Virus record (IMG/VR): IMGVR_UViG_3300042691_039521
Location: 16,528-80,527 of that record
Length of the DNA: 64,000 nt
Origin: a virus
Strand: one strand, 5' to 3'
Shown in pieces: positions 1-64,000 of this stretch. Every line of letters starts with the position of its first letter. Position 1 is the first letter of the stretch. The notes under the pieces were generated by a model. It had not been told where the DNA came from. It did not search any database and worked only from the letters and a program-made list of their open reading frames with translations. The position numbers and the translations under genes are program-made.

Positions 1-1
1 C

Positions 2-94
2 GCTGTTCCGGCGTATTTGGTTAGGCTCCCTTCAGGTGATGGCTCTAAAAAGAATGACCAAATCTCTCTTATGAGAATGCTTTTTTTCTCATGA
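2..94 (+). CDS. possible 3' end of an unidentified gene (partial)
   Basis: Frame 2 is open from the window edge to a TGA at 92-94, giving about 30 C-terminal residues (ending RMLFFS). Its codons look like those of neighbouring genes (gct, gtt, ggt, gat). Frame 3 is also open over part of the stretch, so this is a weak call. No function can be assigned. If real, the gene starts outside the window and is separated from the sigma gene by its own promoter region. Confidence 0.3.
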   Translation, partial: AVPAYLVRLPSGDGSKKNDQISLMRMLFFS

Positions 95-97
95 GGG
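66..97 (+). terminator. possible hairpin, weak terminator candidate
   Basis: An 11-bp imperfect stem (66-76 with 87-97, two G-U pairs) surrounds a T-rich loop. No clear T-run follows it on the + strand, so it may be an RNA processing or stability element rather than an intrinsic terminator. It overlaps the end of the possible partial gene and lies upstream of the sigma-gene promoter. Confidence 0.25.
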
Positions 98-178
98 GGA
101 TTTAATTATTCACCGCTTAGGTTCCAGATAAAAAGAATAAGTCAGTATGTTTGTGCTGTCAATTCAACGGTTTGCGGT

Positions 179-207
179 TTGACTGAGTGCGAATTTTGTG
201 CTATAAT
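179..207 (+). promoter_or_regulatory. sigma-70-like promoter of the phage sigma gene
   Basis: TTGACT at 179-184 and TATAAT at 202-207 are separated by 17 bp, a near-consensus housekeeping promoter. It sits about 30 bp upstream of the sigma-factor start. The sigma gene could therefore be transcribed by the unmodified host polymerase early in infection. Confidence 0.8.
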
Positions 208-239
208 ATTGTGTAGTTTATTTGTTGAAAGGAGTATTC

Positions 240-1022
240 TTGATCTTAAAAAATAAGAAGAAATACTCTGAGCAGGAAAAAGAAATTCTTTGGAATAGAT
301 ATAGGGAAGATAGAAATAATGTAAAAGTTTTTAATGAACTTTTGGAAGCGTATCTTCCTTTGTTGGAAGTTATTGCTTCCAAATCCAAGTCGAATCTTCC
401 TTCTCAGATCGAAATTGGTGATTTGTTGAATGATGGGTTTTTTGGTTTAGTTGACGCTATTGAGCGTTTTGATGAAACTAAGGGCTGGAAATTTGAGACG
501 TATGCTTCTAACCGTATTCGTGGAGAAATCAACGATCGTCTTCGTGATTATGATTGGGTTTCTCGTTATTCTCGTTTGAAGTTTAAGCAGGTTTCTCAAA
601 CGGAAACTTTTTTGGTGGAAGAGTTGCAGCGCCAACCGACTTTACAGGATATTGCTGACCGTTTGGGTTGGGATGTATCTGAAGTGAGTAAGGTTCAGGC
701 AGCTTTTAATAATTCTTATTCTATCAATATTGATGAGTATATTTCAGATTCAACTCATGAATCATTTTCTTTGAGCGAGATGATTCCTGATAGTTCTGCC
801 GGTCAGGCTGGTTTTGATCTGGATGTTGATGATTTAACAAAAATTATTGAAAGAAAGATGTTTTCTCTTGCTGAACATGAATCTATTGTTGTTTTTCTTT
901 ATATTTATGAGAATATGACGTTTGAGGAAATTGCTGAGGCCACTGATTCTAAAGCATCGAAGGTTATGAAGATTTTCAATGAAGCTATTTCTAGTTTGAG
1001 AGAAAATCTTGGGGTTTATTGA
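240..1022 (+). CDS. RNA polymerase sigma factor, FliA/WhiG-type
   Basis: This is a 260-residue sigma-70 family factor that would redirect host RNA polymerase. Region 2 contains the FETYASNRIRG and DxLRDYDWVSR stretch characteristic of the FliA/WhiG/SigF group (family pattern RIRG-x3-D-x-LR-x2-DWV-x-R). Region 3 follows (QRQPTLQDIADRLG), and region 4 ends the protein (MTFEEIAEATDSKASKVMKI, a helix-turn-helix). I place the start at the TTG at 240, preceded by AAAGGAG at 229-235; the frame stays open upstream to a TTG at 222 that lacks a comparable site. A sigma-70-like promoter lies just upstream. FliA/WhiG factors recognise GCCGATAA -10 elements, and similar elements precede the nrd, head and tail operons here. 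Late-gene control is an inference. Confidence 0.93.
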   Translation: MILKNKKKYSEQEKEILWNRYREDRNNVKVFNELLEAYLPLLEVIASKSKSNLPSQIEIGDLLNDGFFGLVDAIERFDETKGWKFETYASNRIRGEINDRLRDYDWVSRYSRLKFKQVSQTETFLVEELQRQPTLQDIADRLGWDVSEVSKVQAAFNNSYSINIDEYISDSTHESFSLSEMIPDSSAGQAGFDLDVDDLTKIIERKMFSLAEHESIVVFLYIYENMTFEEIAEATDSKASKVMKIFNEAISSLRENLGVY

Positions 1023-1039
1023 CGATAAATGATCTACAC
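1021..1039 (+). promoter_or_regulatory. CG-N10-TA(C) late-type motif upstream of nrdA
   Basis: GACGATAA at 1021-1028 is followed, at the spacing seen in other copies, by TACAC (CG, 10 bp, TA). It overlaps the sigma gene stop and lies about 30 bp upstream of the nrdA start. It is a divergent member of the motif family and lacks a clear CTTT element 15 bp upstream. Confidence 0.45.
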
Positions 1040-1069
1040 TATTAATATATTTTTAGCAGGGGAGTTGAA

Positions 1070-2920
1070 TTGAGTATTATCAAAAAAGGTGCTGATCCGG
1101 ATTATATCAATGATTTTTCGATGGCCTTATTGGATGGATTTTATTTATTAGAAGGAGAAACTTTTGATGACGCTATAGCTCGGGCGGCTGAGGCGTTTTG
1201 TTTCGGAGATTATCAACTTGCTCAAAGAATTTATGAAGCGGCTTGGAACGGTTGGTTCATGTTCGCTAGCCCTATTCTAAGTAACGCCCCTAAGGGTTCT
1301 TGGTCGATGGATATGACAGAGGCTTGGAAAGAAGGCGGCTTATTGACTAATGGTTTCGTTGGTGAGCACACCAAAGCTATGCCTATTAGTTGTTTCAGCA
1401 TGTATATTCCTGACACTATTGATGGTCAGATGGATGCAAATAAGGAACTTGCCGCCCTTTCTGTTGCCGGTGGCGGTGTAGGTTTGCACAACGGTATTCG
1501 TGCTACATCGAATAAGGCACCGGGACCAATTCCATACATGAAAACTATGGATGGTTTGATTGGGTACTATCAGCAGTCAAAGAATCGCCGTGGTGCTTGT
1601 GCTTATTATATGGATGTTTCTCATCCTGATATCATTGAACATATTCGTTTTCGCGTGCCATCTGGTGGGGATTCTGCTCGTAAGTCAGATAATCGCACAC
1701 AGTTTCACTCTGCTGTGAACATCACAGAAGATTTCATTCAAGCTGTTTTGGCTGATGAAGATTTTGATCTTGTATGTCCTCACACCAAAGAGGTTCGTGA
1801 AACCGTTCCTGCTCGTATGATTTGGGAAGAGATTCTTGAAACCCGTGCGTTAACAGGTGAGCCATATCTTTTCAAGATTGATACAACGAACAAAGCTCTT
1901 CCTAAAGCCCAGAAAAAACTTGGCTTAAAAGTTAATGGATCAAATATTTGCAGTGAGATTACTCTTCCCACTAGCGATGAAAGAACTTTTGTTTGTTGCC
2001 TATCTTCCTTGAACCTAGAAAAGTATGATGAGTGGGCTGATACAACCCTAGTTTCTGATTTGATCAGATATCTAGATAATGTTATTCAATATTTTATCGA
2101 ACAAGCTCCGGACGCTCTATCTAAGGCCGTGTATTCTGCTGGTCGTGAACGTGCTCTCGGTTTGGGTACGATGGGCTGGCACTACTATCTTCAATCAAAG
2201 GGTATTCCTTTTGAGGGCGGCGGTTTCGGTTCCGCTATTCAGGAAACACACATGATTTTCAAGAAGATCAAACAACAAGCCATAGCTGAATCAGAAAAGC
2301 TTGCTGTGGAACGGGGAGAAGCTCCCGATATGATCGGTACTGGTCGGCGTAACAGTCACCTTTTAGCTATAGCCCCAAATGCCAACAATTCTGTTATCGT
2401 TGGCACGTCGGCCAGTATCGAACCTGTTTCCGGTAACACGTATGCTCACTCTACTAGAGCGGGAACTTTTGTTGTGAAGAATCCTTACCTTCAGAGAATC
2501 TTTGAGTTTGCTGCTTGGGTCAAATTCTTAGAAGAAGATGAACGAGAGGCTTGGATAGAAGAACAATGGCGTGATGTTATAGCTCATGATGGCTCAGTTC
2601 AGCATCTTGATTTCTTAACCATTGAGGAAAAAGAAGTATTCAAAACAGCTTTCGAGATTGATCAACATTGGTTGATCGAACAGGCTGACGCACGCCAGCA
2701 GTATGTGTGTCAGTCACAGAGTCTCAACATCTTCTTCCCAGCGGGTGTTGATAGAACATACTTCAACTCTGTTCATCTAAAAGCTATGACAGCAGAGTAT
2801 GTTAAAGGTTTATACTATTCAAGAATGAAGAGAGGCGTTAATGCAGACGTTGTTAAAGAGATTGAAAGAAAAGTTATCGAAGACTGGGCCGGAGAAGACT
2901 GCGTGAGTTGCCATGGATAG
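1070..2920 (+). CDS. nrdA: ribonucleoside-diphosphate reductase, large subunit (class I)
   Basis: This 616-residue cytosolic enzyme reduces ribonucleotides to deoxyribonucleotides for phage DNA synthesis. The first redox cysteine lies in MPISCF (C108), and the catalytic N-x-C-x-E is N292-x-C294-x-E296. The second redox cysteine is in VCCLSSLNL (C309), and the thioredoxin-accessible tail pair is C611-x2-C614. It is shorter than the roughly 760-residue bacterial NrdA and appears to lack the N-terminal ATP-cone, so allosteric activity control is probably absent. The start is a TTG preceded by GGGGAG. The small subunit follows, separated only by an HNH gene that overlaps both. Confidence 0.95.
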   Translation: MSIIKKGADPDYINDFSMALLDGFYLLEGETFDDAIARAAEAFCFGDYQLAQRIYEAAWNGWFMFASPILSNAPKGSWSMDMTEAWKEGGLLTNGFVGEHTKAMPISCFSMYIPDTIDGQMDANKELAALSVAGGGVGLHNGIRATSNKAPGPIPYMKTMDGLIGYYQQSKNRRGACAYYMDVSHPDIIEHIRFRVPSGGDSARKSDNRTQFHSAVNITEDFIQAVLADEDFDLVCPHTKEVRETVPARMIWEEILETRALTGEPYLFKIDTTNKALPKAQKKLGLKVNGSNICSEITLPTSDERTFVCCLSSLNLEKYDEWADTTLVSDLIRYLDNVIQYFIEQAPDALSKAVYSAGRERALGLGTMGWHYYLQSKGIPFEGGGFGSAIQETHMIFKKIKQQAIAESEKLAVERGEAPDMIGTGRRNSHLLAIAPNANNSVIVGTSASIEPVSGNTYAHSTRAGTFVVKNPYLQRIFEFAAWVKFLEEDEREAWIEEQWRDVIAHDGSVQHLDFLTIEEKEVFKTAFEIDQHWLIEQADARQQYVCQSQSLNIFFPAGVDRTYFNSVHLKAMTAEYVKGLYYSRMKRGVNADVVKEIERKVIEDWAGEDCVSCHG

Positions 2921-3374
2921 GTTAGAGTTGTTTGAAGCTAAAATATCCAAAGGACCTGATTGTTGGATTTGGGATGGAGCAAGGTCTGGTAGGTACGGAT
3001 CATTTCATTTCCCAGAGTATCCATATCCTCGTAAAATGGTTTCAGCACATAAGGCTAGTCTATATCTGTATGAAGGTATAGCAACCTCTCCAGAACAGAA
3101 TGTTATGCATTCTTGTGATAATGGATTTTGTGTTAATCCAGATCATTTATCAGTTGGTACAAGATCTGATAATATGAAAGATATGGTTTCTAAGGGTAGA
3201 CATGTTATTCCAACTCAAAAACTAGATCAGGCAGACGTAATATGCGCCAGACAAATGCGTAGAAGCGGAGTTCAAGTGAAAGAAATTGCAGAGGTTTTTA
3301 ATATATCACCATCGCAAATGACTAGATTAACATCTGGGGTTTTGCCTAAATGGACAAGGAATGCATGGGTATGA
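2913..3374 (+). CDS. free-standing HNH endonuclease with C-terminal HTH
   Basis: This 153-residue protein has an HNH core (CWIWDGA near the N terminus, NVMHSCDNGFCVNPDHL around residues 64-81) and a C-terminal helix-turn-helix (VKEIAEVFNISPSQMTRL) that probably helps bind DNA. The layout matches free-standing phage homing endonucleases. It lies between nrdA and nrdB and overlaps the nrdA stop by 8 bp, while its TGA shares bases with the proposed nrdB ATG. T4 mobE occupies the same relative position, so this looks like a mobile gene targeting nrd sequences. Homing activity is inferred. Confidence 0.88.
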   Translation: MDRLELFEAKISKGPDCWIWDGARSGRYGSFHFPEYPYPRKMVSAHKASLYLYEGIATSPEQNVMHSCDNGFCVNPDHLSVGTRSDNMKDMVSKGRHVIPTQKLDQADVICARQMRRSGVQVKEIAEVFNISPSQMTRLTSGVLPKWTRNAWV

Positions 3375-4345
3375 GTCTAACTAAATATTCAGAAGTATAT
3401 ACTCCAACATATGTGCAGTTTGTCGAGTTAACTGTCAAGCACGAAAAAGTACACTGGTTCGAATCGGAAGCTAAACTTGGTGCTGATGTGACACAGTGGA
3501 AGAACGGTAAAATCACTGATGAGGAAAAGAATCTTATTTCTAATATTCTTAGACTCTTCACACAATCTGATGTTTCGGTTGGACAGGGCTACTATGAGAA
3601 ACTGATTCCGGTCATCAAAAATAATGAGGCCAGAAACATGTTGGGTTCTTTTGCCGCCCGTGAAGCTATCCATCAGCGGGCATATGCGCTTCTATCTGAT
3701 ACCCTCGGTTTCGGAGAGGACTTCTATTTCGAGTTTCTTGACTACAAAGAAATGAAAGATAAACACGAATTCATGATCGAAGACATAGGTAAGACACAGA
3801 AAGACTTTGCTGTTTACCTCGCTAAGCAGACACTTATAGAGGGCGTAACCCTTTTCGCTAGCTTCGCTATGCTACTGAACTTTGATCGCTTAGGGAAGCT
3901 TCCAGGCATGTGTGACGTGGTTCGCTGGTCAATGGTAGACGAGTCAATTCACATTGAAGGCAACTGTGCCTTATTCAGAGAGTTTTTAGAAGAACACCCT
4001 AATATTGTTGACGATGATTTCAAAAAAGAGATATATGAAACAGCAAGAAAACTTGTAAAACTAGAAGACTCCTTTATTGATAGGGCTTTTAAGCTCGGTG
4101 GCGTCGATAACTTAGATAAGGAAGACATTAAAAAATATGTGAGATATGTTGCTGATTATCGACTGAATCAATTAGGCTTTAAAAAGAATTGGCACGTTAA
4201 GACAAACCCACTAGATTGGATTGATGGACTTATGGGAACAACACACGGAAACTTCTTTGAACGCTCTATTTCCGAGTATCAGAAAGCTAATTTGGATGGA
4301 TCATTTTTAGAAGCCTATGGAATGTATGTGAAAGAAAATGCCTAG
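3371..4345 (+). CDS. nrdB: ribonucleoside-diphosphate reductase, small subunit (class I)
   Basis: This diiron-tyrosyl radical subunit partners NrdA. Counting from the ATG at 3371 (324 residues), the metal ligands are D67, E98, H101, E157, E191 and H194, with the radical tyrosine at Y105. The 31-residue D-to-E spacing and the E-x2-H-x3-Y pattern match E. coli D84, E115, H118 and Y122. The frame is open from 3350, but the ATG at 3371 forms an ATGA overlap with the HNH stop and begins the recognisable homology. All key residues are present, so the enzyme should be active. Confidence 0.95.
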   Translation: MSLTKYSEVYTPTYVQFVELTVKHEKVHWFESEAKLGADVTQWKNGKITDEEKNLISNILRLFTQSDVSVGQGYYEKLIPVIKNNEARNMLGSFAAREAIHQRAYALLSDTLGFGEDFYFEFLDYKEMKDKHEFMIEDIGKTQKDFAVYLAKQTLIEGVTLFASFAMLLNFDRLGKLPGMCDVVRWSMVDESIHIEGNCALFREFLEEHPNIVDDDFKKEIYETARKLVKLEDSFIDRAFKLGGVDNLDKEDIKKYVRYVADYRLNQLGFKKNWHVKTNPLDWIDGLMGTTHGNFFERSISEYQKANLDGSFLEAYGMYVKENA

Positions 4346-4700
4346 AGAATATTCACCCTTTCTATCTGAGTTACAACCAACGGAAAAGACAACCGGTAAA
4401 AGAACTTATGATCCAAAACAAATCTATCAATATCTATTTGACAATACGGACAGATATGGTATAATTATATATACGCAAGCAGAGCTAGCGGAAGCCATTA
4501 AGATAAGATATGAAACTATGAATTATATTATAAGTGATTTTATATCTGTTGGCTTTATAGAAAAAGTTAATAAAAAAACCTTTAGAATTTTACAACATCC
4601 TGATAAAATTGAATGGACAGAAGAACTGTACAAGAGATTATCTGAATTGCGTAAAACACATCAAACATATTATAGAAGAAAAAACAAACAAGGAGAATAA
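4338..4700 (+). CDS. small winged-helix-like DNA-binding protein
   Basis: This 120-residue protein is basic at its C terminus (RRKNKQGE). The middle (residues about 25-85) reads like a winged helix: YDPKQIYQYLFDN, then TQAELAEAIKIRYETMNYIISDF, then a short wing IEKVNKKTFRI. Its start overlaps the nrdB stop, so it is cotranscribed with the nrd genes. It may be a small regulator, but no specific family is recognised. A consensus sigma-70 promoter lies inside its coding sequence at 4438-4465. Confidence 0.65.
   Translation: MPREYSPFLSELQPTEKTTGKRTYDPKQIYQYLFDNTDRYGIIIYTQAELAEAIKIRYETMNYIISDFISVGFIEKVNKKTFRILQHPDKIEWTEELYKRLSELRKTHQTYYRRKNKQGE
4438..4465 (+). promoter_or_regulatory. consensus sigma-70 promoter inside a coding region
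   Basis: TTGACA at 4438-4443, a 16-bp spacer, and TATAAT at 4460-4465 with an extended -10 TG at 4457-4458. Both hexamers match the consensus exactly. It would drive the holin-like gene at 4703 and the genes after it independently of the nrd transcript. Confidence 0.6.
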
Positions 4701-4702
4701 AT

Positions 4703-5008
4703 ATGACAGAAGCACTTAATGCGGTAGCCTCTTGGCTTCCTATTGTAGCATTCTTTCTGCCACTAATTGTTGGGTTGGTTTCAAAATCAACACTATCATC
4801 TTCTGGTAAGGCTGTAGTCATGCTCGTGCTTACGGGTGTTGCTGCATTAGCTAGCCAGGTAGATACTAATTCAGGTATCTTGACTCTAGAGATGGCAACA
4901 ACATGGATTGGTACAATGATTGTTACCGTAGCCTCATACTATGGCGTATGGAACCCACTCGGGGCTGGCAACATTGCCCCAGAAGTAGGTATTGGTCCTT
5001 CATCTTGA
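4703..5008 (+). CDS. small membrane protein, holin candidate
   Basis: This 101-residue protein has three predicted membrane segments: residues about 11-27 (LPIVAFFLPLIVGLVS), 37-51 (AVVMLVLTGVAALAS) and 68-84 (WIGTMIVTVASYYGVW). The polar tail is short. The size and topology fit phage holins, which permeabilise the inner membrane at lysis, but the endolysin gene is more than 22 kb away, so the assignment rests on topology alone. A good RBS (AAGGAG) precedes the ATG. Confidence 0.5.
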   Translation: MTEALNAVASWLPIVAFFLPLIVGLVSKSTLSSSGKAVVMLVLTGVAALASQVDTNSGILTLEMATTWIGTMIVTVASYYGVWNPLGAGNIAPEVGIGPSS

Positions 5009-5018
5009 GGAAAGGAGG

Positions 5019-5041
5019 TAAGGGGGTGAAAAGCCCCCTTA
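5019..5041 (+). terminator. hairpin between Shine-Dalgarno and TTG start; possible terminator
   Basis: A perfect 8-bp stem (5019-5026 with 5034-5041, TAAGGGGG/CCCCCTTA) has a 7-nt loop and is followed by TTTCTATTT, so it resembles an intrinsic terminator after the membrane gene. It lies exactly between a strong Shine-Dalgarno (AAAGGAGG, 5011-5018) and the TTG start at 5049. Folding would leave about 7 nt between them, so it may act in translation initiation instead. Confidence 0.6.
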
Positions 5042-5064
5042 TTTCTATTTGGATGCTAAAATAG
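5026..5064 (+). CDS. possible 12-codon leader peptide
   Basis: A GTG at 5026 lies 7 nt after the strong AAAGGAGGT at 5011-5019 and opens a 12-codon reading frame ending in TAG at 5062-5064. The frame runs through the hairpin and overlaps the start of the next gene. It may be a translated leader or chance; the alternative is that the Shine-Dalgarno serves the TTG at 5049. Confidence 0.25.
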   Translation: MKSPLISIWMLK

Positions 5065-5381
5065 TTCTAACAAAAGCAATAGACTCTATGACTGAAGCCC
5101 TTGATTCAATAGGGCTTTATGTGATTGACTGCAATATGCTCATTCAGAGTACAAAACACTATTCAAATCTTGAGGATCTGAAAAGTGATGTATTAAACAA
5201 ACAAGCTTCTATTATTCTAGATGTTGATTGCTTCATGGGAAATGCCGCTTGGAGACAGGACGCTCCCTTTATGCCAGAAATTTTAAATCCAACAGATTTT
5301 CTTAATGAAGTTATGTCTATAGATATTGGTGACATAGCTTCGATTTTGAAAGAAAAGAAAAATGAAACCTTCGACGGCTAA
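5049..5381 (+). CDS. hypothetical protein (110 aa)
   Basis: This is an acidic, mostly helical-looking protein of unknown function with two scattered cysteines (VIDCNM, VDCFMG). The frame runs from a TTG at 5049 to a stop that overlaps the next gene by 20 bp. The TTG has no adjacent RBS; the nearest one lies across the hairpin at 5019-5041. ATG codons further in lack good sites. No family is recognised. Confidence 0.65.
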   Translation: MDAKIVLTKAIDSMTEALDSIGLYVIDCNMLIQSTKHYSNLEDLKSDVLNKQASIILDVDCFMGNAAWRQDAPFMPEILNPTDFLNEVMSIDIGDIASILKEKKNETFDG

Positions 5382-5730
5382 AACTAAGGGCGCAAAAACT
5401 GAAGCAGATTTTGTTGACTGGATCAAATTACGTGGTGTTCCAAATGCTGAACGCAGACATTTATCTGGTCAGTACGATAAAGGTGACGTTGCTGGTTGGG
5501 TTAAGGGAAATGGTGAAAAAAGTGTTTGTGTTGAAGTTAAATCAGGTGGTTCTCTGAAGATTCCTGCTTGGATAAAGGAGCTTGACGCAGAGGTAAAAAA
5601 TGCACAGGCTGATATTGGTTTCATTGCAATTCGTCCTAGTGGAAAACCAAAGGTTGAAGACTGGTGGGCTGTTCTCCCAATTCCGGAAATGATGCGCCTT
5701 CTTGAAGAAGCAGGATATATTCCAACATGA
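5362..5730 (+). CDS. Holliday-junction-resolvase-like PD-(D/E)xK nuclease
   Basis: This 122-residue protein has a PD-(D/E)xK arrangement: E14 in the first helix, D42 in KGDVAGW and E58-V-K60 in VCVEVKSGG, followed by a helix and FIAIRP. The order and size match archaeal/phage Hjc-like resolvases and related phage nucleases, which cut branched DNA before packaging or in recombination. It overlaps the preceding gene by 20 bp, and its stop overlaps the first glycosyltransferase. The fold call is strong; the exact substrate is inferred. Confidence 0.7.
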   Translation: MKPSTAKTKGAKTEADFVDWIKLRGVPNAERRHLSGQYDKGDVAGWVKGNGEKSVCVEVKSGGSLKIPAWIKELDAEVKNAQADIGFIAIRPSGKPKVEDWWAVLPIPEMMRLLEEAGYIPT

Positions 5731-6425
5731 AGATTGTTGTTGGCTGTCCCACCAGAAATAGAACATGGATTCTAGAAAAATGGCGCGACCATGTAGAGTT
5801 AGCAACCCCAGGTAATTGGGATTTAGAGTACTTATTTGTTGTTGGCGATAATGATCGTGAAACTATAGAGATGCTCTCTTCTTGGAAGAGAGCAAATATT
5901 ATCTATGTTGAAGAACAAGATCCAGGCATGAAGCGAACTTGGAATTCTAGTCGATATGATCACATGGTTTTTTTGAGAAACACTCTTTTGGATTCGGTGC
6001 GACACATTAATCCAGATCTTTTTCTCAGCCTTGATTCGGATATTCTACTTGGACAAAACACTCTAAGAGAGATGTACGAAACTGCTGTAGAGTATGAATT
6101 TGACGCTGTAGGCGGCTTGACTTGGTTGGACCCAATCGACCCTAAGTGTACAAATATTGCTTCTTGGGTTGGTTCAGATATGAAAGGCTTTAAGAGGGTT
6201 ATCTCTAGGGGACATCATAAAGTTGATATCATAATGGCTATAAAACTGATGCTACCTTCAGCATATAATGTAGAGTATGCTTATCATAGAATGGGTGAAG
6301 ATCTGGGTTGGAGTAAGAATATGTTTTTGAATCAAAAACGCATTGGAATGGATGGAAGAACTCCAAGTAAACACATTATGAAACCCGAGTATTTGAATAT
6401 GATTGATAAAAGGCTTTCTTGGTGA
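5727..6425 (+). CDS. glycosyltransferase, GT-A fold
   Basis: This 232-residue protein begins with the GT2-like opening MKIVVGCPTRNR and has a DxD metal/nucleotide-sugar site at D103-S-D105 (SLDSDILLG). It would transfer a sugar from a nucleotide donor to an unknown acceptor in the cytosol. It opens the glycan cassette (5727-11623), and its ATG overlaps the nuclease stop (ATGA). There are no membrane segments. Confidence 0.8.
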   Translation: MKIVVGCPTRNRTWILEKWRDHVELATPGNWDLEYLFVVGDNDRETIEMLSSWKRANIIYVEEQDPGMKRTWNSSRYDHMVFLRNTLLDSVRHINPDLFLSLDSDILLGQNTLREMYETAVEYEFDAVGGLTWLDPIDPKCTNIASWVGSDMKGFKRVISRGHHKVDIIMAIKLMLPSAYNVEYAYHRMGEDLGWSKNMFLNQKRIGMDGRTPSKHIMKPEYLNMIDKRLSW

Positions 6426-7174
6426 AATTATTCTTGATGTTAGTGACCAAAAATGAATCATCAAGATATCTTCAAAAGTTTATAGAACACCACAACTTCT
6501 TTGATGATGTTTTCGTCTACGACGATAGATCGGATGATCAAACAGTTGAACTCGCTCGCTCAGCGGGCTGGAGGGTTGTGATTAGGCAAGAAGATGAACC
6601 CTCCTTTATGGAGCACGAAGGAAAGTTTAGATTTAATTCGTGGAAAAGCTTTGAAGAAAATATGCATCCCGAATATGGCGACTGGATACTTTCAATAGAT
6701 GCAGATGAATTTATTATCACAGAATCTGATTTAACAATTAAAGAAAATATACTAGAAGAAATAAAGAAAGCCGAAGATGCTAATCATCATTTAATTAGAA
6801 TTCTCCGACGAGAAATTTGGAAAATGGATGAAACAGGTTGCTTCTTAAGGGTTGACGGATTCTGGAAAAATGATATAATATATAGATTGTTTAAATACAA
6901 AGAAAATGGAACCTGGAGTAAAAAGCCCATGGGCTGTGGATCTGCTCCAACATATGTGGGAATGAATGGACGGCTTAGCCAGAATCTTTTTGTGCTTCAT
7001 TTTGGTTATACTAATTCGGATGATAGACAAACTAGATATGATAGATATATTTCACTTCCAGATCATGGGCATAACGATCAACACATTAAATCAATCATAA
7101 AGAATCCGGTGCTAAAGAAGTATTCAGGACCTAAACCGGAATGGGTAGATAGGGAGATAAGTGAAGCAGTATAG
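6422..7174 (+). CDS. glycosyltransferase family 2-like
   Basis: This roughly 250-residue GT-A protein has an N-terminal strand FLMLVTKNES, FVYDDRSDDQTVELA and the metal site SIDADEF. The layout resembles GT2/GT92-like enzymes acting on glycans. I use the GTG at 6422, which forms a GTGA overlap with the previous stop; a TTG lies one codon earlier. Donor and acceptor cannot be told from sequence. Confidence 0.78.
   Translation: MKLFLMLVTKNESSRYLQKFIEHHNFFDDVFVYDDRSDDQTVELARSAGWRVVIRQEDEPSFMEHEGKFRFNSWKSFEENMHPEYGDWILSIDADEFIITESDLTIKENILEEIKKAEDANHHLIRILRREIWKMDETGCFLRVDGFWKNDIIYRLFKYKENGTWSKKPMGCGSAPTYVGMNGRLSQNLFVLHFGYTNSDDRQTRYDRYISLPDHGHNDQHIKSIIKNPVLKKYSGPKPEWVDREISEAV
6852..6879 (+). promoter_or_regulatory. 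possible internal sigma-70 promoter
   Basis: TTGACG at 6852-6857, a 16-bp spacer and TATAAT at 6874-6879 with an extended -10 TG. The architecture is the same as at 4438-4465. It lies inside a glycosyltransferase gene and could boost the genes downstream, but a chance match in AT-rich sequence is possible. Confidence 0.3.
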
Positions 7175-7973
7175 CTTTAAACAACTTGGTGATGTAGGTA
7201 GATTGGGTAATCAGCTATTCCAAATAGCTTGGACATATGCACAAGCTAAGGCTCATGGTGGAGATGTCTGTATTATTCCTAATTGGGATTATAAGCCATT
7301 CTTTAGAATTCCAGAAGAATTCTATAGGGAAGCTGGACCAAGATCTATAGATGGAGGAAGAGAGTTTTACCAAGATTTAGATTATTGGAATGGATATCAT
7401 CAAGATATATGGCATATGTTTCAACCTTCTAATGAAGCAATGGATAGAGTTATAGACTCTTTTGGTCTTGATCTATTCTCAACATTTGATGGAGCATGTT
7501 CTGTGCATTATCGACGCGGCGATTATCTAAACAACCCAAATCATTTCCCCACCTTACCAGATTCATATTATGAATCTGCAATGAAAAAGGTCTTAGAAAA
7601 AAGGGAAGATACAATATTTTGGGTATTTTCTGATGGTATACCTTTTGTGCGAAATGCTCACTTACAATCTGATTTTACAAAATCATTACTTGAGAATGAT
7701 CAGATTATGTACTATCAAGGAGTCGTAACGCCAATACCCCCAAGTCAGAGAACCAGTGAGCCTTTAGACTGGATAGATATGTTTGCCATGTCGTTTTGTA
7801 AGGATCACATAATAGCCAACTCCACATTTTCGTGGTGGTCAGCTTTTCTTTCTGGCCCAGGAGAAACTTTTTTCCCATCCAAATGGTTTGGGACCCACCC
7901 GGCAGTAAGAGATATACCATGGAGAAAAATGATACCAGAAGAATGGAGTGAATGTAATGTTGATGGACTTTAA
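7161..7973 (+). CDS. GT11 alpha-1,2-fucosyltransferase-like enzyme
   Basis: This 270-residue protein shows the GT11 signatures in order: GRLGNQLFQ (about residues 13-21), VHYRRGDYL mid-protein and the C-terminal motif NSTFSWWSAFL. GT11 enzymes move L-fucose from GDP-fucose to a galactose-type acceptor. No GDP-fucose synthesis genes are visible here, but a GDP-mannose 3,5-epimerase lies 3 kb downstream. Its product GDP-L-galactose is the 6-hydroxy analogue of GDP-L-fucose and is a possible donor. The GTG start overlaps the preceding gene. Confidence 0.88.
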   Translation: MKQYSFKQLGDVGRLGNQLFQIAWTYAQAKAHGGDVCIIPNWDYKPFFRIPEEFYREAGPRSIDGGREFYQDLDYWNGYHQDIWHMFQPSNEAMDRVIDSFGLDLFSTFDGACSVHYRRGDYLNNPNHFPTLPDSYYESAMKKVLEKREDTIFWVFSDGIPFVRNAHLQSDFTKSLLENDQIMYYQGVVTPIPPSQRTSEPLDWIDMFAMSFCKDHIIANSTFSWWSAFLSGPGETFFPSKWFGTHPAVRDIPWRKMIPEEWSECNVDGL

Positions 7974-8592
7974 TCAAGTTTATAAAAAATACAAGTTGCA
8001 AATAAATGGGGTACTACATGTTGGCGCACATTATGCCGAGGAAGCCAAGTTATATTCAGACCATAAAACTGGTCCAGTATGGTGGATAGAAGCTAATCCC
8101 GAGGTCCAGAGCCTCATTAAGAATAACCTTAGAGGTTTTCCTAACCAAACATTAATTGAAGCTTTAGTTTTTTCTGAGGATGGGATAGAGAAGAATTTTA
8201 ATGTTACAAACTATGGTGGAATGTCATCTTCTATATACGAGTTTGGAACACATACGTCCTTTAGTCCAGATATTCATTTTGAAAAGACTCTAAAATTGAA
8301 GACTAAAACTATTGATTCTATATGGAAAGAAAATAAGATAGAAGCAAACTTTATGAACATGGATCTACAAGGAGCAGAGGGGCCAGCCTTGCGAGGGGCT
8401 GTAGATTCTATTCCAAAACTTGACTACGTAATGACAGAGGTAAACAAAGCAGAAGTATACGTAGGTTGTACTCAGATCGGTGAAATAGACGAGATTCTAT
8501 CTGATTTTAAACGGGTTGAAACATTCTGGGTTGGGAACCAAGGTTGGGGTGACGCTCTTTATATACGCAAAACACTATTGGGAGGCAAATAA
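7957..8592 (+). CDS. FkbM-family methyltransferase
   Basis: This roughly 211-residue class I SAM-dependent methyltransferase has the SAM-binding motif GVLHVGAHYAEEA, an acidic strand end WWIEANPE and the FkbM motif MNMDLQGAEGPALRGA. Such enzymes O-methylate sugars. The frame opens at a GTG at 7948, but the ATG at 7957 is 8 nt after GGAG (7945-7948) and is preferred. It overlaps the GT11 gene end, which suggests coupled translation. The likely target is a sugar of the cassette's glycan. Confidence 0.82.
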   Translation: MLMDFNQVYKKYKLQINGVLHVGAHYAEEAKLYSDHKTGPVWWIEANPEVQSLIKNNLRGFPNQTLIEALVFSEDGIEKNFNVTNYGGMSSSIYEFGTHTSFSPDIHFEKTLKLKTKTIDSIWKENKIEANFMNMDLQGAEGPALRGAVDSIPKLDYVMTEVNKAEVYVGCTQIGEIDEILSDFKRVETFWVGNQGWGDALYIRKTLLGGK

Positions 8593-9335
8593 TGATGACA
8601 GATATTCACGTTTTGATTCCTTCGTACAACTGCTTGGAATGGATCGAAAGATGCCTAGACTCACTCTATAGTCAAACCACGCAGCCAGTGAAAGTTTTGG
8701 TTATAGACGATGCTTCAACAGAAGAGGGGTATGCGGAAAAGGCTCTAGAGGAATGTCAGAAACATGGGTATATGTATCTACGCAATGATGTGAATGAAAA
8801 GTGTCCATATAACCTTTGGCTCGGAGCTAAGATTCTGAATCCTAATCCAGATGATGTTATTTTTCTTTTAGATGGAGATGATTTTCTCCCTCACGAAAAT
8901 GTGCTATCTCGGATTCAAGAAGTATATCAAGATCCAGATGTTTGGATGACATATGGAAATTATGTTCCATATCCAAAGAATACAGGGCAAACCCTAGCCT
9001 CAGCTTATCCTCCAAAAATTATTAAGAATAGAGATTTTCGTACAGGGGGTAACCATTTTAATCATCCAATTACTTTCCGTAGATTCTTATTTGATGAGAT
9101 TACAGAAGAAGATTTAAAAACAAATGATGGAAGATGGTTTCGTGGCGGCTATGATTATGCTATTATTGTGCCAATGTTAGAAATGGCAACTGGCGAGCAC
9201 TATAGATTCTTAAACGAAGTTCTCTATAGCTATAATGCTGTTAACCCAATTTCTGATTCGAAAGTAAATATTGACTTAATTCATGAGACAAATCAACTAG
9301 TTAATCGGCCAAAAAGAGAGGTTCTTAATAGATGA
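8592..9335 (+). CDS. glycosyltransferase family 2
   Basis: This 247-residue canonical GT2 has the N-terminal HVLIPSYNCLEWIERCLDSL, the strand-helix VLVIDDAST and the DxD site LLDGDDFLP, followed by an acceptor region with GGYDYAI. It transfers a sugar from a nucleotide donor. It lies in the middle of the cassette and overlaps the next gene by 4 bp (ATGA). A good RBS (GGGAGGC) precedes the ATG. Of the cassette's glycosyltransferases it is the clearest by motif. Confidence 0.9.
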   Translation: MMTDIHVLIPSYNCLEWIERCLDSLYSQTTQPVKVLVIDDASTEEGYAEKALEECQKHGYMYLRNDVNEKCPYNLWLGAKILNPNPDDVIFLLDGDDFLPHENVLSRIQEVYQDPDVWMTYGNYVPYPKNTGQTLASAYPPKIIKNRDFRTGGNHFNHPITFRRFLFDEITEEDLKTNDGRWFRGGYDYAIIVPMLEMATGEHYRFLNEVLYSYNAVNPISDSKVNIDLIHETNQLVNRPKREVLNR

Positions 9336-10033
9336 ATTTATTCAAGGATTCCGTTGAGAAGTTTCCTAATTATAATTCACAGCACGGTGAAGATAAAATT
9401 ATTGCAGGTATATTTGATCGTATAGGCGAGGGACAAAAAAGATGTATGGAATTTGGTGCTGCAGATGGAGTATTTTGTTCTAACACCTATCCTCTATGGC
9501 ATATGCGTGGATGGTCTGCTACCTTGATTGAGTCAGATGAAGCACTATTTAGTCAGTTGAAAGATAGGGTTGACGGTAATGATAAAATTGAAATCATTAA
9601 TGCCGAGGTGAATAACGTTGATGATTTTGTAGATTATGAATTAGATTTATTATCTATTGATGTTGACGGCGAAGACTATGACATATGGGATGCTACAACA
9701 ATTCGTCACAGAGTTGTTGTGATAGAGCACAACCCCACGTTCCCACTACATGTTTGGTATCATGGCGGAAGATGGCAGGGTTGCTCTGCTAGGTCTTTGC
9801 ATCACTTAGCTGTTTCAAAGGGTTATAGATTAGTATCTGCAACCAAGACTAATCTAATCTTCGTAAGAGAAGAGGAAGCTTCTTTTATGAATGAGTTCGA
9901 TGATACACTTGAAGCGAATTTTGATGACAGTCAATTAAATTACGTTATTACAGATTATCAAGGAAATTTTGATGTAGTTGGAGAGCTTCCTTACGGGATG
10001 ATTCACAGAGAAAAGATGGGGTTTCATGTCTGA
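9332..10033 (+). CDS. FkbM-like methyltransferase domain protein
   Basis: This 233-residue Rossmann-fold protein opens with SQHGEDKIIAGIF, then CMEFGAADGVFCSNT (a glycine-rich SAM site), ATLIESDEALF and DLLSIDVDGEDYDIWDA, the FkbM-type sequence order. A C-terminal extension of about 50 acidic residues is unassigned. It is probably a sugar or lipid-linked-glycan O-methyltransferase; the substrate is unknown. It is flanked by overlapping genes of the same cassette. Confidence 0.75.
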   Translation: MNLFKDSVEKFPNYNSQHGEDKIIAGIFDRIGEGQKRCMEFGAADGVFCSNTYPLWHMRGWSATLIESDEALFSQLKDRVDGNDKIEIINAEVNNVDDFVDYELDLLSIDVDGEDYDIWDATTIRHRVVVIEHNPTFPLHVWYHGGRWQGCSARSLHHLAVSKGYRLVSATKTNLIFVREEEASFMNEFDDTLEANFDDSQLNYVITDYQGNFDVVGELPYGMIHREKMGFHV

Positions 10034-10655
10034 TTATAAACAAGAATACGAACAATGGAAAGAAGATGGGGCGATTGTTACAAAAAGATCTGTACCAGAA
10101 GAGGTAAAATGGTTTCTTATTTTAGATTATGCAAAACGTTTTAATCTAGATACACTTATCGAAACTGGAACAGCAGTTGCTGATACGCTTATTCATGTGG
10201 GTCATCAGTTTGAAAATATTTATTCATTTGAGTTAATGGAAACTTATTGGACTGTTGCGAAGCAGAATTTACAAGAAGCAAAAATTGATGCACATGTATT
10301 TAATGAGTCTTCTGCTGGGCAGTCGTTTATAAACCTAGTTAAGACCATTGACCAACCAGCCCTATTCTATTTAGATGCACACTATTCTGGAGAGGGGACT
10401 GGTAGTGACCCTTCACTTTCCACACCACACGTTCCCGTCAGGCAGGAGCTTAAAGTTATAACAACACATTCTCCTTACAATAATAGAAATGTTATTATTG
10501 TTGATGATGCTCGTTGCTTTAAGGGACAAGAATTTCATTCTGATGAATATAGTGGATACCCATCCATGGAAGAACTGCAAGAAATTGTAAAAGGAACTCA
10601 TATTGTAACACGTCAAGCAGATGCTTTTGTATTAACACCTAAGGATGTATCATGA
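10026..10655 (+). CDS. SAM-dependent methyltransferase-like protein
   Basis: This 209-residue protein has the class I methyltransferase order: IETGTAVADTLIH in place of a glycine-rich motif I, IYSFELMETYWTVAKQNL, ALFYLDAHYSGEG and NVIIVDDARCF. The motif I region is atypical (ETGTAVADT rather than GxGxG), but related cephalosporin-hydroxylase and FkbM-like enzymes vary here. The role in glycan modification is inferred from position. Confidence 0.65.
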   Translation: MSDYKQEYEQWKEDGAIVTKRSVPEEVKWFLILDYAKRFNLDTLIETGTAVADTLIHVGHQFENIYSFELMETYWTVAKQNLQEAKIDAHVFNESSAGQSFINLVKTIDQPALFYLDAHYSGEGTGSDPSLSTPHVPVRQELKVITTHSPYNNRNVIIVDDARCFKGQEFHSDEYSGYPSMEELQEIVKGTHIVTRQADAFVLTPKDVS

Positions 10656-11623
10656 ATATACTAGTTGCTGGAGCGGGTGGGTTTATTGGGGGTCATCTTG
10701 CTCGTAGATTACTTGCAGAAGGTCATGATGTATGTGGAGTTGATATCAAACCAGAGTGGGATTGGTATCAGCTTAATACAGATTATGAAGATAATTATAG
10801 AAGATTCTGCCTTGATCTTAGAGATTACGGAAATTGTATTGATGTAACTCGTTGGAGTGGAGCGGAACGAGTTTATAATCTAGCAGCAGACATGGGGGGC
10901 ATGGGCTTTATTGCAACTCACCGGGTTGATTGTATGCAATCTGCTCTGGTAACGATTAATATATTACGAGCAGCTGATCGGTTCGGAGTTGATCAGGTCT
11001 TCTATTCTTCATCTGCTTGTGTTTATAACGATAAACTACAGCAAGATACGGAGGTATCTCTTAAGGAGGATGATGCATGGCCAGCAGATCCAGAGCCAGG
11101 ATATGGTATGGAGAAACTTTTCGGAGAAGAAATTGCTAAATTCTATCGTGAAGAAACTGGTCTACGTACAGTGGTGGCTCGTTTCCACAACATTTTTGGT
11201 CCTAATGGCACCTTTGCTGGTGGTCGAGAAAAGGCTCCGGCTGCGATTTGTAGAAAGGTTATAGAAGCTAAGCTTAGTGGTAATTATGAGATTGAAATTT
11301 GGGGTGATGGAGAACAAACTAGATCATTCTTATATGTTGATGAGTGCTTAGAGGGTGTACAGAAAATGATTGATGCCGACGTTGATTTTCCGCTCAATCT
11401 CGGTAGTTCAGAGCTTGTTTCAATTAATGATCTTGTTTCCATGGTAGAAGATATTGCGGGAATTAAACTGCATCGAAACTATGATCTTTCAGCCCCTCAG
11501 GGCGTTCGTGGTCGAAATAGTGATAACACAAAAATTCAAGAAGTTCTAGGTTGGACTCCAACCGAATCTCTCTATTCTGGTTTAGAAAAAACATATGAGT
11601 GGATTTATAATAAGCTTATATGA
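10652..11623 (+). CDS. GDP-mannose 3,5-epimerase-like SDR enzyme
   Basis: This 323-residue extended short-chain dehydrogenase has the NAD-binding GAGGFIGG at residues 7-14. Family-specific stretches match plant/bacterial GDP-mannose 3,5-epimerase: MGGMGFI, SSSACVY with C123, Y151-x3-K155, ARFHNIFGP, GGREKAPAAICRK with K194, WGDGEQTRSFLYVDECLEGV and GVRGRNSDN. C123 and K194 correspond to the Arabidopsis catalytic C145 and K217, and Y151/K155 to Y174/K178. The reaction gives GDP-L-galactose (and GDP-gulose) from GDP-D-mannose. It is the last gene of the glycan cassette and supplies a donor for the GTs. The ATGA overlap shows coupling. Confidence 0.85.
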   Translation: MNILVAGAGGFIGGHLARRLLAEGHDVCGVDIKPEWDWYQLNTDYEDNYRRFCLDLRDYGNCIDVTRWSGAERVYNLAADMGGMGFIATHRVDCMQSALVTINILRAADRFGVDQVFYSSSACVYNDKLQQDTEVSLKEDDAWPADPEPGYGMEKLFGEEIAKFYREETGLRTVVARFHNIFGPNGTFAGGREKAPAAICRKVIEAKLSGNYEIEIWGDGEQTRSFLYVDECLEGVQKMIDADVDFPLNLGSSELVSINDLVSMVEDIAGIKLHRNYDLSAPQGVRGRNSDNTKIQEVLGWTPTESLYSGLEKTYEWIYNKLI

Positions 11624-11631
11624 TGTTTTTT

Positions 11632-11650
11632 GTCGATAAACATAATAGAC
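11632..11650 (+). promoter_or_regulatory. CG-N10-TAGAC late-type promoter before the packaging genes
   Basis: GTCGATAA at 11632-11639 followed by TAGAC at 11646-11650 gives the CG-N10-TAG spacing of the motif family. It is about 23 bp upstream of the first packaging gene. The upstream element is CTTATA, offset by 2 bp relative to the best copies. Confidence 0.55.
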
Positions 11651-11672
11651 GTTTACGAAAGGAAAACATAAA

Positions 11673-12347
11673 TTGCCACCCAAGGTCACTAATTTTAATA
11701 CCGGTGAAGAAGTAGACATTACAGAAATAGAGGAAATAGAACAATATAAAGGAGTTACGGTTAAGACCCCATCAGGGGCGGAAATCTCCTTGTTAACAGA
11801 TGATGAAGCTAGATTCTACAATCAAATAGCTAAACAATATCAAGAACATAATAAGTTTACAAATATTTCCGATCTATTAGAGCTAGATAGGGTTTTGAAT
11901 TTAGAAGTTTTATGTTTTCGTCAATCAACTTGGGCGTTGCTTGAGTCTGATTATGACGGTAAGCCTGTCTCCAAAGACTTGCAAAAGAACATAAAAGAGC
12001 TTTCAAGAGAGATTCGTGATATTAAAACAGGTCTTGGAATAGATAAAAAAACGAGAGACTTAGGCAAGGGCGATACGATTGCAGAAAAATGGGAAAATCT
12101 AAAGAGACGTGCTCTTGAGTTTGGGTATATGAGAAATGAACAACTCATTAAATCTCATACCAATTGGAAAGAGTTGGAAGCAAGAATAACTGCATACAAG
12201 AATTCAACCGATGTTGAAAGAACTCAATTTGATTTACATCTTGAAGATATTGTTGAATGGTTAGAGGAAAAGTTTGTAGAATTTAATGAGATAGATGAAG
12301 CGTTTAGAGAGAGTCAGGCTATGTGGATTAGGGAGTTTAAGGCTTGA
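11673..12347 (+). CDS. hypothetical protein preceding terminase; small-subunit candidate
   Basis: This 224-residue charged, largely helical protein starts at a TTG with AAAGGAAAA upstream. The C-terminal half is predicted helical (IVEWLEEKFVEFNEIDEAF). No family is recognised. Lying directly before an HTH protein and the large terminase, it may belong to the packaging apparatus. It ends in an overlap with the next TTG start. Confidence 0.55.
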   Translation: MPPKVTNFNTGEEVDITEIEEIEQYKGVTVKTPSGAEISLLTDDEARFYNQIAKQYQEHNKFTNISDLLELDRVLNLEVLCFRQSTWALLESDYDGKPVSKDLQKNIKELSREIRDIKTGLGIDKKTRDLGKGDTIAEKWENLKRRALEFGYMRNEQLIKSHTNWKELEARITAYKNSTDVERTQFDLHLEDIVEWLEEKFVEFNEIDEAFRESQAMWIREFKA

Positions 12348-12859
12348 GCAAGAAAAAAGAGTTACACGAAAAGATCATTTCTCTTAAAGAGAAAAAATTT
12401 CCTCAACTCCAAGAAATAGATTGGTCTGAAGTTTTAAGAAAAAATCCTGATGTTTTAGAGAATATTGTCGGAGACATTGTTAAAGTAGAGGGAGCGCGTA
12501 GAAAAGTTGAACGCTCTAAGGCTACTCGCAGGATTAGTGCTATCTATAACATTGATCACTCTGAGAGAGAGTTCAAAGAGTCTTTTTCGATTCTAACTGG
12601 CTCGGAAAGTCTTAGAAAAACAGCTTCTAAAATAGACGTTTCCCCAGCTTATGTTCATAACCTTAAGCTTGGGAAAGCACAACCAACATTGGAAATCATG
12701 GAAGCAATAGCCTATGCATATGATCGTCACCCATCATTTTTTCTTGAGTATAGAATTCATTATGTTTTAGAATCTATTTCTTCTTTTTTAGTAAAGAACC
12801 CAGAAACGGCTACTGCTTGGTTTTCTAAGGTAACAAACGGGATATCTCTTCATGATTGA
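12344..12859 (+). CDS. HTH protein, putative terminase small subunit
   Basis: This 171-residue protein has an Xre-like helix-turn-helix at residues about 85-125 (ESLRKTASKIDVSPAYVHNL, then a QPTLEIMEAIA helix). It sits immediately before the large terminase with an 8-bp overlap, the usual place for the DNA-recognition subunit that selects packaging sites. The TTG start overlaps the previous TGA. The role is inferred from position plus the DNA-binding domain; a transcriptional regulator is the alternative. Confidence 0.6.
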   Translation: MSKKKELHEKIISLKEKKFPQLQEIDWSEVLRKNPDVLENIVGDIVKVEGARRKVERSKATRRISAIYNIDHSEREFKESFSILTGSESLRKTASKIDVSPAYVHNLKLGKAQPTLEIMEAIAYAYDRHPSFFLEYRIHYVLESISSFLVKNPETATAWFSKVTNGISLHD

Positions 12860-14474
12860 TTCAGATCTTACAGAGGAAGAGGCAATGTTGTTTGCTTTAC
12901 TTATGGATGAATCCGGTGTTGATCACATGGAATTTTTGTGGGCAGATAATACGAGTGACGACGGCTTGTTCAGAACTTGGCCAATCCAAATGGCTTGGTG
13001 GAGAACGCCGGGGCAAAAAATTCTTTCTGCTGGAAGTAGATCTATTGGAAAAAGTCTTTCAATTTTAGGAAGATCATTTTCATTTCCGTTCGTAGCGTCT
13101 GGTGAAGAAATGGTTATTACCGCTCCTGATGGCGATCGTTTGGGTGCTATTACCGATAAGGTTGAAACACTTTTTCTCAATAATGTCATAGCGGAAGCGA
13201 TGTTAGCTCCTGGTACCAGAGGAAGAATTAAACATAGACCATTTCATATTTCTTTTGCTAATGGCGCTCGTATTATGGGTCGTATCCCGCGACTTGACGG
13301 CACCGGCATTCAGGGTACTCACCCTTTGTGGTTAGAACATGACGAGGCCAGTACCTATCCGGAGAGAGGCTGGAAGGAAATTGTTGAAACTGTAAAGATT
13401 CAGAATCCCCGTGCCCGCTGGAGATGCCACGGTGTAACGATGGGTCCCGGTAACACTTTCGATGATAAGGTTTCTGGTAATGACCCAACTTGGATTGTTA
13501 AAAAACTTCCAGCTATGTATAGACCCAACTGGACAGAGAAGGAACGTCAAGATAAAATCATTGAATATGGTGGATATGAATCTTTGGATTATAAGCGCAA
13601 CATTCTTGGAACAGCAGAAGGTGCTGATAGTTCGCTTTTAGTTCTATCTCGTTTGATGGCCAATACAGATATTGACGAATTAAGCGAATTTAATGTATCT
13701 GAATATTATAGTGTCTCTGTTACAGACGCTCTTCTTGCAGAGGCAGATGATATTTTAGAACTTGTTGATCCACCTATTTCTCATACTGAGTATAAGAAAG
13801 TATGGATGGGAATGGATTATGGCTTAACAACTTCTCTATCTTGTATTTTAGTTTTTACTGAAGTGCAATTACCGGGTGAAAAGTTTGGTAGATTGAAGCT
13901 TGTTTCTAGAATCATGATGTCAAAGATTCCCACTGAGCAACAGGTAAGAGTCATCAAGCATTTAATGTCTATCTACCGACCTATAGCAATAGCCTTCGAT
14001 GCTCACGGCGTTGGGCAGCCAGCTTATGAATGGCTACAGAAAGAGGTTCGTGAAGATTCATCTATTTCATGGATGCTTGATAGAGTTAAGGGATACTCAT
14101 TTTCTGAGAATATAGTTGTTGATTTCGATGAGAAAGTTGATATCAACACTGATATAAAAGAGGATTGGAAAAGAGCGGTTATTACTAGAAAGACTAGTGA
14201 TGCTTCATTAGATATACTTAGACTAGTTGTCGACACTGGCCGAATATGGCTACCTTATGACAAGGAATTGATTGGTGAGCTTCAGTCAATTCCAAGAAAA
14301 GAATTAATGACATTAGACGAATATGGTAAACCTCGCAGAAAAAAGGGTCAACATATGCTTGACGCCTTTAGGTTTGCTTTATTAGCCTGGAAGCAACAGC
14401 CAATAGAAGAGGTTGTTAGCAAGTATGAAAACTCATGGGAACCCCCTTCAATGATCATTATGGATTATTTATGA
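12852..14474 (+). CDS. terL: terminase large subunit
   Basis: This 540-residue packaging motor and nuclease has an ATPase domain with Walker A SAGSRSIGKS (residues 59-68) and Walker B PLWLEHDEAS with D164/E165. The C-terminal RNase H-like nuclease has acidic residues D322 (GMDYG), D383 (AFDAHG) and D504 (MLDAFRFAL). It docks on the portal and pumps DNA into proheads. All expected residues are present and the length is typical. It is preceded by the HTH protein and followed by a small gene and the portal. Confidence 0.95.
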   Translation: MIDSDLTEEEAMLFALLMDESGVDHMEFLWADNTSDDGLFRTWPIQMAWWRTPGQKILSAGSRSIGKSLSILGRSFSFPFVASGEEMVITAPDGDRLGAITDKVETLFLNNVIAEAMLAPGTRGRIKHRPFHISFANGARIMGRIPRLDGTGIQGTHPLWLEHDEASTYPERGWKEIVETVKIQNPRARWRCHGVTMGPGNTFDDKVSGNDPTWIVKKLPAMYRPNWTEKERQDKIIEYGGYESLDYKRNILGTAEGADSSLLVLSRLMANTDIDELSEFNVSEYYSVSVTDALLAEADDILELVDPPISHTEYKKVWMGMDYGLTTSLSCILVFTEVQLPGEKFGRLKLVSRIMMSKIPTEQQVRVIKHLMSIYRPIAIAFDAHGVGQPAYEWLQKEVREDSSISWMLDRVKGYSFSENIVVDFDEKVDINTDIKEDWKRAVITRKTSDASLDILRLVVDTGRIWLPYDKELIGELQSIPRKELMTLDEYGKPRRKKGQHMLDAFRFALLAWKQQPIEEVVSKYENSWEPPSMIIMDYL

Positions 14475-14511
14475 TCACAGTAGACGTAATATTAGGAGAA
14501 AGGCAGTTAAT

Positions 14512-14805
14512 TTGACTTCAGATGAGGTTCTTGGACAATGGCGACCAGAAATACTTGGTTATCTAAAAGAAATGTATACCTTTAAAGATGAAACAGATTC
14601 AAGAGAAATACTCAGGACTCTCTCAGCATTCTCTGCTAGAGCATCTTGGATGAGAAACCTTGCTATTCGTTCATCACAGAATGATATTATTCGTTTTAGG
14701 CTAGATGAACTTGATCCATTTCTAGATGAGGTTGAAAGACAATTTAAGATATATAGCCGTCTAATCTCGGCTAACCAATTTGAATTAGATCTTACCACAA
14801 AGTGA
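14512..14805 (+). CDS. hypothetical protein between terminase and portal (97 aa)
   Basis: This 97-residue helical protein has a TTG start downstream of AGGAGAAAGG (14491-14500). Its sequence (SARASWMRNLAIRSSQNDIIRFRLDELDPFLDEVERQFKIY) is strongly amphipathic and may be a coiled coil. No family is recognised. Its position suggests a packaging or head accessory role. The preceding 37-bp gap contains TAGACG, a possible half-match of the late motif. Confidence 0.6.
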   Translation: MTSDEVLGQWRPEILGYLKEMYTFKDETDSREILRTLSAFSARASWMRNLAIRSSQNDIIRFRLDELDPFLDEVERQFKIYSRLISANQFELDLTTK

Positions 14806-14811
14806 GGATAG

Positions 14812-16509
14812 ATGACTAACGTTGATACTGGAATTTTAGAAGAACTCGGAGATGAGTCCGAGGTTCTATGGATTAATGAAACCGATGTTGAGAATAGACT
14901 GATAGCAGAAGCCGTTCGTGAACAGGTTCCAGAATTAGCGTATCTAACCAGAAGCCTGAATCAATGGACTAACGATTACTCTGGAAAGTCACGACCCGGT
15001 GGCCTATTCAGTCAGAATAAATATGTTGCTCCAGATAATATCTTCGATGAATTTAGATTAGCAGCAGAAGCTGCTCGTAACGATGATATTGTTTCAAATG
15101 CTGTAGAAACTACAGAGCAATTAGCGTTTAAAAGAATTATGGTTGAGTCACAGAATGATGATGAAACAACTATTTGGGCACAAATCAAAGATGATCTTAA
15201 CTTAGAAACCAGAATGAGAGAAATTTGGCGTGAGCTTTTCGTCGTTTCGCAGTGCTATGTCGCTGTGTTATGGGATAGAAAAGATTATAGAGTTAAAGGA
15301 TTCACTGAATCTGGTAAAAAATCTAAAAAAGTATATAGAAACCTTTTGGTTCCAAAAGGCATCACTTTGTTAGATCCATGTAAAGTTTTTCCTGTTGGTA
15401 ATTTCATGTTTAATCAGGAAGAATTAGTTTATATTGCTGATGAGAGTGAAGCAAGATTATTCCACGAGACACTTGCTGGCCTGAATAGCTCCGATCTTAT
15501 TGTTAAACAATTATTTTTGAAACCATATAAGGCTTCACCAGCTTTTATTTCGCAAATGCAGAACCTTACAGGTCAATATGCTTTAGCTGATAGATTGTTC
15601 CTACTTAATCCAGAGAATGTTTGGCGCATTACCTCTACTCGTCCTCAATACCAGATGTTTGCTGATGTCCGTATGCGATCGGTTTTTGAACTTCTTGATA
15701 TGAAGCATAATCTGAGAGAGATGGATCGTGCGGACATTCTTGGCAATCTTAACGCTATTATTTTAGTTAAGAAGGGTTCAAAGGAACGCCCAGCAACCCA
15801 GAACGAATTACAGCAAGCCTCTGCTCAGGTACAGAACTCTGCCCGTATTCCCATTATTGTTTCTGACGATCGTATGGAAATTGAGATTATCACAAGAAAG
15901 ACAGATAATACTCTTCGTCCAGAAAGATACAATAACCTTGATTCTAGAATTACCTCTAGATTATTCCAGATTCTTTCAACCGGTGCATATTCATCAGGTA
16001 CGGCACTTGATAATTCGACAGGACTCTTTAAGGTTATTGCAGCCTCCATGGAAGCGCGAAGAGATAATATTCGACAGGCTCTCATGGATAATATCTTTGA
16101 TAAGATATACGAGCGTAATGATCAGATCCTTGATGAACCCGTGATGAACTTCTACCCAAGAAGAATCGCTTTGGAGTTTGACCCTCACTTTGCACAATAC
16201 GTTTACGACCTGTTTATTCAGGGACAGATTTCTCATGAGACTGCTCTCGCTGAAATTGATATTACTCTATCTGAGGAAGCAGCGAAGAAACGTAAAGAAG
16301 AAGAGTTGTATGATGATATCTTTGATCCACCTAGACCACCTGGAGCGGCCGGTGGTGGTACCGGCGATCAGAAAACTGACGGAAGAACCGGTGGTGGCAA
16401 TAATAATGGTGGAGGAACTAATCAGGAATCATTTAACTCTAATCCAAGAAGTGGTTCTCCTAATGAAGAGGAAACAGCCGAAGCCGAAGAGGAAACAGCC
16501 GAAAATTAA
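14812..16509 (+). CDS. portal protein
   Basis: This 565-residue protein follows terminase and precedes the protease and scaffold, the standard portal position, and its length is typical. It has a long alpha/beta body and a region NLDSRITSRLFQILSTGAYSSG followed by ASMEARRDNIRQALMDNIF, like the conserved stem/wing region of siphophage portals. The C terminus is a Gly/Asn-rich then Glu-rich disordered tail. It forms the dodecameric vertex for DNA passage. The assignment combines position, length and weak motif recognition. Confidence 0.85.
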   Translation: MTNVDTGILEELGDESEVLWINETDVENRLIAEAVREQVPELAYLTRSLNQWTNDYSGKSRPGGLFSQNKYVAPDNIFDEFRLAAEAARNDDIVSNAVETTEQLAFKRIMVESQNDDETTIWAQIKDDLNLETRMREIWRELFVVSQCYVAVLWDRKDYRVKGFTESGKKSKKVYRNLLVPKGITLLDPCKVFPVGNFMFNQEELVYIADESEARLFHETLAGLNSSDLIVKQLFLKPYKASPAFISQMQNLTGQYALADRLFLLNPENVWRITSTRPQYQMFADVRMRSVFELLDMKHNLREMDRADILGNLNAIILVKKGSKERPATQNELQQASAQVQNSARIPIIVSDDRMEIEIITRKTDNTLRPERYNNLDSRITSRLFQILSTGAYSSGTALDNSTGLFKVIAASMEARRDNIRQALMDNIFDKIYERNDQILDEPVMNFYPRRIALEFDPHFAQYVYDLFIQGQISHETALAEIDITLSEEAAKKRKEEELYDDIFDPPRPPGAAGGGTGDQKTDGRTGGGNNNGGGTNQESFNSNPRSGSPNEEETAEAEEETAEN

Positions 16510-16539
16510 TATAGAAGCATTAGAAAGGATGGTTGCTGC

Positions 16540-17310
16540 ATGACTATTTTAACGGAGGGTGAGAAGTCTTTCTTTTTGACTACCCCTGCAATTCTCATTG
16601 ATGAATCTAAAGACGTAGCTTCCAACTGGGCTTCTGATCATATTAAGCCGAATCCAGCCTTGAAGTGGGTTCTTGGTAAATATGTTGAAGCTGATAACGC
16701 TAACTCTAATGGTCAATATTGGACTCTTGATGATTTGCGTATCTCAAGTCCTACAATTAATCATTCACCAATGAACATAGATCATCATTCGAATGAAATT
16801 GTTGGAACATGGGTGGCCTCAGAACTTCTATATCCTACCGAAGATAAGTCTAATATTACAAATCCTTACGTTGAAGTTCTTGGTGTCTTCTGGAAAGCTT
16901 ATTTTCCAGAGATGCTAGATAAAGTTCAGGAAGCATTTGATTCTGGTACTCTCCATATTTCGATGGAATGTGTTGGTGAAACGGTTACCTGTGTCGGAAC
17001 AGATAACGCTTGTGGGCAAACTTTTGAGTATGCTGGATCTTTCAGTGATACTTACTGTGAGCATATTCAGAATCGTGAATCATATCGACAAATCAATAAA
17101 CCACACTTCCTTGGTGGAGCATTAATTGTTCCACCAAACCGTCCCGGTTGGAAAGATGCTTCGGTGAATGAAATAGCTAATCTAACAACCGATGAAGATG
17201 CTGATGCAATGATTAAAGAAATTGCACAAGGTTCTCCAGAAGGCTCCCCAGAAGAATGGGAAGCCATTATGTGGGAAATACAATTACGGAAATTCACTCA
17301 GATAAGTTAA
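16540..17310 (+). CDS. putative capsid maturation (prohead) protease
   Basis: This 256-residue protein lies between portal and scaffold. A histidine in MNIDHHSNEIVGTW and a serine in GTLHISMECVG are placed like the His and Ser of prohead serine proteases. A following Cys cluster (CVGTDNACG, YCEHI) looks like an inserted metal-binding loop. It would cleave the scaffold and capsid during maturation. The position supports the role well; the catalytic assignment is by eye. Confidence 0.7.
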   Translation: MTILTEGEKSFFLTTPAILIDESKDVASNWASDHIKPNPALKWVLGKYVEADNANSNGQYWTLDDLRISSPTINHSPMNIDHHSNEIVGTWVASELLYPTEDKSNITNPYVEVLGVFWKAYFPEMLDKVQEAFDSGTLHISMECVGETVTCVGTDNACGQTFEYAGSFSDTYCEHIQNRESYRQINKPHFLGGALIVPPNRPGWKDASVNEIANLTTDEDADAMIKEIAQGSPEGSPEEWEAIMWEIQLRKFTQIS

Positions 17311-17345
17311 TGTTTTTCAAAAAAATACTCTTATTTTTGTAAAGT

Positions 17346-17364
17346 GCCGATAATTTTTGTAGAC
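17346..17364 (+). promoter_or_regulatory. CG-N10-TAGAC late-type promoter before the scaffold/capsid operon
   Basis: GCCGATAA at 17346-17353 is an exact FliA/WhiG -10 consensus and is followed by TAGAC at 17360-17364. The start codon of the scaffold gene is 20 bp further on. A CTTATT element lies 16 bp upstream of the GCC, one base away from the spacing seen at the best copies. Confidence 0.7.
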
Positions 17365-17383
17365 GTAGAAAGGGGTTTAATTC

Positions 17384-18127
17384 ATGGATGAATTAAAGAA
17401 ACTACATGATGAACATCTAGCGAACAAACCCGACTCTATGTCGGACGAGGACTATGCCTCAGTTATTGAGCAGCATAAAACCAATTGTCCATTTTGTAAT
17501 GATCAAGCGATTTCCGATAACGATCCCGAAGAAGGGGGTGACATGGATACATTTACTCAAGAAGAATTAGATGCCGCTGTAGAAGCAGCCGTTGCCCCTA
17601 TTCAAGCTGAGCTTAAGGGTCTTAAAGATTCTGCTGCTGAGTCAGAGGTAGACACCCGTGTTGCTGAGGCTAAGGCTGAAGCAGACGAGCGTGTGGCTGA
17701 ACTACAGGCCCAATTAGAAGCAGCGGTTCTTGAAGCCCAAACGGCTAAAGATGAACTAGCTAATCTAAACTCTTACCTAGAGTCAGAAAAAGAAGCTGCC
17801 GAGCTAGCAGAACTTTACGAAGCTGTTAAGGCTGATCGTAAGGCAAAGATTGCTGAAGTAGCAAATTTCCCAGAAGACTTCCTAGAAGCAAATCTAGACC
17901 GTTGGTGCGCGGAAGATGAAGAATCTTTTGCTGCTCGCCTAGAAGAGTGGAAAATTTCTTCAAGCAAGAAAGAAGAAGTTGTAGAAGAAGCAAGCCTCAG
18001 CAATGAAGCTATCCGCTCTACTGCAATGAATTCCGTAAGACCTGTAGAGACAGAAGCGAAGATCAAGGGTGACCTTGCTAATCTATTCGCTGCTGGCACT
18101 GCTGGTTATGATATTAAGAAACTATAA
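17384..18127 (+). CDS. scaffolding protein with possible nested start
   Basis: This 247-residue acidic protein has a long predicted coiled coil (residues about 80-150, Ala/Glu-rich heptads) and sits between the protease and the decoration/capsid genes, typical of scaffolds that direct prohead assembly and are then removed. The first 53 residues form a separate segment with CPFC. An internal ATG at 17543 is preceded by AAGGGGGTG and would give a 194-residue form starting MDTFTQEELDAAV, so two isoforms may be made. A late-type promoter lies upstream. Confidence 0.8.
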   Translation: MDELKKLHDEHLANKPDSMSDEDYASVIEQHKTNCPFCNDQAISDNDPEEGGDMDTFTQEELDAAVEAAVAPIQAELKGLKDSAAESEVDTRVAEAKAEADERVAELQAQLEAAVLEAQTAKDELANLNSYLESEKEAAELAELYEAVKADRKAKIAEVANFPEDFLEANLDRWCAEDEESFAARLEEWKISSSKKEEVVEEASLSNEAIRSTAMNSVRPVETEAKIKGDLANLFAAGTAGYDIKKL

Positions 18128-18141
18128 GAAAGGGGTAACAC

Positions 18142-18711
18142 ATGAATACTCGTAATTTTCAGTTCCGTGTATCTCCCCTAGATGGCGAGCGGGGAAGCCG
18201 CTTTGTTCTAGATTCTGAGTCCGATGCTCTACCACAGGGCGTTCCAGTAGTAGCAACCGGCGAGTTCGACGCTACTGGTCGTGCTATTGTAGAACTAGCT
18301 ACCGATGACGGTGGCAACCTTGACAAGCCTAAGGCTGGTCAAGGTGGGATTCTTGTTTACGAACAATTCCGCTACGATGGGACAGATACTGCTATTACCA
18401 CATACTCTGACATGGACACAGTTCCTGCTGGCCGTGGTGTTCAAGTTGTAACCGGTGAAAACCGTGTGAAGGTTGCATACAAGACCACTGATGCTACAGC
18501 GTTCTACAACCGTGCAAACTACCCAACTGCTCGTGTAATGGTTGCTGGCGCAGGCGCCACTCCTACCGTTGCAGTAGGTGACTACCTAACCCCAGGCACC
18601 GGCTCTGATGTTGCTGGCTACTGGAAAGAAACTTCAGATGCAGCCGAAGCTTGGTTAGTTGTAACATCCGTCGATTCAAACGGCTGGGTTGAAGCCGTTC
18701 TAAACTTCTGA
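18142..18711 (+). CDS. putative capsid decoration/stabilisation protein
   Basis: This 189-residue beta-rich protein with few charged helices is encoded directly before the major capsid protein. It has alternating glycine/valine strands (VVATGEF, RGVQVVTGENRV, ATPTVAVGDYLTPGTG) like small trimeric decoration proteins. The codons are rich in C-ending forms like those of the capsid gene, which suggests high expression. The RBS is AAAGGGG. The role is inferred from position and composition. Confidence 0.65.
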   Translation: MNTRNFQFRVSPLDGERGSRFVLDSESDALPQGVPVVATGEFDATGRAIVELATDDGGNLDKPKAGQGGILVYEQFRYDGTDTAITTYSDMDTVPAGRGVQVVTGENRVKVAYKTTDATAFYNRANYPTARVMVAGAGATPTVAVGDYLTPGTGSDVAGYWKETSDAAEAWLVVTSVDSNGWVEAVLNF

Positions 18712-18725
18712 GAGGGGGTCAACAA

Positions 18726-19664
18726 ATGAGTACACTATTTTCTAAAACAGATCCTCTAGTAGAAGAAATGAAGGCTATTAAGGCTCGCGTTAATGAAGAA
18801 GCAGCAGCAAAATTCTATGATGACAAATGGCGTCGTGATGTTGCTCAGGAAATCACTGATGGTATCGAACAAGGTTTCGAAACTAACAACATCATTGACC
18901 TCTTCAGCGAAACCCTTAACCTAGAACTAGATGGTCGATTCGTAATCGAAGAACTTCGTGGTCTACAAGCCTTCTGGCATGGCCGTGGTGGTTACATTGA
19001 GGAAAGCGATCTATGGAAAGATGCATACGAAATTCTACCTGACACAATTGGCTTCCACGTCACTCAGTCAGAAGATCGTCTTCGTACAAACTTTGCTGAA
19101 ACCGCTGAAACCCTAGTTCGTCTAGGTACCAAGCGTGTTATCGCTGAAATCAACAATCGTGTTCTAGCCGTATATCAGGCAGCTATTCAGTCTGGTGACG
19201 ACTCCTACATTGGGGCTGGCTCCCTTTCTCTAGCGAACCTTAACTCCGCTCTAGCGGGTGTTCGGGACGCTTCAGAAAACTCCAACCCAGTAATCATTGG
19301 TCGTTCAACAATGACCGAGAAGATCATTGATCTTCTTACCGTAGGTAACACTTACCAGATGTTTACCCCCGAAACCAACGAGAGCATTCTCGCCACTGGT
19401 GTTCGCGGTGTCTACCGTGGCGCTCAGGTTATCACTCTAAACAATTACACTGATGCTGATGGAAATTCAACTTTCCCAGCGAATGAAATCTTTGTTCTTG
19501 ATAGAAGTGCTGGCAAGACCGCTTTCTTCGGTGGTCCTCAGTTCAAGGAATACCTTGAGCCTAACAACTGGAACTGGCACTACATTGCACGTTGGGATGT
19601 CGCTTCGACTCTCATCTACAAGGATCGTGTCCGTCGTATCGTTGTTGGTGACGTAGCTCCTTGA
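18726..19664 (+). CDS. major capsid protein
   Basis: This 312-residue protein follows the decoration gene and is followed by a strong intrinsic terminator, the usual setting of the most abundant head protein. The codons are biased to C-ending forms (aac, ttc, acc), as expected for heavy translation. The N-terminal region (residues 1-60) is helical and could be the delta-like or linker segment. The sequence is compatible with an HK97-type fold but has no short diagnostic motif. The RBS is GAGGGGG. Confidence 0.85.
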   Translation: MSTLFSKTDPLVEEMKAIKARVNEEAAAKFYDDKWRRDVAQEITDGIEQGFETNNIIDLFSETLNLELDGRFVIEELRGLQAFWHGRGGYIEESDLWKDAYEILPDTIGFHVTQSEDRLRTNFAETAETLVRLGTKRVIAEINNRVLAVYQAAIQSGDDSYIGAGSLSLANLNSALAGVRDASENSNPVIIGRSTMTEKIIDLLTVGNTYQMFTPETNESILATGVRGVYRGAQVITLNNYTDADGNSTFPANEIFVLDRSAGKTAFFGGPQFKEYLEPNNWNWHYIARWDVASTLIYKDRVRRIVVGDVAP

Positions 19665-19692
19665 TAAGCTTTTAACCTAAGGTTCTAATTAA

Positions 19693-19726
19693 GCCGCCTT
19701 GCTCATATTGGCAGGGCGGCTTTTTT
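19693..19726 (+). terminator. intrinsic terminator after the major capsid gene
   Basis: A 10-bp GC-rich stem (GCCGCCTTGC with GCAGGGCGGC), an 8-nt loop and six T residues (19721-19726) form a textbook rho-independent terminator. It separates the capsid gene from the next late-type promoter at 19731. Confidence 0.92.
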
Positions 19727-19730
19727 AGTT

Positions 19731-19764
19731 CTTTTCTTTATATCATCCGATGTATATTATAGGA
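19731..19764 (+). promoter_or_regulatory. late-type promoter (CTTT-N11-TCCGAT-TAGGA)
   Basis: CTTT at 19731-19734, 11 bp, TCCGATG at 19746-19752 and TAGGA at 19760-19764. It is one of four copies with identical 34-bp architecture. It lies just after the capsid terminator and 27 bp before the next start codon. Confidence 0.75.
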
Positions 19765-19791
19765 ATCGTTTTTATACAAAGGAGAAAAGAT

Positions 19792-20316
19792 ATGCCACGT
19801 AGAGAAGATTTAGAAGTTTGGGAAAACCGTAATCGTAGCGAATTTTGGGTCATGAAAGAAGATCTATCCGGTGATGTCGTACCAGTTCGTGTTCCCCCAG
19901 GCAAGCAGATTGAGATTTCAACCTACGACCGCCAGCGGAATCAGGAACAAACAATCGACCCTAAATTTGATTGGTTCACTAATGGGGCTTTGTCAAGAGT
20001 TAGGCTTGTTGATACAGCCGAAGACATTGAAGAGATTGAGGCCAACCCCAATGCTAAGTCAGAAAAAGAACTGATTGCGCTTCTTAATCTTAATGCCAAT
20101 GAATTAAAAAAGGAACTTGCTGAGATTACAAGTCCATTGGTACTAGCTCGACTCAAAGAATTCATTGAATCCGATGATGCAGATAAAATCGAAAGCCTCA
20201 CCGTTGCTAAGAACAAAGCTGTTATTAGTAGATATGAAGAACTTCATCCACCTGTGACGGGCAAGGTTTTTGATACATACGAAGAAGCTATTGCCAAACC
20301 CAAGAAGCTATCGTAA
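19792..20316 (+). CDS. hypothetical head protein (174 aa)
   Basis: The frame opens at 19750, but the ATG at 19792 follows AAAGGAG and lies downstream of the promoter motif, so it is the start. The N-terminal half looks beta-rich (FWVMKEDLSGDVVPVRVPPG), and the C-terminal half is helical (KSEKELIALLNLNANELKKEL). It lies between the capsid and head-tail connector genes. No family is recognised; a head-associated role is likely from position. Confidence 0.65.
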   Translation: MPRREDLEVWENRNRSEFWVMKEDLSGDVVPVRVPPGKQIEISTYDRQRNQEQTIDPKFDWFTNGALSRVRLVDTAEDIEEIEANPNAKSEKELIALLNLNANELKKELAEITSPLVLARLKEFIESDDADKIESLTVAKNKAVISRYEELHPPVTGKVFDTYEEAIAKPKKLS

Positions 20317-20335
20317 TCCGATATATTTGTTAGTA
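20317..20335 (+). promoter_or_regulatory. CG-N10-TAG late-type motif before connector genes
   Basis: TCCGATA at 20317-20323 followed by TAGTA at 20331-20335, with the family's CG-N10-TAG spacing. There is no CTTT 15 bp upstream, so it is weaker than the four best copies. It lies directly after a stop codon and 25 bp before the next start. Confidence 0.5.
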
Positions 20336-20359
20336 TTCTTTAAACTTGGAGGTAGTTAA

Positions 20360-20863
20360 ATGGCGTCAATCGACTTAGAGGATCTCGTTCCAGATTTAGT
20401 GATTGAGCTAAATACTCCTGGTGCTAACATATATGGATCTGTTTCCAACGAAGAGTGGGTATCAAGACTGAGGAATGCTTTCTGGGAAGCCCATCTCAAT
20501 GGGTTCATGGATGGGTGGACAGAATCAGATGGGATTGTATCAAAACTCAACGACCCTAGTGCCAACGCCATGACTCGTGATCAACAACAGTTAATTATTT
20601 TACATGCAGGCATGAATGTTATTCGTGCCGAACTCAGAACGCTAAATACATCTGAATCATATAAAGCTGGACCCGTTGCTTATGAGGTACAAAAGTCTTC
20701 ACAGGTTCTTAGGGCTTTGTTAGACGATATGACAAAAAGAATGAACTATCTATTGCAGCGACTAGCTGACATGGGTATAGCTAGAGATATTTACTACATC
20801 AATAGTTATATTGCCCGTCAAGATGCTATTAACTCTGGTGCAACTCCTTGGGTCGGTAACTGA
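20360..20863 (+). CDS. putative head-tail adaptor
   Basis: This 167-residue mostly helical protein (helices around WVSRLRNAFWEAHLNGFMDG and LRALLDDMTKRMNYLLQRLA) is the first of three overlapping genes at the head-tail junction. Helical proteins of this size after the capsid commonly form the connector ring below the portal. The RBS is GGAGG. The stop shares a base with the next ATG. The function is inferred from position. Confidence 0.6.
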   Translation: MASIDLEDLVPDLVIELNTPGANIYGSVSNEEWVSRLRNAFWEAHLNGFMDGWTESDGIVSKLNDPSANAMTRDQQQLIILHAGMNVIRAELRTLNTSESYKAGPVAYEVQKSSQVLRALLDDMTKRMNYLLQRLADMGIARDIYYINSYIARQDAINSGATPWVGN

Positions 20864-21315
20864 TGGCTACGGTGCCGGGTTTTGGAGAGGGATTTCCTTC
20901 TACTGTTTTCAGAAATAATATTAAGAATGTTATGAGAATGGGTGCCCCCAGTGCTGTAGAACAGAGGGTTACATTCCGATGGCCTTCAAAAAAAACTTTT
21001 GTTGGTAAAACAGACCCATCGGGTCGACCCTACGACTTAGCTTCAGCAACATCTTCTGTTGTCCAGAAAGAAGATGTGCAGATTGATTGCGCTGTGGAGA
21101 TTTTGGATAGGAACCCAACTGGAACACCTATTGGTGAATTCAATAATCCAAGAGCAACCATAACTGTTTTAGATGTTGATTATGAAACAATTAAAGGCTC
21201 AACAATAGTTTTGATAGGTGGAAACACTTATAACGTAAACTATGTTGAGCCTGTTGGTTTGTTTGATGTAACTATTTATACATTACATTGTCAGGCGGTG
21301 GATGAAGCAGCATGA
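20863..21315 (+). CDS. putative head-tail stopper
   Basis: This 150-residue beta-rich protein includes ATITVLDVDYETIKG and TIVLIGGNTYNVNYVEPVGLFDVTIYTLHC. The size, beta content and place as second connector gene match siphophage stopper/neck proteins that seal the head. It overlaps both neighbours. No specific family motif is seen. Confidence 0.6.
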   Translation: MATVPGFGEGFPSTVFRNNIKNVMRMGAPSAVEQRVTFRWPSKKTFVGKTDPSGRPYDLASATSSVVQKEDVQIDCAVEILDRNPTGTPIGEFNNPRATITVLDVDYETIKGSTIVLIGGNTYNVNYVEPVGLFDVTIYTLHCQAVDEAA

Positions 21316-21833
21316 GTGAGATAGTAGGTGGTCTAAGACGCAGACTTATTAAAGACAATCTTTATTATATGATTCATAACTCTATGGATCAACTCAACTG
21401 GTTTAGTGGAGATTTAAGCAATGACCCAGTTGAACTCATTTCAGAGCAGATTGATTCATCAAAGGAGATTAAACCAAACAAGATTTCTATTTCGGCAGAA
21501 GATCTAAATACCAGAGAATGGGAAATGGGTTCTACTTTAGATGAATATGCTTGGGAGATATATATAGATATCTTTGCTGAAGATGAATCTGTGGGCATTC
21601 ATCTATCTGGCGATATATACGATATATTAACAGGAAAATTTACTTCTCTTGGTCGCTCAGATAATAGATTTAATGTATATAATCTCGCTGTCGATGGCGA
21701 ACCTTTTTTGTTTAGTTGTGAATTAAGAAACGTTGAGATTGGTAGAGTTAGAGAGTGGAACAAACCCTTCAATAAATATTGGTGGGTTATAGGCGTAACA
21801 GTTGTAGATTACTATTATGGAGATGGAGGCTAA
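21312..21833 (+). CDS. putative tail terminator / neck protein
   Basis: This 173-residue alpha/beta protein starts with an ATGA overlap. Its sequence has strands alternating with acid-rich loops (YAWEIYIDIFAEDESVGIHL, FNVYNLAVDGEPFLFSCELRNVEIG), like tail terminator proteins, which cap the tube and join it to the head. It is the third connector-like gene, before the fibre block. The role is from position and size. Confidence 0.55.
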   Translation: MSEIVGGLRRRLIKDNLYYMIHNSMDQLNWFSGDLSNDPVELISEQIDSSKEIKPNKISISAEDLNTREWEMGSTLDEYAWEIYIDIFAEDESVGIHLSGDIYDILTGKFTSLGRSDNRFNVYNLAVDGEPFLFSCELRNVEIGRVREWNKPFNKYWWVIGVTVVDYYYGDGG

Positions 21834-21835
21834 TA

Positions 21836-22192
21836 ATGGCTACCGTATTTAACAATATTGATAGAGTAGCAGGTGACCCTTTAGTCTCTGTTAATGTAAC
21901 GATTGAATTAGTTTGGGACACTTCTGTTAGCGCTTTAGCTAAAATTGCTGATGAAGATACTGTTGTTCGTGGTTTGTATGGAACAACAACTGATGCAGAT
22001 GGCTATTGGGAAGTCGATTTGGTTTCAAATGATAATATTACTCCCGATGATTCTCTATATAAAATTACTGAAAGACTTTCTATTAGCAATGATTCTGTAA
22101 CATATTATATTTCTGTTCCCGATGCAGCAACTCCAACATCTTGGATTGGTGACATTGTTGTTGATCCCGACGACCTACCTACATGGGTGTGA
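21836..22192 (+). CDS. small beta-rich virion protein
   Basis: This 118-residue protein starts at the ATG at 21836 (RBS GGAGG); the frame extends further upstream without a better site. The sequence resembles a single Ig-like/transthyretin-like domain (LVSVNVTIELVWDTS, YGTTTDADGYWEVDLV). It leads the four-gene fibre module and is probably a fibre base or adaptor. No specific family is identified. Confidence 0.6.
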   Translation: MATVFNNIDRVAGDPLVSVNVTIELVWDTSVSALAKIADEDTVVRGLYGTTTDADGYWEVDLVSNDNITPDDSLYKITERLSISNDSVTYYISVPDAATPTSWIGDIVVDPDDLPTWV

Positions 22193-22198
22193 TGCGTG

Positions 22199-22582
22199 AT
22201 GACTCCTATTAAGAAGGATTTAGAAATTTGGCAGGGTAAAACCTATGATGAGCCTTGGATTTTTGGTCGAGCCATCAAAGATGAAACTGGTCAAGTTGTA
22301 GATACCGAGGTCACCAACCTTGGTGGCTATACTGGAAAGATGCAGTTAAGAGAATCTGTTGATTCAGAAGAACCAACTTTAGAGCTTACTACCGAGAATG
22401 GACGTATTCTTATTGATGCAGAACATGGTGAGGTGAGATTGTTTCTTACTGCAGAAGAAACAGCCGCTTTACCTGTTGGATCTTATAAATATGATTTAGA
22501 GCTTATTACCGCTTCGGGTCGTGTTTATGGTCCGCTTTATGGAAAAGTTAAGGTTAGAGCAGAGGTAACACGCGATGCCTAA
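22199..22582 (+). CDS. fibre-base or upper-baseplate-like protein
   Basis: This roughly 127-residue protein begins with [18 protein letters not shown], then [22 protein letters not shown] and a beta-sandwich-like end [24 protein letters not shown]. The pattern resembles BppU-like N-terminal domains that anchor fibres. A GTG lies one codon before the ATG, and neither has a strong RBS. It overlaps the collagen-like fibre gene by 8 bp. Confidence 0.6.
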
Positions 22583-24167
22583 TTATATAGAAGATGATGA
22601 CAATGAAATCATTTTCTTGGGCGAAGACGTAGAGACTACCGAAACACTTATTCCTGGTGAACCGGAAACTCTATTCGTGCAAATGGGTCTACAAGGACCA
22701 GAGGGAGCGCAGGGTCCTGCTGGCGATGGTGGTACCGGGCCAACAGGCCCAAGCGGTCCCACAGGCCCACAGGGCGATCCTGGCGGCCCCACGGGGGCGA
22801 CCGGTCCATTTGGGGCAACCGGACCATTAGGAGCGACTGGGGCGACTGGGGCTATAGGAGCAACCGGAGCAACCGGTATACAGGGCGCTACTGGTGCCGC
22901 TGGTGAAGTTGGCTACACTGGACCAGTAGGTGCGAGTGGTGGCCAAGGAGCAACCGGTTCGGTCGGTGCTACTGGTGCTACTGGAGCACATGGTGCTACT
23001 GGTTCAATAGGTTTACAAGGATTTACTGGACCCGCTGGTCCGGCCGGCGCTACCGGCGTTCAGGGTGAGATTGGTGAAGTTGGAAATACTGGTCCGAGTG
23101 GTGCTACGGGAAATCAGGGTTTTACTGGCGCAATCGGATCAACTGGCGCAACCGGGCCACAGGGTTCAACTGGCGCAACCGGTCTTGATGGCATAACAGG
23201 AGCGACCGGTGCTTCGGGTCCACAGGGTGATATTGGTGCTACCGGTCCTGCCGGAGCAACTGGAATAGCTGGATCTACTGGGGTGATGGGAGCAACTGGT
23301 TCGCAGGGAGCAACAGGCGCAACTGGCCCAGCAGGTGCAACCGGCTCCCAAGGAAACGCTGGTTTTACCGGAGTCCAAGGAGCAACTGGTCCGATCGGTC
23401 CAGATGGAGCCACTGGTTCGGTCGGTGCTACTGGTGCTACTGGAGTTTCTGGTCTAGTGGGAGCCACTGGCGCACAAGGTCCTACCGGATCAACTGGACC
23501 CATTGGCGAAACTGGCGCTACGGGGGTTGGTTCTGCTGGTGCGACTGGTGCTACCGGTCCAGACGGTGCGACCGGACCACAGGGTACTTCCATTATCACT
23601 AATGCTTCTACGTATTCTAGCAACTTAGGCTATCATTTACCCGGCGTACTCTGGGATAGTCTTAATAATGCTGTTGCGGTTACCGCTAACACAATTCGTT
23701 ATGTTCCATTTCTAATTAGGGCTGGGACATTGACGGTAGATCGTATTTGTTTTGAGGTGACCACTCTTCAGGCTAATAGTAATGCGAGAGTTGGGGTTTA
23801 TACTGCTGACTCAACATGGCAACCAACTGGTGCTGCTCTTATTGACGCCACGGCAACAACTGCGACTACAGGGGCTAAAAATATTACTGTATCAGGGACA
23901 TTGCCTGCTGGGCGCTATCTTGCATGTATAGTTTCCGATGCCAACATCAGCGTAAGATCTGGAGCAGCTAGACCAACATGGGGAACTGATCACGCCGCTA
24001 CAGTTGTGACCGCTCCATCTTCTGCTCAAATTATTACTAGTCGTAGTACCTCGCTTACCTATCCATCTTCATTACCAAATTCGGGGCCAGCTTGGAACGC
24101 TATATCTGGTTCTGCAACTAATCCAAATACTGATCCACTTATCTTACTAAGGGGCACTTACTCATGA
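22575..24167 (+). CDS. collagen-like fibre protein
   Basis: This 530-residue protein has a short N-terminal anchor (residues 1-35), then about 300 residues of Gly-X-Y triplets dominated by Gly-Ala-Thr (about 37-335), and a C-terminal globular domain of about 190 residues. Triplet runs should form a trimeric collagen-like shaft. The C-terminal domain has [10 protein letters not shown] and [19 protein letters not shown] and resembles the C terminus of the fibre at 44375, so it is probably a receptor-binding tip. It is translationally coupled to both neighbours. Confidence 0.9.
22680..23590 (+). repeat. collagen-like Gly-X-Y coding repeats
   Basis: This is a tandem array of 9-bp units mostly encoding Gly-Ala-Thr. 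Codon choice varies between units, but longer exact repeats occur: the 30 bp at 22956-22985 recur at 23415-23444, 459 bp apart and in frame. Recombination between such copies would lengthen or shorten the fibre shaft without a frameshift. Confidence 0.9.
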
Positions 24168-24409
24168 TAACTCTTCGTACTGATATAGATATAGAAGGCA
24201 ATGAAACAGATATTTGGTATGTGCCCGATGGTGGAATAACCATTTGGCATAATGGCGTAGACACTGGTGAACCTTATGTGCCAATAGAAATAGAATCTGC
24301 TTTAGATGCAGAACAAGCATTAGCCTTAATGGTGCTATGTATTGCCGATAATGATATGGAAGGTGCTCAAGAAGCTGCCCAAATGTGGAAGACGGCCGTA
24401 GGATTATAA
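24164..24409 (+). CDS. small protein following fibre gene (81 aa)
   Basis: This 81-residue acidic protein starts in an ATGA overlap with the collagen-like fibre. The N-terminal half is beta-like ([26 protein letters not shown]) and the C-terminal half is a helix ([26 protein letters not shown]). It may be a fibre-assembly or capping protein. No family is recognised. Confidence 0.6.
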
Positions 24410-24414
24410 CGTTT

Positions 24415-24433
24415 GACGTTATATTAAATAGGA
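24415..24433 (+). promoter_or_regulatory. late-type motif, TTGACGTTATATTAAA variant
   Basis: TTGACG followed by TTATATTAAA and TAGGA (24429-24433) keeps the CG-N10-TAGGA spacing of the family. Nearly the same sequence occurs at 46895-46915. It lies 18 bp before the TTG start of the next fibre gene. Confidence 0.5.
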
Positions 24434-24451
24434 TCGAATAAAGGAGATAAG

Positions 24452-27163
24452 TTGTCTACTACTTATATTGTACAAGGTAAACAAGGACCAGAAGGCGCCC
24501 AAGGGGCAACTGGTCCACAGGGTGCAACTGGACCTGCTGGTGGTGGGACAGAAGGTCTTTTTCGATCCCAGTATCATTCTCTCTTAGAGGGAGAATATAT
24601 TCTAGATGACGAAGATGGGGTTATTGGTGGCGCTGGAACAATCATTTTACCAGCGATTTCAGAAGACGAACAAGATCCTAGAGTCTGGGTTATATCCGCT
24701 TATAGTGGTGATATAATTCTTCAGACCGAAAATGAAGCACCTATATTTATTCTGGATAATCAAAGTCAGCAGCCATACACCATTTCGCAGAATTCTGTTA
24801 TTCATCTTTTAAGATATGTTGGTGTATGGAGAATTATTTATGATTCTTCTGTAATTGGCGACGCTAACCCTAGTGCATCTGTTATTCCAGCATCTGTTAT
24901 TTTATATTGTCCAACACTCACGGCTGAAGACCTAACACCAGCAGAAAATGATGTTATGTACTGGGTTGAGCGTACCCCTAATCTAGTAACACCAGATCCA
25001 GATACTGGTTTATCTGACTGGACAACTCGACAGGTCTTTTCTTGGACAGAGGGTTGGGCCACGGATAATGATCCCATTAATGTCTTGATGATGGTCGATT
25101 CAGATAGTTGGTTCCCAACAATATTGGCAGAGGTTGTGCCTGATGGTTTTAGCGCCATTGAAGTTTCTGGCGGTCAGCCAATTGTTCTTGGTTGTGGCGG
25201 ATCTGCTGATCCATCCGGTTCTATATGGTCGGGATGGAATGTTGGAGATAATATGGCTGGTGCTATTGATCCCATGGAGCCAGCAACTCATATTATCCCA
25301 GTTGGTTTAACAGCGGATTTAATCAGGTTAGTAGATCGTTTTGGTTCTGGTGATCATGAAAATCTAGCCGATTGGTATAGTGCTGTCAATGAGGCTCTCA
25401 AACCATCTAATTCAATTACTAAAGATAGTGATATTTGGTATTTAAATAATACTTCCCTTCCAGTGGATCAGATTTCTGTTTCTGTAGAGAGAAATATTAT
25501 TGCAACTCACGAAGAACTTGTTGATGCTGGATTAGAAGCTTATTTTGATGGTTCTAGTGGCGGTTATATTAAAGATTTAAGAGGTAAAGTTTGGAATGCC
25601 AATTTTATGTCCTCTGAACAAAGCGGGTTTGTTCCCATTGTTGATGGAATCTTTATTTTCTCTGATGCAGAAACCATTCCTATTTCTAATTTACCAGAGG
25701 GATATTTAGGTTCTGGTGGACCAATATATGATATTGGTAATGGTACCGGCATGATGATTCTTCACTTAGAGGGCGCTTATTATCAAAAATTAGCAGCAGC
25801 CAAAGTTGTTATGGATGCAAATGGTCCTGTTTCAGTAACATATCTTGGTGATATTTACACTTCATATATGACAGAATCAGCAGTTCAAGCTTTAGAAGAT
25901 TGGATAGCTTCTGCTGGCTCTGGTATTTTCACTATTTTCAATGATTATATGTATGTGTATGGTGTTGATTATTTGGATTCTAGTGGCGTTCCAATTTATA
26001 CTGTTGCCCGCTGCTCAACTTCGGATATAGTTAATGCAATTTCCAGTGACCAAGCACCACTTTTCTATAAGTATTATAACGATGAGTGGACAGAACTTGG
26101 CCTTGGTGGAAATGCTTTTGATTTAGGACTTGATAGCCCAAGAGGTAATGGAGATATTGTTATTCTCCCCGATGGTCGTTATCTTTGGGTAGGAATTAAT
26201 AGTCCACTTGGAGATAATGTCTTAGCTTATTCAACTTCTTTAGATGGAATTGATTGGTCCCCATGGTACAATCTATTTGACCCAGAGCCAGCGACTGTAG
26301 AATGGATTTATTCTACTATTTGGACGGGAGATGAACAATTTACAAACGAACACAAAGTCACTGGTTCTCAGATAAAAGTTATGATTGTTGAAGCAGATCT
26401 TGCTGATCGCTGGGGTACCAATCAAATTCTTGAATTCACACTTAGACCAGCCGTTGCTAATGTAAATCTCATAGACATGCAAGAATCTATAGATACGATT
26501 GAAGATAGCATAGCTGATCTTACGGGCTATGATCAAATGTTATTTAGAGAACTTAGACTTGGTAGTGCATCGGTTTCTCCTGGTGGTGAGACTATTGGAT
26601 ATATGGCAGCTATGGCTGGGGCATTATTCCTTTCCGAACCATATACAGATTCCCTAATTGATACGTCATTATTAGGCGATCCAGTAGCAACTGCTTGGGA
26701 TGTTAGTTCTGATCTTAGTCCCTCTGCTCCTGATCCATATTCTTTGGTTTTTGACTGGGGAGCGCCAGGTGAGGGTCCAGGCGTTGATGGAGCTTGGAAG
26801 TCATCAATGGCCTTTGTTATCCCTCAGACCCCATCAGGATTAGATTTTGTTGGATTCAGACTTTTGGGAGTTGTATATGATGTTCAGGAACCATTAATTT
26901 ATAATTCTCTAACAATTGCAGCGGTTATTCTTAATTTTGACGATTTTAGTCTTTCTCCAGGGGCAATGGAGGGTTATAGTGGGTCTTATTCTACATATGT
27001 GATGGTCGTTGATAAACCTGTTCCCGCTGGAGTTCCTGAAATTGGAGTATCTGGTAAGACGGCAGTTGTTGAGTTTAACTGGAATAATACTGATTTCACT
27101 CCTCCTGGGAGCTTAACGATCGACGCAATAGAACTTCTTTATAGAAACCAAATAGTCATTTAA
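24452..27163 (+). CDS. large fibre/adhesin with short collagen-like segment
   Basis: This 903-residue protein starts at a TTG after AAAGGAG. The N terminus has about nine Gly-X-Y triplets, followed by beta-rich domains. Residues about 640-690 include IDTIEDSIADLTGYDQML, a short possible trimeric coiled coil, before a final beta-rich domain. The architecture suits a tail or head fibre that binds the host surface. It lies between the head-tail connectors and the endolysin. No enzymatic motif was seen. Confidence 0.75.
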   Translation: MSTTYIVQGKQGPEGAQGATGPQGATGPAGGGTEGLFRSQYHSLLEGEYILDDEDGVIGGAGTIILPAISEDEQDPRVWVISAYSGDIILQTENEAPIFILDNQSQQPYTISQNSVIHLLRYVGVWRIIYDSSVIGDANPSASVIPASVILYCPTLTAEDLTPAENDVMYWVERTPNLVTPDPDTGLSDWTTRQVFSWTEGWATDNDPINVLMMVDSDSWFPTILAEVVPDGFSAIEVSGGQPIVLGCGGSADPSGSIWSGWNVGDNMAGAIDPMEPATHIIPVGLTADLIRLVDRFGSGDHENLADWYSAVNEALKPSNSITKDSDIWYLNNTSLPVDQISVSVERNIIATHEELVDAGLEAYFDGSSGGYIKDLRGKVWNANFMSSEQSGFVPIVDGIFIFSDAETIPISNLPEGYLGSGGPIYDIGNGTGMMILHLEGAYYQKLAAAKVVMDANGPVSVTYLGDIYTSYMTESAVQALEDWIASAGSGIFTIFNDYMYVYGVDYLDSSGVPIYTVARCSTSDIVNAISSDQAPLFYKYYNDEWTELGLGGNAFDLGLDSPRGNGDIVILPDGRYLWVGINSPLGDNVLAYSTSLDGIDWSPWYNLFDPEPATVEWIYSTIWTGDEQFTNEHKVTGSQIKVMIVEADLADRWGTNQILEFTLRPAVANVNLIDMQESIDTIEDSIADLTGYDQMLFRELRLGSASVSPGGETIGYMAAMAGALFLSEPYTDSLIDTSLLGDPVATAWDVSSDLSPSAPDPYSLVFDWGAPGEGPGVDGAWKSSMAFVIPQTPSGLDFVGFRLLGVVYDVQEPLIYNSLTIAAVILNFDDFSLSPGAMEGYSGSYSTYVMVVDKPVPAGVPEIGVSGKTAVVEFNWNNTDFTPPGSLTIDAIELLYRNQIVI

Positions 27164-27179
27164 TAGAAGGAAAAAGGAT

Positions 27180-27317
27180 ATGGATGCAGAATTTTTAGCA
27201 ATGGTATTAGCGCCAGAGAATACACCTAAAGACTTAATGGAAGAAGATGGCGACCAACCATTTCACCCAGAAATTTTAGTTGAATATGGGATAGAAGTAC
27301 CCGAGGATCTACTATGA
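27180..27317 (+). CDS. small acidic protein (45 aa)
   Basis: A 45-codon gene runs from the ATG at 27180 (RBS AAGGAAAAAGG) to a TGA at 27315-27317 that overlaps the endolysin start as ATGA. The product is acidic (MEEDGDQP, VEYGIEVPEDLL). Its RBS and coupled overlap argue that it is translated. The function is unknown. Confidence 0.6.
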   Translation: MDAEFLAMVLAPENTPKDLMEEDGDQPFHPEILVEYGIEVPEDLL

Positions 27318-28099
27318 CTTTTCAAGGTGATTTATCTAAGGTTGTAAATATAGCCCGTTCACAGATTGGCGTTGTTGAAAAACCAGTTAATAAAACGATG
27401 TATGGAGAATGGTTTGGATGGAATGGTGTTGCTTGGTGTGCTATTTTTGTAAGCTGGGTATTTGATAAAGCGGGTAATCGTATTCCCCCACTTCAGACCT
27501 CTAAGGGTTGTGCTTATGTTCCAACTTTCGTGCAACACGCTAAAGCAACTGGGCAGTGGCGTCCGAGGGGAACATATACCCCTAAAGCTGGTGATTTAAT
27601 TATATTCCAGTTCACTAATCGACCAGACCATATCGGTATTGTTCAGTCTGTATTGCCAGATGGCAGAATTCTTACTGTCGAAGGAAATACTAATGCTGCC
27701 GGTTCGCGGACTGGTGGTATGGTTGCTCAGCTTCACCGCCGTTCTGGTATTATTGGCTTTGTCGACGTAAGACCAACTGCTCCGGTTATTGATTGGGCTG
27801 CAATTCGTAGATGGAATGCTGGTGTAGTTCTATCTAAACTACAGGGAGTGAGAACTCCATTAGATAGTAAGGGCTGGTCGGAAGATATCAAGATTCTTCA
27901 GCAGGCTTTGAATATCGTTCAGAATGCTGGTCTTACTGTTGATGGAATCTATGGTCCATCCACGTTCTTGAATGTGGCCGGATTCCAGAACAACTGTAAG
28001 AAACTCGGATTAAAGATGAGCGATCCGGTGGGGATAATGGGTGATTCCACTAAGTGGTGGCTCTGCACCAATCTTCAGAATATTAGGGACGGAAGATAA
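27314..28099 (+). CDS. endolysin: CHAP peptidase plus peptidoglycan-binding domain
   Basis: This 261-residue protein has an N-terminal CHAP domain with catalytic C42 (AWCAIFVSW), H106 (PDHIGIV) and E123 (TVEGNT). A C-terminal PG_binding_1-type helical domain covers about residues 190-250 (DIKILQQALNIVQNAGLTVDGIYG). It would cut peptide bonds of peptidoglycan at lysis. No signal peptide is visible, so export needs a holin. The location among fibre genes is unusual, so a virion-associated wall hydrolase is an alternative role. Confidence 0.9.
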   Translation: MTFQGDLSKVVNIARSQIGVVEKPVNKTMYGEWFGWNGVAWCAIFVSWVFDKAGNRIPPLQTSKGCAYVPTFVQHAKATGQWRPRGTYTPKAGDLIIFQFTNRPDHIGIVQSVLPDGRILTVEGNTNAAGSRTGGMVAQLHRRSGIIGFVDVRPTAPVIDWAAIRRWNAGVVLSKLQGVRTPLDSKGWSEDIKILQQALNIVQNAGLTVDGIYGPSTFLNVAGFQNNCKKLGLKMSDPVGIMGDSTKWWLCTNLQNIRDGR

Positions 28100-28121
28100 A
28101 CTATAAAAAGGAAAAAGGGAT

Positions 28122-28361
28122 ATGTTTAATGCAAACAAAGATTTTTTAGGAAAACGTCGAGATAGAGCTATAGCAACAATTTTAAGCTTTAAAGAAAAAG
28201 AATGTGATACTTATCTTCCACAAGATGTTTCATATGAATTAAGAAAAATTATTCTTGATCAAATCAATGATGTTGTTGATTTAGCTTATGATTTAATCAA
28301 TGACGATATTGTTATTAATGAAGCTTTCTTGCAAAGGTTAGACGAGATTTTAAACATGTAG
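28122..28361 (+). CDS. hypothetical protein (79 aa)
   Basis: This 79-residue, helix-rich acidic protein (LRKIILDQINDVVDLAYDLINDD) has a purine-rich RBS AAAAAGG. It lies between the endolysin and a tail-completion-like gene. No motif or family is recognised. Confidence 0.6.
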   Translation: MFNANKDFLGKRRDRAIATILSFKEKECDTYLPQDVSYELRKIILDQINDVVDLAYDLINDDIVINEAFLQRLDEILNM

Positions 28362-28370
28362 GGGTTTCTT

Positions 28371-29204
28371 ATGGCTAAGAATAGAAGACTTAGCGCTCAA
28401 GCGCAGGCTAGGTTACGTAATCGTGGAGGCCAGTTTGCTCGTCAAACTGGTGCTTCCTTTTTTCGTGTTGATGATATTATGCGTGACGTTACGGATCAGG
28501 TATCTAAAGATCTTGCTGATAAGTTGACTTTTTGGGCTAATAATATTAAAACTAATGCTGAGAGAAGGGCTGGCTTAAGAGAGGTTAACTCAACTATTGC
28601 TAGAGAAACAATGAGTTTTGTTATCAATGCATATGAGAACAGAGGCTCTGAAGGCACTCCCGCCTACAGATACGAAGACCCTGATGATGGACCACCACGG
28701 CAGTTTAAAAGATATTCTAATGGAGCTATGTTAAGGGCGTTAAGCGACCCTAATAACTATACGTTTTCACCTAGAGAGTTTTCTTTCATTAATTTTGAGA
28801 TTATGGACTCTCATGCGAAACAATGGTATCGTTTGAACTTCGGTACAAAAGATCGGCCTGGAGACTCTCCTTCTGGTCCAAATATGAAATTTATGGGGGT
28901 TGAGACTTCAAGAAAAATAACCCTAGATCAATGGAAGCCATCTGATTATGTTGCCATGCCTAAGGGTTTTTGGTCTAAAACATTCGCTGCACAAACAGAG
29001 GGAACTCTTTTGAAGAGAGGACGTGGAGCTTTTTATCCAGCAACTCTTAATCCAGAATCTGGTGCAGCGAAGCCAGTTAACTTTAGAAAAGTTAAAGGTA
29101 TTGAAGGTAAGCACTTCCTTGATCAAGGAGCTATTTTCATTAATAAGAGATACCCAGAATTACTTGAGAACATGGTTGAAGACTGGATGAAAAGAGGTCT
29201 TTAA
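28371..29204 (+). CDS. putative tail completion/minor tail protein
   Basis: This 277-residue protein has a basic N terminus (KNRRLSAQAQARLRNRGGQF), helices, then aromatic loops (EFSFINFEIMDSHAKQWYRLNFG). The C-terminal end is helical (ELLENMVEDWMKRGL). Its place directly before the tail tube gene matches the tail completion or neck position of siphophages. No diagnostic motif was found, so the role is positional. Confidence 0.55.
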   Translation: MAKNRRLSAQAQARLRNRGGQFARQTGASFFRVDDIMRDVTDQVSKDLADKLTFWANNIKTNAERRAGLREVNSTIARETMSFVINAYENRGSEGTPAYRYEDPDDGPPRQFKRYSNGAMLRALSDPNNYTFSPREFSFINFEIMDSHAKQWYRLNFGTKDRPGDSPSGPNMKFMGVETSRKITLDQWKPSDYVAMPKGFWSKTFAAQTEGTLLKRGRGAFYPATLNPESGAAKPVNFRKVKGIEGKHFLDQGAIFINKRYPELLENMVEDWMKRGL

Positions 29205-29232
29205 AAACTTTAGTCCGATAAATATTATAGGA
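29199..29232 (+). promoter_or_regulatory. late-type promoter of the tail tube gene
   Basis: CTTT at 29199-29202, 11 bp, TCCGATAA at 29214-29221 and TAGGA at 29228-29232: one of the four full 34-bp copies. It overlaps the end of the preceding gene and starts a leader of about 100 bp before the tail tube ATG. Confidence 0.75.
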
Positions 29233-29332
29233 ACTAACCCATAGTGTTGGTTTATATTATAATAAGCGGCCTCCCTGTAGGCTAATTGGAAAAAAGAAAT
29301 AAATATTAGCTTACCTATAAAGGAGGGTAAAT
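29233..29332 (+). promoter_or_regulatory. structured 5' leader of the tail tube gene
   Basis: The leader contains a 10-bp stem (29277-29286 with 29305-29314). Flanking it, CCTCC at 29270-29274 is complementary to GGAGG (29322-29326) of the Shine-Dalgarno. Folding both would hide the strong AGGAGGG site. It could regulate or stabilise an abundant mRNA. The structure is predicted by eye only. Confidence 0.4.
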
Positions 29333-30616
29333 ATGGCAATTAAAGGTGGACAGATTCTACACTCATCTGGCACATATGTACTTGACCGTATTCAGTCAAG
29401 CGGTCCAGGTGACCTAAACATCCCCGAGGAAAAGATTTACGAACTTGGTAACTACGAATCAGTTGCTACCGTTCGTGACATTCCCGAAATTTCATTCGAT
29501 CTAGAGTCATATGATATGACTACAGAGTTTGAGTGCATTCTTACCAACAAAGATCCAGTATCTTTCTCAAGCTCAGTTGGTTCAAACGATATTGATTTTG
29601 GCGATGCTGTTCCAATTGATATTATTTCACCTTGGAAATCACGTCGTGGTCAGTTCGACATTGTTAAGGGTGTAATTATTCCTTATCTAACCCTAGAGTC
29701 AGCTTCATACCGTTTCGGTGTTGGCGAAAACTCTTCACAGAGCTTCAGCCTTCGTGGCGATTCAATCTTCTATACCCCAGGTCAGCCCTGGTATGAAGAA
29801 TTCACAAACACTGGCATTGGTCCATACACTCTAGAAAACAGCAATGTTGCAACCGTTTACAACGTTGGTCTTGATAACATTTATGTTCTTTCTGTATGTC
29901 TAGTGGATTCAACCACAAACGCTTACAAGAGACTTTTCTTTGATGACACAGTTGACGGTACAACCGATTCAGGTTTCGGTGGTTACACTAACACCACAAC
30001 TAGCGTTACACTACCTAATGATGAATCAGCAACTTACGACACTGTAAGAATCACTTACGGTACTGATGCTGGTACATTTGATTACACTCAGACCGGTAAC
30101 AACTTTGATGGTGATCAGCTAGTTCACCAGAACACCACAGTAAAGCCTGCCGCTATCCGTGGTAAGGACATTGATATCTACATCGGTATTGGCGCCACTC
30201 CTGCTTGGACTCGTCTGAACTCAGTTCAGAACGTCGAAGTAACTTGGACTGCCAATCTAGAAAACGATGAGGAACTCGGCAACGAACGCTATGTTTCAAC
30301 AGAATATGACGTTCCAGAGGTTAATGGTTCAATCGGCGTAAAGCCTTTCGATCCAGCGGACCTTTTCGCTAAGATTTCTCAGATTACCGGTGTTGATGAT
30401 ACTAAGGTTATCGGTCCTAACGTAACTACTCCAGTTGCTCTAGAAATCAGAATTAATCACCCAGATTCCGGCGCACGACTAAAGACTCTATACATCCCAG
30501 ATGCAAGATTCTCAGTTCCCGGTTACAGTGGTCAGGCTAACACCACACTTGAAACCTCAATGAGCTTCACCTCTGATGGTGGTAACCTCACTGTTTACAA
30601 CGGTTCAAGAGTCTGA
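29333..30616 (+). CDS. major tail (tube) protein
   Basis: This 427-residue beta-rich protein has its own late-type promoter and a strong terminator, directly before the frameshifted chaperone pair and the tape measure: the canonical tail tube position. Codons are biased to C-ending forms, as in the capsid gene. At 427 residues it is longer than the usual 200-250, so an extra domain (perhaps residues 150-260) may be exposed on the tube surface. The RBS is AGGAGGG. Confidence 0.88.
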   Translation: MAIKGGQILHSSGTYVLDRIQSSGPGDLNIPEEKIYELGNYESVATVRDIPEISFDLESYDMTTEFECILTNKDPVSFSSSVGSNDIDFGDAVPIDIISPWKSRRGQFDIVKGVIIPYLTLESASYRFGVGENSSQSFSLRGDSIFYTPGQPWYEEFTNTGIGPYTLENSNVATVYNVGLDNIYVLSVCLVDSTTNAYKRLFFDDTVDGTTDSGFGGYTNTTTSVTLPNDESATYDTVRITYGTDAGTFDYTQTGNNFDGDQLVHQNTTVKPAAIRGKDIDIYIGIGATPAWTRLNSVQNVEVTWTANLENDEELGNERYVSTEYDVPEVNGSIGVKPFDPADLFAKISQITGVDDTKVIGPNVTTPVALEIRINHPDSGARLKTLYIPDARFSVPGYSGQANTTLETSMSFTSDGGNLTVYNGSRV

Positions 30617-30659
30617 TAAAAACCTTATGGGAGTCCATGTGGATTTCCTCTTCTAAGAG

Positions 30660-30692
30660 AAAGGTCGCTCTCGCAAGGGAGCGGCCTTTCTT
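30660..30692 (+). terminator. intrinsic terminator after the tail tube gene
   Basis: A 13-bp stem (AAAGGTCGCTCTC with GGGAGCGGCCTTT) with a GCAA tetraloop is followed by a T-rich tail. It is a strong rho-independent terminator. Its descending arm and T-run coincide with the CTTT element of the next late-type promoter (30686-30689). Confidence 0.9.
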
Positions 30693-30719
30693 GATGTTGT
30701 GCCGATATATGAAATAGGA
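30686..30719 (+). promoter_or_regulatory. late-type promoter of the chaperone/tape measure operon
   Basis: CTTT at 30686-30689, 11 bp, GCCGATA at 30701-30707 and TAGGA at 30715-30719. It has the same 34-bp architecture as the copies at 19731, 29199 and 31880. It lies 32 bp before the chaperone ATG and shares bases with the terminator. Confidence 0.78.
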
Positions 30720-30751
30720 CTGTAGATATAATCAAGGTATAGGAGAAAAGA

Positions 30752-31537
30752 ATGGCTAAAAAGAATGATGAAGTTATTGCGCCCGTAAAGCGCAGACTAT
30801 CCGATCTGTTCGTCACAGGCGAAGAGGTAGTTTTTGATGATGGAGATGGCGATGCTCTTACTGTTTGGGTTCAAAAATTAACTCCAGCAGAAACCCAACT
30901 TGCTGTTGAGAGGTCGCGACCATCTAAAACTAAAATTATTTCTATCAAAAAGCTTCCTGATGACCACCACCTAAAGCTTCGTTATCTTGACGAACTAGAA
31001 TCCGCTGGATTCGAAGAAAAAATTGATTTCATTAAATTCTTGATTAGATCAAAACTTGATGAAGCAAGAATCTCAGCACAGGAACGCGTAGCTGCAGAAG
31101 AAGAGTGGTCCAAAGATGATTATCTTGTTGGGCTTCAGGAGGCTTGGAATGAAGAATTGCAAGCTAAATGGGTAGACTCTGGTGACGAGGATGATGATGC
31201 TAACAGAGTTTATAATGAACTGAAACGGTATACGGATCAGGTTATGAATGAAGTAAAGACGGCGGAACAGGAACTTATTAATGAACTTGACGATCTTTCA
31301 CTAGAAGCGCTTCAGCGTCGAGCGGTAAACCGTTTAATAGAAACACATGGAGATAACGCTCTCATCGCTGAGTTCAGAAAGCAACAGTTATTCTATGCTG
31401 TCCGTGAGGGAGATAATCATAAAAAGAGATATTTTGAGAACATAGAAGAAATAGATACCTTACCCGGTGTTATTTACACACGTTTGCTTAACACATACAG
31501 CGAGCTTTCTGTTGATTCTTTTGAGGGAAAAGACTAG
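30752..31537 (+). CDS. tail assembly chaperone, upstream (gpG-like) product
   Basis: This 261-residue acidic, helical protein lies between tail tube and tape measure, the position of lambda gpG-like chaperones that bind the tape measure during tail assembly. It ends at a TAG directly after the slippery heptamer GGGAAAA (31525-31531) in the correct frame. A fraction of ribosomes should shift -1 and make the longer fusion. The RBS is AGGAGAAAAG. Confidence 0.88.
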   Translation: MAKKNDEVIAPVKRRLSDLFVTGEEVVFDDGDGDALTVWVQKLTPAETQLAVERSRPSKTKIISIKKLPDDHHLKLRYLDELESAGFEEKIDFIKFLIRSKLDEARISAQERVAAEEEWSKDDYLVGLQEAWNEELQAKWVDSGDEDDDANRVYNELKRYTDQVMNEVKTAEQELINELDDLSLEALQRRAVNRLIETHGDNALIAEFRKQQLFYAVREGDNHKKRYFENIEEIDTLPGVIYTRLLNTYSELSVDSFEGKD

Positions 31538-31570
31538 GAGGCTCATCCTTTTTTGTGAGAATGGCCTCCT
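31525..31570 (+). other. programmed -1 ribosomal frameshift site
   Basis: The heptamer G-GGA-AAA (31525-31531) fits X-XXY-YYZ in the upstream frame. Four bases later an inverted repeat AGGAGGC (31536-31542) / GCCTCCT (31564-31570) can form a stimulatory hairpin, with an internal CTCA/TGAG extension. After a -1 slip, reading continues AGA CTA GGA without a stop into the downstream frame. Confidence 0.9.
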
Positions 31571-31893
31571 TCGCTAAGTCCACTGGTTCGGGTAAATCTA
31601 TACTTCCAAAGGGTATAGATTTACATAATATTACAAATGACCTATTTATTGCAATAGAACACTCTTTGAGGATTCTATCGTGGCAAGAAAACCTTCCTTC
31701 GGATGAATGTCCTCCAGCATGGATGTGGCCTCTTGATTGGGAGATTGATGAATGGTTTAAGAAATTGAAGATTGAAAGAGATAACAAGTACGGTAGATCT
31801 TCATCTAGTAGCTACAATGATGAAGGCGACAGTCTATTTGATGAAAACGTTTACTTTGAACGATTGAAGACAGAAGGGTCTTTATTTGAATAA
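31531..31893 (+). CDS. tail assembly chaperone, frameshifted (gpT-like) extension
   Basis: This -1 frame segment adds 120 residues to the first 260 of the upstream product, giving about 380 residues in total. The region starting at GTG 31555 has no convincing RBS of its own. Short G and longer GT-type forms are the rule in siphophages; the ratio matters for tail assembly. The extension is basic at its start (KSTGSGKSILPKG) and ends acidic. The next late-type promoter overlaps its end. Confidence 0.85.
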   Translation, partial: RLGGSSFFVRMASFAKSTGSGKSILPKGIDLHNITNDLFIAIEHSLRILSWQENLPSDECPPAWMWPLDWEIDEWFKKLKIERDNKYGRSSSSSYNDEGDSLFDENVYFERLKTEGSLFE

Positions 31894-31913
31894 AGCCGAT
31901 ATCTAACATAGGA
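31880..31913 (+). promoter_or_regulatory. late-type promoter of the tape measure gene
   Basis: CTTT at 31880-31883, 11 bp, GCCGATA at 31895-31901 and TAGGA at 31909-31913: a full 34-bp copy. It overlaps the end of the chaperone extension and lies 25 bp before the tape measure ATG. Confidence 0.78.
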
Positions 31914-31938
31914 TACTGTGTAGAAAAAGGGGTTAGCT

Positions 31939-34900
31939 ATGGATGGAAATAAGTTTCTTATTGAGGTAGGCGTTGACACTTCCCCTGCCGAAAAAGATCT
32001 TGCTGCCTTCATGAACAAGCTGAATTCCATGAGAGAGAAGGCTGCCTCTCAGGATTCTGGCTCATCTTCTGCCCAGTTACCTCCACAGGTAGCTAGTGCA
32101 GCATTTAGTGACGCTCCTATTGATCTTTCAAAACAAACCTCTGATTTAAAAGAACAGGCAAAGATTCAAAGACAAATTGTTCAAGACAGAGGTAAACTAG
32201 TTGGGCTTCTACAAGAAGAAGCTCGCATTTCTGGTTCTATAGGATCTGGGGATCTGCAAAACATTAGAAAGGGAGCGGAAGACGCTCTTGCCGCCGCCTT
32301 TGGATCAGATAAATTAAGCTCTTCTTTGAAGGGTGTTTTAACTAAAGCTATTAATCAAACAGTAGCAGAGGTGCGTACACCAGAAGGCAAGGTTACTCAA
32401 GCTCAAGCTTTGAGTGCCAAGAACGCTCCCGCTCCACCAGAAAGATTTGCTACTAGATCAACCGCTGTTCTAAAAACTGTTGGCATTGACGCTCCAACCG
32501 TCGTTAGACCAAATGTTGATATTCTAAAAGATTTCAATAAAGCTGTTCAAGCAAATCAGGGTGACATCATTGGTGTGTTAAACTCTATTTCTTCCAGCCT
32601 TCAATCAGTTGTCAAAGGGGCCGAGTCTCTAGCTGGTAACTTTACTTCTGCGGCTCAAGATCAAGGTAAAGCCCTTGACGATATGACAGACAGTATGACT
32701 GAAACAGCAAAGTCTGTTGGAAAAGTCAATGATGAGATTCTTAAATCGCTTGCCGATAAAGCTAAAAAGGCTGCTATTGATTCTCAGAAGAGCTTCGGTG
32801 GCCGTCAGAAAGAAGTTTTAAAAACAGTTGTTGATAATCCTGGCATCACCTATGAAGAGCTAAAAGCTACTGGTGCTCCACCTCAGACAATTCAGTCGCT
32901 TACAAACAGGGGTTTAAAAAGAACTGGTGATAAATTTGATTTAGACACCTCCGCTCTCACTAATTTTAATACCGAATTAACAGGGGTATTAACAGATTTC
33001 ATTGGTACAAGTGCTGGTAGTATCAACGAAATACAAAAATTAGAAAAAGCTATAAACAACTTAATTGCTGGGGTCGATTCCGTTACCGCAGAAGTAGAGG
33101 GTACCGCTACGGCGGTCGCTCAGGACGGTCTATTTGGAGAGAAGGGTAAGACTGAAGCCGTTCGCAAGGGATCTGTTCCACAGGATGAACCCGCACCTGC
33201 TAAGAAAGAAAAGTTTGTTCAAACAGATTTTCTTGCACAAGAACAAACAATTGAAGATGCGTTAGCTGCTGAAGCTGAAGTTATTGAAGAAACTGTTGAT
33301 GTTAGAAAACAAGCTTTAGAGTTACAAAAACAAGCTGTTCAAGCTCGCCTTGCCTCATCCAAGGCAGAGGGTGAATTCTACGATAAGTTTGATTCTATTA
33401 TCCGTAAATATGGTGGCGACCCAGAGGGTGATGCTATAGTTAATAGAGACGTTGTTTTTGAAGACACAACAAAAGAACCTAAAGAAATAACAATGGCAGA
33501 ATGGGAAACCCTTGGTTCGTTTGAGAGAAACTGGGAAAGACTTCACGAGGCAGCACTTGAAGCAACTAGGGCTTTAGAAGTATTTGTTCAAGCCAATAAG
33601 GTTTCTACTAAGGATTTGTTTGTAGAATCAGAGGGAAATGAGCCACAGAAACTTCTTGATAGTCTCAAGGCTGAATATGAAAGACTAAAATCTGTCCAGG
33701 GAGAGCAACTTAGTGCTGCGGCAGCGGCTGGTCTAAAAATAGATACAGAAAATCGTCGTGGCGAATTTGGTGGCGAAGGTCCAAGACAAGAAGTTATCGC
33801 TCAATATGAAGCAGAACTTGAAGCTTCTAAAGAGGCTGTGAGTGAAACATCAGCTAAATTACGTTCAGTATCGGCTAAGATCACTGAGCTAGAAAAATCC
33901 TTAGGTCTTGAAGTCTCCGCTCTTGAGCTTACAACTAAGGCTTCAGTTAATCTTACGAAAGCTCAGGTTGCTGCTATTCAAGAGATTTCTAAAGATGCTG
34001 CTTTTGGGCAGACCACTCTTAATGCAAAGGGTACTGGTGGTTTGTTCACATATGACAAAGCTGACGCAGAAAGAGTTGGAAGATTTGCACAAGGAGTTCT
34101 TGAGGACCCTCAATCTTCTGCTGTAGAAAAACGTGCTGCCACAAGAATCTCTGAATCAGTAGATATAACTCTTCAAGAAATAGAAAGAGCTAATACCGCT
34201 AGGTCTGAGATAGCTGACATTTTAGAAGATACTACAGAATATTTAGATGAATCAGCGCAATGGGAAAAAGAAAGAGCAGAACGAGCGAAAGTAAGGGCGC
34301 AAGAAGTTGCTGATGCTGTTGCGGCGGCAGAAGCGAAAGGATTAAAGACTATTCCTATCGCTTCCCAGGATGCGACTAATCTACAAAGATCTAGACTTAC
34401 ATTTGCTAAAGATAAATTCCTAGATCCACTAGGAAAAGACCAATACCCAGCTTCTGGTAAAGTAGAAAATGATTTCAATTTTGATACAGCATTAATTTAT
34501 GATCCAAATGATTTAGATTTAATTAGATCTAGAATTAAAGAGGTTATCAACGGCCTTACTAGCGATATAGCTTCAGTTGAAGCTGGTTCTGGATCAGTTT
34601 CTACTCCGCTTAAGTTTCTTCGTGAGCGTCTTGAATCTGTTGAAAAAATAGCTTCTGAAATTTTTGCCAATGAAGGTCAAACATTAAATCTAAATACACT
34701 TGAAATAATTAATGATAAAATTACAGACTTAACATCTGAAGCTGAGGAATCTGCTCAAATAACTAGAGAGCAGAATGCTATTGGTGGACAAATTACTGCA
34801 GCGATGGAGCAGGAGCTTAAAGCTCGTCGCGAGGCTGCTGACGCAGCGGCTAAGGCTCCGTTGAGCGATGCCGATAAACAAGCATTGGCTAACGCAGAAC

Positions 34901-37900
34901 AGCCTACTTTACTTTCTTCAAATTCTACACTTGATCCATCTCTTTCTGAACTTGAGAAACAGTTAATTCTTGCTGCTGAAAGAGTCAAGGCTATTGTCTC
35001 TGTTCCGGTAGAGCAACTTGAGGCAGGGGATGAAATTTGGCGTAACTCTGGCGCTGGTACGCTCTTGCGGAAACTTCAGAATCCAATTGGTGGAAGAGAA
35101 GGAGTTCCGCAGGTTGTTGACTATGTACCAGAAACTAATTATCCAATTCTTGGTGACGCCACGCAGGGTGATGCAATTAAGGTTCTGAAAAAAGTTGATG
35201 CAGAGAGACTCGCCAACGGAGAAACGGCTCTTTCTGTAGAGGAAGCAAGAACCATCATTGCCCAAAAACTACTAGAAGTAGAAGCGGAACTTGTTCCGAT
35301 GATGGCAGCGTATAAGACAGAAGAAGAAAAGGCTCTTGTTTTAAAGAAAGAGTTAAACGACTTTCTACAAAAGAAACTTGATGAACAGGGAGTCAATGTT
35401 AATGCTGAGGATGTAAGGGTAGTCAGTCCCACTGGATCGGTTTTTAAAAAATCTGGACCCGGCAGTAAGAGTCCATTATTTAAACTATCAGATACAGATT
35501 ACGAAGAGTATATTAACAGATTGCACAAAATCCCTCAGTTAAGTGCTGCAAGGTTTAATAGAGAAGGCTACAATCCCGTAGGTCTAGGAAGTGATTTTCC
35601 ACGCGATGATTCGGTTCCTAGATCACTTAATCAGGTTAGTAGCGACTACGAGGCTCTATCTGACATTATTCGTAGGCAGGTTGATTCTTCCTTTGAAGCT
35701 TCTGTAACTCTTGATCAATTAAATGATCTTTTAAGTTCAACCGCTTTAAGTCAAGAGGAAATTAATAAAGTTAGTCTCATAATACTAGACAAGCAAAGAA
35801 AATCATTAGAATCATATCTAGTTAATAATCCTAACAGAACTGATACTGATGCTAATCCAAATGACCAATCTATACGTCAACAGGCTGAGCTTTCTAAAAC
35901 ATTAGAAGACATAAATACTATTCTTGGTTTAAGAAAAGAAGCAGAGCAGAAAGTTGTTGACGCTGTAGAACAACAGGCTGCTGCTCAAGAAGATATAACT
36001 AGAGAAATCTTGAAGCCTGATGCCGTTATTCAGCCATCCAGACTTCCAGCCGAAGTTCGTGGACCAAAAATTCCAACTGCTCCACCGGAAATTATTGATG
36101 TTCAATCTGCTTCGGATGAAGATAAATTAGCTAAGAGATTAGCTAATCAAGAATATGCTCGACAAAAGCTAGCCCGATCAGCCGCTGGCACGATTGGGAC
36201 CGAGCCAATTGAAGGTGTCGAAAAAAGTGCTGAACGTCTTTCCGCAACAATGGATGAGAGTCTTACATCCATTAAAGGCATGTCTCAAGCGATGCTTCAG
36301 ATTATTGATCTTCTTGAAAAGAATCCTGATCTTGGGCTTGCAGAGTTTAAGCAGATTACCGGTGGAACAAAGGGTATGGGGCCAAGGGGCGCTTCTCTTA
36401 AGGCGTTACAGGATCGTGGTATTGTTACTTATGACGAACGATCTAAGTTAAAAGTTGCTGCCCGTGAAGATATCCCAGGGTTGTTTAAAGCTTCTTCTGA
36501 TAGAAGAGTGGAAAGCAAAAGGACAGCAGATGCCGAGCTTATTGCTCAAGCCCAAGCTGAACTAGAAGCTCAAATCGAAGAATATGGAGCAGATGTTGTA
36601 GACGCATTCAGCGACAATCTTTCCGACCTTACTCAGCAGTACGTTGATTTACTCAAGGGGAGAATTGAGGCTCTAGAGTTTAGTCTTGGGAATGAAGATG
36701 GCGTTATTGGCGCTGTTGGTGACATTCCAACTCCTTTAATCAATAAAGATCTTTATGAAAGATTTGGTGAAGCAATTGGTCCTGAATGGGATTTCTATGT
36801 TGAAGCCTTTTTAGCTGAAAATTCTCCAGGTCTTCTAAATTTTCGGGGAACTAATTTTAGTAAGAGTGATATTGATTCCCTTCTTTTCTCGGAGGATGAT
36901 CCTCAAAAGCAAATAACTAATGCTGCTAATGACATTAGGGATAGAATTGAAAAGTCTCAATCTAGAATTCCTGGTGATTCTACGTCAATTGGCTTTGAAG
37001 ATTTCCTTTCTGAAACACCTAATCTCAGAGAAGCAAACCTAACCATTAGTGAATATGTAACCCAGTTGTTAGAGTTAGTATCTCTTTCTGAAGAGGTCAC
37101 CAACATTTCTAATGGGCTTGCTGGCCTAGATCTTTCTACAGCCATGGCGCTGTTCGGGGGTCAATTGGAGAGCATGGCTGCTGAGTCAGTCGTGCTCAGC
37201 GAAAATATAGCAAATGCGGCTAGGGAAGAAACTATCGCTAAGCTAGAAGCTATTTCACAAAACAAAGCTGCATTAAGAGCATATAAGCAGGCTTTTGTTG
37301 AGGTTAGCGATGAAAGCTTTGCTGATTTGTCTATTGACTTCCAAGAGGTGCTACAAGAGCAGTTGCGACAGGCGGCAGAGAATGCTAGTGCGACTTTGCG
37401 AGGCAACGAGTCAATTCTTGGGGAGGCTTCAACAGCTAGAACAATCAATGTTGATGAAGGTCAAGCTATCGACAATCTCCTTGGTATACAGAATGCTTTA
37501 GAGGCTAAGATCTTTAGGGAAGGTACGTTTAACTTACCTCCAACCGAAACGACGCCAAGTGTTGCTCCCGCAGCAGAAGCACAAGATTCATTAGTTAACG
37601 AGGTTTTTGAAGGCGCAAAGATTGAAGCCGAGACAAACACTCAAAGACGTAAGAATCTTGAAAAAACCAAACAAGAGGTTAATGCAGAACCCCTTAATTC
37701 GGAAGTCTTTGTTCAAGAAGAACAGGGTCTTGTTAGTGCTTTGGCAAGAAAGATTGAAGCTCTTGATCAACAATCTTCTCTCTTAGAAAATATCTATCCT
37801 TCATTTGAGGAAGCTGAACGTCAGCTTGTTATAGCGCTGAATCGTAAGCGTTTACTTTTAAATGCTCAGGCTGATGCGCTAGAAAATAACGGGGTTAGTT

Positions 37901-40900
37901 TAGCCCCAATTTCTGCTATTGATCCATTCCAGTCTGGCGGAGCAGATGGTGGTCCTAAGTATGGAGTAAATCCTTATGACACCATGAACCCTGGTGGCGG
38001 TGGTGGCGGTGGTGGCGGTGGTTATGTTGGTGAAGAGGGCGAGGGATTCGATCCAGTTGAAGCTGCTAAAGCCAGAGTAGAAGCTGCTCAAAATGAACTA
38101 TTAATCAACATTGCTCTCTTTACTCAAATTTATGAGAAAACCACTCTTCTTCTTTCTGAAAAACTAGCCGAACTACAGGCTGGAATCAAAGGATTCGATG
38201 AAAAACTAAAGGGCATGACCCTTCAAAGTATCATTGATCAAGGAGATGTTTTCAAAGATGTAACAGAAGGTAAGGCTGAGCAAAAGTCTGCTAAGGCTAT
38301 GATTGATGCGGGAGCCGCAGAAGCACTTCTCGCAAATGATGATCTGTTGTTCAACTTTGTTGCAGGCCAAAAACTACTGGCCGAAGCCATGGAGAAAATC
38401 TCTCAACAGATTTTCGATAAAAACCTTGAAGCAAACAAGCGTATTAATGCTGCTTGGGAAAAGGCTGCTGTAGCCTATGAGATTCTTACCGAAACAAACG
38501 CTGGTGCTGGGGAAAGTTTAGCTGAACTATTCAGTAAGTATTCTGGCGCCTTAAGCGTATTTAATCAACAGTTAACGGCTCTCACTAAAGAGGGGGTTAC
38601 TGGTGATCCAGTGAGTTTACAGGCTATGGGCGAAGCAAAGGGCAGAACCCGTATAGCTGACACGGTTATATCGAATCAAACTAATCAGTCTATTCTTGAT
38701 ACTATTAACAATGATCCGAATGACCCTAATGGTGAACGTAATCTTGTTGAAGAACTCTTAGATGCTCAGGTTGCTCTGATTCGTTCAACATCAGAACTTG
38801 CTGAACTACGCAACCAACAGGTCGAGTTAACTGGTGATGTTATTAAGCAGTTAGCTGAAGAAGATACCTCTATTCTCAATCTCAAGAACGCTCGCGAGGC
38901 TGCTGCTCAAGCTCTATTTGATAATCTTCCGGCTGGGGCACTGAAGGATAAACTAGCTCTTCAGAGAAGGGTTGGTCAAAGAGAGCTTAACGTTAATGAT
39001 CCACAATACATTTCGTTGAGAAGACGTGAGAATCAGCTTAGGCAGCAAGAGGCTAGAGCTATTGTTGGCGAAAAACAGGCTCCAGGTTTAACTGGTAAGA
39101 TTACCAGATACTTTGATTACCAGCCAGACCGTGGTGGCGCTGGCTTCAAGCAGTTCTTTGGTGGCGGTGCGCTTGCCGCTCTCCGCTATGGTTTACCAGG
39201 GCAGATTATGCGAAGCGGTGGTTCTCAGATTGTTAACACAATCAAAGAAGCAGAAGAACTTCAGTTCGCTTTAGCTCGTTTAGAAGGACAGTTCAAAACA
39301 GCCTTCCCAACAGAAAACTTTGAAGAAGTTCGTGCCAATATTAAAGCGGTCGCCGCTGAAACCGGTCTTGCAGCAGATGAGATTGCTAACTTCCAGATTC
39401 AGATTACAGGCGCCTTCTCTGATACGGAAATCAAGGGTGTTGGTGGAACTGATCTAATTGAGAAACAAGTTGAGTCTGCAGCTAAGCTTGCTCAAACGGT
39501 GGGACTACCATTGGCTGAAATTACCGATGGTTTAACTGCTGCTTCTCTTGCCTTTGGTGAAGACTTCGAACGTATCGGTGATGTTGCTGTTCGTCTAGAA
39601 GAACGCTCTGGTGTTCTCGCTAAAGAAACTATTGCATTCATTGGTGACATTGCTCCCGTTGCCGAAGAAGCTGGCTATTCTATTGAAGAGTTCGCCGCAC
39701 TTGCTGCTGTTGCTCAGCAAAGGTCTGGTCGTTCTGGAGCCGCCCTAGCTGAATCATTTGGTCGTGTGATCCCAGCGTTGAGTGAGCAAAAAGATAAACT
39801 TATGGAGTTGGCTCAGATCACTCCATCATTACAAAATCCTGGATTCATTGATGCTATTCGTCAATCTGACTCTAAGGAGATTCTTAACCAGATCGGTCAA
39901 GCATATCAGAGCATGGGTAAGGATGCTCAGCAGGCTACGATAGCTATTCTTGGTGGTCGTCGTGAAGCTCAGGCTCTTATTCCAGCACTAGCCAATCAGG
40001 AACTTGTTGCCAGATTACAGAAAGATGCAGAGAACTCTGTTGGTAGTTTGGATAAGAGATTTGAAGACATTCAAAAGACATTAACAAACTCTCTTGCTCG
40101 TTTAGGCGAATCTGTGAGACAGTTTGGTGTTGAACTTCTTGAATCAGGTTTGACAGATACATTTGAGCTAGCTATCAGTTTAGCAGAGAAACTATTAGGA
40201 GTATTAACCCCTATTGCTGGTGTGTTTGCTGATATTAATAAACTTCTTGGTGGAGTTCCCGCTGCTGTTGCCGCTTTGTCTGCGGTTGGTGTGGCCTTCA
40301 AGTCATTTGCTTTCAAGGACCAAACAGAAATAGTTACCGATCCATTGACAGGTGTTGAAAGCGAAAATGTGATAGGTAGACAGTTCATAGGAACTGACTT
40401 CATACAACAAATTGTTGGAAATATTAAAGAAGATTTTGCTGCCGGTTTCGTCGACTCGGGAAGAACCAGCGTAGAGAGAAGAACTGGTCAAGCGCTACCT
40501 GTTGGACCTTTCGCTGCTGGTCAGGGTATTCCAGAAACTGCTCAGCTTCTTACAGCGGGTGAAAAACTTAAGGCTGGTGGCACAGGGTTGTTAACGGCTG
40601 TTGGTGGCGGTTCCGCAGCACTCGGTGCAGGTGTTATCGGAATTGCAGCCCTAAGTACGGCTTACGGAGCTATTCAGGGTCAAATTAATGCAACCAAGCA
40701 GGCTTTGGACGACCTTATTTTAGAAACTAAGAATGATATTGCGTCTACAGACCTTGATGTTGATGGGGCAAGACAGAGGCTAACTGAAAACCTTCAAACA
40801 CAAGCCGATGATGCTAGAAAAGCTTATGATGGCTGGACGGAGTTTTGGGGTGAACTTGGGAATAGCTTAAATCCTGGTGACTACCTTGAGGGGCAGGCCA

Positions 40901-43900
40901 ATGTTATTGGCTCTTCGGATAAATTTAGAGATGCTTTAAAGATTTTTGAGTCTTCTGATTCTTTGCGTAAAGATATATTTGATGAATATAAGGTTACGCT
41001 TGGTAAGAGTACCGGTGGACTTAGAGATATTGCTAAAAGCTATAAGGATAGTATTGAGGCGACAGACGGCTATATTGAAAAAGATGCTGAAGGAGCTTAT
41101 AGACTATACAATGAGGCTGGCCAGGAGATGGCCAACGTTGCTCTTGAGGGTCAAGATGCCAAATACGTAGAGAACTTAGCGTCTCAACTGGGCATTGATC
41201 CTACTGAACTTGATTTTGGTTTCGTTGAAGCCACACTGCAGAAAGACTCAAGTTCGGAAATTCTGAATTTAGCTAAGGGTGAAGAAGAGCAACTCAATAA
41301 ATATGGATTAGAGGCACAGGAACAGGCTATAAGATATGTTGAAGTTATATCTGGTGTTGCTAGAACCAGTGATGAATTCGGCGCAGAGATAGATAAGTTA
41401 TTAGAAGATCTTGGTAAACTTCCCCCATTAGAATCAAATAAACTTAAGGGTGAAGAATTAAAGGCAGCATATGATGTCGGTCTTCTTTCTTTTGAAGAAT
41501 ATTCTACTAGACTATTAGAAAATATAGAAGCTAGAAGAAACATTCTTGAAAATAGTGATCAAACCGAGGCATCTGAACTTGAGCTTTTGCAACTGAAGCA
41601 GCAGGAACAGGCTGCATATAAAGAGTTTGCTGAAATAATTATTGCAAGACAAGAAGAAAGATTAAGATTTGAGACGGCCTTTAGCGGCTTGAGTGAGACT
41701 CAGGTAGCTGAGAGAACTAGACAAAACAATCTAGCTAATTTAGCTAACCCTAACTTTAATGATAGAGACTTAAGAGAACAAGCTGCGCTTGATATCATTG
41801 AAGCAGATAAACAAAACGCTATTAATATGGCAATAGCTGCTGGTTCGGCAGCCGAGGTAGCAAAACTTCTTTCGGAAGGAGTTGACGTTTCGCCTGTAGT
41901 CCAGGCCATTGGTTTAATTGATTCTCTTGAGGAAACTGATGCATGGAAAGAAACTAGAGACAAAATGCTCAGTGTCTTCAAGAAGCTTTTTGATATAGAT
42001 CTTGATGAAGATGATATAACAAATTGGTATGAAAAAATATTAACAGATGCTTATGATGATGGACAATTAAGTGAGGTTAATAAACAAAATATTCTATCTA
42101 GATTAAATAGTAATCTAGGTGCTCTTAACGCTGCTTCTTTCGATAATCTTAGCCCTGATGAGCAAGAAGCTTTAGAGGATAGTTTTGAGCAACTCATTAT
42201 GCTTCTCGCTGTTGGTGGAGTTAAGAGAGAAGAACTACTTGCCATTTTGAAGCGTAATGAACAATTTGCTAACATGACACCAGAAGAACTTGATGCGGCT
42301 CTTACGGGCATATTGGCTGGAAGTCCTTATGGAACTCCTGAAGATCAAGCTAAAATTAATTACAACCAAGCAAAAGATGCAAACGCTGCTATTGCTGACA
42401 CACAGGTTACCAATGCGAAGGATAACAAGATTGCTATTGCTCAAGCTAAAAAGGCTGAAGCAGATGCTAATTTATTAGCTGCCGAGGCTAGTGGTGATCC
42501 TAAGTTAATTCAAGAGGCTAAAAATGCCCAGGTGCGAGCAGAAAGAGAACTTCAGAAGGCATACAACAGCGCTCAGGTAGCTAAGTTAGAATATTATGCT
42601 ACTATAGCAGAAATTAACGGTGACCTTATAGGCTCCATTGAATTAAATATTCAGGCTTTGGAAGCACAGTTGGCTCTAGCTAGACAAAATAATGATGAGG
42701 AAGCCATAGCGGCTCTTGAGGGTCAGATTGCTAGAGAGAGAGATAATTTAAGAAAGCAAGCTGTAACTGACGCAAATGCTCTTTCTAGACTATACGGGGG
42801 ACTTGCAACTCTTCGTGGCGATCTGGTTGAGGCAGCACTGTTTGCCATAGAAGAAGCAAATAGAAATATGGACGCGGCAAGAACACCAGAAGAAAAAGCG
42901 AATGCGGCTTTGGCTCAGGCTCAAGCTAATGCCGATCTGATCAAGGCGCAATTCAGTGAAAGAGCACGAGATTTCGATTTGTTTGCTGCATATCTATCTT
43001 CTAATGGTGACAGCTATGGCGCAGCGAAGACACAGCTAGTTAAGGCTCAAGAAGCTTTAGCGGCGGCTCTTCGTGGTGGAAATAAAGATGAGATTAATCA
43101 GGCAAGAATTGAACTCTTAAACCAAGAAGCCGCCTTCCGTCAGGCTGCTGGAGCTAAACGTGATGGTGAGTTTGCATTGTTGTCATCCATTATTGCTGGC
43201 GATGATCCTGTGAAGCAGGCTATTCTTGAACAGGCTGCTGCTCAAGAGGCTTTCGCTCGTGCAGTTGGTCCAGATGAGATTCGTGATGCGACGATACGAT
43301 TAAATGAGGCTAATAGGGCCGTAGCTAACGCTCAGAATGACGTTCGCATAGCTATGATGGGTCTGCGCCAAGCGGAATTAGAAGCCGTAGAAGACAGTGT
43401 AGGCTCCGCTCAGCTTGGTGTAGAAATTGCTCGACAGCAGTTGAATGATCTTATTAAAGCCGGTGCAGGTGATGCTGCAATAGCAAACGCTAGAGCCGCA
43501 CTGATCAGCGCAGATAAAGCCGCAAAGGATGCTGCTTTCCAAGAGCGTCAAGATGAATACAAGTGGCTTCTTGACATGGGTAGAATTACAAAATCTCAAT
43601 ACATTAACTATCTTGAAGGACTCAAGAACACACTTCTCCCTGGAACAAGACAGTTCAAAGATTTAGAATTGGCAATTAAACAGTTAAAGAGTGATATTGG
43701 TGGCGACCTACAAGCCAATTTACCAACATCTTTGGCTCTTCCTACGTTATATGAAGTAAGAAGATTTAATCAATCTCAAGGAGACTACAGTTCTAGAGCA
43801 TCTGGCCAAGTAACAAACAACAATAATGAATCCAATCTGTATATTGAACAGGTTGTTCTACCACAGAACACTGGTCTGGCAGCTTTCGAAGATCTACTCT

Positions 43901-43950
43901 ACAAGTTCTTTGCTCCAAGATCACAAGGCTTTGGAACTAGGAGAACATAA
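31939..43950 (+). CDS. tape measure protein (4003 aa)
   Basis: It determines tail length and is ejected with the DNA. The conserved TP901-type tape measure core is at residues about 2400-2760 (starting KQFFGGGALAALRYG, including ETGLAADEIANFQIQITG and EERSGVLAKETIAF). Hydrophobic segments follow at about 2774-2793 and 2885-2912. Before the core lie some 2400 residues of coiled coil with two winged-helix-like segments (about 288-336 and 1449-1506) and a run of ten glycines in a linker (about 2018-2030). The C-terminal part (about 3550-3865) has degenerate 60-70-residue helical repeats. At about 0.15 nm per residue the tail would be near 600 nm. The start is an ATG after AAAAGGGG. Confidence 0.95.
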   Translation: MDGNKFLIEVGVDTSPAEKDLAAFMNKLNSMREKAASQDSGSSSAQLPPQVASAAFSDAPIDLSKQTSDLKEQAKIQRQIVQDRGKLVGLLQEEARISGSIGSGDLQNIRKGAEDALAAAFGSDKLSSSLKGVLTKAINQTVAEVRTPEGKVTQAQALSAKNAPAPPERFATRSTAVLKTVGIDAPTVVRPNVDILKDFNKAVQANQGDIIGVLNSISSSLQSVVKGAESLAGNFTSAAQDQGKALDDMTDSMTETAKSVGKVNDEILKSLADKAKKAAIDSQKSFGGRQKEVLKTVVDNPGITYEELKATGAPPQTIQSLTNRGLKRTGDKFDLDTSALTNFNTELTGVLTDFIGTSAGSINEIQKLEKAINNLIAGVDSVTAEVEGTATAVAQDGLFGEKGKTEAVRKGSVPQDEPAPAKKEKFVQTDFLAQEQTIEDALAAEAEVIEETVDVRKQALELQKQAVQARLASSKAEGEFYDKFDSIIRKYGGDPEGDAIVNRDVVFEDTTKEPKEITMAEWETLGSFERNWERLHEAALEATRALEVFVQANKVSTKDLFVESEGNEPQKLLDSLKAEYERLKSVQGEQLSAAAAAGLKIDTENRRGEFGGEGPRQEVIAQYEAELEASKEAVSETSAKLRSVSAKITELEKSLGLEVSALELTTKASVNLTKAQVAAIQEISKDAAFGQTTLNAKGTGGLFTYDKADAERVGRFAQGVLEDPQSSAVEKRAATRISESVDITLQEIERANTARSEIADILEDTTEYLDESAQWEKERAERAKVRAQEVADAVAAAEAKGLKTIPIASQDATNLQRSRLTFAKDKFLDPLGKDQYPASGKVENDFNFDTALIYDPNDLDLIRSRIKEVINGLTSDIASVEAGSGSVSTPLKFLRERLESVEKIASEIFANEGQTLNLNTLEIINDKITDLTSEAEESAQITREQNAIGGQITAAMEQELKARREAADAAAKAPLSDADKQALANAEQPTLLSSNSTLDPSLSELEKQLILAAERVKAIVSVPVEQLEAGDEIWRNSGAGTLLRKLQNPIGGREGVPQVVDYVPETNYPILGDATQGDAIKVLKKVDAERLANGETALSVEEARTIIAQKLLEVEAELVPMMAAYKTEEEKALVLKKELNDFLQKKLDEQGVNVNAEDVRVVSPTGSVFKKSGPGSKSPLFKLSDTDYEEYINRLHKIPQLSAARFNREGYNPVGLGSDFPRDDSVPRSLNQVSSDYEALSDIIRRQVDSSFEASVTLDQLNDLLSSTALSQEEINKVSLIILDKQRKSLESYLVNNPNRTDTDANPNDQSIRQQAELSKTLEDINTILGLRKEAEQKVVDAVEQQAAAQEDITREILKPDAVIQPSRLPAEVRGPKIPTAPPEIIDVQSASDEDKLAKRLANQEYARQKLARSAAGTIGTEPIEGVEKSAERLSATMDESLTSIKGMSQAMLQIIDLLEKNPDLGLAEFKQITGGTKGMGPRGASLKALQDRGIVTYDERSKLKVAAREDIPGLFKASSDRRVESKRTADAELIAQAQAELEAQIEEYGADVVDAFSDNLSDLTQQYVDLLKGRIEALEFSLGNEDGVIGAVGDIPTPLINKDLYERFGEAIGPEWDFYVEAFLAENSPGLLNFRGTNFSKSDIDSLLFSEDDPQKQITNAANDIRDRIEKSQSRIPGDSTSIGFEDFLSETPNLREANLTISEYVTQLLELVSLSEEVTNISNGLAGLDLSTAMALFGGQLESMAAESVVLSENIANAAREETIAKLEAISQNKAALRAYKQAFVEVSDESFADLSIDFQEVLQEQLRQAAENASATLRGNESILGEASTARTINVDEGQAIDNLLGIQNALEAKIFREGTFNLPPTETTPSVAPAAEAQDSLVNEVFEGAKIEAETNTQRRKNLEKTKQEVNAEPLNSEVFVQEEQGLVSALARKIEALDQQSSLLENIYPSFEEAERQLVIALNRKRLLLNAQADALENNGVSLAPISAIDPFQSGGADGGPKYGVNPYDTMNPGGGGGGGGGGYVGEEGEGFDPVEAAKARVEAAQNELLINIALFTQIYEKTTLLLSEKLAELQAGIKGFDEKLKGMTLQSIIDQGDVFKDVTEGKAEQKSAKAMIDAGAAEALLANDDLLFNFVAGQKLLAEAMEKISQQIFDKNLEANKRINAAWEKAAVAYEILTETNAGAGESLAELFSKYSGALSVFNQQLTALTKEGVTGDPVSLQAMGEAKGRTRIADTVISNQTNQSILDTINNDPNDPNGERNLVEELLDAQVALIRSTSELAELRNQQVELTGDVIKQLAEEDTSILNLKNAREAAAQALFDNLPAGALKDKLALQRRVGQRELNVNDPQYISLRRRENQLRQQEARAIVGEKQAPGLTGKITRYFDYQPDRGGAGFKQFFGGGALAALRYGLPGQIMRSGGSQIVNTIKEAEELQFALARLEGQFKTAFPTENFEEVRANIKAVAAETGLAADEIANFQIQITGAFSDTEIKGVGGTDLIEKQVESAAKLAQTVGLPLAEITDGLTAASLAFGEDFERIGDVAVRLEERSGVLAKETIAFIGDIAPVAEEAGYSIEEFAALAAVAQQRSGRSGAALAESFGRVIPALSEQKDKLMELAQITPSLQNPGFIDAIRQSDSKEILNQIGQAYQSMGKDAQQATIAILGGRREAQALIPALANQELVARLQKDAENSVGSLDKRFEDIQKTLTNSLARLGESVRQFGVELLESGLTDTFELAISLAEKLLGVLTPIAGVFADINKLLGGVPAAVAALSAVGVAFKSFAFKDQTEIVTDPLTGVESENVIGRQFIGTDFIQQIVGNIKEDFAAGFVDSGRTSVERRTGQALPVGPFAAGQGIPETAQLLTAGEKLKAGGTGLLTAVGGGSAALGAGVIGIAALSTAYGAIQGQINATKQALDDLILETKNDIASTDLDVDGARQRLTENLQTQADDARKAYDGWTEFWGELGNSLNPGDYLEGQANVIGSSDKFRDALKIFESSDSLRKDIFDEYKVTLGKSTGGLRDIAKSYKDSIEATDGYIEKDAEGAYRLYNEAGQEMANVALEGQDAKYVENLASQLGIDPTELDFGFVEATLQKDSSSEILNLAKGEEEQLNKYGLEAQEQAIRYVEVISGVARTSDEFGAEIDKLLEDLGKLPPLESNKLKGEELKAAYDVGLLSFEEYSTRLLENIEARRNILENSDQTEASELELLQLKQQEQAAYKEFAEIIIARQEERLRFETAFSGLSETQVAERTRQNNLANLANPNFNDRDLREQAALDIIEADKQNAINMAIAAGSAAEVAKLLSEGVDVSPVVQAIGLIDSLEETDAWKETRDKMLSVFKKLFDIDLDEDDITNWYEKILTDAYDDGQLSEVNKQNILSRLNSNLGALNAASFDNLSPDEQEALEDSFEQLIMLLAVGGVKREELLAILKRNEQFANMTPEELDAALTGILAGSPYGTPEDQAKINYNQAKDANAAIADTQVTNAKDNKIAIAQAKKAEADANLLAAEASGDPKLIQEAKNAQVRAERELQKAYNSAQVAKLEYYATIAEINGDLIGSIELNIQALEAQLALARQNNDEEAIAALEGQIARERDNLRKQAVTDANALSRLYGGLATLRGDLVEAALFAIEEANRNMDAARTPEEKANAALAQAQANADLIKAQFSERARDFDLFAAYLSSNGDSYGAAKTQLVKAQEALAAALRGGNKDEINQARIELLNQEAAFRQAAGAKRDGEFALLSSIIAGDDPVKQAILEQAAAQEAFARAVGPDEIRDATIRLNEANRAVANAQNDVRIAMMGLRQAELEAVEDSVGSAQLGVEIARQQLNDLIKAGAGDAAIANARAALISADKAAKDAAFQERQDEYKWLLDMGRITKSQYINYLEGLKNTLLPGTRQFKDLELAIKQLKSDIGGDLQANLPTSLALPTLYEVRRFNQSQGDYSSRASGQVTNNNNESNLYIEQVVLPQNTGLAAFEDLLYKFFAPRSQGFGTRRT

Positions 43951-44360
43951 TGGCAAAATGGAAACTATATGACCCAGAAGAAGATCAATATTTTTCTTTT
44001 GAATACAACCCATCTAAAGATGATGGATCATTTGCTTTAAATAAATCTACTGCCTATCAGGTTAATGCTGGTTCTTATAGAGATAATTCTAATAGAGACA
44101 ATATAGCTAATATTATTTTTGAGAGCCATAAAGAGGTTAAGAAATTTTCATTCAGTGGAAATATTTATAATAAAGATGAATTTGATAGATTAGAGCTATG
44201 GTTTTCTAAAAAATATGATCTGATTCTCACAGATGATTTGAATAGAAATTTTAGAATTTATGTTAGCAGTTTCAGCCCGAGTAGAATTCGTTCTCGACAG
44301 TTTCCATATAAACATTCTTACACTGTTAAAGGCATTGTACACGAAGAGATTTTTGAGTAA
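43950..44360 (+). CDS. distal-tail-like protein, copy 1
   Basis: This 136-residue protein starts in a TAATG overlap with the tape measure stop, the usual place of distal tail proteins. It resembles the protein at 46446: both share FSFSG, an LxxWF helix, an LTDDL or LIDDL turn and a SPSR/SPTR strand in the same order. The two are probably paralogues forming parts of the tail tip ring. The role is inferred from position. Confidence 0.7.
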   Translation: MAKWKLYDPEEDQYFSFEYNPSKDDGSFALNKSTAYQVNAGSYRDNSNRDNIANIIFESHKEVKKFSFSGNIYNKDEFDRLELWFSKKYDLILTDDLNRNFRIYVSSFSPSRIRSRQFPYKHSYTVKGIVHEEIFE

Positions 44361-44374
44361 GGAGTTAAGATAGA

Positions 44375-46441
44375 ATGGCATTTCCACCACCAAATTATCC
44401 ATATCAAGATAATGTGCATGATGTTGTTGCTGTTATTGTGAACGAGATTATTGCTGAGATTCAAGCTCACGAAGCCTCTCAGGTGAACGTTCATGGGATA
44501 ACAAACACAGCTAATTTAGTCACCACAGCGTCTCTTACAGAGCTTGTGCAGGATATTGTGGCTGCACAATTTTCTGCTGGCACCCATGTAGGCGCAACAA
44601 TCACATATAATGATGGTGATGGTTCACTTGATGTTGAAATAAGTGCGACTGGCGCTACTGGCCCACAGGGACCAATGGGATATACTGGACCCTCTGGCGC
44701 TACTGGCCCCGCTGGCGTTGGTGTTATTGGTGCAACTGGTTCTTCTGGACCCTCTGGCGCCACTGGCCCCGCTGGATCTACCGGAGCAACCGGTTCCGGT
44801 GTTACTGGCGCTACCGGAGCACAGGGTCCCGTAGGTGCAACTGGTTCTCGTGGCGCAACTGGTGCCACCGGCGCAGGAGCGACCGGTTCCACCGGGGCGA
44901 CTGGGCCTGTCGGAGTAACCGGTGCAACAGGTGCTGGCTTTACCGGGGCGACCGGTGTTGCTGGCCCCACTGGTTCAGCGGGCGCAACTGGCGCTACCGG
45001 CGTTCAGGGAAATGACGGAATTGCGGGTCCAACAGGTGCGACCGGCCCGGCTGGTTCTCCTGGTGGAGCAACCGGACCCACTGGTCCAGTGGGGGCTACT
45101 GGCGCAGGCGCAACTGGTGCCACTGGTCCGCAAGGTCCAATTGGAGCAACAGGTGTAGCGGGTTCACCGGGTGGAGCAACGGGGGCAACTGGGCCAGTTG
45201 GGGCAACCGGCGCTGGCGGTGGTGGTGGGGTTGAATATTTTGAAATGACCACTACCGATCTTGATTTAGACCCTTCTTTATTTAGTGCTTATAATATTAT
45301 CGTGGTTAAGTACAATGCAACCAAAAAAGCTTTTAGACTGCCGATGGCCAACGAGGTTCCAGCCGGAACTGTTTTTCATTTTTTCCAACACTGCGTAGAT
45401 GGTCCAGCGCCAGATACTAACGTTTACGATGATCTTGCTGAGGTTGGCGAATGTTATATTGTTAGAAATGACGCCGGAACCGCTGCTCCATATTATCTTA
45501 CAAGCCCTGTCGGTATTTGGGGTGATACTTTAAACGGAAATAACTGGTATGTCCAAGATTTTACTAGATCTAGTATTGGCGGAAGTTTAAGGCAAACAAT
45601 TTTTATATCTGATGGCGCAAGTAATTGGACTAATCCTTTTGGAGAGTACATTACAAAACATCCCGAGTTTAACTCTTCTTCGCTTGTTACTGCTACTGGT
45701 GGCTATACTCCAGAAATGGCGTTGGACCCAGCGGTTTTTGCTGTTAACAAGCCTGGGGCTTATGTTTTGGGTTCTGGTGGATATAATCCTATTGATTGGA
45801 TTCCACAGCCAAATAGAACAGCGCTAGCTAGACCAACTACCTCAATTGAGGGTGTTTTTGGTGGAACCCCTGTTTACCCAGATTTTCCCGATATATGGAA
45901 TGGCACCGATACCTTTGCTGTGCCCGGGGTGAACTTAACATCTATTGGCACTGTTTCTATCGGAACTAGAAGATATTATTCGCCAATGAGGCTTGATATG
46001 CCAACGGGAATACAAGAGATAATGCTTGAGGTTACCAGTGCTGGCACTGAAACAGAAATTAAAGTAAGATTATTTAAGGCCGATCGACACTGGCAACCAG
46101 ATAATTTTTGGGAATATGATTATTTTTGGGATCTTGGCACTTTCAATGTTGTTGGCAATGGGGTTAAAAAGCTTCCTGTTGGTGGCTATTATAATGCTGG
46201 AAATTATATTATAGCTTATCAAGCTAATAATAGAGGAAGCTGTACCGTAAGAGAATGGAGGGGTTCTATGCCTGGATGGGGCGTAATTGGAACGGGTGGA
46301 TCTACTAGTTTTATATCTCGTGGTAAATTTGATACCACAATCAGTAATGAGGATATTACCGACCAACCCTGGTCAGCATATGATACATCTAGTTATGGTC
46401 TATCTTGCCCTATTCTCTTTAGATATTCTTACGGGAGATAA
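44375..46441 (+). CDS. collagen-like tail fibre
   Basis: This 688-residue protein has an N-terminal segment with [20 protein letters not shown], typical of phage fibre N termini (residues 30-50), then about 195 residues of Gly-X-Y triplets (about 91-285) and a C-terminal globular region of about 400 residues. Its last 160 residues resemble the C-terminal domain of the fibre at 22575 (pattern R-Y-x-(S/V)-[21 protein letters not shown]). It is encoded between the two distal-tail-like genes and is probably a receptor-binding fibre. Confidence 0.85.
44645..45230 (+). repeat. collagen-like Gly-X-Y coding repeats (second array)
   Basis: 9-bp units encoding mostly Gly-Ala-Thr and Gly-Pro-x triplets. 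Several stretches recur almost exactly, such as GGACCCTCTGGCGC at 44689 and 44747. The array could change length by recombination with itself or with the 22680-23590 array. Confidence 0.85.
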
Positions 46442-46445
46442 TTTT

Positions 46446-46898
46446 ATGGCAAGGTTTAACACCTTTCTTTTCAGTGAAGAAACATTTGGTTCCTCTGGTC
46501 AGCTACCAATAGAAGTTTCCGGAGAGAGAGTGCCATGGATTTTTATAGACCTATCAAGTGGAGATGAATACGAATTTGCGGTCAATCCTTTAGATTGCTC
46601 GTTTTCGGGGAATGAAGAAACTCTTACTGAGAATTATAGTAGTGCTGGCTCTCCTATTTTATTTGGTGGTAGACAAACCCCTAAAACCTTATCCTTTAGC
46701 GGGACAATTTTATATGAAGAGCATTTTCGAGCCATGGAAGAATGGTTTGAAAAGAATACTCAAATTACTCTTATTGATGATTTGGGCAATAACTACAGCA
46801 TTTACCTTCAGAATTTTTCTCCCACCAGGGCTTATGTCTCACAATACCCTTGGAGACATGAATATAATGCAAACGCTGTTATTTTATCTTGGACTTGA
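46446..46898 (+). CDS. distal-tail-like protein, copy 2
   Basis: This 150-residue protein starts at the ATG at 46446; the frame is open further upstream inside the fibre gene but without support. Its second half mirrors the protein at 43950 (SFSGTILYEEHF, MEEWFEKN, LIDDLGNNYSIYL, FSPTRAYVSQYPWRHEY). Both probably sit at the tail tip. It ends within the late-type motif variant that precedes the hub gene. Confidence 0.7.
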   Translation: MARFNTFLFSEETFGSSGQLPIEVSGERVPWIFIDLSSGDEYEFAVNPLDCSFSGNEETLTENYSSAGSPILFGGRQTPKTLSFSGTILYEEHFRAMEEWFEKNTQITLIDDLGNNYSIYLQNFSPTRAYVSQYPWRHEYNANAVILSWT

Positions 46899-46915
46899 CG
46901 TTATATTAAAAAGGA
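46897..46915 (+). promoter_or_regulatory. late-type motif variant before the tail hub gene
   Basis: TTGACGTTATATTAAA (from 46895) followed by AAGGA (46911-46915) matches the copy at 24412-24433 in all but one position over 21 bp and keeps the CG-N10 spacing. It overlaps the stop of the preceding gene and is 25 bp from the next start. Confidence 0.5.
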
Positions 46916-46940
46916 AACAGGATGTATCTGAAAGGGAAGC

Positions 46941-49900
46941 ATGAAATATATTCCGGAGTTATTTGAGAAAGCTACGAGCGGTAACTTCTTGGGCAATCGT
47001 GCGGCTAATGGACGTGTAACGGTTGAGCCAAATTGGAAAATTCAGGAAACAGCACCCATATATGGTAATTCTATACGTGGACCATTTCGTTATTATACAG
47101 ATGGTAACCCCGAAGAGTACGAGGTCCCGGCAATTCAGAACATTCAATGGAACAGATCATTTGGCCAAGATTTAGGTACGGCACAAATTACTATTTATAA
47201 CTCTTGGCATAATCTTAATAATGAAGACCCCGAGATGACCGATAAGATTGGTAAACCGGGTTACTTCTGGCCAAGACGTGGTGAGGGTGATTCATTTTTA
47301 ACTTGGAAACAGAACCCTGGCAAAGGTGCATATAAAAAGGATGGAACCTGGGACCCTAATTTTTCATGGAAAGATATTCTTGTTCCAGATGCCCTTTTGA
47401 GAACCTATGAGGGATGGGGCGGTAAACCCACAGACGGTGGTTATGTTTCTGTTGATCAGAATATTACTGATAAAAATATTACCATTACAGGTGTATGGAT
47501 TATTAATAGCGTGACTGCTGGTTCTCTCGGAACTATGGTACTCGACTGTACAGATATTGGTAGAATTTTATTAGATCAGATTGTTTTCCCACCCATCATC
47601 CCAGGCTCACTTTATCCTCTTGAATATTACCCAGATGGTAAGTCTCCTTTTGATTCTCCTTGGGGTCCAAAAGTTAAAGGTAAATTTACTCGTATTAGAG
47701 ATCCAAGAGATACCTCTGGAAGATGGATGGAGGTATCAAGCAGTCCGGCCTCTAAGGGTGCGGTTGCTGTAAAGCCGGGAGCAAGCTCTAATCAGAGTGA
47801 TTCAACTGTGTATCCAACTTACTCCACAGAGGAAGCTATTGATGGCAACTGGTCAACTTATGCATTGAGCAATGCTTATTCTACACCCGATGGAAATGGA
47901 GCCAATCCTAATACGGTTTGGTTTGAATTTACGGTCGGAGCCGGTATGGATTCTATCTCATTTAAACCATGGGCGGGAGGCTATACTTGCTATATTTCAG
48001 CATATCAAGATACTAATCCAAGAAACCCAACGGGAACCAATGTTTGGAAAGGCGATGACGTTATCCCTGCTGACGGCGATATGGCCATTAACTATGTCAA
48101 AAAAGTTAATGTCCCCATGCAGTTACCGGATAATAATGAGAATGTTATGGAGGTGTTCTTTAGTGATGAGCATTTCCCAGAATCGAACGAAACGCCATTG
48201 CCAAGTACATTATACCCTCATAAAATACGTCTAACATTCCAGCATCTTTATTATTCACATATTCCTGATAATGCTGGTAATCGTTATCGTGCTGGTATTA
48301 GAGACTTAACCGTTTATAGAACCGGTAAAGATGTTAGCCCATTCTCAACAGATTTTGAGGCTTTACCCTGGACATTCTGTATGACTTCCCATCCCACAAG
48401 GGGTTATTGGATTGTCGATAAAGAGGGATGGGTTTATGGCTTTGGTGATGCCGCTGATTATGATAGTGATGCTTTTGGCGCTGTTCCAATTGAAGCTTAT
48501 GGTGGAACCTGGGAATTTTTAGGCACCACAGGTAGAACTAATCGCGCTGTTGCTATTGAATCACATCCAGACGGTAAGGGCTACTGGGTCATGGACTGGT
48601 TTGGTCACATTTGGGCTTATGGTTCAGCGGAGCATCACGGTCAACATGCCGTCCCAGATCCTTTTGTAAATTTCTTTGAGGCATCAAAGGTATCGGCTAG
48701 AGGATTGGCTATTACTCCATCTGGTGAGGGATATTGGGTTCTGTATTCAAATGGTATTGTTCGTGGTTTTGGTGATGCAAGTCCCAAATATGCGGCAATA
48801 CCAAACACTGATGTTTCTATTTTTATGCAAGAATACCTAAAGATACATTACAGCAATCATCCAGGTTATATGTCTTATAATGTTAATCTTAAAGGTACGG
48901 CTATTGCTTCTCACCCGAAAAAAATGGGTTTCTGGGTTACGGACGGCTCTGGTCAAGTATTTCCATTTGGCGCAGCAGCCAGATATGGGGGATTAATTAA
49001 TAGAGTTTATAGTAAAGGTCTAGCTGGTCAGTTTAAACTTCAGGATTTAGAATGGGCAACGACCATAGAATCAACTCCTTCAGGAGAGGGCTATTGGATT
49101 GCTTTTGGTTCTGGTCGTGTTGCTGGTTTCGGTGACGCCAAGAAACTTGGTAAAGACCCTTATATAGTAAATGATTTACAGATTCCAACAACAGGCGTTG
49201 TCCCCCCAGGTCCAAATACAACTCCATCAATTGTTGGTGGTGATCCTCACGATCTTGTGTATAAACGTGAATTACGAGAATTTCCAACAAGACCCGGTGG
49301 TCCAAACGGAACACAATTTTATTGGAATGGACAGTGGTGGGATGACGCTCCTATTACATATCCAGAAAATAAAAATGCTCCTAAAGATTCTGGTAATATT
49401 CTTACAAACCCAGAAACGATGGACTACTCGTTCTTTAGAAACATTCTTTGGGGTCTTGCTCGCGATCCTAATGGCAATGGTTTCTGGGGGCTTACTGCTT
49501 CTGGTGAGGTTATCCCGCATAATGCTGATTTCTGGGGTAAACCTGGCTATGATGGCGCAACAGGTTTCCGTTGGAAGGAAGGTAACTTTGACGGTGATTA
49601 TGCACAGATTGTAAAAGATATTCTTCGCTGGGCTGGATTCTTATTCTATGATCCTGATATTGACGGAGACACAGAACCTTCTGTATTAGGTCGTATTGAA
49701 GGAACGGGTATTAAAACTGATACAACCCTAGAGGGTGATAAGTTCGATAAGAAGACATTAATTGACGTGATCAAAGAACTTGCTGAAGTAGTTGGTTATA
49801 CCTTTAGAATTGCAGAAGATGGTTCGGTGATTTTTGAAAGTCCTAACTGGTGGCGTTCAGGTAACTTTGATGAAGATGGTCAACCAATTTATGTGATCTA

Positions 49901-51641
49901 TAATGAAGATGGAACCTATACAAGAGTTGAAACAACTGGCTCTGGGGAAAATATTTCATTCCCAGAAGGGGCTGAACCGTTCATTCCGATAATCCATGAA
50001 TCATCTAATCTAATGGATCACTCAGTAACGTTATCAAGTAGTGACTATAGATCTGAAATTATTATTGGTACGGATATTCCGTCACCAAAGGATGCTTCTC
50101 GTACCGGATTCATTAGGTATACTCCACCTATTGCAACTCAAATGTATGGATCAACTCCGGTTATGAGAAACATTCTTCGTCCAGCAATTTGGATTTCTCA
50201 ATTATTTGAGAATGAAGAAGAGCGCAAGTTGATGGCCGAACTTATAGCTATCCACTCATGGTTTGCTTCGCGTAGTGGGTCAACAACGATTGTTGCCAAC
50301 CCAGCTATTAATCTTGGTGATCAGATTAGAATTATTGAACGCAATACTTCTGAAACGTATATTCATCTTGTGCGCTCTATTAGTTCAAGTATGGACTTGA
50401 ATAGCGGTGTGTACACCATGAGCCTTGAAACTAATTGGTTAGGAGATGCCGATAACTGGGTCTTAGTCGCTAATTCAGGAGCTAGGGAGGAATATTTGGT
50501 CTATCTAAATTCTTTATTAGAGGAAGAGACTCCGGGTTCCGAAGATTATATTGCAATACAAAAGAAAATTAGTGCAGTTGAAAATGGCGACTATCCTTAT
50601 ATAGTCATTTCTGAACGACTGAATTCGTGGCAGTCATATACTCAACGAGGCTTAATTACTTCTACCGGAAAACTAGATGAACCAATTCTAACTATTTCTG
50701 GAGAATTTGGTGCCCGTTCTACTGTAGCCGGCACTCTCGGAGAAATGACAGTTATTGGCGACTCTATGACGACCTGGGATTCCACTTTTAACGGTCTTCT
50801 TGGAACGCCAACAAATAATAATTGGTCCCAAATATTAGATGGTACAGTTGTTGGTACACTTAAGCGAGATGCTGTTCCCGGTGCTACGACTACTTATATG
50901 AGAAACAATCTGACACTTACTCCAGAAACGACTGATGCTCTAGTTGTTTTCTTTGGAGCCAATGACCAGAATACATCTTTATCTGGCGTATCTGTTGAGG
51001 AGTTTAAGGACAATCTAATTTGGTTCTTTGAACAGTTCCCGGCATCTAGAAAACTTGTTGTGTTCCCATGGCGTTGGAATGGTTATCCACCTGGCGAGCC
51101 AGATCCAGCACCAACCGAAGAAGAGTATACTTCTTATCGTAATGCGGCAGAAGATGCTGCTACCGAGGTCGGGGCAGCATTTTTAGACCTTGGATCTTAT
51201 GTAAGTAATCCTCCAACTGGTTATATATTAGATCAGATACACCCCAATACCGCTGGCCATCAGTTGATCGCTGATGCGATAGGTGATATAATTAATATTC
51301 CAATTGACTCTACTAATAATTGGACCTTTAGCGGTTCGATATCAGCCATTAATAAAGTTACTGATGTTATTGTTTCCATGGATTCAATTTCTGATATCTT
51401 ATTCAAAGATGTTTTCTTTAACTTATATTCTGGCGGAGACTTAGTTCAGTCTATTCCAATCCCGGCTCAGGGTTATAGATTTAATTTAGGAGATTTAGGA
51501 TATGATGATACAACGACATCTTATACTTACAGAATCACCGGTGTCGCCAAAAGTAACGGTAATGGTATGATTAAACTTTCATTTAATTCCCCAACTGCTA
51601 CTGGCTCTACAGTTGAAGATACAATTGTGGTGGTGAAATAA
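46941..51641 (+). CDS. tail hub protein with FGDA repeats and SGNH hydrolase domain
   Basis: This 1566-residue protein has an N-terminal beta-rich hub-like domain (residues 1-220) and a lectin-like insert (230-470). Six repeats of the GYW-x-(6-8)-G-x-(3)-FGDA type lie at about 484-867 (GYWIVDKEGWVYGFGDA, GYWVLYSNGIVRGFGDA and others). A second hub part, like Tal-type tail proteins, covers about 880-1165 (GDQIRIIERNTSETYIHLV). The C-terminal SGNH/GDSL hydrolase has GDS at 1273-1275, FGAND with N1341, and D1431-x2-H1434. The catalytic triad Ser1275-Asp1431-His1434 is complete, so it may deacylate cell-surface glycans during adsorption. The repeats point to an actinobacterial host. Confidence 0.88.
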   Translation: MKYIPELFEKATSGNFLGNRAANGRVTVEPNWKIQETAPIYGNSIRGPFRYYTDGNPEEYEVPAIQNIQWNRSFGQDLGTAQITIYNSWHNLNNEDPEMTDKIGKPGYFWPRRGEGDSFLTWKQNPGKGAYKKDGTWDPNFSWKDILVPDALLRTYEGWGGKPTDGGYVSVDQNITDKNITITGVWIINSVTAGSLGTMVLDCTDIGRILLDQIVFPPIIPGSLYPLEYYPDGKSPFDSPWGPKVKGKFTRIRDPRDTSGRWMEVSSSPASKGAVAVKPGASSNQSDSTVYPTYSTEEAIDGNWSTYALSNAYSTPDGNGANPNTVWFEFTVGAGMDSISFKPWAGGYTCYISAYQDTNPRNPTGTNVWKGDDVIPADGDMAINYVKKVNVPMQLPDNNENVMEVFFSDEHFPESNETPLPSTLYPHKIRLTFQHLYYSHIPDNAGNRYRAGIRDLTVYRTGKDVSPFSTDFEALPWTFCMTSHPTRGYWIVDKEGWVYGFGDAADYDSDAFGAVPIEAYGGTWEFLGTTGRTNRAVAIESHPDGKGYWVMDWFGHIWAYGSAEHHGQHAVPDPFVNFFEASKVSARGLAITPSGEGYWVLYSNGIVRGFGDASPKYAAIPNTDVSIFMQEYLKIHYSNHPGYMSYNVNLKGTAIASHPKKMGFWVTDGSGQVFPFGAAARYGGLINRVYSKGLAGQFKLQDLEWATTIESTPSGEGYWIAFGSGRVAGFGDAKKLGKDPYIVNDLQIPTTGVVPPGPNTTPSIVGGDPHDLVYKRELREFPTRPGGPNGTQFYWNGQWWDDAPITYPENKNAPKDSGNILTNPETMDYSFFRNILWGLARDPNGNGFWGLTASGEVIPHNADFWGKPGYDGATGFRWKEGNFDGDYAQIVKDILRWAGFLFYDPDIDGDTEPSVLGRIEGTGIKTDTTLEGDKFDKKTLIDVIKELAEVVGYTFRIAEDGSVIFESPNWWRSGNFDEDGQPIYVIYNEDGTYTRVETTGSGENISFPEGAEPFIPIIHESSNLMDHSVTLSSSDYRSEIIIGTDIPSPKDASRTGFIRYTPPIATQMYGSTPVMRNILRPAIWISQLFENEEERKLMAELIAIHSWFASRSGSTTIVANPAINLGDQIRIIERNTSETYIHLVRSISSSMDLNSGVYTMSLETNWLGDADNWVLVANSGAREEYLVYLNSLLEEETPGSEDYIAIQKKISAVENGDYPYIVISERLNSWQSYTQRGLITSTGKLDEPILTISGEFGARSTVAGTLGEMTVIGDSMTTWDSTFNGLLGTPTNNNWSQILDGTVVGTLKRDAVPGATTTYMRNNLTLTPETTDALVVFFGANDQNTSLSGVSVEEFKDNLIWFFEQFPASRKLVVFPWRWNGYPPGEPDPAPTEEEYTSYRNAAEDAATEVGAAFLDLGSYVSNPPTGYILDQIHPNTAGHQLIADAIGDIINIPIDSTNNWTFSGSISAINKVTDVIVSMDSISDILFKDVFFNLYSGGDLVQSIPIPAQGYRFNLGDLGYDDTTTSYTYRITGVAKSNGNGMIKLSFNSPTATGSTVEDTIVVVK

Positions 51642-53167
51642 TGAGTGATAGAATAAGAAGAATCCAGCCAGTAGGTGGATTTCGTCCCGTCAATAGTTCA
51701 GACGTTGCTGCGGCGGCTAATAGACTTAGAAGAACGCAATCTACGATACAAACAAGAATGTCAGACCTTCAAAGTGCTGCCGCTGATGTGACGGTCGTGA
51801 GTTGTAAAATACCAGTGAACAATACCGGGGAAACAGAAGTAACTTTTATGTTCCCCGTGAAGTTTTCAGATATTCCATCTGTTGTATTTGGCTTCCAAAA
51901 CCAAACAACTCCTATAGCTGGGCAGGCTCCGTTATTCTCTGCTTCTGTTTTGCATTGGCACACAGAAGATCGACTTCCGTTTTCTAGATTATATACCGGG
52001 GCAACTTTCCTGATTGTATCCGAGGCAACCCCCGGTTATTCTTATGTGTGTAATGCTACTATTACGGGTGTTGCTTTTTCTGGTCCGACCACTGAAGACA
52101 TGACCAATGCAGACCCCATTTCTTATCCACCAACCCCAGAAGAGGGTGATTTGATTATGGGATTTTCTGCTTCGTCCTTGTCCGGAACGTCCCCAGCAGA
52201 AATATCATTTACTGATGACTCGGAATCAGATGGAACTATTGTTTCTAGAATTTGGGATTTCGGTGACGGATATGCCACTTCGGGTGACAGTAGCCCTTCT
52301 CACACATACGGTTCTGCGGGTACATATCCAGCTACGCTTACGATTACTGACTCTTTAGGTAACACAGATTCAATATCTGAAAATGTTGTTATCTCTGGTC
52401 CAGCAGATTCGCCAGGAGCTTCTTCATTCCATCTTTGGTGGCACAATATGAATAACACCTATGATGAAGTATCTGTAAAGATTAGGGTGACAGATCCGCC
52501 TGTTGGTGATCCACTTTATTTCTGGGCTTTACAGGTGGAGTTTACGGATTCAGATGATGACGAGATTCTATCGGGCGCTCACGTTGGGCTACAGTCTTGG
52601 AATGGATCAGATTATCCCAATGGTCGTGCCGTGAATTGGGGTGGTTATATTAGTGACGCTGGACAGGCCCAATTTGGTCCCGGTCTGCCATCCGAATTAG
52701 TTGGATCTACATCAGATCTGCCTTCAGCAGAAGGAAATGTCAATACTCGTAATTATAATTGGTCAAGCGCTAAAACATATAGATTGCATATCTTTAAGGT
52801 TGCAAATGAGCCGGGTCAACCAGCCGGTACAACTAGGTGGCGTGCTCAGATCAATGACTTAACTTTGGCAACAGCAACAACAATTCGTGACATATATGCT
52901 TATGGTGATCGCATTACAGGTATTTCAATGTGGTCTGAGATTTTTGCTGCCTGCTCTGCCGAGTCGGTTAGTGTAAAGTGGTCTGAACCATGGGCAGAGA
53001 TTTATGGAACTTCTACAAAAGAATATCCTGATGAGTTTTATGTAACCTATCAATCCCATGCATCTGGTGGCTGCCATAATACCAACTCATATTATGATGG
53101 AACTGGATTTGTTCAGAAGACATTAACTACAAGAATTACTCCGCACGATTCATTTATTACTATTTGA
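51641..53167 (+). CDS. minor tail protein with PKD domain
   Basis: This 508-residue protein starts in a TAATG overlap with the hub gene. Residues 1-170 form a beta-rich attachment region. A PKD domain lies at about 176-250 (ISFTDDSESDG, WDFGDGYATSG, SHTYGSAGTY). The C-terminal 250 residues look like a beta-sandwich, lectin-like domain. PKD domains mediate protein or glycan contacts in surface proteins, so it is likely a tail-tip adhesin. No enzymatic motif is seen. Confidence 0.78.
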   Translation: MSDRIRRIQPVGGFRPVNSSDVAAAANRLRRTQSTIQTRMSDLQSAAADVTVVSCKIPVNNTGETEVTFMFPVKFSDIPSVVFGFQNQTTPIAGQAPLFSASVLHWHTEDRLPFSRLYTGATFLIVSEATPGYSYVCNATITGVAFSGPTTEDMTNADPISYPPTPEEGDLIMGFSASSLSGTSPAEISFTDDSESDGTIVSRIWDFGDGYATSGDSSPSHTYGSAGTYPATLTITDSLGNTDSISENVVISGPADSPGASSFHLWWHNMNNTYDEVSVKIRVTDPPVGDPLYFWALQVEFTDSDDDEILSGAHVGLQSWNGSDYPNGRAVNWGGYISDAGQAQFGPGLPSELVGSTSDLPSAEGNVNTRNYNWSSAKTYRLHIFKVANEPGQPAGTTRWRAQINDLTLATATTIRDIYAYGDRITGISMWSEIFAACSAESVSVKWSEPWAEIYGTSTKEYPDEFYVTYQSHASGGCHNTNSYYDGTGFVQKTLTTRITPHDSFITI

Positions 53168-53174
53168 GGTAACT

Positions 53175-53567
53175 ATGACTAGATATATTAACACCGAAGT
53201 AAGCACACCTAGTAATTCAGTGGCTAGAAAAAGACCTGATGCAATTATCCCACCATTTGGTTTTGTGGGAAGATTAAAGGCAGGGGCATCTGGCTATTTT
53301 CAGCCAACAAGAAATATGATGATAACAGGTGGTTCAATATCTTCTAATGGCGATGGTGAATTACCTTGTCTTTTTAGCATCTTAAAAAAGGAACCTTTCA
53401 TTGAACAGCCTGTTTTGATTGGTGGGGAAACATTGAATGAACTTGATAAGAAAGTGCTATTTTCGATGGAAGCTTTGGTTACGCCATATGATAATATTTT
53501 TGTTGTCGCATGGGCTAATTCGTATCATAGTGGTGTTACGATACAGCTTGTTGGGGTCCAAATATGA
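53175..53567 (+). CDS. hypothetical minor tail protein (130 aa)
   Basis: This 130-residue protein lies between the PKD protein and the next minor tail gene and overlaps the latter. Beta-rich sequence with GFVGRLKAGASGYFQP and MMITGGSISSNGDG suggests a small virion or fibre-tip protein. The RBS is TGAGGT. No family is recognised. Confidence 0.6.
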   Translation: MTRYINTEVSTPSNSVARKRPDAIIPPFGFVGRLKAGASGYFQPTRNMMITGGSISSNGDGELPCLFSILKKEPFIEQPVLIGGETLNELDKKVLFSMEALVTPYDNIFVVAWANSYHSGVTIQLVGVQI

Positions 53568-54880
53568 CGGTTGGTTTCTACCCCGCTAAAAGTTTAGAAC
53601 GTTTACAGATACCAATCGACTACGAACCACCAGCCGGGTGGTCAGCTTCTGATTTCTTGGCTTGGGAGGGAAGTCTTGTTGATGATTATTTTGACGGTAA
53701 TACTGTTACTTTTGCTTATAGAGATTTTTATTTTTATTTAACAAATGACGCATATGCTGGTTCTGGTTTTACCCCTGGGTCTATTACTTGGATTGGCCCA
53801 AATAATTCTGGGAACCTTGGGTATGATGGATTGACAAATACCGGAACTACCGGTGGTGCATATTTTATTGATTGCCCTAGCAGCGACTCTATTATTTCTG
53901 AATATTCTTATACAAGAACTAGATTGAGAATTCCTAAAACCGGTACTCATGTAGTTTCTTATAAATATATTGATAACGTCACAGAAATAGAGCATTTTGT
54001 TCATTTGGTATTTCATGCAAAGATGCGAGAAGAAGATGATTTCCCAGAGGTTAGAGTTTGTTTTGGTAATCAGATTCCGGTAAGTGGATATGATGTTGGT
54101 TTAGGTCCAGCCCCTCCTGGCGGGTGGGAGTTTCTTGTAGATGTAACAACTCCATTAGAACTGTCGGGTGGCGAACCTGTAGATAGATCTGAAATTCTTT
54201 GGGCCGACCTTGAAGAGTGGCATTTAAATAATGGTGGCCCGCCTAAGCCTGGGGTTAATTATTCTACCGTGAGCGCTCCATGCATATCTATTTGTGCTAA
54301 GATAGCTCCGCAAGAACAACCATTTGGTTCAAATATTGTTCCTAGGTTTTTCTTTTCTAAAGGAGTTCAGGGTTGTCGTGATTGGCTGGAAACCGAACTT
54401 TACCCTTATTCATTAGGCTCATTGACTCCACCTGGGGTCGATGATATTTCCGATGATTGGTTTTTATCCGGTAATAGAACTGTCCCAACCGGACCATTAG
54501 GACTTGGACCATTACAGGCTTCTAATTTATTAAAGTTTAATAATCAGTTTTTTCATTATCCATACATCGTCATGAATTCTGCTCCTGGGGGAGTTGAGAT
54601 TGGTAATGGTTGGTGGCAATATGCAGCCATTCCAATCAAACCCAACCTTGATGACGTCATGGACCCAGACGAGGGAGCTTATGAGATGAGGTTCCACACC
54701 TATTTTCAGAGTTTATCTTCTCCATACAGCACGCCAGCTAGCTTAAATAATAAAAAGCAAGCTCCTTGGAGTTTATTTATAACTCCTTGGGATAAGATTG
54801 GAAAAACATTTACGTTAGGGTCTGCTAATCAAGCACCCGGTTGGCTTATAGGTATGATTCCAATTTTTGGTGTCGGCTAG
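53564..54880 (+). CDS. hypothetical minor tail protein (438 aa)
   Basis: This 438-residue protein starts in an ATGA overlap. Sequence is rich in Gly, Pro and aromatic residues (SDFLAWEGSLVDDYFDG, WIGPNNSGNLGYDGL), consistent with beta-structured tail tip or fibre proteins. It is the last gene of the structural block; a sigma-70-like promoter for the replication block follows directly. No motif allows a finer call. Confidence 0.65.
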   Translation: MTVGFYPAKSLERLQIPIDYEPPAGWSASDFLAWEGSLVDDYFDGNTVTFAYRDFYFYLTNDAYAGSGFTPGSITWIGPNNSGNLGYDGLTNTGTTGGAYFIDCPSSDSIISEYSYTRTRLRIPKTGTHVVSYKYIDNVTEIEHFVHLVFHAKMREEDDFPEVRVCFGNQIPVSGYDVGLGPAPPGGWEFLVDVTTPLELSGGEPVDRSEILWADLEEWHLNNGGPPKPGVNYSTVSAPCISICAKIAPQEQPFGSNIVPRFFFSKGVQGCRDWLETELYPYSLGSLTPPGVDDISDDWFLSGNRTVPTGPLGLGPLQASNLLKFNNQFFHYPYIVMNSAPGGVEIGNGWWQYAAIPIKPNLDDVMDPDEGAYEMRFHTYFQSLSSPYSTPASLNNKKQAPWSLFITPWDKIGKTFTLGSANQAPGWLIGMIPIFGVG

Positions 54881-54883
54881 AAT

Positions 54884-54912
54884 TTGACTTTTAATTTTAC
54901 CTGTGTTAAACT
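54884..54912 (+). promoter_or_regulatory. sigma-70-like promoter of the replication block
   Basis: TTGACT at 54884-54889, a 17-bp spacer and TAAACT at 54907-54912 (four of six matches to TATAAT). No late-type motif is present. It lies 20 bp before the next start codon and marks the change from structural to replication genes. Confidence 0.6.
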
Positions 54913-54931
54913 TCTTTATGAAAGGAGTTGA

Positions 54932-55378
54932 ATGACACTTTTTGAAAAATTACAGAAAAGATTATCAAACACCCCAGAACAAATAGAAAAAATCATCTAT
55001 ATTTTAGAGAAGTATAATTTGCGTATTAACATACGCTGCTTTGATCAATATGGTTTAGTTTTATTTGATGAACGAAGAAAAACCGTAAGGATAGTTTTCG
55101 GAGAAAAGGGACAAACTCTGATAAAAATAGAACCCTTTTATGCTGATATTGGTATCATCTATATTGGAGAGCTATTAGCTGGGTGGATAGAGAAATCTAA
55201 AATTGAGATTGATGGATCATTATGGTTTATAGATCCACAAACCCTACATAAAATGCCTAAAGAATTTCTGTTTAAACAGGAATGTCCACATATGGACATA
55301 TATGGTGGTTTAAGTGACGGGGAATACTGGGAATGTTTAGGATGTGGTGAAAGGTTAGTGTTCAGTGAAAACATCTAG
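54932..55378 (+). CDS. hypothetical protein with zinc-binding-like C terminus
   Basis: This 148-residue basic protein has an N-terminal helix (TPEQIEKIIYILEKYNLRI) and a C-terminal Cys/His cluster (ECPHMDIYGG, then ECLGCGERL) that fits a small zinc ribbon. It starts after AAAGGAG and overlaps the Xre gene. It heads the replication block and could be a regulator. No family is recognised. Confidence 0.6.
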   Translation: MTLFEKLQKRLSNTPEQIEKIIYILEKYNLRINIRCFDQYGLVLFDERRKTVRIVFGEKGQTLIKIEPFYADIGIIYIGELLAGWIEKSKIEIDGSLWFIDPQTLHKMPKEFLFKQECPHMDIYGGLSDGEYWECLGCGERLVFSENI

Positions 55379-55610
55379 TAGTAAAGAATTTAGAGCTTTG
55401 ATGAGATTCTTGCGCGAACGTAATGAAATCTCAGCACGCTCTCTTTCCGAGAAGTCGGGTGTTTCATTATCATATGTTTCAAAGATGGAAAAGGGAGATG
55501 TGACTCCAACTGTGGAGGTTTTTTCAAAAATTATTTCAAACCTCAATGTTTCTAATGCTGAACTAATTTATCTTATTCGCATTTTAGCTGATACAACAGA
55601 GGGAGAATAA
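55365..55610 (+). CDS. Xre-family HTH regulator
   Basis: This 81-residue protein is almost entirely an Xre/Cro helix-turn-helix: FLRERNEISARSLSEKSGVS, then LSYVSKMEKGDVTPTVEVFSKI. It would bind operators as a dimer. The GTG start overlaps the preceding gene. It is encoded directly before the Cas4-like nuclease and may control the replication operon; the target is unknown. Confidence 0.85.
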   Translation: MKTSSSKEFRALMRFLRERNEISARSLSEKSGVSLSYVSKMEKGDVTPTVEVFSKIISNLNVSNAELIYLIRILADTTEGE

Positions 55611-55611
55611 C

Positions 55612-56436
55612 ATCAAATTTAGCGCATCTCAATTAAAATCTTGGCAGAACTGTGCTTTACAAACAAAGTATAATTATATTGATGAGCAGGTAAAACCACG
55701 AAGTCTTGGTTCTGCAGCAATGTTTGGGTCTGCCGTTCACGAAGCAATTGATCGTTGGCATAAAGGCGCCACCGAAGATGAAGCAATTGAAATATTTGAA
55801 TATGAAATGACAAAACAGGAACCAGATTATTGGAACCGCATGACGACACTTACGGGATATCTTGATCAAGGGCCACGTATGATCAGTGAGTATATTGCCG
55901 CTAGAGAGTGGGCTTACTCTGATGTGATAGCTTCGGAGTTCCGTTTCATGGTCGATATAGGCGAGCATCAGTTGAGTGGTATTGTTGACCTCATGGAGTT
56001 ACCTCATGATCATTCAGCCTTAGATATTGTTGATCTTAAAACGGGTAAACGACCAATCCTCGACACATTACACCTAGATATTCAGTTCACTATTTATCAA
56101 TGGAGTACATATCAAAAAGAGTTTTGGTGTGGGCATCCTGATGAGCCAGATAAGTACACTGGCTTTGAGAATGGCGAAGAACTTTTTGAATACTTCCAGA
56201 AAATTCCACGTAGAGGATGGTGGTATGACCTCAAAAAAGGTGATCGGGTATATGTTGGAGATAGAACAGCCAGGGATTTTGGTAGACTCTATAGACTTAT
56301 AGAACAGGTTGCTAGAGCAATCGAATATGAAGTTTTTATTCCAACTATAAATGGTGATACTTGTACGTGGTGCGAACATACTGATATTTGTCCGGTTTAT
56401 TTTGAGAGAGAAAATAATGCCGAGCCTGAATATTAA
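55612..56436 (+). CDS. Cas4/RecB-like PD-(D/E)xK nuclease with 4Fe-4S motif, AUC start
   Basis: This roughly 274-residue exonuclease-type protein has an N-terminal FSASQLKSWQNC with C14, then FGSAVHEAIDRWH. Nuclease residues follow in GIVDLMEL and DIVDLKTGK, with IQFTIYQW after them. The C-terminal cluster C251-x2-C254-x5-C260 together with C14 forms the iron-sulfur staple of AddB/Cas4 enzymes. The first ATG (55720) would remove the conserved N terminus including C14. The frame continues upstream to an ATC at 55612, 6 nt after GGGAG, and no ATG, GTG or TTG exists in that stretch (a CTG at 55588 lacks an RBS). Its role is likely DNA end processing with the Sak4-like ATPase downstream. Confidence 0.85.
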   Translation: MKFSASQLKSWQNCALQTKYNYIDEQVKPRSLGSAAMFGSAVHEAIDRWHKGATEDEAIEIFEYEMTKQEPDYWNRMTTLTGYLDQGPRMISEYIAAREWAYSDVIASEFRFMVDIGEHQLSGIVDLMELPHDHSALDIVDLKTGKRPILDTLHLDIQFTIYQWSTYQKEFWCGHPDEPDKYTGFENGEELFEYFQKIPRRGWWYDLKKGDRVYVGDRTARDFGRLYRLIEQVARAIEYEVFIPTINGDTCTWCEHTDICPVYFERENNAEPEY

Positions 56437-56602
56437 TCTAATTATGCGTCCCAAAACTATTCAGGTTGGTCCAGGGGGGTATCTTGTTTCAGTTTTTATT
56501 GAAGATCAACTTGCTTTTTCTCTGCCAACATTATATAATAGTTATGATGAAGCAAGAGAAGCAACTCTTGAATATATGTATGAAAGGTTAAAGAGTGACT
56601 GA
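56417..56602 (+). CDS. small hypothetical protein (61 aa)
   Basis: The frame opens earlier, but the ATG at 56417 with AGAGAG upstream is the likely start, overlapping the nuclease gene by 20 bp. It is a short alpha/beta protein (YLVSVFIEDQLAFSLPTL, then a helix). It overlaps the ATPase gene start by 8 bp. The function is unknown. Confidence 0.6.
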   Translation: MPSLNINLIMRPKTIQVGPGGYLVSVFIEDQLAFSLPTLYNSYDEAREATLEYMYERLKSD

Positions 56603-57518
56603 AAAATTATTGGTCGAATTTAGTGGTAAGAAAGATTTAACACCATATGTACGAATGCTTTTAGCTGGAGAGGCTGGTTCAGGCAAAACAGAATATGCTC
56701 TGACTGCCCCTAATCCCATATGGGCATCAGCGTATCCAGATAAAGTTGCTTTAGCGAAAGCAACAAATACAAGATATGTTAATATTAATAATGAACAAGA
56801 TCTTTTATTGCTTCATAAAGCTTTGAAAGAAGAATTAATTGAAGCTGAAACTGTTGTCATTGACCGTGTAGATGAAATTCAAAGACGAATGTTCATCAAC
56901 AGAATGATTACAGAAAAAAGAGATTTTCTAAAAAATGATGACTGGAACTGGATGGAAGCTAAGCTCAATCAAATTGCTAAGGGCTTCTGCGATTTAGAAA
57001 TCAATGTGATCTTCATCTGTCAGACACGAGATGTCGGTGGTTTCGATGGACAAGATTTTATTACCAAACCAGATATCCAGGGTGGTTTTGCTCAAGATAT
57101 TTATTCTTATGTAGATTATGCTTTACATTTGGAAAGAAATTTGAGTGAGGTAGAAGTTCGAAATGTTTTTGAAGAAGTTGGAACTGATAAGGTTTTATTT
57201 GAAAACATTTCTTTAGAAATACTTGGTCCACAGTTAAGAACTGTACCATCTGTCAGATATCCTTGGATCTTTGATAGAACAAAAACTTTAGACACCTTTA
57301 CTTCTGCTGATAGCTATGATATAATAACTGAGGCCAGAAAAAATATGGTGATTGAAGAGGGAAGCGATCCACTAGAAATAGTGTTTCAACCAATAGAAGA
57401 TGGTGAGCGTAAAGATACTTCTATTCCCGGCATGTCTAAAGCAGACAAGCTTAATAAAATTCTAAATAAAAGCACACAAAATCAAAAGGAGCATAATGCC
57501 AGCATTAACAGCAAGTAA
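56595..57518 (+). CDS. Sak4-like RecA-fold ATPase
   Basis: This 307-residue protein has Walker A GEAGSGKTEYAL (residues about 25-36) and a Walker B-like ETVVIDRVDEI. The single short RecA-like domain, with a downstream ssDNA-binding-like gene and an upstream Cas4-like nuclease, matches Sak4-type phage recombination modules that pair single strands. The GTG start overlaps the previous gene. AAA_24-type phage ATPases are close alternatives with the same likely role. Confidence 0.78.
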   Translation: MTEKLLVEFSGKKDLTPYVRMLLAGEAGSGKTEYALTAPNPIWASAYPDKVALAKATNTRYVNINNEQDLLLLHKALKEELIEAETVVIDRVDEIQRRMFINRMITEKRDFLKNDDWNWMEAKLNQIAKGFCDLEINVIFICQTRDVGGFDGQDFITKPDIQGGFAQDIYSYVDYALHLERNLSEVEVRNVFEEVGTDKVLFENISLEILGPQLRTVPSVRYPWIFDRTKTLDTFTSADSYDIITEARKNMVIEEGSDPLEIVFQPIEDGERKDTSIPGMSKADKLNKILNKSTQNQKEHNASINSK

Positions 57519-57999
57519 TTCAAATTCAAATCCTCAAACCGGTTTTGATACAAAAACAAAAGATGATTTTCCAGCTATTCCACCCGGCACCTATGACGCC
57601 GAGGTTGCGAGAATCGAATATCGCACGAAGGAAGATGTTCTAAAAAAGAGAGAAGAAACAGGCAAGGGTTTTTGGCCTGACTGGAAGACCTATGATGCAG
57701 AGATTGCTATCGGATTCCGTATCACTAATGGCGAATACAAAGGTCGTTGGTTCTTCGGTGACACCGAAGCAGATTTTTCCATGGGGTCAAAGCTCCGTAT
57801 TTGGGTAAGCCAACTTCTCGGTTTTAAGATTCCAGATGACTTCGTTTTTGATACCGACGAACTGGAAGACTATGAGGGTCTTGATTGTCGAATTAAGCTG
57901 AAAAGATTCACTAACAAGAAGGGTGTAGAAAAGAACTCTATTGTCGAGGTCCTCTCTTCAGAGGGCGCAAACTACGATGATGCTGATGGAATTTTCTGA
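57496..57999 (+). CDS. putative single-stranded DNA-binding protein
   Basis: This 167-residue protein has a beta-barrel-like body (PPGTYDAEVARIEY, DAEIAIGFRITNGEYKGRWFFGD, LDCRIKLKRFTNKKG) and an acidic C terminus (YDDADGIF). An OB-like fold with an acidic tail ending in an aromatic residue is typical of phage ssDNA-binding proteins. It sits next to the Sak4-like ATPase, a common pairing. The call combines sequence pattern and context. Confidence 0.65.
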   Translation: MPALTASNSNSNPQTGFDTKTKDDFPAIPPGTYDAEVARIEYRTKEDVLKKREETGKGFWPDWKTYDAEIAIGFRITNGEYKGRWFFGDTEADFSMGSKLRIWVSQLLGFKIPDDFVFDTDELEDYEGLDCRIKLKRFTNKKGVEKNSIVEVLSSEGANYDDADGIF

Positions 58000-58177
58000 T
58001 CCACAGAACAGTAGGGTGGGTGCCCCTTCCAATGGTATGAATCATTCTACCGTTGGGAGGGTAACTCCTACTAATGCTTGGTGGGATGACTCTAAACCAA
58101 ACAAGAGATTGTATGGTTCTAAGGGTGAAGTCCTAATTGATATTCCAAGCAGAGAAATAGGTTTCAAAAAGAGGTGA
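57977..58177 (+). CDS. small hypothetical protein (66 aa)
   Basis: The frame is open from a TTG at 57941; the ATG at 57977 (alternatives 57980 and 57986) is preferred because GAGGG lies 11 nt upstream. The product is basic and Trp/Pro-rich in its middle. The function is unknown. A hairpin follows its stop. Confidence 0.5.
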   Translation: MMLMEFSDPQNSRVGAPSNGMNHSTVGRVTPTNAWWDDSKPNKRLYGSKGEVLIDIPSREIGFKKR

Positions 58178-58178
58178 G

Positions 58179-58206
58179 ATAAAGGGTCCCTCACAGGACC
58201 CTTTAT
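58179..58206 (+). terminator. hairpin after the ssDNA-binding region
   Basis: A perfect 11-bp stem (ATAAAGGGTCC with GGACCCTTTAT) and 6-nt loop is followed only by CCTATTT, a weak T-run. It may be a partial terminator or an mRNA-stabilising hairpin between the recombination genes and the primase-helicase. Confidence 0.6.
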
Positions 58207-58226
58207 CCTATTTAGAAAGGTTATCA

Positions 58227-60077
58227 TTGGAAGATATCAGAGAGTATCTTGAATCAAAAGATTTGCAAGTAAAAGAGCGTGGCTCTGAGAATATCTCAAC
58301 CCACTGCATGTTTTGTGATGAAGATCCCAGCAAACCGGGTCGCCTTTATATAAATGTAGATGAAGCCGGAGACAAGTACGGTGTTTTCTTTTGTTTTCTT
58401 TGTCAAGCGAAAGGCAACTATAACACTATTCGTCAACATTATGGTGATCCACTTATTCATTTAGATCCCGTTGTCACCGAAAGTAATCCTATTTTTGACA
58501 TTGCAACAAAATATTATGAAGATCAACTTTTAAAAAACCCTCAACCTTATAAGTATTTAACAGATGATCGTGGACTTCATGATGAAACTATTCGCAAAGC
58601 TCGTTTGGGTTGGGCTGACGGTGGGCTATGCAACCATTTGGTTCAACAGGGCTTTGATCCTGAGGATATTAAATCAACAGGATTGGTCAACCGTTTCGGT
58701 GAAGACTTTTTTCATAACCAAATTACTTTTCCCTATTTGGAATATGGGGTGGCTCGCTCCATTCGTGGCAAAGGTATTGGTAAGAAAACAATTAGTTTAC
58801 CCGGTGAGCTTCCAATTCCTTATGGTCTTGATACGATATTGGGTGAAAAAACTGTCAGTGTTTGCGAAGGTGAAATTGATACATTGACAATGCACCAGCT
58901 TGGTTTCCCAACGATTGGTATACCTGGGGCACTTACATTTAAGAATGGTTGGGAAGAACATTTCGATACAGCCAAAAGAATTTATACAATTCTTGATCAA
59001 GATAAAGCTGGAAAAGCTGGTGCCGAAAAAATAGCTGGAATCTTGGGGCCTCGGGTACGTGTTGTTGAGCTACCTAAAAAGGGAATTGATGTTAACGATT
59101 GGTACCTGAAGTATGGCAAGAACGCTGATGATTTTGAGTATCTTATGCGTAAAGCCAAGGGTGGCTTGCTTATCTCTATCGAAGAAGCGATGGAGCGATG
59201 GACTGAAATAGAAGGTAATCCGCATGTCGATGGTCTTCGATTCGGTATTGAAGAAATAGATAGTGCTATGGATTTTGGTTTGATTCCCGGTCAAATCATG
59301 ACAATGATTGCAAGAACCGGTAACGGTAAAACTATTTGGACCTTGAACCTATTACATAGAATGAGGTTACAGAATCCAGAGATTAAAATCCTTTTTCTTT
59401 CCCTAGAGCAGACGCGTAATGAATGGTTCGAAAGAGCACATCGTATTCATAACTTTTATGAACCAGGAGCTTCCGTTATTGATACGGTCAATTTCTGGAA
59501 AAACAATATGTATATAGTTGATAAGAATCGTGTCACCGAAGACCAGCTTGTCGACTCTATAGATCAATTTCAGTATGAAATGGGAACTCTACCAGACTTC
59601 ACTGTCATTGATTATCTCGGCTATTATGCTCGTAGTTTTTCTGGTAATAATATTGAAAAAGTTTCTGATGCTATTATGGGGGCAAAAGCTATTGCTAAAG
59701 ACTTTGGTTTAGCAATGTTCCTTCCACATCAAGCTAATCGAACCAATACGCTTGGTACACGGTTGAGTATTGATCAAGCAAAGGATGCTGCAACGGTTGA
59801 GGAAACTAGCGATATCATGTTAACGCTGTGGCGACCAGATCAGCACGAGGAAGCTGGAGACGAAGCTGCTGGACAGGTTCGTCAAGAGATAGTTAAAACA
59901 CGACAGGGTGGGTATGGAACGTTGATTAAATATATTTATGCTCCCTTGACTTTTGCTATTATTCCATCTTCAGATCCTTTATATTCAAGAGTATTACAAG
60001 AACGACAGTTTGCTTTAGCTGGTGACGATTGGAAGAAAGCTGTGAACAGACATTTGACCGGTGATATGGATTTGTGA
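58227..60077 (+). CDS. DNA primase-helicase (T7 gp4/Twinkle-like)
   Basis: This 616-residue replication protein has an N-terminal CHC2-like zinc site with C27-x2-C30 and C56-x2-C59 and a TOPRIM domain (SVCEGEIDTLTM, then YTILDQDKAGKAG, about 205-275). A DnaB-type RecA motor carries Walker A ARTGNGKT at about 362-369 and Walker B-like DFTVIDYLG. It makes primers and unwinds DNA at the fork. The TTG start follows AAAGG. It works with the DnaE-type polymerase at the window end. Confidence 0.93.
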   Translation: MEDIREYLESKDLQVKERGSENISTHCMFCDEDPSKPGRLYINVDEAGDKYGVFFCFLCQAKGNYNTIRQHYGDPLIHLDPVVTESNPIFDIATKYYEDQLLKNPQPYKYLTDDRGLHDETIRKARLGWADGGLCNHLVQQGFDPEDIKSTGLVNRFGEDFFHNQITFPYLEYGVARSIRGKGIGKKTISLPGELPIPYGLDTILGEKTVSVCEGEIDTLTMHQLGFPTIGIPGALTFKNGWEEHFDTAKRIYTILDQDKAGKAGAEKIAGILGPRVRVVELPKKGIDVNDWYLKYGKNADDFEYLMRKAKGGLLISIEEAMERWTEIEGNPHVDGLRFGIEEIDSAMDFGLIPGQIMTMIARTGNGKTIWTLNLLHRMRLQNPEIKILFLSLEQTRNEWFERAHRIHNFYEPGASVIDTVNFWKNNMYIVDKNRVTEDQLVDSIDQFQYEMGTLPDFTVIDYLGYYARSFSGNNIEKVSDAIMGAKAIAKDFGLAMFLPHQANRTNTLGTRLSIDQAKDAATVEETSDIMLTLWRPDQHEEAGDEAAGQVRQEIVKTRQGGYGTLIKYIYAPLTFAIIPSSDPLYSRVLQERQFALAGDDWKKAVNRHLTGDMDL

Positions 60078-60083
60078 TACAAT
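60054..60083 (+). promoter_or_regulatory. sigma-70-like promoter after the primase-helicase
   Basis: TTGACC at 60054-60059, an 18-bp spacer and TACAAT at 60078-60083, with a TG preceding the -10. It overlaps the stop of the primase-helicase gene and lies 31 bp before the next ATG. Confidence 0.65.
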
Positions 60084-60113
60084 ATAAGAACCCGTAGTCG
60101 AAGGGAATTTTAC

Positions 60114-60320
60114 ATGGACAAAATAGAATTAAAAGCATTAGAATCATTCTCTATAGAGGGGCGTGGACAGGGTTTCGTTGCGGATTCTTTTCCAGAAGAA
60201 ATAACAGATTTGCGTGGAACACATGTTATTATTCATGGTAAGGAATATGAAATTACAGCCGTGGAAACAGATGGAGATGCTAAAGGCCCACTAGGTATAC
60301 TAGTTAAAGAGATAGATTGA
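60114..60320 (+). CDS. hypothetical protein (68 aa)
   Basis: This small alpha/beta acidic protein (HVIIHGKEYEITAVETDG) is the first gene of the cluster behind the promoter at 60054-60083. The RBS is GAAGGGAA. Its stop shares a base with the next ATG. No family is recognised. Confidence 0.6.
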   Translation: MDKIELKALESFSIEGRGQGFVADSFPEEITDLRGTHVIIHGKEYEITAVETDGDAKGPLGILVKEID

Positions 60321-60700
60321 TGAAAGAACTAAATGAAGAAGGGTTTGAGGTTATTGATGGCAAACCCGTTAGATTATATGAAATTAGATTTACTGGTTCT
60401 ATCATTCTGGAACCAGAAGAAGCGGCTTCGATCGGTTCAGGCGACCAGATTTCTGCATTTGTTACCGGTCGAGTACAGCCGCCAAAGTTTTCACAGGTAG
60501 CAAAGACCGGAGAATACAAAAGACAAAACACTATTAAGCTTGAAGCTTTAATTCCGGTTGGAGTTGAGCAAGCATCATTTATATGTGACAATCTAGGTGT
60601 TAGTGTCAATGGTGTTAACGAAGGTATTATTGAAACTATTTATGTTCTTCCAGAAGAGGAACAGGATCTTGGGTTTAATCCAGAAGAGGGAGTTTTATAA
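60320..60700 (+). CDS. hypothetical protein (about 126 aa)
   Basis: The ATG at 60320 overlaps the previous TGA. Beta-rich sequence (VRLYEIRFTGSIILEP, GDQISAFVTGRVQPPKFSQ) resembles small phage proteins related to replication or SSB-like accessory factors, but nothing specific is recognised. Coupled to the next gene by a TAATG overlap. Confidence 0.6.
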   Translation: MKELNEEGFEVIDGKPVRLYEIRFTGSIILEPEEAASIGSGDQISAFVTGRVQPPKFSQVAKTGEYKRQNTIKLEALIPVGVEQASFICDNLGVSVNGVNEGIIETIYVLPEEEQDLGFNPEEGVL

Positions 60701-60954
60701 TGGCAAATACTTTAGGTATATTGGACAATTCACCCATTTTTGTTCATGCATTGGAGTTTGGTGAAAATGAAATAACCTTTCATTTTCAGGAAAACCGTGA
60801 AGTTGGTGACACTGTTATGGTTGCCAGGACAATGAGAATTCTTTTAGACACAGAAGAAAAACAAGAAATGTATCTTAGATTACAAGAATTTTCTTGTTAC
60901 TTTATTGATTCGGGATATGTTGAACTTAGACACCCCGACCCACCTACTGAATGA
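60700..60954 (+). CDS. hypothetical protein (84 aa)
   Basis: This 84-residue acidic alpha/beta protein (ALEFGENEITFHFQENREVGD, then a helix KQEMYLRLQEF) is in the same overlapping cluster. No motif was seen. Confidence 0.6.
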   Translation: MANTLGILDNSPIFVHALEFGENEITFHFQENREVGDTVMVARTMRILLDTEEKQEMYLRLQEFSCYFIDSGYVELRHPDPPTE

Positions 60955-61445
60955 AGGTTAAGTGTGCAAATTGCAAAGAGTTTATTGATAAATCTGATGC
61001 TATTCCTCGCGGGATTAGTAACTTCTGTAGTACTGCTTGCTTATTTGCAAAAGCGAACAAAAGCAAAGAGCTTAAAAGAACAAAGCCTCCCACCAAGGTT
61101 AAAGACATACAAGTCAACAGAAGACTGGTATCTGATGAACTGACTGACGAAGTTCGTCAGCATGTTCTAGAGTTTGATGGATTTAAATGTAGACTATGTG
61201 GTCGCAGTAGTAGTAATTTAGTTTTTCATCATGTCATCTACAAGTCGGATGTTCGAAATAAGAGATGGCAAGATCAGATATCTAATGGAATTACATTATG
61301 TAATAGACCATGCCATCTTAGCGTGGTGCATGGTAATAAGAAAAGGTTTCAACCGCTTTGTTTGGGTATTATTTGGTTGAGAGAAGTTGAGAGAGATAGA
61401 CATACAACTATCTACGATTTGGAAAAGAGATTACAAAATGTATGA
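60951..61445 (+). CDS. HNH endonuclease with N-terminal zinc site
   Basis: This 164-residue protein has an N-terminal zinc-binding pair (CANC, then CSTAC) and an HNH core: EFDGFKCRLCGRSSSNLVFHH, followed by GITLCNRPCHLSVV. The CxxC-HH-x-H layout is typical of HNH nucleases. It may be a homing nuclease or take part in DNA metabolism or packaging. It overlaps the MazG gene by 8 bp. Confidence 0.85.
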   Translation: MKVKCANCKEFIDKSDAIPRGISNFCSTACLFAKANKSKELKRTKPPTKVKDIQVNRRLVSDELTDEVRQHVLEFDGFKCRLCGRSSSNLVFHHVIYKSDVRNKRWQDQISNGITLCNRPCHLSVVHGNKKRFQPLCLGIIWLREVERDRHTTIYDLEKRLQNV

Positions 61446-61881
61446 TAAAGAAACTTTAGAAGAATTAGAGCTAGAAATTTCTTCTTTAACAGAAGAAGAT
61501 TTGGTTGAGTGGACTAATGAGAGAAAGTATTTTTCCGTATTTGATTTCAACGTGTACCAGAACTTGACTTTGAATTCAGCAGTCTATCCAAAAGCTGGCA
61601 CCGGTGCAATTGAAGCTTTGTCTTATTGCGGCCTTGGTTTAGGTGGTGAAACCGGAGAGGTTCTGGAACATCTGAAGAAGATACAGCGGGACAACAACGG
61701 TGTTGTATCACCAGAACGCCGTGAGGCACTCTCTAAGGAGTTGGGGGATATTTTATGGTATCTTGCCAGGGTAGCCTCAGAACTAGGCTTAGAACTCAAT
61801 ACAATCGCTCTGAATAATATTGATAAACTTCGGGATCGTATGGATCGTAACGTTATTCATGGAGATGGAGATAACCGTTGA
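61438..61881 (+). CDS. MazG-like nucleotide pyrophosphohydrolase
   Basis: This 147-residue all-alpha NTP-PPase has the metal-binding helices GGETGEVLEHLKK and LSKELGDILWYLAR (E-x2-E and E-x2-D pattern). It would hydrolyse NTPs or dNTPs, or alter (p)ppGpp during infection. I use the ATG at 61438 rather than the upstream open frame. It overlaps HNH and methyltransferase genes. Confidence 0.88.
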   Translation: MYDKETLEELELEISSLTEEDLVEWTNERKYFSVFDFNVYQNLTLNSAVYPKAGTGAIEALSYCGLGLGGETGEVLEHLKKIQRDNNGVVSPERREALSKELGDILWYLARVASELGLELNTIALNNIDKLRDRMDRNVIHGDGDNR

Positions 61882-62441
61882 GTTTTACCGTAGAAGATTA
61901 CAAGCAAATATATGAAGAAGAGAAACCATTTGCTGATCGTTTGGGAGATATACTCATAGATAAATTTAATCCATCTAGCGTTGCGGATTATGGTTGCGCT
62001 AATGGATTGTATTTACAACCCTTCTATAAAAGCCAAGTAAAGATTCACGGATACGAAGTTTCGAAAGACGCTTTGGATTATCCTGTGGTGCCGAGATACT
62101 ATCTCTCACTTATTAATGAGACAGATGTATTTGTTGGAGAAAGATTCTTTGATCTTGCACTATGTTTAGAAGTAATGGAACATATCCCTGAACAGTTTGC
62201 TGCATTAGCTGTTTATAACCTCACTAGTCTAACCGAGACTATCATTTTTTCAGCAGCGCAACCCGGCCAGGGTGGTAATGGACATATTAATTGCCAGCAT
62301 AAAGATTATTGGATTGACTTATTCGATAAGTTTAAGTTCTACTCAGACTATGATACTGCAAATGAGATTCTTAAAGAAGTTAAACAAGGTTATCACATGG
62401 GTTGGTTTGTAAATAATCTGATAGTATTAAGGAGAAAATAG
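61878..62441 (+). CDS. class I SAM-dependent methyltransferase
   Basis: This 187-residue protein contains VADYGCANGLYLQPF (motif I), IHGYEVSKDAL and FDLALCLEVMEHIPE, the common small-molecule methyltransferase pattern. Substrate unknown; the place in a nucleotide-metabolism cluster does not decide it. The TTG start overlaps the MazG stop. Confidence 0.8.
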   Translation: MSFTVEDYKQIYEEEKPFADRLGDILIDKFNPSSVADYGCANGLYLQPFYKSQVKIHGYEVSKDALDYPVVPRYYLSLINETDVFVGERFFDLALCLEVMEHIPEQFAALAVYNLTSLTETIIFSAAQPGQGGNGHINCQHKDYWIDLFDKFKFYSDYDTANEILKEVKQGYHMGWFVNNLIVLRRK

Positions 62442-62672
62442 ATGATAATCATGTTGTACGCATTTGGTTTGATTAATGGTTTCATTCTTGGAGTTGTTAG
62501 CATGAGAGATTCTAATGTTAAACGTGGCAGTTTTTTCAAAGAAAAAGCAGATGATCCAGAACAGTGGTTACTATATGTTCTTTATGGGCTTGTTGTGGGT
62601 ATATTCTGGCCAATCTCGTTGTTTGTTTACGGGTTAAGAAAATTTATTATTATAATGGAAAGTAAAAAGTGA
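62442..62672 (+). CDS. small membrane protein (76 aa)
   Basis: Two predicted transmembrane segments: residues 1-20 (IIMLYAFGLINGFILGVVSM) and about 43-66 (WLLYVLYGLVVGIFWPISLF), with a charged loop between. It might be a second holin-like or other inner-membrane protein. The start follows AGGAG, right after the previous stop. Confidence 0.6.
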   Translation: MIIMLYAFGLINGFILGVVSMRDSNVKRGSFFKEKADDPEQWLLYVLYGLVVGIFWPISLFVYGLRKFIIIMESKK

Positions 62673-62998
62673 CTAGACAAATAATGGACCCACAAGAGTT
62701 TAGAGATGAAGGTTTCCTACAGGAAGTTAATCGACAATTCTTTCACCCACTCGGCTTAGCTATGGCGGTGATGGTTGACTACGGGTTGGACGAAGATGGC
62801 CTTATGTCAGTTTCTATTTGGGATGAGCGAGATGATCCAGAGGGATGGTTCTTTGCCGAGGGTGAGATTGATGATGCTAAGGCTCAAAAGGTTGATGACC
62901 TTAAAGCCTCAAAATGGCTGTTGAGAAATAAGCTTCTTGGACATACTGGACCACCATTAGAAGAACCAATTCAGGGAATTAATGAGGTTGTAAAATGA
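62669..62998 (+). CDS. hypothetical phage protein (109 aa)
   Basis: This 109-residue acidic protein contains LQEVNRQFFHPLGLAMAV and ERDDPEGWFF, features I recognise as a widespread but uncharacterised phage family in actinobacterial and other phages. The GTG start overlaps the previous TGA. No function is known. Confidence 0.65.
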   Translation: MTRQIMDPQEFRDEGFLQEVNRQFFHPLGLAMAVMVDYGLDEDGLMSVSIWDERDDPEGWFFAEGEIDDAKAQKVDDLKASKWLLRNKLLGHTGPPLEEPIQGINEVVK

Positions 62999-63183
62999 AA
63001 TCTATTCAAGATCAAGTAATAGAAGATTTAGAACATCGTAAACAACTAGGTTTAAGCACCTATGGAACCTTACTGTATCCTCACAATGGTAGGGATCAGT
63101 TACAGGATGCATACGAAGAGGCATTGGATTTGGCATGTTATTTAAAATCTGCTATGATAGAGAGAGATGCTAATGAGGGTTGA
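62995..63183 (+). CDS. small MazG-like helical protein (62 aa)
   Basis: This 62-residue protein has QVIEDLEHRKQLGLSTYGT, NGRDQLQDAYEEALDLACYL and a basic end. The DAYEEALDLACYL helix resembles the metal-binding helix of all-alpha NTP pyrophosphohydrolases and is common in phage and actinobacterial proteins. It may be a small dNTP-processing enzyme or an inactive relative. Confidence 0.6.
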   Translation: MKSIQDQVIEDLEHRKQLGLSTYGTLLYPHNGRDQLQDAYEEALDLACYLKSAMIERDANEG

Positions 63184-63418
63184 TTGGAGAATACAAGATG
63201 GGGTTTTGTCTGGGGGGATTCTCGGTACAAATATTTTCGTAGACATCGCCCGTGAACGAGGCATCTTCGAAGCTATACTTGGAACCCAGGGTTATACTGA
63301 TGGACCAGAAGATCCGTTCTGGTATCGACAGCTAATAACCAGAAAAAAAGATAATTCTCTTCTAGAGTTAATGAATTGGGCTGAGGAAGAATTAAAGTTT
63401 AGGAGTGGTCATGGATAA
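63167..63418 (+). CDS. hypothetical protein (83 aa)
   Basis: This 83-residue protein overlaps the preceding gene by 17 bp; an ATG two codons later is an alternative start. It has beta-like WRIQDGVLSGGILGTNIFVDI and a C-terminal helix. No motif was seen. Confidence 0.5.
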   Translation: MLMRVDWRIQDGVLSGGILGTNIFVDIARERGIFEAILGTQGYTDGPEDPFWYRQLITRKKDNSLLELMNWAEEELKFRSGHG

Positions 63419-63602
63419 TTATTTAATCAAAGGTCGCGTTACTAAAACAGAAGTATATGAATATAATTTTAATCTTTTTAGAATTGAAGTTAACTATCAA
63501 CTTCATGGAGATACTCCAAGATCTACCTCTTACCTTATGCCGAAGACTTTGACTCCACCTATAGTTGGACAGGAAATAGAGATTAGGATTGGTAATGGGT
63601 AA
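63411..63602 (+). CDS. hypothetical protein (63 aa), in-frame extension after TAA
   Basis: This small beta-rich protein (FNLFRIEVNYQLHGDTPRSTSY, EIEIRIGNG) ends at TAA 63600-63602. A GTG at 63405 is an earlier alternative start. The same frame stays open for 27 more codons past the stop, as described for 63603-63686. Confidence 0.5.
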   Translation: MDNYLIKGRVTKTEVYEYNFNLFRIEVNYQLHGDTPRSTSYLMPKTLTPPIVGQEIEIRIGNG

Positions 63603-63686
63603 TCTGCCAATCCTAAGCAATGTTTTACATGTCATCAAATAGCACTTGAACCATATTTAGATTCGTTAGGAATAGAGAGAATATGA
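63603..63686 (+). other. in-frame open segment after stop codon, possible readthrough extension
   Basis: Directly after the TAA at 63600-63602 the frame encodes about 27 residues with a C-x2-C-H motif (KQCFTCHQIALEPYLDSLG). It ends at a TGA (63684-63686) that overlaps the next ATG as ATGA. No start codon lies between the TAA and this segment, yet it behaves like a real 3' end. Readthrough, a recent nonsense mutation, or chance are all possible. Confidence 0.35.
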
Positions 63687-63880
63687 ATTATATAGTTGAG
63701 ATACAACCATGGAGCGGAGCCTATAACATTCCTTACTCTAGAGAGTTGGAAGATGAAATAGCAAAAACTGTGGTAGAATGGATTCAAAAAAATGTTGAGC
63801 ACCCCGGCAATTGGGTAACTCACATAACAGCACAAGATAACAATGGTATTCCTTATACCTCTGGAGCGAGAATCAATTAA
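63683..63880 (+). CDS. hypothetical protein (65 aa)
   Basis: This 65-residue protein starts in an ATGA overlap and has a purine-rich RBS. Mixed alpha/beta sequence ([33 protein letters not shown]). It is followed with a TAATG overlap by the DNA polymerase. No family is recognised. Confidence 0.55.
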
Positions 63881-64000
63881 TGAGTTATGTTAATCTACAT
63901 TGTCACACATCATACAGCCAGCTAGATGGTGCATCGAAAATACCCGAGCTAGTATCCCGAGCCAAGGAGCTTGGGATGCCAGCCGTTGCATCAACAGATC
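63880..64000 (+). CDS. dnaE: DNA polymerase III alpha subunit (DnaE-type), 5' end (partial)
   Basis: The first 40 codons encode [17 protein letters not shown], then [17 protein letters not shown], the hallmark PHP-domain opening of bacterial-type DNA polymerase III alpha. The ATG at 63880 overlaps the previous TAA. The gene runs off the window. Together with the primase-helicase it indicates a largely phage-encoded replisome using a bacterial-type family C polymerase. Confidence 0.88.

Follow-up and report, generated by a model that had tools for sequence, protein, structure and literature searches.

A probable AUC start codon on the gene for a PD-(D/E)XK nuclease in an isolated phage

Homologous starts in related phages, together with a strong Shine-Dalgarno (SD) sequence, support the proposal of the first-pass annotation that a phage nuclease gene probably starts at AUC, and we consider it likely that translation begins at this codon (ATC, 55612..55614, + strand). 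The gene lies in a window of 64,000 nucleotides, the whole stretch of DNA analysed here, which was taken from an IMG/VR virus record of 80.5 kb (bases 16528-80527) assembled from a metagenome. The position of the start is well supported by the related phages. If the base call is right, a codon other than ATG, GTG or TTG stands at a protein start that is fixed independently of the codon itself.

Reading frame and predicted nuclease

The nuclease frame (55585-56436) reads *LIQQRENNIKFSASQLKSWQNCALQ... and remains open up to the stop ending at 56436. Its first codons are TAG 55585, CTG 55588, ATA 55591, CAA, CAG, AGG, GAG, AAT, AAC and ATC 55612, and the first in-frame ATG (55720..55722, +; Met37 of the protein) follows 36 codons after the ATC. 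This listing bears out the earlier remark that the frame has no ATG, GTG or TTG back to the in-frame stop, as none occurs from TAG 55585 to ATG 55720. With 44 codons, the open stretch before the first canonical start is the longest among the 50 called genes of the 64-kb window, to which this statistic is confined, and the next longest measure 22 and 19 codons. By themselves, 36 codons in a row without a start are unremarkable (35% of in-gene 36-codon windows); the case for the start takes its weight from homology and the SD sequence, not from the lack of start codons.

The 36 codons lost by a canonical start call (55612..55719, +) encode Ser4, Ser6 and Cys14, which are invariant in the alignment of starts and belong to the modelled fold. 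Codon usage in this stretch scored +3.7 bits in the nuclease frame versus -22.7 and -29.4 bits in the other two frames, and the 8 codons preceding the ATC scored negative (-4.2 bits). Pfam, alignment, codon usage and the structural model agree that the stretch is really protein-coding. The family's conserved start coincides with the ATC codon, in agreement with the earlier observation that the conserved N terminus, including the first cysteine, lies upstream of the first ATG.

The 274-residue protein (55612..56436, +) matched PF12705 (PDDEXK_1) with 81.1 bits (cutoff 22, E 1.6e-22), residues 3-261 aligning with positions 2-247 of the 247-position profile, and its PHROGs match was phrog_69, exonuclease. 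In a diverse alignment of eight sequences, S4, S6, C14, G39, H43, D126, D141, K143, Y162, C251, C254 and C260 were invariant. The PDDEXK_1 catalytic core (H, D, D-x-K: H43, D126, D141, K143) is thus present and invariant among diverse homologues, and all eight sequences show the cysteine pattern of Fe-S RecB-family nucleases, with one N-terminal (C14) and three C-terminal residues (C251, C254, C260), a pattern which we take to resemble that of AddB/Cas4-type Fe-S nucleases. By motif, the protein is a predicted PDDEXK_1 nuclease of the four-cysteine Fe-S type. The earlier label 'Cas4/RecB-like' holds at the superfamily level, but the match to the Cas4 equivalog TIGR00372 reached 19 bits against a cutoff of 65, so we did not class the protein as Cas4. 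Structurally, AdnA matches it best.

An AlphaFold model built from the eight-sequence alignment had a mean pLDDT of 87 (mean of 90 over residues 1-10). In this model, a short strand and two helices of the nuclease domain are built from the N-terminal segment. The predicted fold needs this segment, and solved nuclease structures align from residue 1 of the model. The closest solved fold was the AdnA nuclease domain (9np6; Z 21.4, 2.6 A over 231 residues), with further matches to the ACE1 Cas4-family protein (9iac; Z 17.3) and AddB (4cei; Z 15.8). These three resemble the model over residues 1-263 of 274 and in the PD-(D/E)XK core, whereas the phage protein shares 13-20% identity with them and is a stand-alone protein encoded beside a Sak4-like ATPase, neither fused to a helicase nor part of CRISPR adaptation.

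Start signal and gene spacing

The nuclease gene is part of a replication and recombination gene string, xre - nuclease - Sak4-like ATPase - SSB-like - primase-helicase, all on the + strand. It is preceded by a 148-residue protein without assigned function that carries a C-terminal CPH..C..C motif (54932..55378, +) and by the Xre/Cro-type helix-turn-helix gene (55365..55610, +; PF01381, 1.4e-11). Downstream follow a small gene overlapping the nuclease end (56417..56602, +), a Sak4-like AAA_24 recombination ATPase (56595..57518, +; PF13479, phrog_124), a likely SSB-type replication protein with weak matches (57496..57999, +; phrog_2300, and phrog_7778 at 0.0098) and the primase-helicase (58227..60077, +; phrog_239, 1e-46). 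Judged by gene order, the nuclease probably acts with the adjoining Sak4-like ATPase in recombination or replication of the phage.

The stop codon of xre is TAA 55608-55610, which makes the junction UAA-C-AUC with a gap of 1 nt. An SD-like GAGGGAG (55599..55605, +) lies within the 3' end of xre, and its GGGAG (55601-55605) ends 6 nt before the ATC, just as first described. The anti-SD pairing in front of ATC 55612 (-9.4 kcal/mol) was equalled at 1.8% of random positions and at 1 of the 168 internal ATC codons. Of the window's 36 canonical gene starts, ten had an SD equal to or better than this one, which places it within the better third of them. RNA folding around the start revealed no special structure (z +1.25), and Rfam gave no match in the window.

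It is very improbable that the protein is instead a truncated form from Met37 or begins at a near-cognate CTG 55588 or ATA 55591. ATG 55720 is the choice of a standard gene caller and the other two codons are both in frame, but usable SD pairing is absent at all three (-3.3 kcal/mol at ATG 55720, +1.7 at CTG 55588 and +1.1 at ATA 55591). A start at Met37 would discard the invariant Ser4, Ser6 and Cys14 along with two helices of the fold, and a start at CTG or ATA would add 7-8 residues with a negative coding score. The two near-cognate codons were dropped as candidates for want of an SD. Spacing is in line with the upstream start as well: with the ATC start, the gaps along the gene string are -14, 1, -20, -8 and -23 nt, while a start at ATG 55720 would leave 109 nt between xre and the nuclease in a string whose genes otherwise overlap. 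We therefore judge Met37 to be internal.

Homologous starts in related phages

Neither the nuclease nor the primase gave a match when scanned singly against IMG/VR, and a megablast of the 52-64 kb region against GenBank phages was likewise negative. The virus is thus very isolated, and its relatives were therefore reached through the capsid protein and terminase, after which the records of these relatives were searched for the nuclease. The capsid and terminase relatives comprised IMG/VR contigs with 35-49% identity and one mangrove-soil phage. A scan of genome_contigs yielded only helicase-fused homologues, and no contig of the same species turned up in an exact scan that left the third base of the start codon free.

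Several features of the wider genome were recorded along the way. Upstream of the terminase, window positions 5727-11623 hold a cluster resembling glycosyltransferase, methyltransferase and epimerase genes, and a similar cluster is annotated at the equivalent place in the terminase/capsid relative GX15bay (MK557849). Immediately before the large terminase lies a second HTH_3-type gene (12344-12859), possibly a small terminase or a regulator. Proteins with collagen-like G-x-x (GATGPxG) repeats adjoin the tail genes (22575-24167, 24452-24520 and 44375-46441) and are probably tail-fibre or virion-surface proteins. In the virus's own record left of the window (L028, 12990-13690), the ORFs seem G+C-rich, unlike the remaining 41% G+C genome, and this stretch is possibly a foreign insert or an assembly chimera.

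The first-pass annotation had asked whether related phages carry ATG at the homologous position, and they have ATG (G015, G034) or GTG (G032, G025/G026) there. The G015 nuclease (40% identity over residues 1-157) starts with ATG, MKFSPSMIRSFMNC, directly after xre, and its protein begins MKFSPSMIRSFMNCSLQ (MKFSPSM). That of G032 (33-34% identical) starts with GTG, MKFSASMIKNWMAC, and begins MKFSASMIKNWMACPLQ (MKFSASM). More distant homologues, each about 26% identical, begin MRIRQSDLASFQRC (MRIRQSD) after ATG in G034 and MIIRQSDLASFQRC (MIIRQSD) after GTG in G025/G026, whose start regions are identical to each other. The window sequence IKFSASQLKSWQNC (IKFSASQ) aligned with all four of these starts with no gap from the start to the conserved serine. 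Since these are four independent homologous starts, they support a nuclease start at 55612, and with an ATC codon at the position of the relatives' ATG or GTG, translation must begin at or next to 55612. One syntenic homologue differs: in G002 (38-40% identical), the ATG lies at the xre stop, 18 residues further upstream, so that its protein carries 18 extra residues.

Gene order is also shared. The xre gene precedes the nuclease in both G002 and G015, the Sak4-like ATPase is syntenic in both, so that the order xre - nuclease - Sak4 is common to them and the window, and the G002 primase-helicase is 39% identical. In G015 (144.9 kb), the local order comprises a 140-residue counterpart of the 148-residue upstream protein, xre, the nuclease, a small gene and the Sak4-like ATPase. 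The G015 nuclease (L056 145-1992 on the - strand; about 61.1-63.0 kb in G015:C1) is a single 615-residue ORF with an insertion of ~1 kb within the conserved D-x-Q-F motif. The insert starts CADSETQILTRRGWKTY and ends ...FTGNS, and it looks like an intein lodged in the motif of the active site.

In the relatives, the canonical start codon and the stop of the preceding gene share bases as RTGA, with GAATGA at the G015 junction, whereas the window has a 1-nt gap and another frame; the junction itself has therefore been rebuilt, a point against the AUC reading. This comparison bears on a possible Xre-nuclease fusion made by some ribosomes through frameshifting at GAG GGA GAA TAA. In favour of it, the 8 codons in front of the ATC are open in the nuclease frame and overlap the xre end, and the slip site has a stop codon and an SD-like sequence. 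A +1 slip, however, gives no re-pairing for tRNA-Glu, the sole re-pairing option seen being a -2 slip (GAA to GAG), and the negative coding score of those 8 codons also speaks against it. Furthermore, xre and the nuclease of G002 and G015 stand in a different relative frame with an own ATG at the junction, and the G032 nuclease is preceded by a gene other than xre. Given that the nuclease of the relatives starts independently at the junction and that their two frames are related differently, we disfavour fusion and regard it as highly unlikely. Programmed frameshifting was dropped as a candidate because the frame relation differs in the relatives.

None of the relatives found has a noncanonical start codon, all of them using ATG or GTG, so the ATC was seen once, in a single assembled contig. 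The noncanonical codon is not kept across related genomes, and for this reason we do not class it as a conserved regulatory codon. Together with the lack of a same-species contig, this keeps a wrong base, or a mutation private to this genome, in consideration. Were the ATC an error of sequencing or assembly, the phage itself would have ATG (or GTG or TTG) at 55612, an ordinary start 1 nt after the xre stop. ATC and ATG are one base apart, the relatives all have ATG or GTG at the homologous position, the SD and spacing are typical of ordinary genes in the same phage, and no independent copy of this metagenome assembly was found. Against this, the assembly has no N, contains uninterrupted ORFs of up to 4003 codons and gives no sign of poor quality. 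Per base, consensus errors should be rare in metagenome assemblies, but natural AUC starts are rare too. On balance, we hold such an error to be unlikely, although it carries an appreciable chance. It is extremely unlikely that the ATC is a real loss-of-start mutation in a gene that is being lost, with the nuclease made little or not at all. The noncanonical codon occurs only in this genome among the relatives found, but the remainder of the gene is intact and keeps all catalytic residues (H43, D126, D141, K143) and cysteines.

Proposed initiation at AUC and known noncanonical starts

If initiation occurs at AUC 55612, ribosomes ending xre at UAA 55608-55610 could be held by GAGGGAG and restart 1 nt downstream. 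Alternatively, new 30S subunits bound at GAGGGAG could set the initiator tRNA on the AUC. In either case, initiator fMet-tRNA on the AUC would give a 274-residue protein starting fMet-Lys-Phe-Ser. AUC can pair with just two positions of the initiator anticodon, a kind of pairing that IF3 rejects; a low yield per message and sensitivity to IF3 would hence be expected for the nuclease by analogy with known AUC/AUU genes. AUC initiation usually lowers or regulates translation, and regulation of the nuclease by IF3 is a conjecture. A fuller proposal, in which AUC reinitiation after the repressor-like Xre keeps a potentially harmful nuclease scarce and ties it to host IF3 and xre translation, seems to us rather improbable.

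The AUC start of the nuclease is a probable further case of the noncanonical starts known from infC and sigR. The gene for IF3, infC, starts with ATT in E. coli and ATC in Streptomyces (PMC5472188). It shares with the nuclease an AUH-type start codon, including AUC, and a protein start fixed independently of the codon, but infC autoregulates via IF3 with a conserved codon, whereas the nuclease ATC was seen in only one phage. Streptomyces sigR, with a GTC start repressed by IF3 (PMC5472188), likewise has a noncanonical start that is backed by a strong SD and overlooked by gene callers, but its start is experimentally proven, conserved genus-wide and belongs to a cellular regulator. In phage SPP1, genes 15 and 16 meet at a UAAGAUG junction, and the start of gene 16 was confirmed by N-terminal sequencing (PMC6316719). 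There, too, a phage gene starts 1 nt after an upstream UAA, consistent with translational coupling, although SPP1 uses a canonical AUG without a ribosome-binding site and the nuclease has a ribosome-binding site but AUC. Phrase and keyword searches of the open-access literature gave no report of a phage gene with an AUC start.

For the nuclease family, the practical consequence is that standard gene callers would place the start of this protein 36 codons too far downstream and so omit the first of the Fe-S cysteines, and a Met37-start protein, if expressed for study, is predicted to be probably inactive. If the AUC start is true, a phage replication gene joins the very few bacterial and phage genes that are initiated at AUC, noncanonical starts in viral metagenomes can evidently be found by homology-guided start calling, and the question would arise whether phages throttle nucleases by weak start codons.
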